DNA of 47,977 bases from Deltaproteobacteria bacterium. Lineage in GTDB: Bacteria; Myxococcota_C; UBA6777. The translations under genes and the position numbers were made by a program. The stretch lies in contig PCBK01000096.1 of the NCBI GenBank assembly GCA_002731275.1, positions 1-47,977 of the forward strand. The letters run 5' to 3'. Below, piece by piece: positions 1 to 47,977 of the stretch. Numbering within the stretch: the stretch's first letter is position 1; every line of letters starts with the position of its first letter. Below the pieces are notes generated by a model, which was not told where the DNA came from, did no database searches, and saw only the letters and a program-made list of their open reading frames with translations.

Positions 1-51
1 GAGTTGCTTCCATTGTTGGTTGGACAGGCCCTTACGTGGTATATTCATCAT
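1..51 (-). CDS. Partial transposase N-terminus, IS5/IS4-like
   Basis: Only the first 17 codons are inside the window, reading MMNIPRKGLSNQQWKQL. A short basic start followed by LSxxQWxxL is the usual opening of IS5-family DDE transposases. An AGGAGG-like ribosome site (ACGGAGG) sits just upstream of the double ATG. The 52-120 stretch has a G/C-rich inverted-looking segment (GTCCGGGCC ... GGGCCCGG) that may belong to the element end, but no terminal repeat can be defined with one end missing. The family call rests on 17 residues, so it is tentative; any protein with a similar N-terminus would fit. Confidence 0.45.
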   Translation of the reverse strand, partial: MMNIPRKGLSNQQWKQL

Positions 52-158
52 TAAACCTCCGTCCGGGCCGAGTAATTTAAGCGTTAGAGGGCCCGGGGGG
101 AGGGGGTTTTAGCACAATCGGTAGTTTGCAGACACGCCCTAAACAAGGAGTATATCTT

Positions 159-1520
159 ATGGATAAAGCCGCTCTTGAATCATACTATAAAGCCAATCAT
201 GACCGATTTCTCGAAGAATGGAAGACATTCTTGGCCTTCGAGAGTATCAGCACAGACTCTGCGTACAACGACAAATGCACAGAGTGTGCGCAATGGCTCG
301 TTACGCACCTCGAAGGCATGGGCTTACACGCCGAACTGTTAGAGACGAGCACGAAGCCTGTCGTCCACGCCTACAAAAAAGGCAAAGATGGCGCTTCTAC
401 AGTTGTTTACTACGGTCACTACGATGTTCAGCCTGTCGACCCACTTGATCTCTGGGATACACCTCCTTTTGAACCGACTCTACGAGGAAGCCGACTCTAC
501 GCTCGTGGCGCACAGGACAACAAGGGTCAGACCTTTTACTTCTTGAAAGCCCTCGAAACACTCCTCGCAAACGATGCCCTCGACAACACCATCAAGATCT
601 TCATCGAAGGTGAAGAAGAGACCGGTAGCTATGGCATCACCGAATCGATTCCCAAGTGGAAGGACAAGCTACAAGGGGATGTGTTGATGGTGTGTGACAC
701 TGGCGCGGTCGCAAAAGGTGTCCCGACTGTCACAATGGGACTTCGTGGGATCAACCACCTCGAAGTCTATATGGGTGGTATCAAACACGATCTTCACTCA
801 GGTAGCCACGGTGGCATGGTGAAGAACCCCGCGATGGAGATGGCGCGCTTGATGGCGACACTCCACGACGAGAGCGGGCGCATCGCAGTTGAAGGCTATT
901 ACGATGACGTGGCCAATGTCAGTGAACAGGATAAAGAGCTCGCCAACGCCGGCCCCTTCACTGAAGAAGGGTACAAAGAGCAGATCGGTGTGCTCCCTAC
1001 TGGTGGCGAAGATGGCTTCACAGCTGTTGAACGCAAAGGATTTCGTCCGACGATTGAGATCAATGGTATCCATTCAGGGTATGGTGGAGAAGGTAACAAG
1101 ACGATCATCCCCTCCGAAGCGATCGCGAAGGTCTCCTGTCGTCTCGTCGGCAACCAGGACCCACAAAAGAGTCTGGAGCAACTTGTCGCTCACCTCGAAA
1201 AGCACGCTCCCAAAGACCTCGACTTTGAGATCCGACACAAGACGATTGGTGGGCCTGCGCTGCTCGTAAGTTCGACATCTCCTGTGATCCAAAAGGCAGC
1301 AGCGGTCCTCGATCAGCTGTCCGATGAGAAGCCTGTCTATTCATGGGAAGGTGGTTCGATCCCTGTTGTCGCCGAGCTGGCAAAAGTCTCTGGTGCAGAG
1401 CCGTTGTTGATTGGGTTTGGACTCGAAGAAGATCGTATCCACGCGCCCAACGAATCTTTCGATGTCGATCAGTTTGCCCTCGGTTTCCTCTACGCTTCCC
1501 TCATGCTCCAAGCCCTCTAA
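159..1520 (+). CDS. M20 family metallopeptidase (dipeptidase/CNDP-like)
   Basis: Predicted cytosolic di-zinc amidohydrolase of 453 residues that hydrolyses dipeptides or acyl-amino acids. The M20 metal and catalytic residues are all present: H87 and D89 in YYGHYDVQP, bridging D120 in RGAQDNKGQ, E153/E154 in EGEEETGS, D180 in VCDTG, and H428 near the C-terminus in RIHAPNES. The dimerisation insert, with LHSGSHGG, lies around 210-330 as in carnosinase-type members. ATG at 159 is chosen because AAGGAG lies 8 bases upstream; an in-frame TTG at 126 has no such site. It is monocistronic and converges on the next gene. Substrate cannot be read from sequence. Family call is secure. Confidence 0.93.
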   Translation: MDKAALESYYKANHDRFLEEWKTFLAFESISTDSAYNDKCTECAQWLVTHLEGMGLHAELLETSTKPVVHAYKKGKDGASTVVYYGHYDVQPVDPLDLWDTPPFEPTLRGSRLYARGAQDNKGQTFYFLKALETLLANDALDNTIKIFIEGEEETGSYGITESIPKWKDKLQGDVLMVCDTGAVAKGVPTVTMGLRGINHLEVYMGGIKHDLHSGSHGGMVKNPAMEMARLMATLHDESGRIAVEGYYDDVANVSEQDKELANAGPFTEEGYKEQIGVLPTGGEDGFTAVERKGFRPTIEINGIHSGYGGEGNKTIIPSEAIAKVSCRLVGNQDPQKSLEQLVAHLEKHAPKDLDFEIRHKTIGGPALLVSSTSPVIQKAAAVLDQLSDEKPVYSWEGGSIPVVAELAKVSGAEPLLIGFGLEEDRIHAPNESFDVDQFALGFLYASLMLQAL

Positions 1521-1550
1521 GACACAAATCCCCTCTCCCCTCACACATGA

Positions 1551-3731
1551 CTACTGCAAAATCCCAGCCTCTGGACTCTCTAAAGCTGCGAGGACTTCTG
1601 GGCTCAGCTTCTGTTTGAGCTGTGTCACAGACAGTCGAGAACCGGAGTAGTGGTGATGATCTGCCTCGCGTACACCACCGACTGTGCTGAGGGGGATCTC
1701 GGGGAGGTTGTATGCCTTCAAGAACTCCGACCAAACAGCGCGGTCGCGGTAACCTGCGTCCGTGTTAAGTGATTGTGACGCCAGGACAAGGCTGTGCAGG
1801 ATGTTGTCGGTCTTGTTGTGCAGCGGCCAGTTTGACTCTGTCGATTTAAACTGGCTGTACTCAAAGGCCGACGCCATACGCAAGCTCTCTTCGGACATGT
1901 GGGCATAGTTGGCGTTCATCGACATGTTCACGATGTCCCCTTCACGCTCAAAGCGGAAGAGTCCACTCTCACCCTCAACAGGCTCGTGATATCCGCCTGG
2001 AGTGACTTCTGCGTCGCCATTTCGGTGATTGAGGAATTCGTTGTACACGGAGACTCTGTTGGTGCTCTGTGCGGCGAAGTGGATCTTTGTGCCGACCAAC
2101 ATATCTGCATCGCGTCCCGGTGGGATGGCTTCGAACTCGCGCGCCGTGTCGGTCTGGACATCAAAGGAGTTGAAGTTCACCATTCTGTCGAAGACGTCAG
2201 CCTGTCCATCGTGGTCTGCGTCGAGCACCTGACGTCGTGTTTTGACGTCCGAGGGGAAGATGAAGTTGTTATCAATACCTTCTTCACGTCGGTGCTCGTA
2301 GCTCCAGGGGTTTGCCTCTCTGGCGTTCTCTGCGATGTCTTCGTAGCCTCTTCTCTCGGCGATCCCTTGGAAGAATTCGTCCATGACAAAGTGAGATTCA
2401 GCGGTCCCACCCTGGCGGAAGTATTCGGAGTTGAAGGTCGTGATCATCTGGGCGTTAGGGAACTTGTCCTTCATCTGTTGTAGCTCACCCTTTCCGACAC
2501 ACAGGTTGGTCATGATGACCTTTCCGTCACCGTCTCCTTGGGAGATGCGTTCGAGGGATTTACGGACGTTGCGTCCCCAACTGGAGTGACCTGAGTAGAT
2601 CGCCATGTCAAAGTCTTCTTCGTCGACTTTGTTGAACATGTCTGTGCGGTTGTGGCGGAAGTGAAGCTCGATGTTTGTCTCCACACCGTTCTCCATGTAG
2701 GTCTTACGAAGGACGGGCATCTTGTCTGTACCACCGACCTTTTCGAAGCCTCTCCCCTCGAAGAACTTAATGTTGTCCTCGACAAAGCCCTCTCCCATCC
2801 CGTTGGAGAAGTCGACCTTGACGGTGTTATCACCATCGGAGAACCACTTTTCATAGGGAGGTTTGGTCGGCGCATTCGCTTCTACGAGGGCATCTGCTTT
2901 GTCACGGAGTGCAGAGGGCAGGTTGCCTGCGAGGCGGTCGAGGTTGAAGAGCATGGAGTCTTTGAGGAGCGGATTGGTCTCTTCTTGTGCGGCTTTTGTG
3001 TAGGCTTCGAAGGCTTTTGTCTTGAAGTCATTGCTGACCTGATTTTTACTCGTCATCAACTCAAGCAAGACTGTCGCCGAAGACGAACGCATCTGGAGCG
3101 TCTGTGTGTCATCGAGGCCTTCGGGGTTGGTCTGTCCTGGAGCGACGGAGTCGAGAGTGCTGATCACGTTGTCGAGCATCTTCTCTTTTAATGATGCTGG
3201 TGCTTGGATGTCGTCAAACATATTTCCTTTGACATCGTCGATCAGGCTCGCTGCGCGGAACAAACCATCACCCATCTCTTTGGGGGTTTGTGGATCGCGT
3301 CCTTCTGGGGTCGCGATGTTTCCGTTGGGGGTCAATTGTACGGGGCGACGACTGCCCGTGGGATCGAGATTGGGGCTGACTGCCTGAAGTTCACCTGCTG
3401 CGTCAGTTTTGAGGACTTCGAGGTTGCTTAATTCGCGTCCACTCAACGCATTGAAGACGCTGAGGTTGGCCGAACGTGGGTCTTCGAGCGCGCGTTTGAG
3501 GGCCTGAGCGTCTTGTGAGGAGAGATCGGAGGTGTCCACGCCCATGTGGCGGTGATACTTCCAGTAGTAACGCTCTTCGCTGACCATGACATCGACAGTT
3601 CCGTCGACTTTACTGTCGTCAAAGTTGGCCTCTGCCGTGTCTTTTCGCCAAGAACCTTCGACTTGCTTGGCATCTACTTCGACATTGCGTCCTGTTTGTT
3701 GGTCGCGAAAACGTATCTTAAAATCAGACAT
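1551..3731 (-). CDS. Large unknown protein with possible clan CD-like His/Cys dyad and an EF-hand-like loop
   Basis: A 726-residue protein with no signal peptide that I do not recognise as a named family. ATG at 3731 is chosen because GAGGAG sits 8 bases upstream. Residues 1-320 are hydrophilic and mostly helical. Residues 320-490 look like an alpha/beta domain with H382 in IYSGHSSWG and C411 in IMTNLCVGKGEL. That order and spacing (Gly-His-Ser then hydrophobic strand then Cys) is what caspase/gingipain-type (clan CD) proteases show, but the match is by eye. A loop of calcium-binding type, DADHDGQAD, lies at about 504-512. The gene stands alone, between convergent and divergent neighbours. 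It could be an exported or self-processing effector; function is not assigned. Confidence 0.75.
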   Translation of the reverse strand: MSDFKIRFRDQQTGRNVEVDAKQVEGSWRKDTAEANFDDSKVDGTVDVMVSEERYYWKYHRHMGVDTSDLSSQDAQALKRALEDPRSANLSVFNALSGRELSNLEVLKTDAAGELQAVSPNLDPTGSRRPVQLTPNGNIATPEGRDPQTPKEMGDGLFRAASLIDDVKGNMFDDIQAPASLKEKMLDNVISTLDSVAPGQTNPEGLDDTQTLQMRSSSATVLLELMTSKNQVSNDFKTKAFEAYTKAAQEETNPLLKDSMLFNLDRLAGNLPSALRDKADALVEANAPTKPPYEKWFSDGDNTVKVDFSNGMGEGFVEDNIKFFEGRGFEKVGGTDKMPVLRKTYMENGVETNIELHFRHNRTDMFNKVDEEDFDMAIYSGHSSWGRNVRKSLERISQGDGDGKVIMTNLCVGKGELQQMKDKFPNAQMITTFNSEYFRQGGTAESHFVMDEFFQGIAERRGYEDIAENAREANPWSYEHRREEGIDNNFIFPSDVKTRRQVLDADHDGQADVFDRMVNFNSFDVQTDTAREFEAIPPGRDADMLVGTKIHFAAQSTNRVSVYNEFLNHRNGDAEVTPGGYHEPVEGESGLFRFEREGDIVNMSMNANYAHMSEESLRMASAFEYSQFKSTESNWPLHNKTDNILHSLVLASQSLNTDAGYRDRAVWSEFLKAYNLPEIPLSTVGGVREADHHHYSGSRLSVTQLKQKLSPEVLAALESPEAGILQ

Positions 3732-3945
3732 CCGAACACTCCTCAAAATGACAGTCTCTAGAAGACGTGGTACAACACCACAACTCACAACAAAAAGATG
3801 GAGATGGAAGAGAATGACAGAACATGTCCCCTCCTGTCAATGAAGATCTCGTAGACTTTCGCAAAAGGGACACGTTGAATCGAGACGCAGACGGAGAGAA
3901 AGGTGTGGCTTGTGATGGAGAGATGAGGCCCCTCTTCTTTGTGAA

Positions 3946-4527
3946 ATGCTTACAAAAGCCGGGAGATACATCGAGATGATAGATGCGCTCAAGAAGAAAG
4001 AGATCTCAGTTGAGGAAGCGATTGAATCAGGTGATCTGCCTGAGAAGGTTCTTCACATGTTTGCTTGTGATTGTATCGAGCGGGCGATTCAGAGGCGAGA
4101 GAGGCAGGGGGTCGTCATTCATGAGCGGACCAGAGAAGCCCTCCATATCAAAAGAAAATGGCTCGAAGGTCGTGTGGACAATCAGGTCTATCTCAGTGTC
4201 TGGGTCAATGCGTGGTCCATCGCTTCGGACAATTGGAGACCACATCGTGATCATCAAGATGCGGTCTTGCCTGAGAGACCAAAAGACGCTCTGTACGAAG
4301 GCATCGCGTGGGCGCTTACGAGACAAGGACAGAACGCCGCGAACGTTATCGGCTTCACAGATGAAGTCGATCGAGATTGGCAGAGAGCGCGATTTATCTG
4401 GTTGTTGGAGTGTTATCAGTGGGCTGGTGAGAGGATGACCTTTTTGATCCCTGAGGGGCGTATCCCTGAACCTGAAGACCTGAGGGTCGATGCATTCGAT
4501 GATGAGCGAACTGGTGAGGATGAATAG
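3946..4527 (+). CDS. Imm5-like putative immunity protein
   Basis: A 193-residue soluble protein. The segment at about 34-70 (LHMFACDCIERA ... RTREALHIKRKWLEGRV) resembles the ADCAERVL ... RPRxAIEAxRxW pattern of Imm5-like putative immunity proteins, and an all-helical fold with conserved Trp (W164-type near LECYQWAG) fits. The ATG at 3946 lacks a ribosome site; the in-frame ATG at 3976 (codon 11) has GGGAG about 10 bases upstream and may be the real start. No toxin gene is adjacent, so if it is an immunity protein it is an orphan. The family assignment is a weak resemblance; the coding call is firmer. Confidence 0.55.
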   Translation: MLTKAGRYIEMIDALKKKEISVEEAIESGDLPEKVLHMFACDCIERAIQRRERQGVVIHERTREALHIKRKWLEGRVDNQVYLSVWVNAWSIASDNWRPHRDHQDAVLPERPKDALYEGIAWALTRQGQNAANVIGFTDEVDRDWQRARFIWLLECYQWAGERMTFLIPEGRIPEPEDLRVDAFDDERTGEDE

Positions 4528-4534
4528 AGGGAGA

Positions 4535-4804
4535 TCAGGGATCTCGTTGGCGTAATTCTTTGCTCATCGCCCAGCATACGGAGAAGAAGCGTTCGATGTA
4601 CTGCTTGAGCAGAGATGATGAGGTCTTTGAAGAGAGCAGACGCACCATCTCCGACTCGCGTTGCGAGTCGGTGAGTGGTGCGTCTGTCCCCTTCACCTCG
4701 GAGATCTCTTTGGCCAGCTCGATCCGCTGTTCCAAAAGGCGGAGGATCTGAAGATCGACATCATCGATGTCATCGCGGATCTCTTGCAGTGTGCGCTTTG
4801 TCAT
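4535..4804 (-). CDS. Chorismate mutase, AroQ class
   Basis: An 89-residue all-helical monofunctional chorismate mutase, converting chorismate to prephenate in Phe/Tyr synthesis. The AroQ signature is clear: LQEIRDDIDDVDLQILRLL, then LLEQRIELAKEISEVK, then DSQRESEMVRLL and a final helix ending KELRQRDP. Residues matching the active site are R9 (IRDDID), R27, K38, D46, R49, E50 and Q86. The length suits a stand-alone AroQ without a fused dehydratase. Its ATG overlaps the stop of the upstream S46 peptidase gene in an ATGA, so translation is probably coupled. No export signal. The pairing with a secreted peptidase is odd for an amino-acid biosynthetic enzyme. Confidence 0.88.
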   Translation of the reverse strand: MTKRTLQEIRDDIDDVDLQILRLLEQRIELAKEISEVKGTDAPLTDSQRESEMVRLLSSKTSSSLLKQYIERFFSVCWAMSKELRQRDP

Positions 4805-7059
4805 TTGGAGGGGGTAAAGCCGAGCTCTTTCAGAAGAGCATGTGCACCGTGTACGCGGTCTGCGAGGAACAACGCAAAGCGAATGTCCATACAGATGCTA
4901 CGTTGTGCGTCGAGATATTGCCAGTCACTCAAAATCGCTTCAGGTGTTCCATCAAACAACAACCCTACAAGCTCACCTTTTGCGTTCAACGTCGGTGAAC
5001 CGGAGTTCCCGCCTGTAGTATCGAGTGTGGTTGTGTAGTTGACAGGCACATCTTTGATCACCTCATCGATCCAGGGACCGAAGGCTTTGGAAGCGAAGAC
5101 TTTGCGCAAGGCTGCCGGTACATTGAAAGGCTTCTTGCCTGTGTTCTTCTTCATGAGCTGCGAGAGCGTGGTCTGGTAGAGGTGTGTCTTCTTGGTTTGT
5201 GTGTTGGTGTAGTCGACAACACGGCCAAAGTTGACCCGCAGTGTAAAGTTGGCGTCCCAGTAGTTCGGCTTGATCACCTCTTTGACGAGGCGTGGAATCC
5301 AGATGGCGCCGAGCACTTTGTAAAAAGGATCGAGTTGTTTCTTTTTAAATGCTTGGTACTCTCGGTCATATCGGAGTGCCAACTGGATCAGACCATCTCG
5401 CTCTTGTGTGAGCTGCTTGTAGGACAGTTTGAACAATCCGAGGCGGCGTTTGGCGACGCTCTTGCTGTTGTAAAGGTTGTAGGTCCAAGAGGAGCCGAAG
5501 ATCATATCGACAGCGACACGAAGGGGATCTTTGGAGGGTTTCGAGCCGTTTGATGCGCTGGCGTAGAGACTCGCGAAAGAGACACCGTCTTTTTTGGCGA
5601 GGGCTTTGTAGAGCGCGTGTTGTGTTTTGCCGTAGTTGAGCATCCAGGTCAGGAACGCGGGGCGTTGTTTTGCCGGCAGCTTCATGCCCATGTGCAGGAT
5701 GGTTGTCATCATGGCCTTTTCACCTTCGAGGGTGCTCAGGCGTTCGACAAAACGGGCGCTTCTGTACACGCGGTACATGTTCTTTTTGCGATAGCACTCC
5801 CCTTCACGGCGAAGATCGGGTGTGTTTTTGACCTGACTCCAACGGACGACGTTGTAGATGGTGCTGAAGCTTCGTTGCAATGAAGACTGGAACATCCCCA
5901 TAAAGACAGCCTTGTCAGAGATCTTTTCGAAGTCGATGTAGGACTGTTTGATGTCCGCGAGGAGTTTGAGATAGGCTTGTTGTTTTTGTTTCTTCAGCTT
6001 CGCTTTGAGCGCAACGAGGTCGGCCTTTTTGTTTTTCAAAACGGCAAACTTCTTCATTTGTTTGGCGAGGTCAGCGTAGTACTTGATGCCGTTCATCAGG
6101 CCGGCGCGGAGGTTTTGGTATTTTCTGGCGCCGGGTCCCTTTGTCGGGAGGCTTTTGTAGATCGCCATGTACATCGCGCCGCGTTTCTTCATATTCTTTT
6201 GGAAGCGTTGTGCTCTGTAGTACGTCGCGTGTCTGGACGTTCTCCCTGGAAAACCCATGACGATGGAGAGGTCACCTTTTCTGACGCCTGTTTTGGCGAC
6301 CTTCAGGTGGACTTTGGAGCTGTATGGGATGTTCTTTTTGCTAAAGGCTGCGCCTTTGCCATTAGGAGAGACGTAGGCACGCAGGAACGTGAAGTCCGCT
6401 GTGTGTCGGGGGTAGCGCCAGTTGTCGATGTCGCCACCATATTTCCCGAGGGGGCCAGGAGGTGCGTAGACGAGGCGGACATCGCGGATGCGCTGGTAGG
6501 CGGCGAGAGTGTATCCAGCGCCGCTGTTGAGCGCGCGGACGTCACAGACGCGACCTGGGGCCTTCTCGCAAGCCGCTTCAAGGCGACGTTTTTGTTCGAG
6601 CAGCAGAAGATACCGCTTTTGTGGTGTGAGGGGCTTGGTGTGTCCCTTGAGGACGGAGAGGACTTTGTCAGTGACGTCTTCCACTTTGACGAGCGCCTTG
6701 GCGTCGTATCCGGGGCAATGGATCTCATCGCCCATTTTGTTGGCGACGTATCCCTTCTTCATGATGCCCTTTTTGCTCGTCGCGTTGAGCATCGCGAGAC
6801 ATGAATACGCGACGTGGTGGTTGGTCACGATCAGACCTTTGGGAGAGACAAATGAACCTGTCCCACCACGGGCGAGTTGGACGATCGCAGGCGCGAGTTG
6901 TTGCAGCTGCTGATCTGTTAATTTGAAGCCTGTCTTTTTCAAAAGAGCGCGGGGCCACTTGCCTGGTTCATACATCAAGAACATGCCTTCCTCTGCCGAG
7001 GCCATCGGTGAGAGAAGCATGATGACTAACCAAAGCACCCACGGACGCGTATATTTCAT
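4801..7059 (-). CDS. S46 family dipeptidyl peptidase, DPP7-like
   Basis: Exported serine dipeptidyl aminopeptidase of 752 residues. ATG at 7059 has AAGGAG 7 bases upstream and opens a signal peptide (basic MKYTR, hydrophobic core, cleavage near ASA-EE at 22). S46 blocks are present: GGTGSFVSPKGLIVTNHHVA with the catalytic His at 81/82, the GGDIDNWRYPRHTADF block carrying the Asp at 210-222, and GGNSGSP with S686. At the position that separates DPP7 (Gly) from DPP11 (Arg), 18 residues after the Ser, this protein has Gly (GLLFDG), so hydrophobic rather than acidic P1 preference is inferred. A helical insert around 320-480 matches the family's second domain. The chorismate mutase gene follows with a 4-bp overlap. 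Likely periplasmic peptide catabolism. Confidence 0.92.
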   Translation of the reverse strand: MKYTRPWVLWLVIMLLSPMASAEEGMFLMYEPGKWPRALLKKTGFKLTDQQLQQLAPAIVQLARGGTGSFVSPKGLIVTNHHVAYSCLAMLNATSKKGIMKKGYVANKMGDEIHCPGYDAKALVKVEDVTDKVLSVLKGHTKPLTPQKRYLLLLEQKRRLEAACEKAPGRVCDVRALNSGAGYTLAAYQRIRDVRLVYAPPGPLGKYGGDIDNWRYPRHTADFTFLRAYVSPNGKGAAFSKKNIPYSSKVHLKVAKTGVRKGDLSIVMGFPGRTSRHATYYRAQRFQKNMKKRGAMYMAIYKSLPTKGPGARKYQNLRAGLMNGIKYYADLAKQMKKFAVLKNKKADLVALKAKLKKQKQQAYLKLLADIKQSYIDFEKISDKAVFMGMFQSSLQRSFSTIYNVVRWSQVKNTPDLRREGECYRKKNMYRVYRSARFVERLSTLEGEKAMMTTILHMGMKLPAKQRPAFLTWMLNYGKTQHALYKALAKKDGVSFASLYASASNGSKPSKDPLRVAVDMIFGSSWTYNLYNSKSVAKRRLGLFKLSYKQLTQERDGLIQLALRYDREYQAFKKKQLDPFYKVLGAIWIPRLVKEVIKPNYWDANFTLRVNFGRVVDYTNTQTKKTHLYQTTLSQLMKKNTGKKPFNVPAALRKVFASKAFGPWIDEVIKDVPVNYTTTLDTTGGNSGSPTLNAKGELVGLLFDGTPEAILSDWQYLDAQRSICMDIRFALFLADRVHGAHALLKELGFTPSK

Positions 7060-7127
7060 AAAACACTCCTTTGGCAAACCCTGTTTTTCGAGGGCGAAAC
7101 ACAAAACATATATTCAAAAACACGCTA

Positions 7128-7156
7128 TTGCGCTTGTACAAGGTCGAGAGTATACT
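7128..7156 (+). promoter_or_regulatory. Candidate sigma70-type promoter for the kinase gene
   Basis: TTGCGC, a 17-base spacer and TATACT, about 95 bases before the kinase GTG. The -10 is good, the -35 matches only in TTG. It lies in the 190-base gap shared with the divergently transcribed S46 peptidase gene. Confidence 0.3.
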
Positions 7157-7250
7157 CGACGCCACACAAAATACACGAAGTTTTGCATCCGAGACAGGAT
7201 CAACTGGCAGAAAACAAGATGGTGAAGAGGTTGTAGAGGAGAGCAAATAG

Positions 7251-8543
7251 GTGGCAAAGACAAAGAGCCCTGAAGAGATCCAACAAGAGAGAGAGTCGCT
7301 GCTCAAAGAGTTTAAGGGTGATGAACGATATCATTTTGTTCGTACCCTTGGTGAAGGCGGTGTGGGTAAGGTTGATTGTTATTTCGATCGTCACCTCAAT
7401 CGCGTCACTGCGATGAAGACGCTGCGTAAGGCCGCGCGCAACAAGCTCCGATCATTACGCTCTGTCATTCGAGAAGCCCGATTGATCAGCTATCTCGACC
7501 ACCCCGGTATCGTCTCCGTCTATGACGCATTTGTCAACGATAACGACGACTTTACCTACACCATGAAGCTGATCCAGGGCGAAGTCCTCGAAGATCTACT
7601 TTACAGAGACCTCGACGATGACCTTTCTCTTACCGAATATATCGAGATCTTCATCAAACTCTGTGAGACCATGGCGTATGTCCATGACAAAGGGGTGCTT
7701 CATCTCGATCTCAAACCCTCCAACATCATGCTCGGTCACTACGGGGAGTTGTTGATTGTTGACTGGGGAAATGCCCGCCTGTTCGACAAAACACCCTATC
7801 ACACCTATCTTTCGACATACAAAAACGCACAAAAACTCGAAGACCTCGAAGAGAAAGAGCAATTTATTTCGGGGACACCCAAGTATATGTCTCCCGAACA
7901 GACTACATCGAGGCGTGATCAGCTACGTCCTACGTCTGATATCTTCTCTGTTGGGGTGTTCTTTTACGAGTTGCTCAGCAAAAAGCACCCCTTCCCTGCT
8001 GAAGACCTCGAAGGACTGCTCGATCAGCTCCACAACTTCGACCCCCCTTCCCTTCACACGACGCGCCCGACGATCCCTAAGAGCCTCTCCAACATCTGCG
8101 CGAAGATGCTCGAAAAGAGTCCTGCTGACCGCTATCAGAGCTTTCATGAGGTGATCAAAGATATCCGAAAGTATTTGAACTCAGGGCAAAACTTTGAGAC
8201 CAAGCGCTATCAACGAGGGGAAGTCATCTTTAAGGAAGGTGATCCAGGAGGCTATGCGTTGATGGTGCTCTCCGGATACGTCGAAATTACAGCGGAGTCC
8301 GACGGGGAACGGAAGTTTCTCGCCAACCTCGGCGAAGGTGAAGTGATCGGTGAGCTGTCTGTCTTCACCAACCAGCCCCGCACAGCGACCGCCAAAGCCC
8401 TCACACCCATCACAGTCAAGATCCTCACACAAGAGACCATCGAACAAGAACTCGATAAACTCAGCCCCTGGATTGGTCGTATGATCACCACACTCTCCAA
8501 TCGTTTCAACAAACTCAACAGACGTCTGATCGAGATGGACTAA
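7251..8543 (+). CDS. Hanks-type Ser/Thr protein kinase with C-terminal cyclic nucleotide-binding domain
   Basis: A cytosolic 430-residue kinase. Residues 28-310 form the kinase: glycine loop LGEGGVGKV (33-41), K56, E75, catalytic loop HLDLKPSN (151-158) with D153, DWG in place of DFG at 171-173, and SPE in place of APE at 214-216. Residues 315-425 are a cNMP-binding/Crp-type barrel with a phosphate-binding cassette GELSVFTNQPRTA (E368, R377), so the kinase may respond to cAMP or cGMP. No transmembrane segment follows, unlike PknB-type kinases. GTG at 7251 is preceded by GAGGAG at 7236-7241. There is an HLD rather than HRD motif, which still leaves the catalytic Asp; activity is expected. The order kinase then sensor is less common than sensor first. 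Confidence 0.9.
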   Translation: MAKTKSPEEIQQERESLLKEFKGDERYHFVRTLGEGGVGKVDCYFDRHLNRVTAMKTLRKAARNKLRSLRSVIREARLISYLDHPGIVSVYDAFVNDNDDFTYTMKLIQGEVLEDLLYRDLDDDLSLTEYIEIFIKLCETMAYVHDKGVLHLDLKPSNIMLGHYGELLIVDWGNARLFDKTPYHTYLSTYKNAQKLEDLEEKEQFISGTPKYMSPEQTTSRRDQLRPTSDIFSVGVFFYELLSKKHPFPAEDLEGLLDQLHNFDPPSLHTTRPTIPKSLSNICAKMLEKSPADRYQSFHEVIKDIRKYLNSGQNFETKRYQRGEVIFKEGDPGGYALMVLSGYVEITAESDGERKFLANLGEGEVIGELSVFTNQPRTATAKALTPITVKILTQETIEQELDKLSPWIGRMITTLSNRFNKLNRRLIEMD

Positions 8544-8591
8544 GAACAGCACACACCCCATCCCCCCATATCTTTTACATCTTCTGTGGCT

Positions 8592-8939
8592 CTAGTCGTT
8601 GATGAATCGGTCGAGGTAATGATCGGGGAGCAGTGGCGAGAGCAACTCCAACTCCATAGATGATGCTTCACATTCAAGCTCAAACGTCGACTCGATCAAC
8701 ACGCAGTATTTCACAATGTCTTCTTCCACCTTGGAAGAGACGACCTCCCCATAAACCGTCAACGTTTCAAGGCGGCTGTTCTCCAACTCCACCCGCACCC
8801 AATCTCCCTCGAAAAAAGGACACGTCTGCAGACATCGATCTGTCAATGAGTAGGACTCTGGATCTTGTAACTGAGGCTCGTATGAACCTGTCCATGAAAA
8901 TAACTGCGCATATTGGATTTCATCGCTGTATTCGGTCAT
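8592..8939 (-). CDS. Conserved-looking small acidic protein of unknown function
   Basis: A 115-residue acidic protein with no export signal. ATG at 8939 has GAGGAG 7 bases upstream, which supports it as a real gene. The middle (about 44-85, FEGDWVRVEL ... LTVYGEVVSSKVEEDIVKYCVLIES) reads as a run of beta strands such as a small barrel; a PilZ-like or SH3-like fold is possible, but the RxxxR and NxSxxG marks of PilZ are absent. Its 3' end faces the kinase gene. No function assigned. Confidence 0.55.
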   Translation of the reverse strand: MTEYSDEIQYAQLFSWTGSYEPQLQDPESYSLTDRCLQTCPFFEGDWVRVELENSRLETLTVYGEVVSSKVEEDIVKYCVLIESTFELECEASSMELELLSPLLPDHYLDRFIND

Positions 8940-9238
8940 ATCATGGCTCCTCTTGTCAGTCTTTGCATTCTACTTACGATATGTCTTCTAAGCAATATTT
9001 GGACCAGAAAGAATCTATCAATTCCTTGTCTTTGTATTTATTCGAGAATACTGTAAGGCGTTATCCCCTTTCTGTCCCAACTGAGGAGTTGTGTGGGGAG
9101 CTTGTATGGATGAAAGTCATGGATCGATGACCTGCTCAGTCTTCGATCGTGCACTCTCAACATGTTTGTTGCAGGATCGTGCAAAATCGTCGTACAAGGT
9201 ATAGATAACCAATACTCATGGATGGATGAGAGAGTTGC
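8940..9238. other. Intergenic gap, no gene recognised
   Basis: A 299-base gap between divergent genes. It holds the ribosome site of the minus-strand gene at its left end and a GATGAGAGAG stretch before the ATG at 9239. A TATAGAT near 9201 may be a -10 for the plus-strand gene, without a convincing -35. No RNA gene or hairpin of note seen. Confidence 0.4.
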
Positions 9239-10726
9239 ATGGAAAACGCGATAGAGAGAGGAAAAACGGCAATACAGCAGGCGCTACAACAGATCTCATG
9301 GCAGGAACCCTTTGCGGTCACGCTGTTACGTGCCCACGAACAATTTGTGGGGGAGGTCGATTATCGCTCCTTGTTTGCGTTCTGGAAGACGCGTTCGGTG
9401 GGACCGCCTATTGGGGATATGCGTTATCGATGGGAGCTTAATCATCGATGTATCCCTGCACCGGTCTACGCAGGGGAACAGGATACATGGGAGCCTTGGA
9501 GGGAGGTCGAGCAGCAGGTCTTCTCTCGCGATCCCAACAAGTTTGAGGACACCCTCTCTGTCCCAATTCTAACCGCTGAAACATGTGATCTGCTGAGTCA
9601 GTTGTCCCAAAAGGAAGGCCCTCATCAAGAGTTCGCGCTCCAAGTTCTCGATGAGGCAGCGTCTGTGTACAGGCAAGACATGGCGTTTCATGTGCAGGGA
9701 AAGAAGGCTTGGTCCGACACCTTCGCGCTATACTGTCTGACGCGGTATGGCAAAACGCTCGCATTACTGCACCCATTTGCGATCGCAATCGCCGCTGTGT
9801 ACGCCTCTAACGCTAAGAAAACAGAAGGTGTTGTGAAAGGGATGCGTTTTCCATTTCATAACGTTCCGCTCGTCTCAGCGAGTGCATTTCTGGCATCTGG
9901 GTTGTTGGTTTTGGGTCAGGAGCTTCCTCTGATCTCCTCGCTCCTTACGTTTGTGAAGGGGCAACAAAAAGAATCAGGTGGCTGGGCGGATGGCGAGCAC
10001 CCTGAGGATATCTTTACGACCTTCGCAGCCGCAGACCTTTTGGCACACGTCGATCCATCTTTCGAGACGGAGAGCGCATGTGCCTTTTTGGTCTCGCGAC
10101 AGATGGAGGCCGGCTGGTGGCGTGCGTTGGGACCTGAACAGCCGTGGTTGACTGGGCAGGTGATGCAGTGGTTAACGTCGATCCAGCGCCCTTTTCCTTT
10201 TCGCTACAGATGGCCACATTGCGCTGAAGGACAGCTCGATCGAAAGACACATCTGCCCTTCTATGCGTACTTTGACGATCTTTGTCGCATCTTCTCTTCC
10301 CTTCCAGGTCTGGCAGAGGCACAAAATGAGGTCGCGTTTATCGACCTTGCGGGATTTCGTAAGTTTAACAACACTTACGGGCAGGAGTTTGGAGACAAGG
10401 TGTTGGAGGTGTTTGCTGACGAGCTTAAGAAGCTCCCGGCGACGAGCGCGATCAGAGATGGGGGAGATGAGTTCCTACTCATCGGTGCGCCGACTGGAAT
10501 GCAGCTTACTACACAAGTCCAACAACTACGTCATGAGTGGCCAAAACGCTTCCGGCAGGAGTTTGGTTCCGAAGCCCCTCCTGTCATCGCGCGTATTCTG
10601 CTCAAACGATGCAAAGGTGCGGAGCTGTTGGCGTGTCGAGAGGCTCTTGGGCGAGCCATCGGTGCACACAAACATCTCACCGCGCAAGATGAGTTGGGGA
10701 TTTTTGTCGATCTTGGTGTTCTCTAG
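9239..10726 (+). CDS. GGDEF-domain protein with unusual helical (toroid-like) N-terminal region
   Basis: A 495-residue protein. The C-terminal part, about 362-490, is a compact GGDEF domain: metal-site D369 in VAFIDLAGFRKFNN, then GGDEF at 408-412 (RDGGDEFLLIG). No RxxD inhibitory site lies at the expected place (LPAT is there). The active motif suggests diguanylate cyclase activity. The N-terminal 340 residues have no PAS, GAF or transmembrane segment; instead 235-320 holds two repeats of the type QQKESGGWADG ... FTTFAAADLL and SRQMEAGWWRALG ... WLTGQVMQWL, which resemble the QxxxGGW helix pairs of terpene-cyclase/prenyltransferase alpha-toroids. It may sense a lipid or act as a scaffold; that is inference. 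ATG at 9239 is preceded by a GAGAG. Confidence 0.8.
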   Translation: MENAIERGKTAIQQALQQISWQEPFAVTLLRAHEQFVGEVDYRSLFAFWKTRSVGPPIGDMRYRWELNHRCIPAPVYAGEQDTWEPWREVEQQVFSRDPNKFEDTLSVPILTAETCDLLSQLSQKEGPHQEFALQVLDEAASVYRQDMAFHVQGKKAWSDTFALYCLTRYGKTLALLHPFAIAIAAVYASNAKKTEGVVKGMRFPFHNVPLVSASAFLASGLLVLGQELPLISSLLTFVKGQQKESGGWADGEHPEDIFTTFAAADLLAHVDPSFETESACAFLVSRQMEAGWWRALGPEQPWLTGQVMQWLTSIQRPFPFRYRWPHCAEGQLDRKTHLPFYAYFDDLCRIFSSLPGLAEAQNEVAFIDLAGFRKFNNTYGQEFGDKVLEVFADELKKLPATSAIRDGGDEFLLIGAPTGMQLTTQVQQLRHEWPKRFRQEFGSEAPPVIARILLKRCKGAELLACREALGRAIGAHKHLTAQDELGIFVDLGVL

Positions 10727-10754
10727 CCAGTGTCAGAGGGAGCACAGAGATGTG

Positions 10755-11669
10755 TCAGAGTTCGAGTTCGATTTGGATGCCGTAGTGATCGGAGAGTGTG
10801 ACTTTTTTGTCGAGTGTCTCGATATAGACGGTTGGTTCGTTGTACATCAAGCGCGTGTCATGGATCGTACACTTTTCGTGGAGGGCTTTGGAGATGAGGA
10901 TATGGTCGATCGCCTGTGAGGGGTGGTGTTCGCTTGCGTATGGTCCCATTTGGTTGAGTATATTCTCTGCATCCCAGGTTTCGAGAGGGACTGGAGTGGG
11001 ACTCACAAAGTCTGCCAAGAACATATTGAATGTCTCGGCATCAACGTATGGACCACAATTGAAGTCACCGATCAGAATGGACTCTTTGTTGGGCATTTGT
11101 CCGAACGTGTAGAGGATCTCTTTTGCCTGACTTTGTCGAACACGACAAGCTCGTTGTCCTTGTGGATTCGTCGCCCCACCTGCGGTCATATGTGTGTTGA
11201 GGATCAAAATCTCTCGCTCTTCGGGCAGCTGGATGGTGCACAACAAGAACCCTTTGGTAGAGAGCAGTCTCTCCTCCCACGTCTTGTAACGATAGTGCCG
11301 AAGTATAGGATTCTTGATCGGATGGCGAGACAACAGGAGCAGTCCGTTATCCAATGAAAAACGCCGCTGCATTGGATCGAAGTAGGTGTGTGCAAACACC
11401 TCGTGAAGACGCTCGATCAGAAATAGTTTGTGTGTGTAGGAGTAGATCTCTTGCAGAGCGATGACATCGGCATCGGAGATGAGTAGAGTTTCGACAAGTG
11501 CTCCGACTCTCTCTTCCAAAAAGGGGGTTGGCACCAAACGCAGACCCGCGACCTGCAAATCCAATAAGCCAACATTCAACGAGAGGAACTTCATTCGACG
11601 AGACAAAGATAAACCAGCCTGGGATTGGGTTGAAAGCTCCACAAAACTTGTAGAGACAAGTGTGTCCAT
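10755..11669 (-). CDS. Endonuclease/exonuclease/phosphatase family protein
   Basis: A 304-residue DNase I-fold metal-dependent hydrolase (phosphodiesterase or phosphatase). Family marks in order: LSLNVG with N32, ALQE with E74, LILNTHM with H160, IGDFN with D202 and N204, a QAIDHIL block near 252-258, and LSDHYG with H295. No signal peptide or membrane segment is evident, so a cytosolic role, or export by an unrecognised route, is likely. The start at 11669 has a modest GGAAG; a later ATG at codon 26 begins right at the fold but has no ribosome site. Substrate (nucleic acid, sphingomyelin, phosphoinositide) cannot be told from the motifs. Confidence 0.85.
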   Translation of the reverse strand: MDTLVSTSFVELSTQSQAGLSLSRRMKFLSLNVGLLDLQVAGLRLVPTPFLEERVGALVETLLISDADVIALQEIYSYTHKLFLIERLHEVFAHTYFDPMQRRFSLDNGLLLLSRHPIKNPILRHYRYKTWEERLLSTKGFLLCTIQLPEEREILILNTHMTAGGATNPQGQRACRVRQSQAKEILYTFGQMPNKESILIGDFNCGPYVDAETFNMFLADFVSPTPVPLETWDAENILNQMGPYASEHHPSQAIDHILISKALHEKCTIHDTRLMYNEPTVYIETLDKKVTLSDHYGIQIELEL

Positions 11670-11789
11670 TTGACTTCCGCTCGTGAGACCAAGGCGCGAT
11701 CATCCTCTGAGAAAAACATAAGAAATCAGAATGGATGAAGAGCCTCAGTTGAGACAGGTTCAATTCACCACTTTGGGCTCAATGGGACA

Positions 11790-13595
11790 CTACTTGGTTC
11801 TGTACTCCCGGATCAACCCCCGAGGCAGGACGGAGAGCGGAGGCTTCATTTTTTGATTGAAATCGGCCACCATCATTCTTTTTACAACCCCGGGTAATTG
11901 GTCTTTTGAGGTGTACACACGAGCGTTTGTGTCAACTATGTAAAGAGTGCTATAACGATTACCAAACTCGATGAGAATCGCATACCACGGAAAATGATTT
12001 CGAGAATACGGCCCTCGGAACTTCATCACGTGAAACACTAGGTGCTGTCCAGAGGGCAATCCCCCTTTCATATGCTTTCGAAAGGCCCAAGTCAACTCCT
12101 TATCGACTTCGGGTCTTTCCGGTACCGCCCTCTTTTTGTGTTTGGCTTGGTACTGTAAAAACATCGCAGCGCGATCATACAACGCTTTGCGAAAGCTCTG
12201 TTTTTTCATCTTGCTCTTCATGATTTGTTCGGCCTGAAAGGGGGCTTTACCATAACTCGTTGTGATCAAAAATCCTCCCATTGGAACCGCCAATAATAAC
12301 GCAAAAAAGGTCATCTGTTTTAACCGGACACTCTGCCCAGAGAGGCTCATACGAAAGGATGATGTGATCATCGGCATGATCATACAAATCAACAAGAAGA
12401 AGACGATAAAGAGCTGCGCAATGATCAGCCCAATCGCCTCAGAGACTCCGAGGTGAGGTGGATACAGATATCGATAGTCTTTGACCCCGCTGATAAACAA
12501 CGCGACCGCGACGACCCCAAAGATCTGCATGTACATCTTGATCTCTTTGCGGGCATTTTCCGAGAAGAGCAAGGCAATCGGACCTGTAATCGGGTAGAAG
12601 ATGTAAAACAGCAACGAGCGTGGTTTGTTCTCTCTGTAGAACTCATAAAAATTCCGAAAGAGTCCCAGGACATCTTTGAGGATGGGGACTTTCCCAAGTC
12701 GTTCTTCGTAGCGAGGTAGAAAGCGGATCGCAAAGCGGATAAAACTCGTCAGGACCAAAATGATCGGGACCATCGCCGCGATCATCCACTGCCCCAAAAT
12801 CCCTGCGGTCACTACGATCAGCATCGGCGCGAACGTAAAGAACGCAAGTTCGGGCAAGAACATGAGCTTGTCGCCGATGGATGACTTTCCATCTTTTGCC
12901 CATGGCGCGAGCATGTCCTCTTCGACTTCTTCTGCGCTCTCTCCGATGGAGGCCAGATACGCTTCCTCTTCGACGGCCTGTTCGCGTTTTTCCTCAATAC
13001 GACGTGCCAACATCCTTGGGAGCAAGAGCGCATCGACTAACCAACCAATACCAAATAAACCGAGAGAGAACGCGTACAACAGACCTGTGAACCAACGCCC
13101 CAAGTAAAAGCGGTGTAGGCCAATCCAACCGCCAAAGAACCACAAGACGTATACCCAAATCAATCTCTTTGCTGTCGTTGACTTTTGCTCTGCGACGATC
13201 TCTTGCTGACCTCCAACACCGGACAACATCGAGGCCTGCGATGCTCCAGAGTGTGGAGATGGATGAGCTGTCTCGGGCTGTATGGAGTGCTCTACAGCCC
13301 TTCTTTGTGGAGCTTCTATCTTCGGAGGGTGTGTAGAAGATGCTGGAGGTGGTGTTGGCGCCGTTCTGGGTGGTGAAGGTGCCGTTCTGGGCGGTGAAGG
13401 CGCCGTTCTGGGTGGTGAAGGCGCCGTTCTGGGAGGCGAAGGTGCTGTTTTGATATGCGCGCTTGGCTGGGGAGCTGTGGGCGCGGTTCTTGGAGGCCTT
13501 GGTGATTCTTCCACACCAGAAGGCTTCTGGGCCGTATCTGGAGGATCAGCCTGTGGGGGCTGGTTAGGAGGTGGAGGTTTCGGATAATCGGCCAT
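11790..13595 (-). CDS. Proline-rich TM2-domain multi-pass membrane protein
   Basis: A 601-residue membrane protein. ATG at 13595 has AAGGAG 9 bases upstream. Residues 1-95 are Pro/Ala/Arg-rich, with five near-identical PSPPRTA heptads at about 51-82. Residues 144-192 are a TM2 domain: two helices with FFGGWIGLHRFYLGRW between and the conserved D188 in IGWLVDALLLP. A cytosolic acidic linker (AVEEEAYLASIGESAEEVEED) follows, then about six more hydrophobic segments between 235 and 420. The C-terminal 170 residues are soluble and mixed. TM2 is a common fold without one function. The Pro-rich head may bind partners, as such tails do. Not obviously in an operon. Confidence 0.8.
   Translation of the reverse strand: MADYPKPPPPNQPPQADPPDTAQKPSGVEESPRPPRTAPTAPQPSAHIKTAPSPPRTAPSPPRTAPSPPRTAPSPPRTAPTPPPASSTHPPKIEAPQRRAVEHSIQPETAHPSPHSGASQASMLSGVGGQQEIVAEQKSTTAKRLIWVYVLWFFGGWIGLHRFYLGRWFTGLLYAFSLGLFGIGWLVDALLLPRMLARRIEEKREQAVEEEAYLASIGESAEEVEEDMLAPWAKDGKSSIGDKLMFLPELAFFTFAPMLIVVTAGILGQWMIAAMVPIILVLTSFIRFAIRFLPRYEERLGKVPILKDVLGLFRNFYEFYRENKPRSLLFYIFYPITGPIALLFSENARKEIKMYMQIFGVVAVALFISGVKDYRYLYPPHLGVSEAIGLIIAQLFIVFFLLICMIMPMITSSFRMSLSGQSVRLKQMTFFALLLAVPMGGFLITTSYGKAPFQAEQIMKSKMKKQSFRKALYDRAAMFLQYQAKHKKRAVPERPEVDKELTWAFRKHMKGGLPSGQHLVFHVMKFRGPYSRNHFPWYAILIEFGNRYSTLYIVDTNARVYTSKDQLPGVVKRMMVADFNQKMKPPLSVLPRGLIREYRTK
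13354..13448 (-). repeat. 21-bp tandem coding repeat (PSPPRTA heptad)
   Basis: Four full 21-base units plus part of a fifth, unit GAAGGCGCCGTTCTGGGTGGT on the plus strand, coding PSPPRTA on the minus strand. Most differences between units are at third codon positions, so the peptide is conserved. Copy number could vary by slippage without a frameshift. Confidence 0.85.
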
Positions 13596-13782
13596 CGTGT
13601 CGGACTCCTTTTCTTTTTGGTGCGTTGGATACAAAGCCACAACAGGAAAACAACCTCAAGGCGTTCCAACGACCTCAATTACACACAGAATATTTTCAGA
13701 GTGACAAATCATGGGACAAAACACAAACCAAATTTCACCTGTTCCCCAAAATGGCTTGATGCGGAACAAAAACGACAGCCTT

Positions 13783-16029
13783 TCAGTCTTCTTTTTTGGA
13801 CGAAACGAACTTTCTCCATGAAGACAGCTTCTTTTTGAGCAGCTCACCCTTGACGGGCTTACCAAACGCCTTCCCAAAGATCATCGAAAATCCATCTTTG
13901 TTTCCGTCTTCGACCTTCTTCCACTTCCCTTTTGATTCAACGATACGATGCAGCCCGAGCGAAGTCGCGAGTGCGACCCACGCTTCGCGCTCACGAAGGA
14001 AACTCTCTTCTTTCTTGGAGGCCTCTGACAACCACAACCCACACAGAGGCAGAGACAACAACTCAGGGAGCGTGATACGACTCCCCTCTAGGTGTACCAA
14101 TGATATCGCGAAGCCCTCCTTCGAAAGCTCCAGCAAGGTATCACGACCACTCTCAAACCGTTTGGTGAGCAGTGGTGCAGCGTAGCAAAGACACAATGTC
14201 TTTGCGGCTCTGTGATACCGACGTAGCAATTGTTTTAGGTGTTTTGCGAGCTGTGGTTGCAGTAGCACATGCGAAGGAAGTTCTAGATAGATGGGCAAGG
14301 AAGACATCATTGGAAATGACGACTGTTGCTCCTGTAAGTGGGAGACTATTTTTTCGACTCCCAACATGAAGGCTTGGTGGATGTGAGACTTGTGACAGTG
14401 CAGATGTTCTTTATGCAAGGTCACCAAATGACCGCGTTTATGTTCCCATCCGATGGTGCAATTCCACGCCTCAAGTGTACCTGTTGACGTTGAAAATATA
14501 GGTTGAAAGGTCGGCGTAATCGTTTCTTCTTGTAGAGCATTGAGAAAGGAGGTGGTCAGCGCCATCTGTTGATCGATCTTCTCTTGTGTTTGTTGGTCGT
14601 ACAAACAATATGCTGCTTTTCCCCCTTGCTTGGCTTGGAACATCGCGTGATCAGCCTCTTCCAGGATATCATCGACGGACTTGTCACCTGCTTCGACCAC
14701 AGTGATCCCAATACTCGTCGAGATAACAAGCTCAAACTCCTCGACAGAGAATGGGGTTTTTGCGTCTTTGAGGATACGATTGGCGACGAGAGTGGCGTCC
14801 TCTGCTCTCTGGATTTCATCGAGCACAATGATAAACTCATCTCCACTGACTCGCGCGACAACATCGACTGTCCTGAGGATAGATTTGAAGAGTTTGGCCA
14901 TGTGGATCAGGACCTCATCACCGATGAGATGTCCATACGTGTCGTTGATAAACTTGAATCGATCGAGATCCATAAACATGACAGCAAACATACTGCCAGC
15001 TCGCCGATGAAGACGTGCAAGTAGTCGCTCCAGGTGTTGCCTGACAAAGATCCTGTTGGGCAACCCTGTCAAAGCGTCGTGAAGCGTGCCCTTCTCCGAT
15101 AGGTCGGCGATCGAACCGGCGATTCTAACGAGTTTACCCTCTTCAAAGGAGGTTTTGCCACGAGAGTGTATCCAGCGTATGGTCTCGTCTTCCGAAATGA
15201 TGCGGTGTTCGTGCTCAAAAAACTCCAGTTGTTCATCGATGACTCGCGCTAGTTCTTGTTCAAAGGACGGTAGATCTTCGGGGTGTATGCTTTGCTTCCA
15301 ATCATTTATATTGCCGTGACCTGAGAGGGAGCGTCCTGTGATCTCCTGCCATCGGGATGAGGTATTTAATGTATCGTTCTCAAGCTCCCAATCCCACAGA
15401 CCGTCATGTGTACCTTCTGAGGTGAGCTGATGGATGGATTCGCGTCTATGAAGTGTTCGCTCCGCCCTTTTCCTCTTTGTTTGTGATCTGAGAAAGAGCA
15501 AAAAGAAGATCGCCATCAACATGGCCATGACACATGACACCAGCGCGAGAAGTGTCATCTCAGTCCACTTCTTTGACAATCGAATCGAGATATTCCGCAA
15601 CCCTTTGCGCGCCGAAAAGACACCTGTGCGAACAGCGCGAAGATATCCTCTGTAGAGTCTGGATTTTTCTTCTGGAGTGATACGTGTAGGCTTTTGAAGT
15701 TTCAATGAGAGCACACTCACACGGGCTTCGAGAGCCTTCACTTTGTCCTCAAAGAGCCCCTGTGCACGTATGCGTTTAAAGGTCTTGTGAAGTTTCGCGA
15801 TGTACGTGCTCGCTTTTTTTGTCGCTTGTTGTTTGCTGGCCAGTTTTGTCGTGATGTTTTCCACACTGCGTGCGCTTTTGTTGAGCAGTGTGATGAAGTA
15901 GACATGTTTTCTGACCTGCCGTTGCTCCCTGTTGACCTCGCTGATCAGCATCAACCCCCAAACGATAAAGCCTATCGCCAGGCATAGGATGCTGATCGCC
16001 GAGACAATGCGTAGAGTTGAGGATGTCAT
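13783..16029 (-). CDS. Membrane PAS-GGDEF protein with degenerate EAL domain
   Basis: An inner-membrane sensor of 748 residues. ATG at 16029 has AAGGAG 7 bases upstream. TM1 is at about 8-30 and TM2 at 160-182, enclosing a roughly 130-residue, mainly helical periplasmic part. A PAS/PAC domain covers about 200-310 (DGLWDWELENDTLN ... HRIISEDETIRWIHSRG). The GGDEF domain, about 315-480, has SGDEF at 395-399, a form compatible with diguanylate cyclase activity, and an intact inhibitory RTVD at 386-389 followed by five residues. The EAL-like region from about 500 has EAW in place of EAL at 520-522 and lacks the usual acidic metal ligands I would look for, so it is probably not a phosphodiesterase. 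Likely makes or senses c-di-GMP. Confidence 0.85.
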   Translation of the reverse strand: MTSSTLRIVSAISILCLAIGFIVWGLMLISEVNREQRQVRKHVYFITLLNKSARSVENITTKLASKQQATKKASTYIAKLHKTFKRIRAQGLFEDKVKALEARVSVLSLKLQKPTRITPEEKSRLYRGYLRAVRTGVFSARKGLRNISIRLSKKWTEMTLLALVSCVMAMLMAIFFLLFLRSQTKRKRAERTLHRRESIHQLTSEGTHDGLWDWELENDTLNTSSRWQEITGRSLSGHGNINDWKQSIHPEDLPSFEQELARVIDEQLEFFEHEHRIISEDETIRWIHSRGKTSFEEGKLVRIAGSIADLSEKGTLHDALTGLPNRIFVRQHLERLLARLHRRAGSMFAVMFMDLDRFKFINDTYGHLIGDEVLIHMAKLFKSILRTVDVVARVSGDEFIIVLDEIQRAEDATLVANRILKDAKTPFSVEEFELVISTSIGITVVEAGDKSVDDILEEADHAMFQAKQGGKAAYCLYDQQTQEKIDQQMALTTSFLNALQEETITPTFQPIFSTSTGTLEAWNCTIGWEHKRGHLVTLHKEHLHCHKSHIHQAFMLGVEKIVSHLQEQQSSFPMMSSLPIYLELPSHVLLQPQLAKHLKQLLRRYHRAAKTLCLCYAAPLLTKRFESGRDTLLELSKEGFAISLVHLEGSRITLPELLSLPLCGLWLSEASKKEESFLREREAWVALATSLGLHRIVESKGKWKKVEDGNKDGFSMIFGKAFGKPVKGELLKKKLSSWRKFVSSKKED

Positions 16030-16467
16030 CAACGCTCCTTTTGATTGGAACACAAGACTGTCTCTTTTGAGGAGACCGCCGAATCGTCTTGTGTATGCGA
16101 CTGGGAATCTTTTACAAAGCGGAAATGATTATGAAGTAGACACAATTCACATCGACATGTGAAACGATGTGAGTGTATTTGTCAACTGAGATGTTGTGAA
16201 CTATATAGAACACGACGGAGACAGAGGAGTTTCTGGGGATTGGAGGCGAAAAAAAGAATGTGGAAGTGAAGACGTCCACAGGAGTTTGTTATTGAGGCCT
16301 GACGCAAGTGATTGGAGTGACAAAACCCAAGGTTTGGGAGAGTGTTCTCACTGTTTCTTATTTGTCATCTACATTGTCCTGCCAAGTCTCTTTTTCATGC
16401 CTCACCTGAGGCTCCATCACCTGCCTTTTGTCTACGCTTTTTGTCTTTGATGGCCTCAAGGAAAAGT
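16030..16467. other. Intergenic region between parB and the GGDEF gene
   Basis: About 440 bases. The left end carries the ribosome site of the minus-strand GGDEF gene. Short plus-strand open frames (for example 16196-16450) have no ribosome site and low-complexity composition, so I do not call them. No terminator hairpin with a T-run was found after parB. Confidence 0.4.
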
Positions 16468-17370
16468 TCAGGAGCGCAGTTGTTCAAGCATATTACTGGC
16501 GCGACTGACGAGCTGCTCAAGTGCTTGGATTGTATCTTCTCGGGTTTCGTCAGTGATCGTTTCGACGTTGTGTTTTTCCAGAGAGCGCAACCACTTTGCG
16601 TACACGACATGTTGTGCTTTGGGTGTGTTCGCATTGCGAACACGCTCACCCTTCTCTTCTTTGGGTTGTTCTGTGTTCTCGTCACCTTTGCGGTATGCGA
16701 TCAGAGACTGTCTATCGGCCTCTCCATCGATCACTTGCTGCAGTAGTTCTTTGCGTTCATTTTCGTCTTTGATTTTGGCCAACTCTTCGGCAGTGCGGAC
16801 GGGGATGTTGTGTTCCTCGACGGCTGCTTGGATCTCGGGGTATCGAAGTAGGCTGAGCAGAGAGGACACATATCCGACGCTTTTGCCTATTTTTTGGGCG
16901 ATGGCGCGGACAGTGTAACTGAGTTCATCTTTGAGTTGTTGGTATGCTTTGGCTTCTTCGACAGGGGAGAGATTTTCGCGTTGAACATTTTCGGTGATCG
17001 CGATCTCCAGCATTTGTTGATCGGAGAGTTCACGGATCTCGACGGGGAGAGTTTCGAGTCCTGCGAGTTTGGCGGCACGTAGTCGCCGCTCACCGTAAAC
17101 GATCTCAAGCTTACGTCCCTTTTGGCGTGCCCACAGATGACCATAGAAGCCATGTTCTTTAATGGACTCTGCTAGCTCCTCGATATGATGGTCGTCAAAG
17201 ATGCTTCTGGGCTGGTATGGGTTGGGGATGAGACGTGCGAGTGGGATCTCTTCGATATCTCGCTGTTCATGTTGTGTCTCCTCTTGACCAATATGAGCGA
17301 GAAGTCCCATTGCTCCGAGTGATTCTTTGGCTTTTGCGCCTGTCAGAGATGCTCGTTTTCTTTTGCTCAT
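16468..17370 (-). CDS. parB: ParB/Spo0J-family partition protein
   Basis: Centromere-binding CTPase-type ParB of 300 residues. The N-terminal ParB/Srx domain has IPLARLIPNPYQPR (42-55), the GERR nucleotide motif at 93-96 (VYGERRLRAAKLAG) and ENVQRENLSPVEEA (127-140). The helix-turn-helix at about 153-172 reads VRAIAQKIGKSVGYVSSLLSLL, where canonical ParBs have RSxxxVANLLRLL; the following segment (IPVRTAEELAKI) also differs from the usual SxGHARALL. That fits a different DNA site. The C-terminal 40 residues are a dimerisation-type helix region. Its ATG overlaps the parA stop by 4 bp. A copy of the palindrome lies in the gene itself at 16627. It likely loads at the array upstream of parA and forms the segregation complex. 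Confidence 0.92.
   Translation of the reverse strand: MSKRKRASLTGAKAKESLGAMGLLAHIGQEETQHEQRDIEEIPLARLIPNPYQPRSIFDDHHIEELAESIKEHGFYGHLWARQKGRKLEIVYGERRLRAAKLAGLETLPVEIRELSDQQMLEIAITENVQRENLSPVEEAKAYQQLKDELSYTVRAIAQKIGKSVGYVSSLLSLLRYPEIQAAVEEHNIPVRTAEELAKIKDENERKELLQQVIDGEADRQSLIAYRKGDENTEQPKEEKGERVRNANTPKAQHVVYAKWLRSLEKHNVETITDETREDTIQALEQLVSRASNMLEQLRS
16627..16641. promoter_or_regulatory. parS-like palindrome inside parB
   Basis: GTTCGCATTGCGAAC with flanking T and A, a perfect match to the array consensus. It encodes VRNAN at residues 244-248 of ParB, in the linker before the C-terminal domain, where sequence is least constrained. Confidence 0.75.
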
Positions 17371-18143
17371 GCCATCAACTCCTTTGCCAGTGAGCGGTAA
17401 GCTTTTGCGACGTTTGATTGACTTGCGTAGTCGAGGATACTTTCACCTGCTACTGAGGCTTCTTTGATCTGGACATTCAGTCTGACGATACTGTCGAAGA
17501 CATTGATTTGATCACCGACAGCTTCTTTGGCGGCTTCAATGACTTCTCGTGAGTGTCTTGTTCGGAGGTCAGCCATTGTCAGGAGGATCCCTGCGATGCG
17601 CAATCTTTTGTTGATCTTGCGTTGGACAGTGGAGATCGTTCGCATCAAGAGATTTACACCTTTCAACGCAAGGTAATCAGCTTGTAGAGGGATTAGAACT
17701 TCAGTCGCGGCAGACAGTGCGTTGATCGTCAGGCCACCAAGGTTTGGAGGACAGTCGATCAGTACAAAGTCATATTTCAGTCCTGATTCTTCGATCATCT
17801 CCTTGAGGATCAACTCTCCCATCGTGGCCTGAAGAAGATCGAGTTCAGCAGCAGACAGCTCAATATTGGAAGGGATCAGATCTGGGCCTGCGGAGCTTTC
17901 ATAGAGGAGGTCTTTGATCTTGCATCCATCTGTTTCGTAGATTGTCGTCTTGAATGCGTCGTAGATCGTCTCTTCGATTTCCTCTGGTTCAAGTCCCACA
18001 GAGGTCGTCAACGAACCTTGTGGATCGAGATCGATGTAGAGGACTGAATTACCAGCTTCGTGGAGTGCTGCACCTAGATTGAGTGTTGAGGTGGTTTTAC
18101 CAACCCCTCCTTTTTGATTTGCGACTGCGATCACTCGTGTCAT
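17367..18143 (-). CDS. parA: ParA/Soj-family partition ATPase
   Basis: A 258-residue Walker-type ParA without the N-terminal helix-turn-helix of type Ia plasmid ParAs, so of chromosomal/type Ib kind. Deviant Walker A is KGGVGKTTST at 11-20 (signature K11), switch I region has YIDLDPQGSLT at 36-46 (D40), and Walker B is DFVLIDCPPNLGG near 120-130. It would bind DNA non-specifically as an ATP dimer and be released by ParB. ATG at 18143 has AAGGAG 6 bases upstream; the GTG at 18146 is too close to that site. parA is first and parB second in the operon. Two palindromes of the array lie 277 and 318 bases upstream of the start. Confidence 0.94.
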   Translation of the reverse strand: MTRVIAVANQKGGVGKTTSTLNLGAALHEAGNSVLYIDLDPQGSLTTSVGLEPEEIEETIYDAFKTTIYETDGCKIKDLLYESSAGPDLIPSNIELSAAELDLLQATMGELILKEMIEESGLKYDFVLIDCPPNLGGLTINALSAATEVLIPLQADYLALKGVNLLMRTISTVQRKINKRLRIAGILLTMADLRTRHSREVIEAAKEAVGDQINVFDSIVRLNVQIKEASVAGESILDYASQSNVAKAYRSLAKELMA

Positions 18144-18578
18144 CACTTGCTCCTTTTCGGGTCTTTTTTCAAGGATTATGTAGCTCTATTTGCCCATGTA
18201 CCAGTCGACACTCTCGCAATCCCTCGGAGTATGTGTGCGGTTGAATCGATCAAGTTCAGGCGGTCTCTTTTTGTTTCTTTGTGTCTCTATCTTCTCCACA
18301 AAAAACCATACTCACATGCAGAAATCAAGCTTTTACATCACTTCTTTTTTTGTGCCCAAAAACTTCTTTGTATTTCAAAATGTTATTTTCCTACTCTTTT
18401 TTCTCCTCATTCATCCTCTGTTCGCATTGCGAACATCTCCTCCGACAGACACACTTTCATGTTCGCATTGCGAACACACAAAAAAGATCACTTCGCAAGA
18501 TCGACCTCTTTTTTGAGGACAACTCTCTGACCACCTCGTCACTCTGTCTGGGATCAGGGCAAGTTGCTACTTTTTATT

Positions 18579-18850
18579 GGGCGAGTTCCCACTCGCCCTT
18601 ACTGCCGCGCTTCGCTTTCCGGGCGTCCTTTTTGGGGGAGTTTCCACTCGCCCTTTACTGGCATGCTCCGTTTGTCGGGCATCCTTTTTGGGCGAGTTCC
18701 CACTCGCCCTTACTGCCGTGCTTCGCTTGTCGGACATCCTTTTTGGGCGAGTTTCCACTCGCCCTTACTGGCGCGCTCTGCTTGCCCCTGCTGACGCGCT
18801 CCGCTTGTCTCTGCTGCCGCGCGTCGCTTGGCTTTGGCTGCCGCGATTCG
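18579..18850. repeat. 55-bp tandem repeats with 8+4+8 hairpins
   Basis: Four hairpins GGGCGAGT-TYCC-ACTCGCCC start at 18579, 18634, 18690 and 18745, a step of 55-56 bases. Each is followed by TTACTGSCGYGCTYCGYTTG and then a CATCCTTTTT-like run. Beyond 18765 only the CTGNCGCGCTTCGCTTG part continues, about three more times. The second hairpin has one mismatch in the left arm. No gene overlaps. It belongs to the dispersed mosaic family also found near 21.5-21.95, 45.5 and 46.8 kb. Confidence 0.8.
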
Positions 18851-18859
18851 CTTGGCATA

Positions 18860-18926
18860 GTGGGTTTGCCACCCACACCCGCCTGGGGTTTATTCAACCC
18901 CAGACCCCTACGATACTGCGTATCGT
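18860..18926 (-). repeat. Three-hairpin repeat block, copy B
   Basis: Three hairpins in a row: GTGGGT/ACCCAC (18860-18876), GGGGTT/AACCCC (18885-18901) and ACGATAC/GTATCGT (18910-18926). Read on the minus strand it aligns almost base for base with 46822-46888; the outer hairpin there is ACGATGC/GCATCGT, so a G-C pair became A-T with both arms changed. Confidence 0.75.
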
Positions 18927-20817
18927 TTGTTTTGCGCTCTTCGAGCACTATGTCACGGAGGACAGATCCCTGTCTGATACAAAGCATGACATATATATAA
19001 ATGATAGGAGAGGCTGTGTTCGCATTGCGAACAACACAATGATGAGATGGCCTGATCATGTTCGCAATGCGAACAGGTTCAGAACAATGGGATGGTGTGA
19101 TCATCTCCCCAACCTTCTTGTTTGGATGTTGAGTGTTCGTATTGCGAACAATACAAGTCCCATCAAGCTCCCATCGAACGCGTAAGACATACAACATTTT
19201 TGAAATGCGTTTTTGAGAGCTGTCACATTGTGTCAGTGGTCAAGGCTTGTTCGCATTGCGAACATCTACCCCTAATTGTATGCAGGTTGCGAACAACATC
19301 TTTCGTGGCGTTCTTATGCTCTTGGGGTTGTTCACATGACAACACCTCCAAGTCACATGGGAACTTGCGCTACAGACGAACATGATCCAATGCTTGAGCT
19401 GTTGAATCTTTGGTTGTGTTCGCATTGCGAACATCTTCCCTTACGATATGCTAGCTGCCTGGAAAGTCTTTCCTCACTGTGCGAATTGGATGTTCGCAAT
19501 GCGAACACCATAACGAAAGTGTATGTGGACCGGGACCACTCACATTCATTGGGATGAACAGATGGGTTTTTTGATGATGTTCGCAATGCGAACAAGTGCG
19601 AGAGATACACTGAAAGGACTCGAAATGGTAAATGTGGTGGCATCATACCTAAGGTTGTGGAACCAAGTGAATTGAATGTTCGCATCATGAAAAGTCTCAG
19701 AACAACGACACAGTATGGCCAAAAGAGGATACTTATGTGTTCGCATTGCGAACATCGCAAAGAGAGAGTGTCTTGGATCCTGAAAGAGGGGGACTGGTTG
19801 TTCGCATTGCGAACATAACCCCATAACGACTCCATTCGTGCACTAAAAAGATTCGGAACTGTGTTCGCTTCTCGTGGATGTTCTGGTTATGGTGAGATGA
19901 GGATAAAGAATGTTCGCAATGCGAACAAGTCATTTGAGCAATGAGGAAAGATGTTCTTTTTGGGAGCTCCTGGAACATGTTGGATGTTCACAATGCGAAC
20001 ACATAAGTCTTTTGTGGATGAGCTGTGGAGGGACGCACTGGCAGTGTCTGGATGTTCGCAATGCGAACATATTCACTTTTTGTGATGATCTGCGGAGAGA
20101 TGTTCTGGCGGTCTCTGGATGTTCGCAATGCGAACATATTGTGGCAGACTGCGAATGTTTTTGGAGGGGGAGGGGGTCGAGCGATGTTCGCAATGCGAAC
20201 ACTATGTGAGTGGCAACAAGTATCTTGGTGCAGGGACGCAGACCAATCATTGTTCGCAATGCGAACAACAACGAGGAACTTGATCGTGGAGGATAAGGAT
20301 GTTCGCAATGCGAACAAAAATGAGAAGCTTGATCGTGAAGGGGGAGGATGTTCGCAATGCGAACCACAATGTGCCCAAATAAAATAACTGACGCAGAGTG
20401 TTCTGCGAAATCTTTGTGTGTTCGCAATGCGAACAGTTTTCTGTAGTAGGTTCCTTTCTATGACGAAATAATGGTTTGGTGAGAGCTTTGTGTGTTCGCA
20501 ATGCGAACAATCTCGTATCTAAAGCAAGACAGATCATGTGGAGTGTTTTGTGAGATCTTTGTGTGTTCGCAATGCGAACATTCTTCTGTAGTGGGGGCCT
20601 TATTGTGACGAAAGAATTGTTCGGCTAGAGCTTTTTGTGTTCGCAATGCGAACATGTTATGGAGAGGAGCATGGGGGCAAAGCTGTTCGCAATGCGAACA
20701 ACAAGTCACATAATGAAGAGGCATTGAGGAATGTATTGTGATATGGGAGGGGGAAATCGATTCTGTTGTGATGGAGGTTTCCAGAGCAATCCATAGTAGG
20801 AGAGGGGAGGGGGGACT

Positions 20818-21294
20818 TCACTTTGTGCCATTTACGGTCTTGTTTGCACAAAAGTTCTCGCTCTTGAGTTTGAAGGTGATTTTCTTTCTTCTGTTAGACT
20901 TGTATGTGCAGGACTTTGTTTGGCATTTGAATCGAAAGTAAGCGTAGTACGTTCCGTTTAATCGGCAGGCTGTGGTGGCCTTCAGGTAGATTTGAAAACG
21001 TTGTTTGCAAGTGGTGCTTTTGCAGGCGCGACGGGATGTCTTCTCTTTAAACGAAGACATTTTAATCCCTGTTGCTTGGACTGTGAGTCCTGCTGTTTTG
21101 AGAAGATAAGGGGAGGAAACAAGTGTGGTCAACTCAATACGCGCAGGTTTGTTTTTATCTACATTGACGATCTGTGCAGTGATCGCTGCTTTCACAGTGG
21201 GCTCACCTGCAAAGGCATGGCCAGCCCAACATTGTGTGCCCAGGAACAAACCAACCACAACCAGATAACTCTTCACTCGTTTGGTACGCATCAT
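20818..21294 (-). CDS. Small secreted Cys-rich protein, unknown function
   Basis: A 158-residue exported protein. A signal peptide is clear: basic MMRTKRVK, hydrophobic core and likely cleavage near AFA-GEP at about 29-31. The mature part has six cysteines (RRACKSTTCKQ, TTACRLN, KCQTKSCTY, NFCANK), enough for three disulfides, and a basic, beta-rich composition (T/K/I alternation). GGAG lies 8 bases before the ATG at 21294. It is placed between the palindrome array and a repeat block. I do not recognise the family. Confidence 0.6.
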   Translation of the reverse strand: MMRTKRVKSYLVVVGLFLGTQCWAGHAFAGEPTVKAAITAQIVNVDKNKPARIELTTLVSSPYLLKTAGLTVQATGIKMSSFKEKTSRRACKSTTCKQRFQIYLKATTACRLNGTYYAYFRFKCQTKSCTYKSNRRKKITFKLKSENFCANKTVNGTK

Positions 21295-21485
21295 TTTCTC
21301 TTCTCCGTCACGTTCTTGGTATTTGGGGGCGCTGATAGGAACTCTTCCTCAGCGGTAATCTTCTTGTACATAGGACTCGGATACAAAACCCCAAAAGTGA
21401 CAAATAAAAACATTTTTTTCAAAAAGATGATCAACTGACCTTGCGTATCATTACATAAGGGGAGCAGCACATGCGTTTTCCTTTG

Positions 21486-21776
21486 CAGGAGGGGGATAGG
21501 CGAGCGTAACGAGGAGGACCGCATTTGAAGACCTTCGACCTAAGGCTTAGTGTCTTTGGGAGTTGCTGATGGTCTCCTGCAAAAAGGTTGTTTGGCAAGC
21601 AAAGCGCGGCAGCCTACGCCGAAGGCGTCAACAGGAGAGGGAAGCCCAGCGTAGCGAGCTGGACCGCATTTGAAGGCCTTCGGCCTAAGGCTTAGTGTCT
21701 TTGGGAGTTGCTGATAGTCTCCTGCAAAAAGGTTGTTTGGCAAGCAAAGCGCGGCAGCCTACGCCGAAGGCGTCAA
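21486..21776. repeat. 145-bp tandem direct repeat
   Basis: Two near-identical units with a step of 145-146 bases (CAGGAG marks at 21486, 21632 and 21777; GACCGCATTTGAAG at 21517 and 21662). Each carries ACCGCATTTGAAGRCCTTCG, a TTAGTGTCTTTGGGAGTTGC stretch, AAGCAAAGCGCGGCAG and CGCCGAAGGCG. A third unit begins at 21777 and then diverges into the hairpin block that follows. The 21295-21974 gap (680 bases) holds only this and the next two entries plus the promoter area of the 20818-21294 gene. Confidence 0.8.
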
Positions 21777-21850
21777 CAGGAGGGGGAAGCAAGCGGAGCG
21801 CGCTTGGGGACCGCCTCCGGTCCCCGGTAGAAAGGCAAGCGAAGCGCGCC
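21761..21850 (+). repeat. Mosaic hairpin repeat, copy C
   Basis: Starts with ACGCCGAAGGCGTCAACAGG, contains a perfect 8+4+8 hairpin GGGGACCG-CCTC-CGGTCCCC at 21806-21825, and ends with GGCAAGCGAAGCGCGCCAGC. It aligns along its whole length with the reverse strand of 45550-45642, where the hairpin is GGGGATGC/GCATCCCC: three neighbouring base pairs differ and all remain paired. Confidence 0.78.
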
Positions 21851-21879
21851 AGCCAGAGGCAAGCAGAGCGCGCCAGTAA

Positions 21880-21952
21880 GGGCGAGTGGCAACTCGCCCC
21901 ATGAAAAGTGACAGCTCGCCCCATAAAAAGTGGCAACTCGCCCCATGAAAAG
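21880..21952 (+). repeat. Short direct repeats with GGGCGAGT hairpin
   Basis: GGGCGAGT-GGCA-ACTCGCCC hairpin followed by three units of about 25 bases of the form AARTGRCARCTCGCCCCATRA. The hairpin is the same as in the 18.6-kb tandem array, read on the other strand. Confidence 0.7.
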
Positions 21953-21974
21953 GATGACAGCCCCCAGAGAGTGG

Positions 21975-24900
21975 CTACTGCTTGAAGCAACTTGCGTGAG
22001 CCATGGCACACATGGGTGCGCATCGGTAGAAAGTCATGACTTCAGGTGTGAAGTTTTTGCCAGCCCGAGACAGTGCTTTGACCTTCTCGAGTATTTGTTT
22101 GCGGTAGGCACATGAACAATCACAAACGCTCTTCTTTTTGGACTTGCACTTTTTATAAGGTTCGAAGCAAAACCCCTGACAAAGCATCAGTCGAACATAA
22201 TCAGATGTTGGTTGCTTTTTGGGATTCTTGATGCGCTCGGCTTGCAGCTTCTCAAAAAGCTCCTTGTCCTGACATGTGCATGGACAGCGTCCTCCCATGA
22301 CGCCACTGTTCGCATTGCGAACGGCAGGTGCTTGTTGGTTCGAAGCTCTCTCTTGTGAGGCTTGCCAGATGCGACCGGACGCGAGCATGAAAGGTTGTTC
22401 ATACTTGCGGAAGGTTTGGATGGCTTTGGTGTCCTTTGTCACAAAAGATTTGTCACCCGTGTAAAAGGGAGGGAAGGGGTGGTTGATATCAAGGTCGATA
22501 TACTTGAGCTTTGGACACGTAAAGTTCTCCTTGAACGCCTTCATTGAACGGAAATCTAAGGCGCTGAGTTGACATAATCGACCTGTCAGACGAGCGCGAA
22601 AACTCTCTTTGGAGAACTCGTAGATCACAAGGGTTGCAAAATTGTCGTGTGTTTCGATGTGTTCTTTTTGCTTGTCCAGCGCATTCTCTTGTTTGTAGTA
22701 TCTGTCTTTGACGAGTTCCTTTTGGAGGCCTTCTTTCATACGATCGATGTTCTTCCAACGGCGCTTGTGTTGTTGAATTTTCTTGTGGATAGCTTCAAGC
22801 TTCTTCCCGAATGGGATGTATACCTTGGTGAGGTCGTTTGGCACACGTCCCATCATGAAGCCCTTAAAGGTTCCTGTTTTCCCAAATGGGATGACGGACT
22901 TGGGTCTCATAAATGTGAACGTCGCGAGTGTCTTAAAGTCAACCTCGCCGAGCTTGTTGGAGGTCGCCTTCTCCAAGACCTCTTTGAGCAAGACAGCGTA
23001 CAAACCGTTACCTCTGTACTTCTTCATATTTTTGGCGATGAGTTTGTTGAAGAGATTCCCTTCAAAGAGGTGGCGAACAGGGCGTTTGGCTGAAAACGAT
23101 TTCAAGTCGCCAGAGAGGGGGATCGAAGACAAAGAATTTCCTGCCAACCAAAAGTTCAATGTCGTCAACATATACTTTGTCGGAAGGAGCTTACTTGGTG
23201 TTCTGTCCGTTTTGCGTCTGGTTTTCTTCTTCGGTATTTTCTTCTGTTTGCGAAGGTTATTCTTTGTGGACTTCAGTGAAAATGTCAGGAGCGCTGTGGC
23301 GTAGCCTTTGAAAGACTCTGTCCTTGCTCTGATACAAATGCGAGAGCTATCTTTTCCGCTGCAACGGATCAAGAGCGGTGTTCTAGAGACGACATAGACC
23401 GTTTCGAGGGTTGTTTGTCCCGGTCGCAAGCGTTGTGCAGGGACATGCCATGTGTGTAGTTTTTCTGCCGAAAGAGGGCGGACAAGGCAATGAGAGAGCA
23501 AGCTCGTCATCCTGTCTTTGCCTTTGCCTGGACGACGACAGTAGTACATACTCTGCGAAGAGGTGTAAGCCATCCCCATATGTAATTGTGAGTGGGGGAG
23601 TTTTTTGGGAAGGGTTTCACCAAGGATTTTTACGGAGACTGCGCGGTTGGGAGGGAGTCCTTTTACTTTGACTCGTATACATTTTCCTGTCCATAGACCA
23701 AGATTGACAGCAACTCGGTATGAAGATCTTGTTAAAATAGATGCGTCAAGCTCAACTTCTTCGCAACCTCCAAACCACTGGGCAAACCAACGATTTGTTG
23801 CTGAACCATGCTGAAAGAGCGATTTGAGCATCGGAGGTTTTTTGAGGTTGGTCGCGTTAAAGAGCAGCTCACCCATACCAACGGGATCAATTTGTCGGAC
23901 TGTTTTGGCTGCTGTGTGTGTGAGAAACGTCGCGAAGATGTGGGGGAGGGCGCGGCGCTTGTCGAATATAAAATGTCGACTTGTCAAAGACAACACATGA
24001 TCGCGATGGAGGCTGCGAACGAGCGAACGATCATACATGATCTTCTTCAGGTATCGGAAAGGGTATTTCTCTTTTGGGTAATAATATTCTGCGAGATGTT
24101 GCCAGAAGGAGTTGGTCTTGTAAGGGAGAACATACAAAGGGTTTTGTTTTCCGTTTTTGAACAAGACATCTTCACTTGCGTCGAGAGGGTATTTGTAGAA
24201 GTTCCGAACTCCCATGCGCTTCGCATATGTGAAGCGATTCCAATTGACTCCTGCGATGCGTTGGGTTTGCCGTCGCAAGTGTTTGATTAGATGAAATCCC
24301 ATCGCGTTAGCGGTGCTCTCTTTCCACCAGAAAGGTAGCGCTTCATAACAAGGAGCGCCTTGACCTGAGCGAAAACAATCCTTTCCAACAGGTCGGTGAG
24401 TGCATGGATTTCCGTTCGGTGATGCGTATTGGACAATGTGCATCACTTCGTGTCCAATGGTTTGGATAAGTTCTTCTGGGTGGTGGTTGTAATTTGTAAA
24501 CGCGGGGTCCATGAAGGAGATACTCATGACCAATGACTTACTTGATGTCGGACATGATACACAGGCAACTTCTGCCCCACCGAGCTGATACTTTGTACTA
24601 CCCATGCCAGGAAAAAAGACCTTCACAAAATGATCGGGTGTCTGAAGCATCCAACGACGAGGGAATGGGTACAAATGCATACGATACATCTCAAAGGTAT
24701 CTCGAAAGACCATGGAAAGTCCGGAAAGTTGACGACTTGTTAATGGTAATGGGGTCTTTCTCTTTGTGTACGATGGTGAGCGAATCACACCAACACCACC
24801 AAGAAACTTCATACCTATCTCAAATCCAAGCAGCTTTTTCTTCTCAAAGGAGACTTTGGCCCGGTTCCACGAGCCAATAGGATGATGTCCGTCTACAGGA

Positions 24901-24989
24901 CACTCCAGTCGGTGGGACCACGCCGTCTCAGAACATCCAAGGAGCAACAGACAAACAAGCCCACATCCAACAAATATTCGATGTCTCAT
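21975..24989 (-). CDS. Large lipoprotein with HExxH zinc-protease site and duplicated CxCxC module
   Basis: A 1004-residue envelope protein. GGAGG lies just before ATG 24989. The signal peptide ends in a lipobox LLGC with C19, so it should be lipidated. H180-E-x-x-H184 in TIGHEVMHIVQY, followed by E224 in WWKESTANAM, is the gluzincin (thermolysin-like, MA clan) zinc arrangement; cysteines nearby (C196, C205, C214) may form disulfides. Residues 250-880 show no family I know. The C-terminus has two copies of CxCxC-x29/30-C-x3-C-x6-C starting at C902 and C956. A palindrome of the parS type encodes VRNAN at 890-894, just before the first module. The gene overlaps its upstream neighbour by an ATGA. 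Likely a surface or periplasmic metallopeptidase; substrate unknown. Confidence 0.75.
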   Translation of the reverse strand: MRHRIFVGCGLVCLLLLGCSETAWSHRLECPVDGHHPIGSWNRAKVSFEKKKLLGFEIGMKFLGGVGVIRSPSYTKRKTPLPLTSRQLSGLSMVFRDTFEMYRMHLYPFPRRWMLQTPDHFVKVFFPGMGSTKYQLGGAEVACVSCPTSSKSLVMSISFMDPAFTNYNHHPEELIQTIGHEVMHIVQYASPNGNPCTHRPVGKDCFRSGQGAPCYEALPFWWKESTANAMGFHLIKHLRRQTQRIAGVNWNRFTYAKRMGVRNFYKYPLDASEDVLFKNGKQNPLYVLPYKTNSFWQHLAEYYYPKEKYPFRYLKKIMYDRSLVRSLHRDHVLSLTSRHFIFDKRRALPHIFATFLTHTAAKTVRQIDPVGMGELLFNATNLKKPPMLKSLFQHGSATNRWFAQWFGGCEEVELDASILTRSSYRVAVNLGLWTGKCIRVKVKGLPPNRAVSVKILGETLPKKLPHSQLHMGMAYTSSQSMYYCRRPGKGKDRMTSLLSHCLVRPLSAEKLHTWHVPAQRLRPGQTTLETVYVVSRTPLLIRCSGKDSSRICIRARTESFKGYATALLTFSLKSTKNNLRKQKKIPKKKTRRKTDRTPSKLLPTKYMLTTLNFWLAGNSLSSIPLSGDLKSFSAKRPVRHLFEGNLFNKLIAKNMKKYRGNGLYAVLLKEVLEKATSNKLGEVDFKTLATFTFMRPKSVIPFGKTGTFKGFMMGRVPNDLTKVYIPFGKKLEAIHKKIQQHKRRWKNIDRMKEGLQKELVKDRYYKQENALDKQKEHIETHDNFATLVIYEFSKESFRARLTGRLCQLSALDFRSMKAFKENFTCPKLKYIDLDINHPFPPFYTGDKSFVTKDTKAIQTFRKYEQPFMLASGRIWQASQERASNQQAPAVRNANSGVMGGRCPCTCQDKELFEKLQAERIKNPKKQPTSDYVRLMLCQGFCFEPYKKCKSKKKSVCDCSCAYRKQILEKVKALSRAGKNFTPEVMTFYRCAPMCAMAHASCFKQ
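22308..22322. promoter_or_regulatory. parS-like palindrome inside the metallopeptidase gene
   Basis: A perfect 15-base core GTTCGCATTGCGAAC (the outer A on the right is G). It sits 1.6 kb beyond the array and encodes an unstructured linker of the host protein. Confidence 0.65.
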
Positions 24990-25537
24990 GATGCCCTCCA
25001 GATCTTTTTGAGGAAGGTCAACAATGCCTTCTCCTGGGATAATACAGCTGTCCTATCTTGTTTTCGGACCCGACATAGACGGAGCTTGTACACAATGGCC
25101 TTCTTTGTGAGTGTTTGTGTTTGGTTGAGGTTCTTTTTGGGGAGCGCTGCGAGCTTTTTGAGTAGAACGGGCTCGCTCTTTGATGTGATCCCCCATCTCT
25201 TGGCATCGTATGTGAGCATGATGAGTGACCAATCTTGCGACCACTTCGAGAACACCATCCCTTCGACTTTGGGATAGCCAAAGCCCACCGCGACTTTCTC
25301 GAATGCTTTGAGCTGTTGACTGCTTCCAACCCGTGCCATCGAAGGAAGGACATATGAAAGCAGTAACAAGGGCACGCCCTTCGGTAAGAATGATGTTTGC
25401 TTTTTTTGTTGAACGATCCACTCAGCGACTTTGAGCGCACGTATAACACGCTTTGTGGTGAGTGGGCGGTTCCTCAGATGCTCGGTCCCCTTTGCTTTTG
25501 ATAGTCGTGGACATACCAAAAAAAGAAGACATATCAT
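24986..25537 (-). CDS. Exported protein of unknown function, coupled to the metallopeptidase
   Basis: A 183-residue protein if it starts at ATG 25537, which opens a signal peptide (MICLLFLVCPRLSKAKG) and has a weak CAGGAC ribosome site. A longer frame reaches 25678 but would bury the signal peptide, so I prefer the shorter form. Mature part is basic and probably helical (KRVIRALKVAEWIVQQ; PVLLKKLAALPKK). Its stop overlaps the start of the 1004-residue lipoprotein gene by an ATGA, so the two are translated together and may work together at the envelope. No recognised domain. Confidence 0.6.
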   Translation of the reverse strand: MICLLFLVCPRLSKAKGTEHLRNRPLTTKRVIRALKVAEWIVQQKKQTSFLPKGVPLLLLSYVLPSMARVGSSQQLKAFEKVAVGFGYPKVEGMVFSKWSQDWSLIMLTYDAKRWGITSKSEPVLLKKLAALPKKNLNQTQTLTKKAIVYKLRLCRVRKQDRTAVLSQEKALLTFLKKIWRAS

Positions 25538-25777
25538 GAATAGTCCTGACCTTGACAATGTGTTGATCTCCTCTGTGGGACAATATGGTTGTAAGAATAG
25601 GTCGCTTTTTGGACGTAGAAATAACGAAGTTATTCTATGAAATCCGACAGGAACGTTCAAGGCGATAAATTCTCTCATGTTGGCAATGTGTTGGGTTGTT
25701 TTTCGAGGGCAGATCTTCAGACCTGTTCCGATTCTGATCGATGCGAGGCCGAAGGCATCGCGTACATGATCTATAGG

Positions 25778-25795
25778 CCCAGGTGAAAACCTGGG
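25778..25795. other. Stem-loop with GAAA loop
   Basis: CCCAGGT-GAAA-ACCTGGG, a perfect 7-bp stem with a GNRA-type loop, preceded by GATGC...GCATC at about 25739-25759. No T-run follows on either strand, so it is not an intrinsic terminator. The rest of 25538-25959 shows no gene. Confidence 0.4.
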
Positions 25796-25959
25796 GGCAT
25801 GGCCATTCGTATCCTGATATCCGTCGATGTGGGATTGCGTTTGTATCTGTTTGATGTCTCTCGGTCGGATGTTTTCAGCGTTTAATCGGCTTGTTGGATA
25901 CTTGGGTAGAGGGAGTTGTTTGATTGGTATCGAGGGATGTTGGTATTGGGTTGGTTTTT

Positions 25960-26350
25960 CGTGCGAAATCGGTTCCGGTTCGTGTGAAGCTGGCTCTTAT
26001 TCGTGCTGGGGCGGTTCTTTTTCGTGCGAAGCTGGCTCCGGTTCGTGCGAAGCTGGCTCCAGCCCGTGTTGGGTCAACGTCTTTTCGTGAGAGGTCGGCT
26101 CCAGTTCGTGAGAGGTCGGCTCCATTTCGTGAGAGGTCGGCTCCATCTCGTGAGAGGTCGGCTCCATCTCGTGTTGGGTCAACGTCTTTTCGTGAGAGGT
26201 AGACGCCTTTTCGTGAGAAGTCGACGTCTTTTCGTGAGAGGTGACTCCCTTTTCGTGAAGGAGCAGGTTTTGCTTGTTATGGCTTCACTCCATTTTGCAC
26301 GGAGGGAGTTGTTTTTCATGTGGGGGAAGTCATTTTCGTGCGAGAGCAAC
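25960..26350. repeat. 21-bp minisatellite, about 15 clear units
   Basis: A CGTG anchor recurs exactly every 21 bases at 25960, 25981, 26002 and so on to 26254, without a single indel; degenerate units keep the same phase to 26338. Typical unit is TTCGTGAGAGGTCGGCTCCA. Because 21 is a multiple of 3, several frames on both strands are open and give heptad peptides (for example HEMEPTS on the minus strand), but none has a ribosome site and the minus frame has no ATG outside the repeat. I treat it as non-coding or a decayed repeat gene. 26351-26476 shows nothing further. Confidence 0.75.
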
Positions 26351-26476
26351 TGAGTGTTTTGGGGTAACAGGTCTTTCTTGGTGGTGGGTTTGGTGAGAGG
26401 CTCTTTCACGGAACAGAGGGAGTGGTTCGGGAGATGAATGCAAAGGGCAAGTGCCGGTACGTTCGTTCGTTTTTGG

Positions 26477-27136
26477 TTATTCTCCTTGGTCGTTGGTCGT
26501 GGGAGTTGTGTTTTCGGTTGGTGTGGGTTCCGTTTTGGGGGTTGTGGATTTGCGTGTGAACATCGCGTTCTTGATGGATTGATACTGTCTTGAAGTCCGA
26601 CCAAAAGAGCGTCTGGTGAAGCGTTTGGTATCGTTGATGTGTTTTTCGAGATTGGTGAGTTGTTTGTTTTTTTCTTGGACGAATTGGTGATAGACTTCTT
26701 TGATGCTGTCGGCTTCTTCCTGTTCTTTGTCGAACGCACTTTCGAGGACCAGTAACTCGTCGAGTCCCTCTTGGGCGAAGTAGAGGTCGGGGTTGTTGGC
26801 GATGACTTCAATGATGGAGTCAGCAAAATATTCTTCTTCTGCGAGGTTTGTTGGGGGTTCGAGTGAGCGAATGACGTCGAGATGTGGCAACTCCATTTTG
26901 AGGAGTTCGCTGTAGTAGAGAGAGCGCTTTGTGAGTGTTGACAGAGCTTTGTTGGATTCGCGGCGTTCTTTGCGCCATTGTGCATCAAGGGCTGTGAGCT
27001 GTGCGAAAGTATATTCGGCTTGCTTGATAGCATTTTCGAGGATGGTGAGTTTGTGTTTGCAGAAGATGTCGTTTGCGTTGGATTTCAAGATAAGAAGACA
27101 GGCTTTGGCTTGTTGGATTTTTTGGGATTCTCTCAT
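26477..27136 (-). CDS. Coiled-coil protein with Thr/Pro-rich tail, unknown function
   Basis: A 219-residue cytosolic protein. AGGAG lies 8 bases before ATG 27136. Residues 1-75 and 125-175 are charged helices with heptad spacing (LTILENAIKQAEYTFAQL; EADSIKEVYHQFVQEKNKQL), so coiled coils are likely. The last 30 residues are Thr/Pro/Glu-rich (TPKTEPTPTENTTP) and probably disordered. It is divergent to the helicase-nuclease gene across a 322-base gap, so the two may share control. No family recognised. Confidence 0.65.
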   Translation of the reverse strand: MRESQKIQQAKACLLILKSNANDIFCKHKLTILENAIKQAEYTFAQLTALDAQWRKERRESNKALSTLTKRSLYYSELLKMELPHLDVIRSLEPPTNLAEEEYFADSIIEVIANNPDLYFAQEGLDELLVLESAFDKEQEEADSIKEVYHQFVQEKNKQLTNLEKHINDTKRFTRRSFGRTSRQYQSIKNAMFTRKSTTPKTEPTPTENTTPTTNDQGE

Positions 27137-27333
27137 AATGTGAGCTCCTGTTTAAAATGTGGTGAAGGTGAACATGTTGCCGCGATTTGTTTGTTTGCGG
27201 CGTCTGGCCACCCACCAGAGCAAAGAGAGTACCCATCATGTCTATGTCATGTTTTCTTTGGTTATTCGGTTTGTTATGGTGATGAAGAGGGAATTGTGGT
27301 GTCTTTGATGTGTCCAGATTTCGTTCGGTGATT

Positions 27334-27356
27334 GTCCATATGTGCAATATTTGGAC
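27334..27356. promoter_or_regulatory. Imperfect palindrome in a divergent gap
   Basis: GTCCATAT-GTGCAAT-ATTTGGAC, eight-base arms with one mismatch, in the 27137-27458 gap between divergent genes. Could be an operator. No clear promoter hexamers or RNA gene were found in the rest of the gap. Confidence 0.25.
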
Positions 27357-27458
27357 GGGCTTCGACGTTTCTTCATATTGACAGGGCTGAATTTGGCCTT
27401 TAGTCTCCTTATGTCGTTCATATCCGAGACCTTTTGCCACAAAAGATGTGAGAGTAAG

Positions 27459-30400
27459 ATGACCACAACACAAAAGAATAAGCCCGGTTCACTCGATAAA
27501 AAGGGCATGAGTGATTATACAGAGACACAATGTTCGCGACAGCTGTATATCAAACTTGGCGAACATGACCCTCGTTGGATACAAAGGGATATTCAAAAAA
27601 ATACTCATTTTACAGGTTCAGCCCTGACCCTTGCAGCCTCTGGGAAGCGCTACGAACAAAAGGTCTACACTATTTTGCGTCGCCTCTTTCGTCAACAAAC
27701 CCATTGCACACTCAAGCCACCCGCCAACAAGGAGGTGATAGAGACCTTTCTTGACCCAAGGCTTGCAAAGCGCCTTCACCAAGAGGTAAGAGGAGAGGCA
27801 CAACTCCTCTTGGAATACGAGTGGCCTCTTTGTGATCAATTTGTCAGGCGGGTCTTTGGACAACAACCTGATGAAGAGATCGCTACCCTTGGTAATCAGT
27901 ATGGACGTGTCTTGCGGCCTGATATTATGCTACTCCATCCCATTCCAAAGGGGCAAAAGGCTCCTCTTAAATGTCTACTCCCTGGTGGGAAAGCAGCATC
28001 TTTTTCACCTACAGCGCTTCAAGGACGTTTTGGTATCTCCATTCTCGATATCAAATACACGCCTGATGAGCGGGTTGGACGTCGGCACTTTGCTGAGCTG
28101 CTCTTTTATATCCACGCTCTCACAGAGTGGCTTCACGAGACACAGTTGGATGAATTCTTCTTTGTACCATGTCACGGACACGGTATTCTGGGGTTTCTCG
28201 AAGAGGATACACTCTATGATCTGACTCTCGATGATCTTCTTTGGCGAAGTCCTGACGAACTCTCCGGAAAACATACACCTAAGATCAGCCCGTTGCTATG
28301 GGAAGACACACATCAACTCTTTACCCACGCCGAGAAGACCGTTCGTACACTTTGGCAGCTCGCAAAACAACGAACACCCATCGAAGAGATCCCTCTTTGT
28401 GTACAACCCGCTTGTGGTCGGTGTCCGTTTATCGATGATTGCATTTCCACACTCAAAGGTACAACACCAACGCAGTCTGATAGCTGGGATATCCGGCTCA
28501 TTCCCTATCTCAAGACTGCTGTCGCGCAACAACTCAATGAACATGGTATTTACACTGTTGGTGAGCTATTGCAAGGTATCGAGGAGATTCCACTCGGAAA
28601 CACACCTGTCCCCCTTCATGCTGAGATTCCCGCTCTCAAACTACGGGCACAAGCACTCTCCACACAACGCGCTGTCTATCCCGAAGGCGAGCATACATCC
28701 CTGTCTCTTCCAAAATACATCGATATGGCGCTTGTCTTCAATCTCGAAGTTGACCACACCAACGAACTTGTCTTTGCCTTTGGCTTTTACTTGGACACAA
28801 AACAACCTTCGCCAAAACTCCAGAGATTACACAACGATTGGTGGAGAATGTGGCGTTCTGTGCTCCGAGGGGAAAGGGAGTTACAGGATATCAGCTCTGT
28901 CCTTGACCTCGAAGCGTTGGAGCTTGGATGGCACAAAGGTGATGATTTTTCCGATAAACTGTCGCTTTTACTTCAAGAGATGGAGAGGCTGCTTCGGACT
29001 TTAGAAGCTGATGGTGTTTTGATTCTTCGTGCGGTTGGTGAGTCTTATCAATTTGGTTCACAAGAATACACCACGCAAAAGTATCCTCTTGTACGTTGCC
29101 AGTATAGCTATGTCAGCGGTGGGATTGAGCCAGAGCACGAATATATGTTGCTTAAAAATATGATCCAGCAGCTTCATCGTGTGATGAGAATGTGTTCCTT
29201 GACAGAGCTACTTGTGACGACAAAGCACGAGACTTACGATTCTTTATATCATGAGAACTTCGCGGGGTTTTATTGGTCAGATGAACAAGTCGACCATCTC
29301 CGTGCCCTCGTCGAACGTCATCTCCCGGCACTTCAACAAGATCATGCTCTTTCAAAAACATTCTACGAACTGGTTGATTGGATGACGCCTGCCGATTCTG
29401 GTGTTCGGCACCACGCACTCCATAAGAAAATGTATGATTTACGTGAGTTTGTCGGTTCATCTGTCGGACTCCCACAGATCATCAACTACACATGGCACCA
29501 AACAAGACCTCTGTGGAAGAAAGATTTTGAAGCCAACCCATACTTTTGGACACCACACTTTAACCAGATGGATTTTGGGATCTGGCACAGTACAATCGAA
29601 GAGATCGACACCAATGAACGTTCTCAAAAAGAATCGGATATTCGCGATCAACTTGTCCTGAAGATGAGAACGCTTCACGAGATTTTGCGTCACTTCCACA
29701 AAGAAGCCAGCGACGTTATCCCAAAAGAGTCCAAGACGATGAGCAGTCAGGACTTCCAGCGAGATAGACGCAATCGTCAATATCACCAACTCGGCTCTTT
29801 GTGGCAGGGATACCACCAACTCAACGCGGCGATTAGCGCGCTCACCAATGACGCCGCGCGGTTGACGTGGCCTGAACAAAGTATCGCAAAGTTACAAGCT
29901 GGTAAGCTCTCTGGGATGACCATCAAAATAGATGATCGAGATGGAAAAGACTATGAGGTCGTGAACTTTTCGTTGTTGGGCCTGTCCAGCCATATGAAGA
30001 TCTCCGTGAAAGACCGTGTACTTTTGCTTCCACGCACAATGAGGGACAGTCATGCGTTTCCTTTTCACAATATGGGACGCTTGAGCAAGTTGATCGTCGA
30101 AGACCTCGTCTGGGAGCCTTCCGAGCAGGGATATTGTGTGACCGCCGTTCGTGAACTCAAGAAGCGAAAAGAAGGGGACAAGGAGACACTCCACTCCTTT
30201 ACGGAGCTGTATGCACTCTATGATGCTGAAGATTGGTTTGTCTATCCTACAGATCTGGACGTTTGGACGGGACGCTTGGCATTGAACGGGGATGCTTTGC
30301 TGAGACGATATCAGCTCGGATATTCGTGGTTAGCAGAGCGTTTGATGTTCTTACACGGTTTGGGAGGTGAGCATCTGGAAGCTCCCAAAACACTCAATGT

Positions 30401-32153
30401 GCATGCCGCAGAACTCTACACCTACGCACCACAGTTACTTCCTCAAAAGCGTGATTGTACGGGAGAAGACGTTTTGACTCCCATTCGTTTTCGTCCTGAT
30501 TCATCTCAGCAAGAAGGAATCTTACATGCGTTATCTTCGTCCATCTCATGTTTACAGGGACCACCCGGGACAGGAAAATCACAGACCATCATTGCCCTCA
30601 TCGATGAATTTATCGATCGACATAAAGGTCCAGCGAGAATTTTGATCTCAGCCTTTTCTTACAGTGCCTTGCAAGTGGTCGTGCAAAAGCTGCTCGACAG
30701 TCGCTATGGTGATGGGCCGGCACCAGATCCCACACAATTGAGCGATGCATCGAGATTGCCTATTTTCTATGCTTCGTCCTCTGAATCGGAGAGTTTTGTA
30801 CACGATCCAAATCAACAGGACGTAATGCATTTGTCTTTGTCATCGAAAGGTGTCCATCTAGATGGTGAGCGGATCGATTTTAGGAGGGGATCGAGAAAGG
30901 ATAAAATCTTTGAGCGTATGTTTGCTCACAAGGGGTTGGAGGGGGATGGTAGTTTTGTGTTGTTCGCGAATGCTCATACTTTATATCATCTTGGGACGTT
31001 GAGTAAGGCGAACAAGAGGCGATTGGTGCATGAGGATTTTGGTTTTGATTTGATCATCATTGATGAAGCTTCACAGATGCCAGCGAGTTACTTCACGGCG
31101 ATTGCACAATTCGTTCATCCATTTGAGGCGCGTCTTGTATTGCCAAAAGATGAAGATGCGTTGAAAAGAGAGATTCGTTGTGGTGCACCAGAGCTCTCGA
31201 TTGAAGGTGTGCCTTCATCAGATGACCTGACACATGTTGTCCTCGTTGGAGATCAGGAGCAGTTACCACCAGTCCAGCAGATCGAACCTCCTCGCAAGTT
31301 GAAGCCAATGCTTGATAGTGTGTTTCGGTACTTTTTGGAGGTGCATCATGTCCCGAAGCATCAACTCTCCTACAATTATCGATCACACAAAGACATTGTG
31401 AGATGTGTACGTCGGCTGGCGATTTACGATCAGTTACACGCCTTTCATCAGGATGATGCGTATTTGTCGGCGATTCCAGATGTGTTACCTGATACGATTG
31501 AGGCTCCTTGGTTGCGGCAGTTGTTGGGGCGAAGGCAAGTTGTTTCGACATTGATTCATGGGCGTCAGTGGGATACAGCGTTGAGTCCTTTCGAGGCGAA
31601 GTTGACCGCTGATGTTGTTCTGGCTTTTTTTGCACAGATGGGTGTGGACTCAGATGAACGTGAGCGACAGTTTTGGCAAGAAGACGTGGGGGTTGTGTCA
31701 CCACACAACGCGCATGGTCGCTTGATCGTACGTGAGATTGCGGAGCGTCTGTTATCGGGAGTTGGGGCGAGGACCTATCTGCCGGAGACAGAGTTAATGG
31801 AGTGTTTGTCAACAACTGTGTATTCTGTGGAGAAGTTTCAGGGTTCGGACAGGCGTTTGATTGTGGGGAGTGTGGGTGTGTCTTCGGTGGATCGTTTGGC
31901 GGCGGAGGAAGGGTTTTTGTACGATATGAGTCGCTTGAATGTTCTGATCTCTCGTGCAAAACACAAGATGTTGTTGATCTGTAGCCAGCAGTATTTGGAT
32001 TACGTTCCACGGGATAGGGATGTGATGACCGTCGCAGCTCGTGTGAGAGAGTATGCCTACGATTTGTGCAATGAGAGTCAAGTGTACGATGTCCCCTTTG
32101 GTTCGGGGAGTGAGTTTATCGAGTTGCGTTGGATGGTCTCCAAAGATCCATGA
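27459..32153 (+). CDS. RecB/Cas4-like nuclease fused to SF1 (Dna2-type) helicase
   Basis: A 1564-residue DNA-processing enzyme. N-terminal PD-(D/E)XK nuclease: PD in LRPDIMLL near 152-154, DIK in SILDIKYT near 196, and a Cys cluster C314/C319/C322/C328 (CVQPACGRCPFIDDC) like the Fe-S cluster of Cas4, AddB and Dna2. C-terminal SF1 helicase: Walker A GPPGTGKS at 1034-1041, Walker B IIIDEAS with D1202, motif III VGDQEQLPP, motif IV/V regions (LSYNYRSH; STTVYSVEKFQGSD; NVLISRAKHKMLLI). The layout matches the TM0106-type RecB nuclease-helicase fusions. ATG at 27459 has GAGAG upstream; an ATG at 27507 and a longer frame from 27342 are alternatives. It converges on the hipA/hsd run. Likely a defence or repair helicase-nuclease. 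Confidence 0.85.
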   Translation: MTTTQKNKPGSLDKKGMSDYTETQCSRQLYIKLGEHDPRWIQRDIQKNTHFTGSALTLAASGKRYEQKVYTILRRLFRQQTHCTLKPPANKEVIETFLDPRLAKRLHQEVRGEAQLLLEYEWPLCDQFVRRVFGQQPDEEIATLGNQYGRVLRPDIMLLHPIPKGQKAPLKCLLPGGKAASFSPTALQGRFGISILDIKYTPDERVGRRHFAELLFYIHALTEWLHETQLDEFFFVPCHGHGILGFLEEDTLYDLTLDDLLWRSPDELSGKHTPKISPLLWEDTHQLFTHAEKTVRTLWQLAKQRTPIEEIPLCVQPACGRCPFIDDCISTLKGTTPTQSDSWDIRLIPYLKTAVAQQLNEHGIYTVGELLQGIEEIPLGNTPVPLHAEIPALKLRAQALSTQRAVYPEGEHTSLSLPKYIDMALVFNLEVDHTNELVFAFGFYLDTKQPSPKLQRLHNDWWRMWRSVLRGERELQDISSVLDLEALELGWHKGDDFSDKLSLLLQEMERLLRTLEADGVLILRAVGESYQFGSQEYTTQKYPLVRCQYSYVSGGIEPEHEYMLLKNMIQQLHRVMRMCSLTELLVTTKHETYDSLYHENFAGFYWSDEQVDHLRALVERHLPALQQDHALSKTFYELVDWMTPADSGVRHHALHKKMYDLREFVGSSVGLPQIINYTWHQTRPLWKKDFEANPYFWTPHFNQMDFGIWHSTIEEIDTNERSQKESDIRDQLVLKMRTLHEILRHFHKEASDVIPKESKTMSSQDFQRDRRNRQYHQLGSLWQGYHQLNAAISALTNDAARLTWPEQSIAKLQAGKLSGMTIKIDDRDGKDYEVVNFSLLGLSSHMKISVKDRVLLLPRTMRDSHAFPFHNMGRLSKLIVEDLVWEPSEQGYCVTAVRELKKRKEGDKETLHSFTELYALYDAEDWFVYPTDLDVWTGRLALNGDALLRRYQLGYSWLAERLMFLHGLGGEHLEAPKTLNVHAAELYTYAPQLLPQKRDCTGEDVLTPIRFRPDSSQQEGILHALSSSISCLQGPPGTGKSQTIIALIDEFIDRHKGPARILISAFSYSALQVVVQKLLDSRYGDGPAPDPTQLSDASRLPIFYASSSESESFVHDPNQQDVMHLSLSSKGVHLDGERIDFRRGSRKDKIFERMFAHKGLEGDGSFVLFANAHTLYHLGTLSKANKRRLVHEDFGFDLIIIDEASQMPASYFTAIAQFVHPFEARLVLPKDEDALKREIRCGAPELSIEGVPSSDDLTHVVLVGDQEQLPPVQQIEPPRKLKPMLDSVFRYFLEVHHVPKHQLSYNYRSHKDIVRCVRRLAIYDQLHAFHQDDAYLSAIPDVLPDTIEAPWLRQLLGRRQVVSTLIHGRQWDTALSPFEAKLTADVVLAFFAQMGVDSDERERQFWQEDVGVVSPHNAHGRLIVREIAERLLSGVGARTYLPETELMECLSTTVYSVEKFQGSDRRLIVGSVGVSSVDRLAAEEGFLYDMSRLNVLISRAKHKMLLICSQQYLDYVPRDRDVMTVAARVREYAYDLCNESQVYDVPFGSGSEFIELRWMVSKDP

Positions 32154-32173
32154 TATTGTGTCGGTCATTTTGT

Positions 32174-32188
32174 GTTCGCATTGCGAAC
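32174..32188. promoter_or_regulatory. parS-like palindrome between convergent genes
   Basis: Perfect TGTTCGCATTGCGAACA (full 17 bases) in the 92-base gap between the helicase-nuclease stop and the 3' end of the hipA-like gene, 11.5 kb from the array. Confidence 0.7.
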
Positions 32189-32245
32189 ATCAAAGTTCTT
32201 TTTGATGTGAGTGTGATTCTTGTGGGTGACTTGAGCTCTGTGGAT

Positions 32246-33493
32246 TTATTCGCCACGGAGGAGGCGAAGTCGCTTCCAGTGTTGTTTCAAGGCTTGCCTT
32301 GCCTCCTCATCCAACCTCAATGTTCCTTCCAGTTGACGCCAAGCGTCCATCATTTTGCTCACAGTGTTTTGGACAAATGCTTTGATTTCGTCTTCTGGTT
32401 TTGTGATACCGATCTTTTTGTAGAGTCTTACAAATGAGGCTGAGGTGACTTTTTCCCACTGTTTTTTTGAGCGTTTGTCAAAGTTAAGTGCGAGATCCTC
32501 GTTTTCAAAGAAAGAGAGGGTTGAGACAAAATCATAGGCTGGCGAGAGCCTTGCTTTGTATCCGTCGGGGTAAATGAGAGCCCAATTCTTGAGGTGAGCG
32601 TCACCGTTACCGGAAAGGATGATGAAGATGACTCGGCGAAGGTATTCTTCCAAGTCATCCTCGGATTGGGTGATGGAGGAGATTATCCTTCCAATGGATA
32701 AGTAGTTTCCTTTTTTGAACGCGCGTTCTGGGTAAACATTTAAGATTTGAGCAAAGTCTTCGAAGTGAATACGTCTTGGGTTCTTTGAACGGTCGAATCG
32801 TTCGATTGCATAGGCCCATTGTTCATCGCCAAAAAAACTTTTCTCTGGTAAACCCTTAATCTCATTGAGATCCAGCAATAAAAAATCTGGAACATCGATA
32901 CCACTTTCTCTAGCCCACGTCATCATAGACCATTCATTCTCTGGGACTCTGGGAAATTTCTGTCCCGGAAGTTTGATAATCCAATCGCCTTGGACACCCT
33001 CTCGTGGGATCGTGAGCCCCTTGCCCTCTTTGAATGCCGATAGCTTGAGTTGTAGGTTCGTCATCGAGAATTTATGGGGATTGTCTTCTGGTGCTGTGGA
33101 TTCTTCCTCTTCAAACGTGTTTGTCTCTTCATGTTCGTATTGAAGGAGGTCTTGGAGTTCTGTCTCTTCGGCAACGACTCTCACTGCACCTGGAAGTTCC
33201 TCTCCCAAATGAGCCAGCAGGGAGAAATCATTGTCGATATCTGTTTGGAGTTGCTTGATGATAAGCTCCCTCAGCAATCCATCAGGGAGTAGGTTCGAAA
33301 ACCACTCAGGGAGTCGTGAGCGTGAGCTATGGACTTTGTGGAGATCCTCGATAAAGACCTGGCCAAGAACAGGTCGGGGGTAGAGTTTTTTGTAACTTTC
33401 CAACAAGCGAAACTCAATCCTACTTCCGTCTGATAGGGTTAATCTTCCGACTTTTGTGTCTTGTATGTACACAACCAAGGTGTGGGAGTTCAT
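32246..33493 (-). CDS. HipA-family Ser/Thr kinase (toxin-type)
   Basis: A 415-residue HipA-type kinase. N-terminal subdomain 1-105 (VGRLTLSDG ... WFSNLLPDGLLRELI), then the P-loop segment KFSMTNLQLKLS with S143 at the place of the autophosphorylated serine of E. coli HipA, K174 in DWIIKLPG, catalytic GNGDAHLKN with D298 and N303, and metal-site D321 in SPAYDFV. All active residues are kept, so kinase activity is expected; HipA phosphorylates glutamyl-tRNA synthetase, but the target here is unknown. An acidic insert lies at 115-140. No HipB-type helix-turn-helix gene is next to it. AGGAAAAG precedes ATG 33493. It aligns with the first 410 residues of the upstream neighbour, so the two are tandem paralogues. 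Confidence 0.85.
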   Translation of the reverse strand: MNSHTLVVYIQDTKVGRLTLSDGSRIEFRLLESYKKLYPRPVLGQVFIEDLHKVHSSRSRLPEWFSNLLPDGLLRELIIKQLQTDIDNDFSLLAHLGEELPGAVRVVAEETELQDLLQYEHEETNTFEEEESTAPEDNPHKFSMTNLQLKLSAFKEGKGLTIPREGVQGDWIIKLPGQKFPRVPENEWSMMTWARESGIDVPDFLLLDLNEIKGLPEKSFFGDEQWAYAIERFDRSKNPRRIHFEDFAQILNVYPERAFKKGNYLSIGRIISSITQSEDDLEEYLRRVIFIILSGNGDAHLKNWALIYPDGYKARLSPAYDFVSTLSFFENEDLALNFDKRSKKQWEKVTSASFVRLYKKIGITKPEDEIKAFVQNTVSKMMDAWRQLEGTLRLDEEARQALKQHWKRLRLLRGE

Positions 33494-33676
33494 GTTCTTT
33501 TCCTATGCCAAGTTGTTTATTTAGTAGCCTGTAAAGTGTTATTGGTGCTCAAGTAAGTAATCTGAACGGATATTGTGTGAATGTTGATGTCTAAGCCCTC
33601 GTTTTTATGACGTTACTTTTGGGTTCGTTTGTGTGTTTTTTCTCCACTTTCTTTGGGATACTCGCGACGCTTTTGA

Positions 33677-35962
33677 TCAAGCATCCTTTTGAAAGGGAAC
33701 ACAAACGAATTGTATCCAGTCTTCGTCATGGCTACCTATTATTTTTTGAATACGCCATACTTGCGAGTCTTCAAAGCGGACAAGAGAATCACCTTCTCTA
33801 AAAGAGGCTGAGTACTCTACTTGCCAAAGTCTCTTGTCTAGTTTGACTAGATCGTAAGCCCTTATAATTTGCCCACGAACGCTGTAAAGGACTTCTCGAT
33901 CCATAAGGACTTGGACGGTTCGTTTGGTGCTTGTCTGCTCTCCAACAAGTTTTCCCCAATGTGAATGGTTCGTAGAGAGTACAACTTCTTCAAATCTTTC
34001 TTCTTTTTTTACGATGTTTTCGGTGTGAACAACACGTAAAGGTATATACTCACTAGGTAGATTGCGGTCCTCACTTAAAGTGAGCATGTCCCAATCGTCT
34101 ATGTTGTTGGAGAGAGGTCCTTTGGGGTCTAATTGCTTAAGGAAGTCTCTAAAAGGAAAAGGCAACCCTCGAAGATATAGCATCGTCCAAGGTTCCTTTT
34201 TTAGAAAAGCATACGATCCTCTTGTGAGATTTCTGTTGGCAAATTCTTGATACGGACCATGATGGGCTCGCCATTTTCTTGTGTTTACATCGAAAATAAG
34301 TGCAAGAGTTTTTTTCTCCGAAGATTCTCCTTTTCCAGATAACAGCTGTGTACCAGCTAATGCACCGACCAGTAAACCCACGAGGATCCCCGCAGGACTC
34401 GTTTTCAGGATCACTGAAGCAGCAGCGCCTAACACCGCACCTGTTAAAGTCTCCCCTGTAAGTGGACTGCTTTCATCGTCGTTTGCAAGGCTAAAACGTG
34501 CGATGTTGGATTCCTCATCAATGGCGATGTTTAGGAGTTTTCCACCAACGAGAGCTCTCAGTGATTGATCTTCTTGTTTTCGTAACTCGATGGGCGATGA
34601 GTCCTTTGTGAGTTCGTACACTTCATTCGCGAAGACATCCAGGTAGTCATACTCATTCTTGTATTTGTTGAGTACTTTGGCGATATCGCTTAGACGAAGC
34701 TGTGTCGGGGGTCGAACCCTCTCCTTCATCAATGGGATAGTTCCCCAATGTACACGAAGACGTTCTTTTGCTTCTTCTTCTAGGGGCAAGTCATCTTCTA
34801 GTGTAGACCATGCTGTCATTATTTCAACGACTGTATTTTCTATGAAAATTTTGATCTCGTCTTCTGTTCTCTCCTCAAGGAATCCCAAAGATTGAAGCTT
34901 TTGAAACATTTTCACAAAAGAGCGAGCTGAGACATCTTCCCACCGTTTGGACTTTTGCAAGTTGAGCGCGAGTTTATCGTTGTGAATGTATTGGATTGTT
35001 GAAACAAAGTCGTAAGCAGGAGAGAGGCGGGCCTTTACATTGTCAGGGTAAATCAAAGACCAATTCTTGTGGTGTGCGTCGGCATTGCCTGAAAGGATGA
35101 TGAAGAGCAGTCTCCGAACGTATTCCTCAAAGTCTTTCTCAGAGTTTGTCACTGCAAGCAGGATCTTTGCGATGGAGTTGTAACTGAACTTGTCGTATTT
35201 TTCCTGGGGATACAGACCAAATATCTGGGCAAAATCTTCAATGTGAACACGTCGTGACGGTTCAGGACGATCAAAACGTTTGATTGCGAAGGCGAGTTTT
35301 TCTGATTTGTGAAGATGTTCTGGAGGCAAACCCTGGATATCGTCCGTATCAAAGAGGTCGAACTCAGGTACATCAATGCCACTTTTTTTGGCCCAAGTCA
35401 TCATGGACCATTCGTTTTCTGGTACTCTCTTGTATCTTTGATCTGGTAACTTGACGATCCAGTCGCCACCAATTCCCTTTGCTGGTATTGTCAGACCTCG
35501 ATCTTTTCGAGATGCTGAGAATTTGAGTTGTACACCTGCGAGAGAGAACCTCAGCGTCTGAGCATCTTCCTCTTCCTCTGTTGCCATACCATCTGTAGAG
35601 TTCTCTGTGTGTTGGTAAAATCCTTCAAGGGGTTGCTCTGGTAGGACACGTACAGCTCCGGGAAGATCTTTGCCGAGATGATGGAGCAGAAAGAATTCTC
35701 GCTCTGTGTGAACTGCTGCTTGCTTGGCGACGAGCTCTCTCAACAAACCCTCTGGAAGGAGGTTGGAAAACCAGGGGATGAGTCTCATTCGTGTTCGGTA
35801 TTCTTTATCGAGATGATCAAGGAAGGTCTGTCCCAGTGTGGGGCGTGGGACCATTTGTTTGTAGCTGTCCAACAGTCGAAACTCGATTTCGCCTTTCTGG
35901 GACAGGGTTAATTTTCCGACAGGTTCTTCTTGCAAATATACAAACATTGTTTTGGTAGACAT
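33677..35962 (-). CDS. HipA-type kinase fused to a glycine-zipper segment and novel C-terminal region
   Basis: A 761-residue fusion. Residues 1-410 are a complete HipA kinase: P-loop serine S140 (FSLAGVQLKFS), GGDWIVKLP, catalytic GNADAHHKN with D295 and N300, and D318 in SPAYDFV. Residues 410-500 are a helical linker. About 505-540 is a Gly/Ala-rich hydrophobic stretch (GAVLGAAASVILKTSPAGIL and VGLLVGALAGTQLL) like a glycine zipper, which could cross or perforate a membrane. Residues 545-761 are soluble, beta-rich and unknown to me. ATG at 35962 follows the DUF262 stop by 3 bases, with the GAGGA of the preceding Asp/Glu tail as ribosome site, so the two genes form an operon. A TTG at 35968 is an alternative start. 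Confidence 0.82.
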   Translation of the reverse strand: MSTKTMFVYLQEEPVGKLTLSQKGEIEFRLLDSYKQMVPRPTLGQTFLDHLDKEYRTRMRLIPWFSNLLPEGLLRELVAKQAAVHTEREFFLLHHLGKDLPGAVRVLPEQPLEGFYQHTENSTDGMATEEEEDAQTLRFSLAGVQLKFSASRKDRGLTIPAKGIGGDWIVKLPDQRYKRVPENEWSMMTWAKKSGIDVPEFDLFDTDDIQGLPPEHLHKSEKLAFAIKRFDRPEPSRRVHIEDFAQIFGLYPQEKYDKFSYNSIAKILLAVTNSEKDFEEYVRRLLFIILSGNADAHHKNWSLIYPDNVKARLSPAYDFVSTIQYIHNDKLALNLQKSKRWEDVSARSFVKMFQKLQSLGFLEERTEDEIKIFIENTVVEIMTAWSTLEDDLPLEEEAKERLRVHWGTIPLMKERVRPPTQLRLSDIAKVLNKYKNEYDYLDVFANEVYELTKDSSPIELRKQEDQSLRALVGGKLLNIAIDEESNIARFSLANDDESSPLTGETLTGAVLGAAASVILKTSPAGILVGLLVGALAGTQLLSGKGESSEKKTLALIFDVNTRKWRAHHGPYQEFANRNLTRGSYAFLKKEPWTMLYLRGLPFPFRDFLKQLDPKGPLSNNIDDWDMLTLSEDRNLPSEYIPLRVVHTENIVKKEERFEEVVLSTNHSHWGKLVGEQTSTKRTVQVLMDREVLYSVRGQIIRAYDLVKLDKRLWQVEYSASFREGDSLVRFEDSQVWRIQKIIGSHDEDWIQFVCVPFQKDA

Positions 35963-35964
35963 CT

Positions 35965-37599
35965 TCAATCATCCTCATCTTCATCATCGTCATCATCTGC
36001 GAGTAATGATAGTAAGCTTGGGCGGTCTGTTTCTCCCCACCGTGCGCACTTTGCGAAAAATTTTCTGCTGTACTCTTCAATGGTTTTTGCACGAAGTTCG
36101 AGGAAGGTCTCTTCGTCGCCATCGCGAAGAGCTTCCAAGGCGTCCAGATCGATCATGTGAGTTTGTAGCAAAGCAGGATTGGCTTGGAGTATTTGTTTTT
36201 TGAGTTGTTTTTGTTTGGGGTAGAAGATGCGGTTGGCAATGCCATTGTAGTGCTGGAGGTTTTTATCTTGCACAAGTGTTGGGATGAGCAAGTGTCCTGA
36301 TGGTGTTGTGTCGAGTGAAGAGGGAAGGATGAGTTTCTCTGTCTCCAGGTTCTTCGGCTTGTGTGTGAATAAGGCCAACGTGAACAATTTACTTGTTGCG
36401 TGGTTAAAGCGGAAGGGAGCATCGATATCCAGCAAGGCCTCTTCGTTTTCGGGGAGTTGTTGAAGGAGCGATTGTACAGAGGCTTCTTCATCCTCAGAGA
36501 TACTTCCCAAGTATGCAGGTTCTGAGAGCGTAAAATTCCGAAGTGCTTTCGTGAGTGAGAGACGCCATAGCCATCGACTGAGTAAGTCGGTGCTCCTTGA
36601 TGAAGGAGAGGGATGGTGGTGAAAGAATTTTGCGAGAAATACGAAGGGTTGTTTGTAGGGAAGTAGGTCAAAATGTGGGATGTGAGCGTGACTCTTTAAA
36701 AAACCTATCGTGCGTCGTGTTGCCTCTTCGACGTTTGTATATGCCTCAAGTGCTTTCTCGCTGGTCAGTTTTTGTTCACTGGAGACAAACTTCGTTTTCT
36801 TTTGGCGTCCCAAGAGTGCGGACATGACTTTATTGAGTGTATCTTGGGGAAGTTCGCCAAAGCCAAGGGGACGGAGATTTCGGGAAATATCATCAAAGCT
36901 ACCTGACGACTCCTCACTTGTCGTGCTGTGAATGGCATCAAAGACTTCTGATTCTTCGAGGCTTTTTCCTGCATGGTTGATGCGAGCAAAAACATCACGG
37001 ACAGTTTTTTCAGAGGTCGTGGTAATCGTGTAAGTCGGGATTTCATACTCACGAATTCTTTTCCCGACTCGTATCGCTTTTTGTGTTCTTGTGGGGCTGG
37101 GTTGCTTTTTATAGAGCCACTGCAGCAAGTCTTCTGAGTCAAGCACTTGCGTCATTGGGAGCCAGCGTGTAGGGTCATCTGTTCGTTGTTTTTGAGATAT
37201 ATTTTTGAGGCCTTCCTCATCCAGGTCAAAGTAGAAGTCGTGTTTGTTTCCTTTGTGTTCTTTGACAAGGGACAGGACAAGGGAGACGAGGCGTTGTTGT
37301 CCATCAACTACCCAGAGCGCGTCTGCTCGTTCGGGGACCTCTATTGTTAACTCTCCGGCTGTAAAGATGTCTGCTTTTGCTGGTGTTTTCCAAAAAATCA
37401 ATGTTCCAACTGGATACCCTCGGTAAAGGCTGTCGAGCAGGTTGAGAGCATCTTGTGGTTCCCACTTAAGCTGTCTCTGGAAAGAAGGGATCCTTATATA
37501 GCCATCTTCGACCCTGCGAATAAGATCCTCGACTTTGAAATTTCGAGCCTCAGGGGGTCTTTTTAGATTGTCTGTTTGCTCATCTCGTGTCAGTTGCAT
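35965..37599 (-). CDS. DUF262 (ParB/Srx-fold) protein
   Basis: A 544-residue DUF262 protein. ATG at 37599 has AGGAAG upstream. Family marks are IPSFQRQLKWEPQDALNLLD at 37-56 with LYRGYPVGTLIFW after it, and VVDGQQRLVSL at 97-107; the DGQQR motif is the NTP-binding/cleavage motif seen in GmrS- and DndB-like proteins. The C-terminal half is helical and lacks the HNH (DUF1524) nuclease that completes GmrSD, and it ends in a run of Asp/Glu (DDDDDEDEDD). It sits first in an operon with the HipA fusion gene. Role in phage or plasmid defence is inferred from the family and the neighbours. Confidence 0.85.
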   Translation of the reverse strand: MQLTRDEQTDNLKRPPEARNFKVEDLIRRVEDGYIRIPSFQRQLKWEPQDALNLLDSLYRGYPVGTLIFWKTPAKADIFTAGELTIEVPERADALWVVDGQQRLVSLVLSLVKEHKGNKHDFYFDLDEEGLKNISQKQRTDDPTRWLPMTQVLDSEDLLQWLYKKQPSPTRTQKAIRVGKRIREYEIPTYTITTTSEKTVRDVFARINHAGKSLEESEVFDAIHSTTSEESSGSFDDISRNLRPLGFGELPQDTLNKVMSALLGRQKKTKFVSSEQKLTSEKALEAYTNVEEATRRTIGFLKSHAHIPHFDLLPYKQPFVFLAKFFHHHPSPSSRSTDLLSRWLWRLSLTKALRNFTLSEPAYLGSISEDEEASVQSLLQQLPENEEALLDIDAPFRFNHATSKLFTLALFTHKPKNLETEKLILPSSLDTTPSGHLLIPTLVQDKNLQHYNGIANRIFYPKQKQLKKQILQANPALLQTHMIDLDALEALRDGDEETFLELRAKTIEEYSRKFFAKCARWGETDRPSLLSLLADDDDDEDEDD

Positions 37600-37782
37600 C
37601 TTCTTCCTCGCAGCTGAAAGACCAAGACCACTTGTACAGTACAACGAGCATACGTAATGACAAGTTCGGTCGCAAGGCAGAAGTTCTCGCCCAAAGACCC
37701 CATCAAGTCAAGAACCCAATTTCCACAAATCTTTACAAAGAGATCGCTTGAGTTGGAGTCCTTGCAAGTCACCATTGTATTT

Positions 37783-40700
37783 TTACGTCAGGACACGGAC
37801 AAGCTCGGCGATGATCGTAAAGTCACCTTCCTTGGAGGCATCCAACACGATCGGTTGAAAAGATGGATCTGTTGAATCTGGAGACAAGGTCACCTTTGTA
37901 TGTCGCCAACTCCCGTCTTCTGTCTTCTCCTTCTCGCTCGAATAACGTTTGACTGTGTAGCTCCCTCCGTATTCGTTGTCTTCGATGTCTCTGTGTTGGC
38001 AGAGTATCGTCTTTCCTTGACGTGTCCCCGATGGATTGAGACGCCACAAACACCACGATCCATTCGGGATACTCCTGTTCATTGACTCACCAACAACCTG
38101 CGCGACAAACAAATCCTTCGCCGGTTTGGGGCGTCCTTCTGTACGGACCCAATCGTAATGTGCCACGTCTTCCATCTGCTCCGGGGTAAAGCCACCCGCT
38201 GCGAACTTGATATCCAAGGCTGGAATGCAATTGACAAACGGCTCTGCCTCTTCCAATAGGACAGATACAAATGGGAGCAAATCACCTTCTTCTGTCAAAG
38301 GTTTGTGGCTGACGTCTTCTGGGACAGCCTTCAGCTTTTTGACCAACATATCGAAAACAATCCGTTGGAATCCCGATGAGACCTTCTTGTCATTCAGGTA
38401 TTGGATCATCTGATTTTGGTGGGCCTCCGCGCTGTCAATCACCGCCTCATCCATCGCGTTTGCAAAATTACCAAGCATCGCCTGCTCTGGTGAGTTGTTG
38501 GCGATTTGTTGCATCACCGCCTCATTCTCACTCAACTTGTCGCTAATCGTCTTGGCGTAATTGAGCAAATCCTGGTCCGTCAACTCATCTGTGATGAACA
38601 ACTCATTTAACCTGTCGAGGATCGTCGAGAGCCACTCCTCTTGCTTGTCTCGCGCCTTCCCTGTCCCAAGCTCCTTCATCGGCATGAGCCCTGTCGCGCC
38701 GTCCTTTTTGAGCTTGAGATTCTGTTGTCTGATCTTTGAGAGCCTGTAATGACTCAACTCCACGGAGCTCAGATCGACAGGGTCTTCATCCGGCAATTGC
38801 TCACGCAAAAGAGGCGCGAGATGCATGGCGAATAGATTCAAGCGCTCCAGATCCGGACTGTCGTACTCGACGATCTGTGACATGAACTCGTAGTAACGAG
38901 TGAAGGAGTTGAGATCCGCCTTGAAGATGCCAAGTGTATCAAGGAGCTTTTTGGCCTCTTTCATGTCCGATTCAATGTTCGCAAGGAGCGTGAGGTCGTC
39001 GAACTTCTTGGCGCGATCAAAGAGTTCCTTTTGTTTTGTGTACTCTTCACGGGCAGCTTGTGAACGCTTTTGCCAACGCTCCACTGCCGGGCGACAAGCG
39101 TTGAGAAGCGCTGCGTTACTCTGCTGCTTCTTGAAGAAGATCTCGTTGAACGTCAGCACCTCTGTCCACTTGAAGATCCCTGCATCCCTGAGCTTGTCGT
39201 ACAAGTCCCACAAAATGTTGGGATCCGAAACGTCCAACAATGTCGCCGTCTGGTAGTACTCCTGGAATGCCTCCAGTACACTCTGTGGTTCATTCACAAA
39301 GTCCACAACATAGGTCTCTTTTTTGCCTGGGTAGATCCTGTTGAGGCGGGAGAGGGTCTGTACACATTCCAAGCCGCCAAGTTTTTTGTCGACGTACATC
39401 GCACATAGTTTGGGTTGATCAAAGCCGGTCTGGAACTTTTTGGCCACGATCATCACGTTGTACTCTTCTGTGTCGAATGTCTTGCGAAGTGTACGGCCTT
39501 TAAGCCCTGGATTCATCGATGTCTCTGTGAACTTATGTCCAATCAAACCTTCAGCCTCTGGATCTGAAGGCTGAAAAGAGACCTCTCCAGAGAAGGCGAC
39601 GAGCGCTTGGAGGGAGGATTCGTACTTTTGTTGTTTGACGTACTTGTCGATTTGGTCTTTGTAGCGGACGGCTTCCTTGCGCGAAGAAGTCACGACCATC
39701 GCCTTGGCCTGGCCGTTGAGCAAACCCATGACATGTTCACGAAAGTGTTCGACGATGACGTGGACCTTTTGTGAAATGTTGTAAGGGTGCAGTCGAAGCC
39801 ACTTACCGAGCTTGACCCTGGCTTTTTTGACGTCTACCTCAGTGTCTGCGCTGCCTGCTTTTTGTCCTAACTGATAGGCGAGCTTGTACGTCGTGTAATT
39901 TTTGAGAACGTCAAGGATGTAACCTTCTTCGATCGCCTGTCTCATACTATAGATATGGAAGGCCTTGGGCTTGTTTGTCTTTGAAGGTGGTAGCGCTGGA
40001 GCGGGGAGGCGTCCAAAGAGTTCGAGGGTTTTGCTTTTGGGGGTCGCCGTGAAGGCGTAGTAGCTCAGGTTGGTCGCTTGTTGACGTGCTGCGACGCTGG
40101 CGTTGAGCTGGTCTTCTGCGGTCTGCTCTGCGTCCTCGTCTTCTGTGGCACCCTTTGTCAGGACAGCTTTGAGTTTGCCAGCTGTACGTCCTGTCTGTGA
40201 GGAGTGGGCTTCGTCTGCGATGATCGCGTAACAACGGTCCTTGAGGCTGACATTGTGCTCGATATTGTCGAGGACGTACGGGAATGTTTGGAGCGTCACG
40301 ATGATGATAGGTTGTTTCTCTTCGAGTGCGCGTGCGAGCTTCTCTGACTTGGAACCTTGTCCTTCATCTCTGTTGATACGTTCGACGACACCGTCAGCGT
40401 GTTCAAACTGGTAGATGGTGTCCTGAAGTTGTTTGTCGAGCACAGTCCTGTCCGTGATCACGATAACGGAGTCGAAGACCTTTTCGCCTTGTGCGTCGTA
40501 GAGTGAGGAGAGTTGGTGTGCGGTCCACGCGATGGAGTTTGATTTTCCTGAGCCTGCACTGTGTTGGACGAGGTAGCGATGTCCAGGACCTTCTTGTTTG
40601 GTCGTCGCGATCAACTGTGTGACGAGTTCGAGTTGGTGGTATCGTGGGAAGATGAGTGTTTCTTTTTTGCGTTTGAGACCGTCCCAATCTTCTTCTTCTT

Positions 40701-41574
40701 CGATCTCCAGGTGGACAAAGTGTCCGAGTAGTTGGAGGAGCTGTTCGGGGGCGAGGACTTGTTGCCAGAGGTAGGCCGTCGCGTATGTGTTTGGGTCTTG
40801 GGGGATGTCGTTGCCAGCACCACCATCGGATGTGCCTCTGTTGAAGGGGAGGAAGCGCGTGTTGTCTCCATCGAGCTTTGTGGTCATGTAGACTTCGAGC
40901 TGGCTGACGGCGAAGTGGACGAGGGCACCTCTCTTGAATGTGAGGAGGGGTTCTGGTTTGTTTGTGTTTGGGTCTTTGGGGAGTCGTGTCTTTTTGTATT
41001 GTCTGATGGCGTTGTGGACGGCCTGTTGGAATTCGCTCTTCAACTCCATCGTCGCGATGGGGAGTCCATTGACAAAGAGGACGATGTCGATCCGCCATTT
41101 CTTCGCTTGTGTGCCAGTCTCTGCGAGGTGTGCTTTGGTTGCGTATGGGCTGTAGGTCAGCTCAGGGACGAGGCGGAGGATATTGCCTTCGTACATGGCG
41201 AGTGTTTTGGAGTTGAGATTGTGTTCGGGTTTGAATTGGCACAACTTGAAGGAGGCGGATTTATCTCGCAGTTCGTGTCGAAGGACGCCGAGTGTCCCGT
41301 ATTTGCGAAGGGTCTTGTCTGTGGCGTGTGGATCGACTTTGTTGAGCTGTCTGGTGAGTTTTTTGATGAAGGCTTCTTCGGGGTTGTTTGGGTAGAGTGT
41401 GGTGTATTTTTCCCACATCTTGGGTTGTGTGCTTTGGACGAAGGCGAGGCAATCTTCTGTGTAAAGTGCGTGTTCTCGGTCGTAAGAAGAGGCGTTTCCG
41501 CGCTTCCATCCAGCGGCGAGCATCTCTTGGATAATGTCTTGCTGGAAGGCGGCTTCGTGGGCTGTGTTGCTCAT
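37783..41574 (-). CDS. hsdR: Type I restriction endonuclease R subunit with C-terminal S24/LexA-like domain
   Basis: Motor and nuclease subunit, 1263 residues. ATG at 41574 has GAGGAGG upstream and overlaps the hsdS stop. PD-(D/E)XK nuclease near 150-180 (RIDIVLFVNGLP, then MELKSEF), Walker A HSAGSGKS near 335-342, DEAH box IIADEAHSSQTG near 450, motif III TATP, and RecA2 motifs to about 790. The last 150 residues do not belong to ordinary HsdR: LFVAQVVGESMNRSIPNGSW with S1164 and SYTVKRY with K1209 match the Ser-Lys dyad region of LexA/UmuD/CI-type S24 peptidases. The spacing, 45, is wider than LexA's 37. This could be a damage-responsive self-cleavage or docking module. Confidence 0.9.
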   Translation of the reverse strand: MSNTAHEAAFQQDIIQEMLAAGWKRGNASSYDREHALYTEDCLAFVQSTQPKMWEKYTTLYPNNPEEAFIKKLTRQLNKVDPHATDKTLRKYGTLGVLRHELRDKSASFKLCQFKPEHNLNSKTLAMYEGNILRLVPELTYSPYATKAHLAETGTQAKKWRIDIVLFVNGLPIATMELKSEFQQAVHNAIRQYKKTRLPKDPNTNKPEPLLTFKRGALVHFAVSQLEVYMTTKLDGDNTRFLPFNRGTSDGGAGNDIPQDPNTYATAYLWQQVLAPEQLLQLLGHFVHLEIEEEEDWDGLKRKKETLIFPRYHQLELVTQLIATTKQEGPGHRYLVQHSAGSGKSNSIAWTAHQLSSLYDAQGEKVFDSVIVITDRTVLDKQLQDTIYQFEHADGVVERINRDEGQGSKSEKLARALEEKQPIIIVTLQTFPYVLDNIEHNVSLKDRCYAIIADEAHSSQTGRTAGKLKAVLTKGATEDEDAEQTAEDQLNASVAARQQATNLSYYAFTATPKSKTLELFGRLPAPALPPSKTNKPKAFHIYSMRQAIEEGYILDVLKNYTTYKLAYQLGQKAGSADTEVDVKKARVKLGKWLRLHPYNISQKVHVIVEHFREHVMGLLNGQAKAMVVTSSRKEAVRYKDQIDKYVKQQKYESSLQALVAFSGEVSFQPSDPEAEGLIGHKFTETSMNPGLKGRTLRKTFDTEEYNVMIVAKKFQTGFDQPKLCAMYVDKKLGGLECVQTLSRLNRIYPGKKETYVVDFVNEPQSVLEAFQEYYQTATLLDVSDPNILWDLYDKLRDAGIFKWTEVLTFNEIFFKKQQSNAALLNACRPAVERWQKRSQAAREEYTKQKELFDRAKKFDDLTLLANIESDMKEAKKLLDTLGIFKADLNSFTRYYEFMSQIVEYDSPDLERLNLFAMHLAPLLREQLPDEDPVDLSSVELSHYRLSKIRQQNLKLKKDGATGLMPMKELGTGKARDKQEEWLSTILDRLNELFITDELTDQDLLNYAKTISDKLSENEAVMQQIANNSPEQAMLGNFANAMDEAVIDSAEAHQNQMIQYLNDKKVSSGFQRIVFDMLVKKLKAVPEDVSHKPLTEEGDLLPFVSVLLEEAEPFVNCIPALDIKFAAGGFTPEQMEDVAHYDWVRTEGRPKPAKDLFVAQVVGESMNRSIPNGSWCLWRLNPSGTRQGKTILCQHRDIEDNEYGGSYTVKRYSSEKEKTEDGSWRHTKVTLSPDSTDPSFQPIVLDASKEGDFTIIAELVRVLT

Positions 41575-42932
41575 GATGCCTCCTCTTCGGTGTGGGTGGG
41601 TGGTTGCCAATCCCTGACGTCTATCTTACCTGTGACGGCTGCGGAGATGAGCGCTGTGCGTCGCTCTTGCAGCAATTTGGTTTGTTGCGTCAAGTCCCGA
41701 GCCAACTTTTCAAAATTGGAATGTTGTTTTTGTAGATGAGTAGCTATTTGCGCTTGTTCTCTTTGAGGAGGGATACAAACAGAAAGTGTTTTAAGGGTAT
41801 TCTGACTCAAAGATGCCCGAGTTACCAGGTTCATTTTCTCTGTGAAAGAACTCTGGATTAGCTTGTTCCTGAAGAGAAAAGAAGAGTAAACCGGATCCAA
41901 ATCGTCAGACCAAGGCCTGAATCTAATCAAAAAGCCAGCGAAAGTTGCATCTTCGACTCTTTGTAAACATGTTGATGCTATGCCTATGTCGTCGACTGTT
42001 TCGGATGTTCTGGTGAAAAAAACATCACCTCTTTCTATGCTGTATTTTTTCTGATCTTCTTTTGTGCTGCGAACAAGTCCACTTGGATTGGACGGTATGA
42101 ATTGGTTTTTATAAACATCTCCATAGCTTATGAATGGAAACCCTGAACCAAAAGAGTCTCCACTGATATTCAAGCCATTTTGCAGTTGTCCAAAGTGTCC
42201 CAGCTTTTTGATTTTCCAATGGGCAGGAATCTCACCAATCCAGGGGATGCCGGAGTCGCGCATGGGGGCGTCGGGGTTCAAGCCTTTGGTGACGGCGTGG
42301 CTGATGACGGCCTGACGTTTCTCTTGAAGCAATTGGATGAGCTGTTGTTGTTTTTCAATCAAGGCATCGATTTTGGCTGTTTCGTAATCGAGAAACTTTG
42401 CGATTTGTGTTTGTTCATATGGAGATGGAAGCAGTAATTCAATTTGTTCGAATGCTTTTGGATCCAAATCCCATTGGTTGACGCGAATACCCTTGGAGCG
42501 ACTCATATATTGAGTTATGTAAATTGGTGAGCGTAACAAGTAGTGAATGTACTTTGATTTTATCCTTGTACATTGAACTTTTTTTATTTTTTCATAGACA
42601 AAGTATGCAGGGCTGACGATTCCTCGGTAGCAAGAAATTGCTATGGAACCTTGCCATGCTTTCATTTTGTTCATAACTAAATTTTCAGGACATACTAGCT
42701 GGTATGGACTGAGATCCTCGGAAGGTTTGTTGAAGTTGTCATCGCGGCTTTTTTTGGGAACAACACCGTGATCTCGGTAAACCGAAAGCAATTCTTCATG
42801 GGGGACGTTTGTACGTTTTACCCTGCGATATATTCGTCCTACTGGGATACTATCCCAGCCTAATGGAATGTCTTCCATCCAACTCGCTGTTGGTTTTTTA
42901 TATCGCTCATATTTTTTGAATGCATTTTTCAT
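41571..42932 (-). CDS. hsdS: Type I restriction-modification specificity subunit S
   Basis: DNA-recognition subunit, 453 residues, with the usual two target-recognition domains. TRD1 is about 15-180 and opens with WMEDIPLGW; a conserved helix follows ([20 protein letters not shown] and [20 protein letters not shown]) and then TRD2 from about 230, opening with [18 protein letters not shown], and a second helix ([20 protein letters not shown]). The half-repeat implies a bipartite target. It overlaps hsdM upstream and hsdR downstream by 4 bases each. TRD sequences are A/T-richer than the flanking genes, as is common when specificity cassettes are exchanged. The target site cannot be predicted. 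Confidence 0.92.
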
Positions 42933-45292
42933 GAGCGAATCTCCTGCAACATCTGCATGATCTCTGCGCTCAACACATCCAATTCTGCGTCGATCTCCTC
43001 CAGTGGCCTTGGAGGTTCATATTCATAAAAATGCCTGTTGAAGGGGATTTCGTATCCAACGACACCAACACATCTATCCTTCCCATCTGTGTACTCAGCA
43101 TCAATCCAGGCGTCTTCGACATGTGGCGAGACTTCCTTGTGGAAATACGCCTCGTTGACCTCATCGACACCAGAACCCATCGCTGTATCTTGTGTCAGTG
43201 GGACATCTTCATGATCCCGTAGTTGGCTGTCCGCTTGGAAGAGCACAACCTTTCCTTTGTATGAAAAGAGGCCATATGTCGGATCTGCTTCTTCCTTGAC
43301 GATTTTTTTGATCACAGGTTCAGCGTCTGGGTTCGTCCAGGTCACGGCAGAGATGAATTGCTTTTTCTGCTTTGCATCGAGCTTTGCATCTGCGTCCTTG
43401 AAGGCTTTCTTCAACTGTTTATCAAAGTTGTTGAAGTCGTTGTATTCTTCTGTGCCAAGGACTTTTTGTAGTTTGTACGCTTTGTCGAGAAGTTCTTTTT
43501 GTGTGTGCCATATTTGGGGGTTGAGGAGTTCTTTGATTTGTTTCTCTTTCAGCTCCTTGAAGTCCTTCTTGAGCAGGCTGCGGACATCATCTTCAACGTC
43601 AGAGAGGACGCCATATTGTTCGTCATCCCAATCTTGTCCATATGCTTCGTAGATGGTTTGCATAGCGGCGTTCTGTTTACCTGTGACAAAGCGAAGTTCT
43701 TCGAGGCGTTCGTCTGTAAGCTGTGCGGAGAGACGAAGAGGGCGCTCGATGCGGATGCGACGATAGCCAAACTCATAGGTGTGGAAGATCTTGCTGGCGA
43801 AGGTTTTTTTCTCGGCTTTTTTGCTGGAGGAGCGGTCTCTTTGTGATGTGGTCTCTTCGGGGGGGACCAGTTCGTAGCTCTCGACCTCTTCAAATTTGCC
43901 ATAGGTTTGGGTGATGAGTTTGATAGCGTCATCATTGATTAAGCGTCTTTTGGAGCCGAGGCTTTTTCTCATGCCTTGGTAGAGGTGGACGGCGTTGATG
44001 AGCTGGACTTTGCCTTTTTTGTCGTTGTCTTGTTCGGTTTTTTTGTCGTTGTCTTGTTCGGTTTTTTTGTTGGAGAGCACCCAGATATAGGTCGCGATAC
44101 CTGTGTTATAGAACATATCAGTAGGTAGGGCGATGATGGCTTCGAGCAGGTCACTTTCGAGAACGTACCGGCGTATCTCACTCTCTCCGCTACCGGCTGA
44201 GCCTGTAAACAGAGGGGAGCCGTTGAGGATGATACCAATGCGACAGCCGTTCTTTTTGTCGTCATTGGGGTCAAATTCACGCATCTTGTCGAGCAGGTGC
44301 ATCAAGAAGAGGAGGGAGCCATCACTGACGCGGGGAAGTCCGGGGCCAAAGCGTCCATCAAAGCCTTTGACTTTGTGTTCCGTCTTGATGGCGCTCTCGA
44401 CTTTCTTCCAGTCCACACCAAAGGGAGGATTGGAGAGCATATAGTCGAAGGATTCGCCGGCGAGTTGGTCATCACTCAGGGTGTTCCCGAGTTTGATACG
44501 GCTGACATCCTGTCCTTTGATGAGCATGTCGCTTTTGCAGATGGCGTAACTTTCGGGGTTGAGTTCTTGTCCAAAGGCCCTCATGACAACGTCTTCATTG
44601 TATTCATGGACGTATTCCATTCCAGCGGAAAGAAAGCCGCCTGTTCCTGCGGTTGGATCATAGATGGTGCGTATTATGCCGGGTTGGTTAAGGGCCTCTT
44701 CATCTTTTGTGAAGAGGATGGATGTGGTGAGGTCGATAATATCGCGAGGTGTGAAGTGTTCTCCGGCGGTTTCGTTTGAGCTTTCGGCGAAGCGTCGGAT
44801 AAGTTCCTCGAAGACGAGTCCCATATCGTGGTTGCTGATGGTTTCTACGGAGAGGTCTGTGGTGGAGACTTTTTGGACGACTTTGTAGAGGAGGTTGGCT
44901 TCATCGAGGAGGTCGACGAAGGTGGCAAAGTCGAAGTATTCGAAGATCTCTCGTGCGTCTTTGGAGAAGCTGTCGATGTAGGAGAGGAGATTACTCTTAA
45001 TGTCTTTGCTGCCGAGCTTGGAGAGGTTCATTTGTGATGTATTAAAGAAGGTTTGATCGGCTGCTTTGAGAAGGATTGTCTCACGTGCGTCTTCGTTGAG
45101 TGAGGTCATTGCCTTGAGTGTTTCGACTTTTGCGAGGACATTGTCTTTGGTGGGTTCAAGGACACATTCAAGTCGTCTGAGTACGGTGAATGGGAGGATG
45201 ACACGTCCATAGCGTGATTGTTTGAAGTCGCCACGAAGGAGGTCTGCGAGAGACCATATATATGCGGCTGTTTGGGAGAAGTTGGTGGTCAT
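42929..45292 (-). CDS. hsdM: Type I restriction-modification methyltransferase M subunit
   Basis: N6-adenine methyltransferase, 787 residues, longer than the usual 500-550. ATG at 45292 has AAGGA upstream. An N-terminal helical domain ([19 protein letters not shown]) is followed by the SAM site DPTAGTGGF near 211-219 and catalytic NPPF near 287. The extra length comes from a charged insert near 410-427 (KKTEQDND twice) and a C-terminal 250-residue region with coiled-coil-like helices. It is the first gene of hsdM-hsdS-hsdR, which read leftwards with ATGA overlaps at both junctions, so the enzyme subunits are co-translated. Confidence 0.92.
44017..44064 (-). repeat. 24-bp perfect tandem duplication in hsdM
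   Basis: Two identical 24-base copies (TTTTTGTCGTTGTCTTGTTC plus GGTT) encode the doubled KKTEQDND in HsdM. In frame, so copy number changes would alter linker length without breaking the gene. T-tracts of 6-7 flank it. Confidence 0.85.
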
Positions 45293-45549
45293 CGAGGTGT
45301 CCTTTGTGCGGGGAGTGTGTCTACGTGTTGCAGGAGCAGGTATGTCTTTTGGTTCTGTGTCAAAAGAGAATTGTGTTTGTTGCCAACTTTTGTGACCCAT
45401 GTGTGTGGCTGGCTCCTGTCGTCTTCTTGTACATCGTGCTGGGGATTGTTGTACCGAAGTCGGTCAGCGAAGTCAACTTCCACTTGCCCTGTGGCTGCCG
45501 CGCTTCGCTTGCCTTTGTCTGGCTACCACGCTTCGTTTGATTCTGCTTG

Positions 45550-45642
45550 GCTGCCGCGCTTCGCTTGCCTAGCTATCGGGGATGCACGGGCATCCCCAAG
45601 CGTACTGCGTTTGCTTTCCCCTCCAGTTGACGCCTTCGGCGT
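45550..45642 (-). repeat. Mosaic hairpin repeat, copy D
   Basis: Contains a perfect 8+4+8 hairpin GGGGATGC-ACGG-GCATCCCC at 45578-45597, flanked by GCTGCCGCGCTTCGCTTGCC and GACGCCTTCGGCGT. Its reverse strand aligns with 21761-21850. Two more CGCTTCG modules lie just to the left (45494-45550). The rest of the 45293-45723 gap shows no gene. Confidence 0.75.
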
Positions 45643-45652
45643 GGAAGAAGTT

Positions 45653-45679
45653 GTGTCTACCTGTAAAACAGGCAGACAC
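45653..45679 (-). other. Stem-loop after the DUF4268-like gene
   Basis: GTGTCT-A-CCTGT-AAA-ACAGG-C-AGACAC, an 11-bp stem with one mismatch, 45 bases beyond the stop of the minus-strand gene at 45724. It could end or protect that transcript, but no T-run follows. Confidence 0.35.
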
Positions 45680-45723
45680 AAGGGGAGTAAGAGAGAGCTA
45701 TATACAGGGGAGGGGGGATGGTT

Positions 45724-46695
45724 TTATTCCTCGTCGTGGAGGGGGGTATCGTCGAGTTCTTTGACTCTGGGTCGAAAAGCTTTGTCGATGGCGCTCATGT
45801 GCTTTAAGGTCCATGCAAAGGCTTTTCTGTGATTTTTCTCATCACGTGTATCCAACTCATTCTTTATACTCAACACGCTGAATTTATTGTTGGGTCGTTC
45901 CTCCCACGTTAACGTAAATTGGAGCTCCGATTCAATGTCCTCTCGTTCTTCTTGTAACTTCTCGAACCACGTCGGATGTTTACGTTGGTTGATCTCCACA
46001 CGAACGGCAATTTCTTTTGCATTCACGATCGCCATCATGCTACATCCTGAACGTCCAATCCCCCAAGCCATCCAGTTGCAGGGGTAAGGTTTGGGAGGTT
46101 TGAAGCGTGCTTGTTGTTCCTCCAAGTATGTCCCAAATCCAGCCCAGTAGTCCATCTGCGCTTGTTGTCCTGTTGTTAATGTTCCCCTCCGCGATGTCGA
46201 TTCTTTGATCGTCTTCGACCAATCGTTGGGTTTCGCCACTATGTTGAACTTGGGAGCTGGCACAGATTTTCCTATTCGCCACAGCTCTATCTCGATCCCA
46301 AAGAATCGAAACTCTTCATGTGTGATGCGATTCAGCCAGTCCAATGCTGCCCTGTGCTCCTCAGTGAATCTCGCCGCAATCCAGACGATATTCACTGCGT
46401 CCAAACCCGACGCGTAGGTGATGGTCTGTCCCAGGTGTTTGTGGTCTGTCTTTTCGAGCTGATTCTCGATAATCACAAGCTCATCTGACGCAGTGTCTCT
46501 ACACAAAATATCCGCTCTGAACGGCCCCACTGCAGCTTCTTCTTGTTGAACTTCCAACTCCAATCCAATCGTTTCGCTCAACAACGCGATGTTCTCCTCT
46601 GAAGCCAACCAAGGTGTAAAATCACTTCCTTCATGCTCCCAGTAATCACGAAGTTCAACGCGCTCTAACCGACCTAAAGTCTTATTTGTATCCAT
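45724..46695 (-). CDS. DUF4268-like protein with PD-(D/E)XK-type core
   Basis: A 323-residue soluble protein. ATG at 46695 is chosen because AGGAAC lies about 7 bases upstream; the open frame continues 67 codons further but that part overlaps the repeat block and reads as low complexity. The core has GPFRADILCRD (D62) then LVIIENQLEKTDHKHLGQ (E77, Q79), the D...ExQ arrangement of a restriction-nuclease-like fold seen in DUF4268 proteins. The second half (190-290, TTGQQAQMDYW ... FKPPKPYPCNWMAWGIGRSG) matches the DUF4268 pattern of Trp and basic residues. It lies immediately upstream of hsdMSR on the same strand, so it probably belongs to the defence island. Confidence 0.72.
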   Translation of the reverse strand: MDTNKTLGRLERVELRDYWEHEGSDFTPWLASEENIALLSETIGLELEVQQEEAAVGPFRADILCRDTASDELVIIENQLEKTDHKHLGQTITYASGLDAVNIVWIAARFTEEHRAALDWLNRITHEEFRFFGIEIELWRIGKSVPAPKFNIVAKPNDWSKTIKESTSRRGTLTTGQQAQMDYWAGFGTYLEEQQARFKPPKPYPCNWMAWGIGRSGCSMMAIVNAKEIAVRVEINQRKHPTWFEKLQEEREDIESELQFTLTWEERPNNKFSVLSIKNELDTRDEKNHRKAFAWTLKHMSAIDKAFRPRVKELDDTPLHDEE

Positions 46696-46786
46696 GTTCT
46701 TTGTTCCTGCTGTTTGTGGGATGTTTGTGGGATGATGATCGTTGTACCCAAGATTATACATTGGGTCAAACCTGCAGCCTGACAAG

Positions 46787-46920
46787 CAGAGCGCGGCAGT
46801 CACGCCGAAGGCGTAACACAAACGATGCGCGAGCATCGTGGGGGCTGGGGTTGAACAAACCCCAGGCGGGTGTGGGTGGCAAACCCACAATACCAAGCAA
46901 AGCGCGTCAGCAAGGGCGAG
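46787..46920 (+). repeat. Mosaic hairpin repeat, copy A
   Basis: Modules in order: AAGCAGAGCGCGGCAG, CGCCGAAGGCG, hairpin ACGATGC-GCGA-GCATCGT (46822-46839), hairpin GGGGTT-GAACA-AACCCC (46847-46863), hairpin GTGGGT-GGCAA-ACCCAC (46872-46888), then AAGCAAAGCGCGTCAGCAAG and GGCGAGTGG. It is the plus-strand counterpart of 18860-18926. It fills the gap between the DUF4268-like and sfsA-like genes. Confidence 0.78.
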
Positions 46921-46932
46921 TGGTAACAGGTA

Positions 46933-47766
46933 TCAAGTGTTGTCAGGAGAGAGGAGGACATTTGTGGGGACACCCCAGGAGAGTCCTGTTTCGTCGAGGT
47001 GGCAAAGGCGGGCAAAGATATGTAGACCAGCGGCCTGTGCTTCTAAGAGCGTTTCGTGAAGATGCGGATCGATGGTCTTATCGATTTCCACGTGTGTTGC
47101 GTCATCGCCCTGGACAAGAAAAAGCAAGGCCGATTGTGTTTCTCGCTCTTCTTGCATCAACTCGACGAGCTCTTTGACATGTCGGGCTCCTCTCGCCGTA
47201 GGGGCGTCTGGAAAACGTGCGATCTTATCTGCACCAAGGCGCCCCACTGATTTGACCTCCATGAGCAATCTCCCTCCATCTGCGAGTTCGAGCATAAAAT
47301 CAAAGCGCGAGGAACCAATTTTCTTCTCTGCACGAAAGGATGTGTAAGGAGGTAACTCACCAAACGCATACTCTGAGAGTGCGAGCTTGACGAGTTTATT
47401 GGGAAGATGTGTGTCGAGCGAGATGAGCGCACCATCGTCACCTCGTGCTGCGAGGATCTGGTAGGGCGTTTTGCGGGTCTTCTCATCACGATGTTCCATT
47501 AACAGCGTACGTCCAGGGACGAGAACTTCGAGGAGGCGACCTCGATCTGCCATCGCTCCAGTGATCTTCTTCCCATTGTATTCAGCGATGATTGTGAATT
47601 GATTGGGACGCTCAATAAAGGTCGATTCGAGTAAAGGCAATCCCTTCCCCAATGGGACTTTGATGTTCAATGATCTCCTCCAAGTATTCGCAAAGTCAGC
47701 AAGTATTCCACCACCCAACACAAAATCGTAATGAGTTCGTGTTGGCATCCTCGCATAATCCACCAC
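46933..47766 (-). CDS. sfsA: SfsA family protein (putative nuclease)
   Basis: A 277-residue SfsA-family protein. Marks: TFIERPNQFTIIAEYNG near 49-65, GRLLEVLVPGRTLLM, RKTPYQILA, DTHLPNKLVKLAL, the nuclease-fold residues D156 (RFDFML) and E170/K172 (LLMEVKSV), and FPDAPTARGARHVKEL, which is the family signature (FPDAxTxRGxxHL). The GTG at 47766 has no strong ribosome site; the ATG at codon 7 is preceded too closely by AGG, so the exact start is uncertain, and the first 45 residues are longer than in typical SfsA of about 235. Known members bind DNA and some have nuclease activity; the sugar-fermentation name is historical. Confidence 0.85.
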   Translation of the reverse strand: MVDYARMPTRTHYDFVLGGGILADFANTWRRSLNIKVPLGKGLPLLESTFIERPNQFTIIAEYNGKKITGAMADRGRLLEVLVPGRTLLMEHRDEKTRKTPYQILAARGDDGALISLDTHLPNKLVKLALSEYAFGELPPYTSFRAEKKIGSSRFDFMLELADGGRLLMEVKSVGRLGADKIARFPDAPTARGARHVKELVELMQEERETQSALLFLVQGDDATHVEIDKTIDPHLHETLLEAQAAGLHIFARLCHLDETGLSWGVPTNVLLSPDNT

Positions 47767-47977
47767 AACTCACAAGGCAGACTCAAAACCCCACTGAGAT
47801 CAAACCGATATATACGAAGATTTATCTCGAATTCTGTTCCGGCAGACGTTGCACTTGCGCCCAAAGCAAGGGCCCTGTGAGGGCGAAAGGTCGGAAGATA
47901 GAAAAAAGCATACGTGGGGGTGCAGGCTCAAGAGCCAGCAAGCAGGCGCGAGGAGGCGGCATAGCAACGCTCTGCCA

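Follow-up and report, generated by a model that had tools for sequence, protein, structure and literature searches.

The DNA analysed here (a stretch of 47,977 nucleotides, called the window) very probably carries a ParABS locus of the Spo0J type, in which the centromere site parS and the ParB that reads it have been rewritten together and in which parS forms a dense cluster of 17-bp sites with half-sites spaced by one base (Table 1). Few DNA sites in bacteria are as conserved as parS, and the protein that reads it was held to have fixed contacts.

The site is the palindrome TGTTCGCA-W-TGCGAACA (TGTTCGCAWTGCGAACA), which occurs 24 times upstream of parA, as claimed in a preliminary description of this DNA; 21 copies are exact and three (at 19134, 19985, and 20349) carry one change each. 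The array occupies 18419-20700, one base off the earlier 18420-20699, and its first copy lies 273 bp upstream of the parA start. A copy inside parB had also been noted and is found at 16626, and to these are added sites at 22307, at 32173, and on contig C115. Altogether, the window contains 27 sites (23 exact and four with one mismatch); in shuffled window sequence the mean is 0.14 and never more than one site is found, and the chance expectation is about zero. All 24 array copies agree at 13 of the 16 palindrome positions, and the central base is A in 16 and T in eight. Since no flanking base exceeds 0.6 bit, the repeat unit is exactly 17 bp. The spacings are irregular (41-169 bp, plus one gap of 557), and a search for helical phasing among them gave nothing strong or convincing. 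Divergence is seen in the spacers but not in the palindromes, and this points to selection acting on the palindrome rather than to a recent tandem duplication. Short GGGCGAGTTCCCACTCGCCC-type repeats interrupt the array at the 557-bp gap (window 18560-18990) and recur downstream of the array (21860-21970), and a stretch of about 130 bp is tandemly duplicated with few differences at 21520-21790.

Table 1. Positions in the window of the partition genes and the 17-bp palindromes
Feature	Position	Strand	Basis
parA, Soj-type Walker ATPase, 259 aa	17367..18146	-	AAA_31 E=9.6e-58
parB, 300 aa, ParB_N + HTH_ParB	16468..17370	-	ParB_N 8.7e-26, HTH_ParB 2.1e-17 (Pfam)
ParB recognition-helix segment GKSVGYVS, residues 162-169 of this protein	16864..16887	-	computed from ORF
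24-copy array of 17-bp palindromes TGTTCGCAWTGCGAACA	18419..20700	no strand	pattern search and array analysis
Array starts 1-12	18419, 18460, 19017, 19059, 19134, 19248, 19417, 19491, 19578, 19738, 19799, 19911		
Array starts 13-24	19985, 20053, 20120, 20185, 20251, 20300, 20349, 20419, 20493, 20564, 20638, 20684		
Exact 17-mer within the parB coding sequence	16626..16642	no strand	pattern search
17-mer with one change, within ORF 21975-24989	22307..22323	no strand	pattern search
Exact 17-mer, intergenic, helicase ORF on one side and hipA on the other	32173..32189	no strand	pattern search

Genome-wide counts of the 17-mer and of canonical parS had been proposed as a check on the preliminary description. 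The whole genome (10.75 Mb, 200 contigs) holds 28 copies of the 17-mer, which is not evenly spread, as 27 are on the contig of the array and the remaining one is at the 3' end of purA (contig C115); a reversed-pattern control gave no matches. In 381 genomes from outside the lineage, a search for the degenerate form TGTYCGCANTGCGRACA gave a single match. Canonical parS, the 16-bp even palindrome TGTTNCACGTGNAACA, is absent from this genome, where the site is instead 17 bp long and odd-centred. Its search returned one match with three mismatches in the window (chance expectation 0.4) and, with up to two mismatches, two matches in the whole genome against 11 in the reversed control. In four relatives, at most one mismatch being allowed, four matches in total compare with three in the control, which is not clearly above it. 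The earlier claim of a non-canonical, odd-centred 17-bp site beside parAB is borne out. The array as a mobile or plasmid repeat was rejected, because it has no match among 72,556 plasmids and no pairs of the 17-mer were found in viral contigs; a close relative of this ParB was likewise sought in viral contigs and none was found. A defence-like island spans window positions 27342-45400 (a large AAA helicase, two HipA kinases, a GmrSD_N protein, and type I restriction-modification genes), and the exact 17-mer at 32173 falls within it.

The gene of the ParA Walker ATPase adjoins parB and overlaps it by four bases, both are transcribed leftwards, away from the array, and the palindromic sites are concentrated near this pair. 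By Pfam, ParB has the ParB N domain and a helix-turn-helix (HTH), and its C-terminal helices are predicted only. It scores 141 bits against TIGR00180 (NCBIfam), and its best solved match is B. subtilis Spo0J (6sdk). An AlphaFold model from four sequences (mean pLDDT 74.7) confirms the fold only, with fold matches to 6t1f and 7nfu. Among the five ParB-like genes of the genome, this is the only one found with parA beside it; the other four (on contigs C89, C77, C13, and C119) have HTH regions of other kinds and no recognisable ParA motif within the stretch read. Contig C89 (L058, G000) has 37% G+C and carries genes for a 2144-aa repeat protein and a divergent ParB-like protein, the latter without parA; it is possibly a mobile element or an assembly contaminant.

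In Caulobacter ParB, the DNA contacts are Q162, G170, K171, S172, R173, N178, G201, and R204, of which R173 and G201 are described as absolutely conserved among extant ParB orthologs (Jalal et al. 2020, PMC7383237). The contact positions were aligned for this ParB, three relatives (G003, G002, and G004), and 94 ParBs of other lineages, from which one row (L049), a mis-extracted reading frame, was left out. R173 and N178 occur in 94/94 of the other proteins, Q162 in 90/94, G201 in 83/94 (the rest mostly S), and R204 in 89/94 (the rest K). This ParB has V, S, V, R, and E at positions 173, 178, 162, 201, and 204, and so lacks the conserved R173 and G201 of canonical chromosomal ParB. All four lineage proteins have V/I162, V or K173, S178, R201, E204, and R184; the 173/201 pair is V/R in this ParB and K/R in the three relatives. 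The recognition-helix segment, which starts with GKSR in most other ParBs, is GKSVGYVS here. R201 recognises C6 of the half-site when K or R stands at 179 or 184, as Jalal et al. 2020 showed (PMC7383237), and the half-site of the array, G1 T2 T3 C4 G5 C6 A7, has C6 as this rule predicts. In a quick tree with an arbitrary root, the four lineage ParBs form one clade (SH-aLRT 100) on a long stem, apart from Noc and the sampled ParBs, which makes R201 look convergent with Noc.

The CTPase motifs GERR and ENxQRE are present, and the CTP-hydrolysis residues are kept as E94 and E127 (E78 and E111 of B. subtilis). The base-contacting C motif, G[VI]xQP (ParB residues 74-78), reads GF[YF]G[HV] in the four lineage ParBs. 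All four have G[HV] in place of QP; of the 94 others, 80 have the Q and 94 the P. With this replacement, the nucleotide preference should not be assumed and might differ in these proteins. A loss of CTP hydrolysis through the altered C motif is unsupported, as the catalytic glutamates are retained.

The phylum is represented in the genome collection by five genomes of a single family, four of which have a related parAB. Identity to this ParB is 50% for G003, the nearest relative with a parAB, and 43% each for G002 and G004; in G001, which belongs to the genus of G003, no matching ParB and no sites were found. An odd-centred perfect palindrome, TGTCCGCAGTGCGGACA, lies 174 bp upstream of parA in G003. 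Between this site, TGTCCGCA-N-TGCGGACA, and ours there is a single symmetric difference: position 3 of the half-site is C instead of T, and the other arm has G instead of A. The G003 genome holds four exact copies (one upstream of parA and three elsewhere) and one with a single change; the three other exact copies are intergenic, and those on C53 and C5 lie between genes. Comparison of the two genomes thus gives a 17-bp odd-centred layout with the half-site GTNCGCA (G being half-site position 1) that is common to two genera. The recognition helices of the two proteins differ only at 173 (V/K) and 174 (G/S), and this one comparison is suggestive of a pairing between residue 173 (V/K) and site position 3 (T/C).

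G002 and G004 belong to another genus, and their nearly identical recognition helices carry the family signature K173, R184, and R201 as in G003. No GTCCGCANTGCGGAC-type cluster was found in them genome-wide and no G003-type site beside parA; therefore, either more than residue 173 determines the site or their parS is missing from the assemblies. A near match in G002, TGTCCGCACTGCGGTCA, common to G002 and G004, was rejected as coding sequence. Palindrome counting in parts of the genomes also suggested GCGGTTCGCGAACCGC as the parS of G002 and G004, which was rejected as a dispersed repeat; with at most one mismatch it has 117 and 122 copies in these two genomes and none in the other three. The copies are embedded in longer dispersed palindromes, for example GTAGGGGCGGTTCGCGAACCGCCCCTAC, often at contig ends (L175:12581, L176:18081, L184:5283). 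An array comparable to the one described here was found in no relative.

The pairing of ParB with these sites, which had been drawn from position only, is now supported because the array adjoins parAB and is confined to the locus, canonical parS is absent, the G003 palindrome covaries, and the contacts are rewritten, including R201 with C6. The likeness to known sites also goes beyond the TGTT/AACA arms to which the preliminary description had limited it, as the C6 of the half-site is shared with sites of the Noc type. ParB dimers would be loaded at the 17-bp palindromes, with each HTH reading one TGTTCGCA half-site and with one base pair more between the half-sites than in canonical parS. ParB would presumably then close as a nucleotide-dependent clamp and spread, and ParA would move the ParB-DNA complex. 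With its 24 copies, the cluster may offer ParB a large platform for loading, comparable to the cluster of 22 sites in Myxococcus xanthus. We infer binding, clamp loading, segregation, a chromosomal role, and proximity to oriC for this system.

A tentative proposal, to which we give slightly less than an even chance, is that an isolated lineage re-coded the centromere of its main chromosome; the contacts R173 and G201, nearly universal elsewhere, would have been lost, ParB would now read a one-base-spaced site in which half-site position 3 varies between genera in step with residue 173 (T3 beside V, C3 beside K), and ParB and parS would have been caught changing specificity. The gene dnaA is on another contig (C35). 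The ends of the array's contig (window 1-150 and 47866-47977) are interspersed repeats found on many other contigs, so the assembly breaks there, and contig-end overlap as a means to place the locus beside dnaA was rejected for this reason. The locus could instead be the partition system of a secondary replicon (a chromid or megaplasmid), for which the ParB-site pairing would still hold; the window has no dnaA, no gidA or gidB appeared among the ORFs scanned, and chromosome II has an odd-centred parS in V. cholerae and a non-canonical one in B. cenocepacia (PMC7022226). We consider this unlikely, as no other ParB-like gene in the genome was found with parA nearby, related parAB genes are shared by 4/5 lineage genomes, no canonical parS is left for a second, chromosomal system, and the plasmid collection contains no match to the array.

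The rewritten partition site is also favoured over readings that detach the 17-mers or the protein from segregation. A two-fold palindrome fits any dimeric HTH protein, and since ParB binding is inferred here, the copies might be operators or iterons of another protein (a replication initiator or regulator) that stand beside parAB by chance. The covarying site beside parA in G003, the agreement with the ParB/Noc rule at position 6, the copy inside parB, and the absence of canonical parS make this very improbable. It seems barely credible that this ParB is a Noc-type protein serving in nucleoid occlusion and not in segregation: the top NCBIfam model is nucleoid_noc, yet its 169.6 bits are well below the cut-off of 315, and against the Noc-like R201 stand an adjacent and overlapping parA, sites that are clustered and not scattered, and a separate clade. 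From the Noc set (Q173, K179/K184, R201, and no ParA partner), this ParB shares only R201 and the basic character of residue 184, and Q173, N178, K179, and R204 of Noc are missing.

Taken separately, neither feature of the site is new: M. xanthus has a dense cluster of parS (PMC3899335), and the ParB sites of V. cholerae chromosome II have an odd centre (PMC7022226). What is new is their combination in a ParAB of the Spo0J type whose site, spaced by one base, and contact surface have both been rewritten, consistently in two genera for the site and in three for the protein. A literature search of open-licence papers found none describing the 17-bp site. The lineage would be a natural case in which the site core, the half-site spacing, and the ParB contact residues have all changed. 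With its relatives, it would also allow the way in which centromere specificity evolves to be tested in vitro, for which short DNA and a single protein would suffice, and it may help to explain genomes that have ParB without a recognisable parS.

Among known systems, M. xanthus has 22 parS packed into 3 kb that lie about 4 kb upstream of its parA (PMC3899335), and resembles this locus in having about two dozen sites densely clustered upstream of parAB in a large-genome bacterium; its parS, however, is the canonical even-centred 16-mer TGTTCCACGTGGAACG, whereas the site here has 17 bp, an odd centre, and another core. Noc and its site, NBS, share R201 reading C6, aided by a basic residue at 184, but NBS is even-centred and starts with A1, and Noc has Q173, N178, and R204 and no ParA partner gene beside it (PMC7383237). 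Canonical Spo0J/ParB with parS (TGTTNCACGTGAAACA) has the same ParB domain order, GERR and ENxQRE motifs, adjacent parA, and GTT/AAC-armed palindrome. In contrast to it, the core and spacing differ here, Q162, R173, N178, G201, and R204 are replaced, and QP has become G[HV]. An odd centre is also seen in the KorB operator (TTTAGCSGCTAAA). The odd dyad centre, earlier presented as setting this site apart, has a precedent in parS2 of V. cholerae chromosome II (NTTTACANTGTAAAN; PMC7022226), which as a site resembles ours in being a non-canonical palindrome with a free central base; parS2 differs in its 15-bp consensus, its sequence, and its place on a secondary chromosome.

Follow-up and report, generated by a model that had tools for sequence, protein, structure and literature searches.

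A DUF262 protein without an HNH motif forms a conserved two-gene operon with a HipA kinase, which it may control

The DNA analyzed here, referred to as the window, is a stretch of 47,977 nucleotides from a Deltaproteobacteria bacterium (GTDB lineage Myxococcota_C; UBA6777; assembly GCA_002731275.1, contig PCBK01000096.1, positions 1 to 47,977). As evident from Table 1, the open reading frames and their Pfam matches gave the minus-strand order hsdM-hsdS-hsdR, followed by genes for a DUF262 protein, a HipA kinase with a C-terminal extension (HipA1) and a second HipA (HipA2). A HipA fusion and a tandem HipA paralogue downstream of hsdMSR had been proposed from the letters alone (the sequence-only reading), and this arrangement was confirmed. 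The sole above-threshold Pfam match of the DUF262 protein was GmrSD_N (6.5e-29). Couple_hipA plus HipA_C were found twice (2.8e-50 and 4.5e-47), and no HipA_C genes other than these two copies were found in the 10.75-Mb genome. The DUF262 stop and the HipA1 start (...GATGATTGAAGATGTCT...) overlap by 4 nt if translation begins at TTG or are separated by 2 nt if it begins at ATG, close enough to the 3 bases counted previously. The intergenic gaps at the locus measure 184 nt (between the hsdR stop and the ATG of DUF262, both on the minus strand), 2 nt (or the overlap), 183 nt, and 92 nt. They are too short for a hipB gene, and neither the open reading frames nor Pfam revealed an HTH HipB antitoxin beside the window HipAs; the gene upstream of HipA1 is that for DUF262. 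Thus, the stated lack of HipB was correct. A scan of the locus for promoters and terminators returned sites no commoner than in shuffled sequences.

Table 1. Genes and domains of the DUF262-HipA locus and the neighboring restriction-modification operon
Feature	Position in window	Strand	Remarks
hsdM	42929..45400	(-)	Pfam HsdM_N/N6_Mtase; neighbor
hsdS	41571..42932	(-)	Pfam Methylase_S; neighbor
hsdR of complete type I R-M operon	37783..41610	(-)	Pfam HSDR_N/SWI2_SNF2; neighbor, outside the conserved pair
DUF262 (GmrSD_N / COG1479-like)	35965..37644	(-)	559 aa from TTG at 37644; 544 aa from ATG at 37599
HipA1, HipA kinase with C-terminal extension	33677..35968	(-)	763 aa from TTG; alternative ATG at 35962
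HipA1 parts			residues 1-416, full HipA (Couple_hipA + HipA_C); residues 417-763, extension (347 residues)
HipA1 extension, distal ~200 aa	33680..34282	(-)	domain also found N-terminally in a PtuA-like AAA ATPase (paired with PtuB) of a sister genus
HipA2, tandem HipA paralogue	32246..33493	(-)	415 aa; Gly-rich loop changed, catalytic residues intact

The locus sits amid defence-type genes. Convergent with HipA2 lies a gene for a 1603-aa AAA_11/AAA_12 helicase (27342-32153), which matches PADLOC MkoA/DpdJ/PDC-S37 and is likely another defence gene. The gene upstream of hsdM (45724-46896) encodes a DUF4268 protein and may be a nuclease-like member of this island. Within HsdR, residues 1010-1094 match PADLOC PDC-S15, and residues 1137-1268 form a C-terminal Peptidase_S24-like stretch (E 0.0015, below the Pfam cut-off).

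The window DUF262 protein carries the motifs QR (residues 56-57), DGQQR (residues 114-118), and FxxxN (residues 219-223), which have been described for modification-dependent enzymes (PMC12137116). DGQQR was kept in all 27 DUF262 sequences examined, and QR and FxxxN were kept in nearly all of them, with single departures. An AlphaFold2 model of the window protein (mean pLDDT 83) was closest to BrxU (Z 15.0 over 449 residues), followed by SspE (Z 9) and DndI (Z 8.6), with ParB domains behind these at Z about 5; its C-terminal half aligned to the C-terminal domain of SspE with a Z score of 9.2. In GmrSD-type enzymes, DUF262 is believed to act as the sensor of modified DNA and to switch the nuclease through binding and hydrolysis of NTP (PMC12137116, PMC10952713). 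The type IV systems GmrSD, BrxU, SspE, and GrwAB share the three motifs and the overall fold with the protein studied here, but they possess a DUF1524 His-Me nuclease (residing on GrwA in GrwAB), whereas the window protein yielded no DUF1524 match or motif and is partnered by a kinase. An HNH motif was likewise found in none of the 27 DUF262 sequences. With the same Pfam model, a genuine GmrSD_C was detected elsewhere in the genome, at C177, and the model is therefore able to detect DUF1524 when it is present. The earlier description of a DUF262 protein without its HNH partner was accordingly upheld.

Further DUF262 loci of the genome are a full GmrSD with DUF1524 (G000:C177:70729-72486) and a DUF262 gene beside a PDC-M55A gene (G000:C23:95707-98516). 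PDC-M55 was considered as the identity of the pair, given that the PADLOC model PDC-M55C matches the window DUF262 protein from end to end (8.7e-65). However, the only PDC-M55A of the genome lies at C23 beside that other DUF262 gene, no match to PDC-M55A/B was obtained among the window proteins scanned with PADLOC, and the assignment was rejected. A partial match of the DUF262 protein to PADLOC NsnA was also seen.

Both HipA proteins retain their catalytic residues. The catalytic residues N, D, H, K, and N (N-D-H-KN) and the Mg-binding D (SPAYD) were invariant in 25 aligned HipAs including both window copies, and the core model of HipA1 superimposed on Escherichia coli HipA (3tpb) with a Z score of 32.6 (357 residues, rmsd 3.0). 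HipA1 has its catalytic aspartate at D297 and its Mg-binding aspartate at D320 when numbered from TTG; the catalytic residues named before, D295 of HipA1 (counted from ATG) and D298 of HipA2, were right. Like the HipA proteins of hipBA, hipBST, HipL/HipN, and other Hip families, the HipA here is a full-length kinase that has the couple domain at its N-terminus and retains every kinase motif. In HipA2, and in HipA2 alone, the Gly-rich loop is altered: FSMTNLQLKLSA replaces FSLAGVQLKFSA, and the glycine of the loop is gone (FSMTNLQ). The HipA2 branch of the HipA tree is also longer. The altered loop and the longer branch imply that HipA2 may be weakened, and it is possible that it is a weakened kinase or a regulator of HipA1.

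The extension of HipA1 (residues 417-763) gave no above-threshold Pfam match, no plasmid match, and no viral match, and its AlphaFold2 model was of low confidence. It had been described as membrane-active-looking. A Gly/Ala-rich hydrophobic hairpin is indeed found at residues 511-545, with a Kyte-Doolittle maximum of 1.89 that is marginal for a membrane segment. The hairpin is not confidently modelled (pLDDT about 40-45, AlphaFold2), and a membrane activity is therefore only suggestive. Relatives were found for the distal part of the extension only. The last ~200 residues of HipA1 show similarity to the N-terminal region of an AAA_21 ATPase from a sister genus (28% identity overall and 43% over 67 residues), and the same accessory domain seems to have been attached to two different defence-type proteins in this lineage. 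The PtuA-like AAA ATPase gene (L044:7359-10024, G001:C70) is followed by a gene for a PtuB HNH protein; NCBIfam NF041761 was matched above its curated cut-off. A second fragment of the tail domain, about 32% identical over 133 aa, occurs in the genome of the window organism outside any clear gene (L045:6085-6600, G000:C41).

When DUF262 was used as the only query against some 85,000 species genomes, 27 relatives of 29-47% identity were recovered from Pseudomonadota, Ignavibacteriota, Myxococcota, and Actinomycetota; this number is a lower bound, because the scan depends on short conserved peptides. A HipA frame, identified by profile, lay directly downstream of DUF262 in every one of the 27 loci, and the DUF262 stop and the HipA start abut or overlap in nearly all of them. 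Pairwise identities of the DUF262 and HipA proteins were correlated with r = 0.96 (276 pairs from 24 loci), a value to which shared phylogeny contributes and which would be expected of genes that travel together. The view that the two genes are chance neighbors has nothing in its favor beyond the local variation in the third gene. Linkage in 27 of 27 independent loci over four phyla, touching frames, and parallel divergence leave this explanation with next to no probability, and we regard it as already refuted by the linkage. In most proteobacterial loci (e.g. L006, L013, L014, L018), the codons of the acidic C-terminal tail of DUF262 include a GAGG stretch that resembles a Shine-Dalgarno site for HipA; the position of this stretch at the 3' end of the gene is consistent with translational coupling to HipA.

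The pair also occurs on plasmids. Two Azospirillum plasmids carry DUF262 (42%) and HipA (51%) as an isolated two-gene operon, with unrelated genes on either side and without hsdMSR. More distant plasmid DUF262 proteins, related at 25-28% over the N-terminal half only, were not beside HipA; therefore, the linkage belongs to the DUF262 subfamily of the window. The Ignavibacteriota DUF262 protein is 81% identical to that of Azospirillum, which suggests that the pair was transferred or that the contig was mis-binned. In the sister genus of the window organism, the pair is degraded, with a broken DUF262 frame and a HipA that is cut short. This damaged pair adjoins a RAMP-superfamily cluster that is type III CRISPR-like (L043:10031-18526, G001:C44). 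A viral origin was considered and rejected: DUF262 relatives were absent from viral contigs, and phages gave weak N-terminal matches at most.

The sequence-only reading had treated DUF262, HipA1, and HipA2 as a three-gene cassette downstream of hsdMSR. The DUF262-HipA part of this order recurred in all 27 loci and on both plasmids, whereas the exact three-gene order was not conserved. In the other loci, HipA comprises about 400 residues; neither the length of HipA1 nor a tandem copy was present in any of the 27, and the three-gene cassette was rejected as a unit. Neighbors of the 27 loci are varied and mostly metabolic, and no recurrent third gene appeared in the 25 commonest families listed for their 101 nearest neighbors. 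The cassette could, in principle, serve the type I restriction-modification system beside it as an accessory, providing back-up killing when restriction fails or an anti-restriction alarm. The closeness of hsdR on the same strand and the enrichment of GmrSD relatives near type I restriction-modification genes (PMC4619093) speak for such a role, but tblastn of the flanks of the 27 loci found no homologue of the window Hsd proteins. We regard this explanation as very improbable; hsdMSR was rejected as a constant partner, and a tie to it was not supported. The core unit is therefore a stand-alone two-gene operon, DUF262-HipA. The hsdMSR neighborhood is peculiar to the window, as are HipA2 and the C-terminal extension, which are local additions to the pair in this genome.

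In the HipA tree, the DUF262-linked kinases cluster together (two label changes, compared with a mean of 8 after shuffling). HipA1 and HipA2 are sisters (support 90/91) and nest in a clade of 17 HipAs that is exclusively DUF262-linked (support 99/95). In the closest HTH-linked HipA genes, the HTH gene (HipB) lies upstream, in exactly the slot taken by DUF262 here. This position speaks for the main rival of a sensing switch, namely a plain type II-like toxin-antitoxin module. Here DUF262 would be the antitoxin in place of HipB, and perhaps an autoregulator, and the pair would stabilize replicons or confer stress tolerance without sensing phages. Besides the slot, the two plasmid copies fit such a pair, and the ParB-like fold of the DUF262 model might allow DNA binding. 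At most of the 27 loci, the flanks consist of varied housekeeping genes rather than defence genes; this leans away from sensing and fits a toxin-antitoxin module equally well. On the other hand, an enzyme-like DUF262 protein of 530-560 aa with strictly kept NTP motifs exceeds the needs of a simple antitoxin, and its best relatives are modification-dependent restriction enzymes. That the NTP pocket is so strictly conserved tips the balance somewhat towards sensing. Sequence data cannot separate the two readings, and we consider the toxin-antitoxin pair the less probable one, though a serious contender.

HipA is the classic persistence kinase, and in E. coli it inactivates glutamyl-tRNA synthetase. 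Against this background, the pair is most economically read as a sensor with a kinase effector; this idea had been put forward earlier and is kept for the conserved two-gene unit, though not for a three-gene cassette. We propose, at about an even chance, a sensor-controlled growth-arrest switch in which DUF262 restrains or licenses HipA and senses foreign DNA, and HipA arrests the cell. DUF262 would take the position of HipB and probably bind HipA, either keeping it inactive or being needed for its activation. The ParB/Srx-like NTP pocket formed by QR, DGQQR, and FxxxN would sense foreign, probably modified, DNA. The conformational change that fires the built-in HNH nuclease in GmrSD, BrxU, and SspE would here act in trans and license HipA, a Ser/Thr kinase. 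Phosphorylation of a translation factor by HipA, with a tRNA synthetase as the probable target, would then stop growth, and the infection would abort. The constant pairing over four phyla and on two plasmids argues for this switch; that the viral contigs and phages searched held no copy pointing to an arms race argues against it. Control might also run in the reverse direction, with HipA phosphorylating DUF262 or its partners and thereby governing DNA binding or restriction. HipA-family kinases do autophosphorylate and act on proteins, and the obligate pairing is symmetric and gives no direction, but no recognizable nuclease motif is left in DUF262 to be controlled, and we rate this alternative as improbable.

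The growth-arrest switch has partial precedents. In HipAD (DS-6), a HipA kinase is encoded with a DUF3037/DUF1829 protein, phage protection depends on the kinase, and the authors favored a toxin-antitoxin-like abortive infection (PMC13092281). HipAD resembles the present pair in combining a HipA-family kinase with a partner other than HipB, but that partner is DUF3037/DUF1829, whereas here it is DUF262 and Pfam detected no such domain. Conversely, DUF262 proteins without DUF1524 stand beside other effectors in Menshen, Dazbog, and PD-T4-2 (PMC10952713) and in the putative ptuXYZ (PMC11980606); the effectors in these systems include an OLD nuclease and a BECR RNase, in contrast to the HipA kinase found here. 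In view of these systems, the earlier wording of an abortive-infection type not known was overstated. A hipBA module differs by its adjacent HTH HipB, and the ten Hip gene organizations of Gerdes 2021, a survey that favored DNA-binding partners, include none with DUF262 (PMC8262856). No earlier description of a DUF262/GmrSD gene paired with HipA was found in the literature searched, largely open-access papers. We conclude that the two genes form a unit, strongly evidenced as such, and probably one little-described switch, which would most likely act against phages.

Taken together, and with a confidence somewhat short of even, the pair may represent a widespread immune switch that has not been named. 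In this switch, the NTPase half of a type IV restriction enzyme, which senses modification, would have lost its nuclease and come to control HipA, leading to phosphorylation and growth arrest; the lineage of the window organism would have added a second, possibly weakened HipA and a tail domain that a Septu-type ATPase shares. If this is true, a conserved operon that ties HipA to a sensor of DNA modification would give HipA a concrete trigger, and the set of HipA partners would grow beyond the ten surveyed organizations and HipAD. A restriction sensor would have been re-used to drive a kinase, so that foreign DNA, once recognized, would lead to the phosphorylation of proteins.
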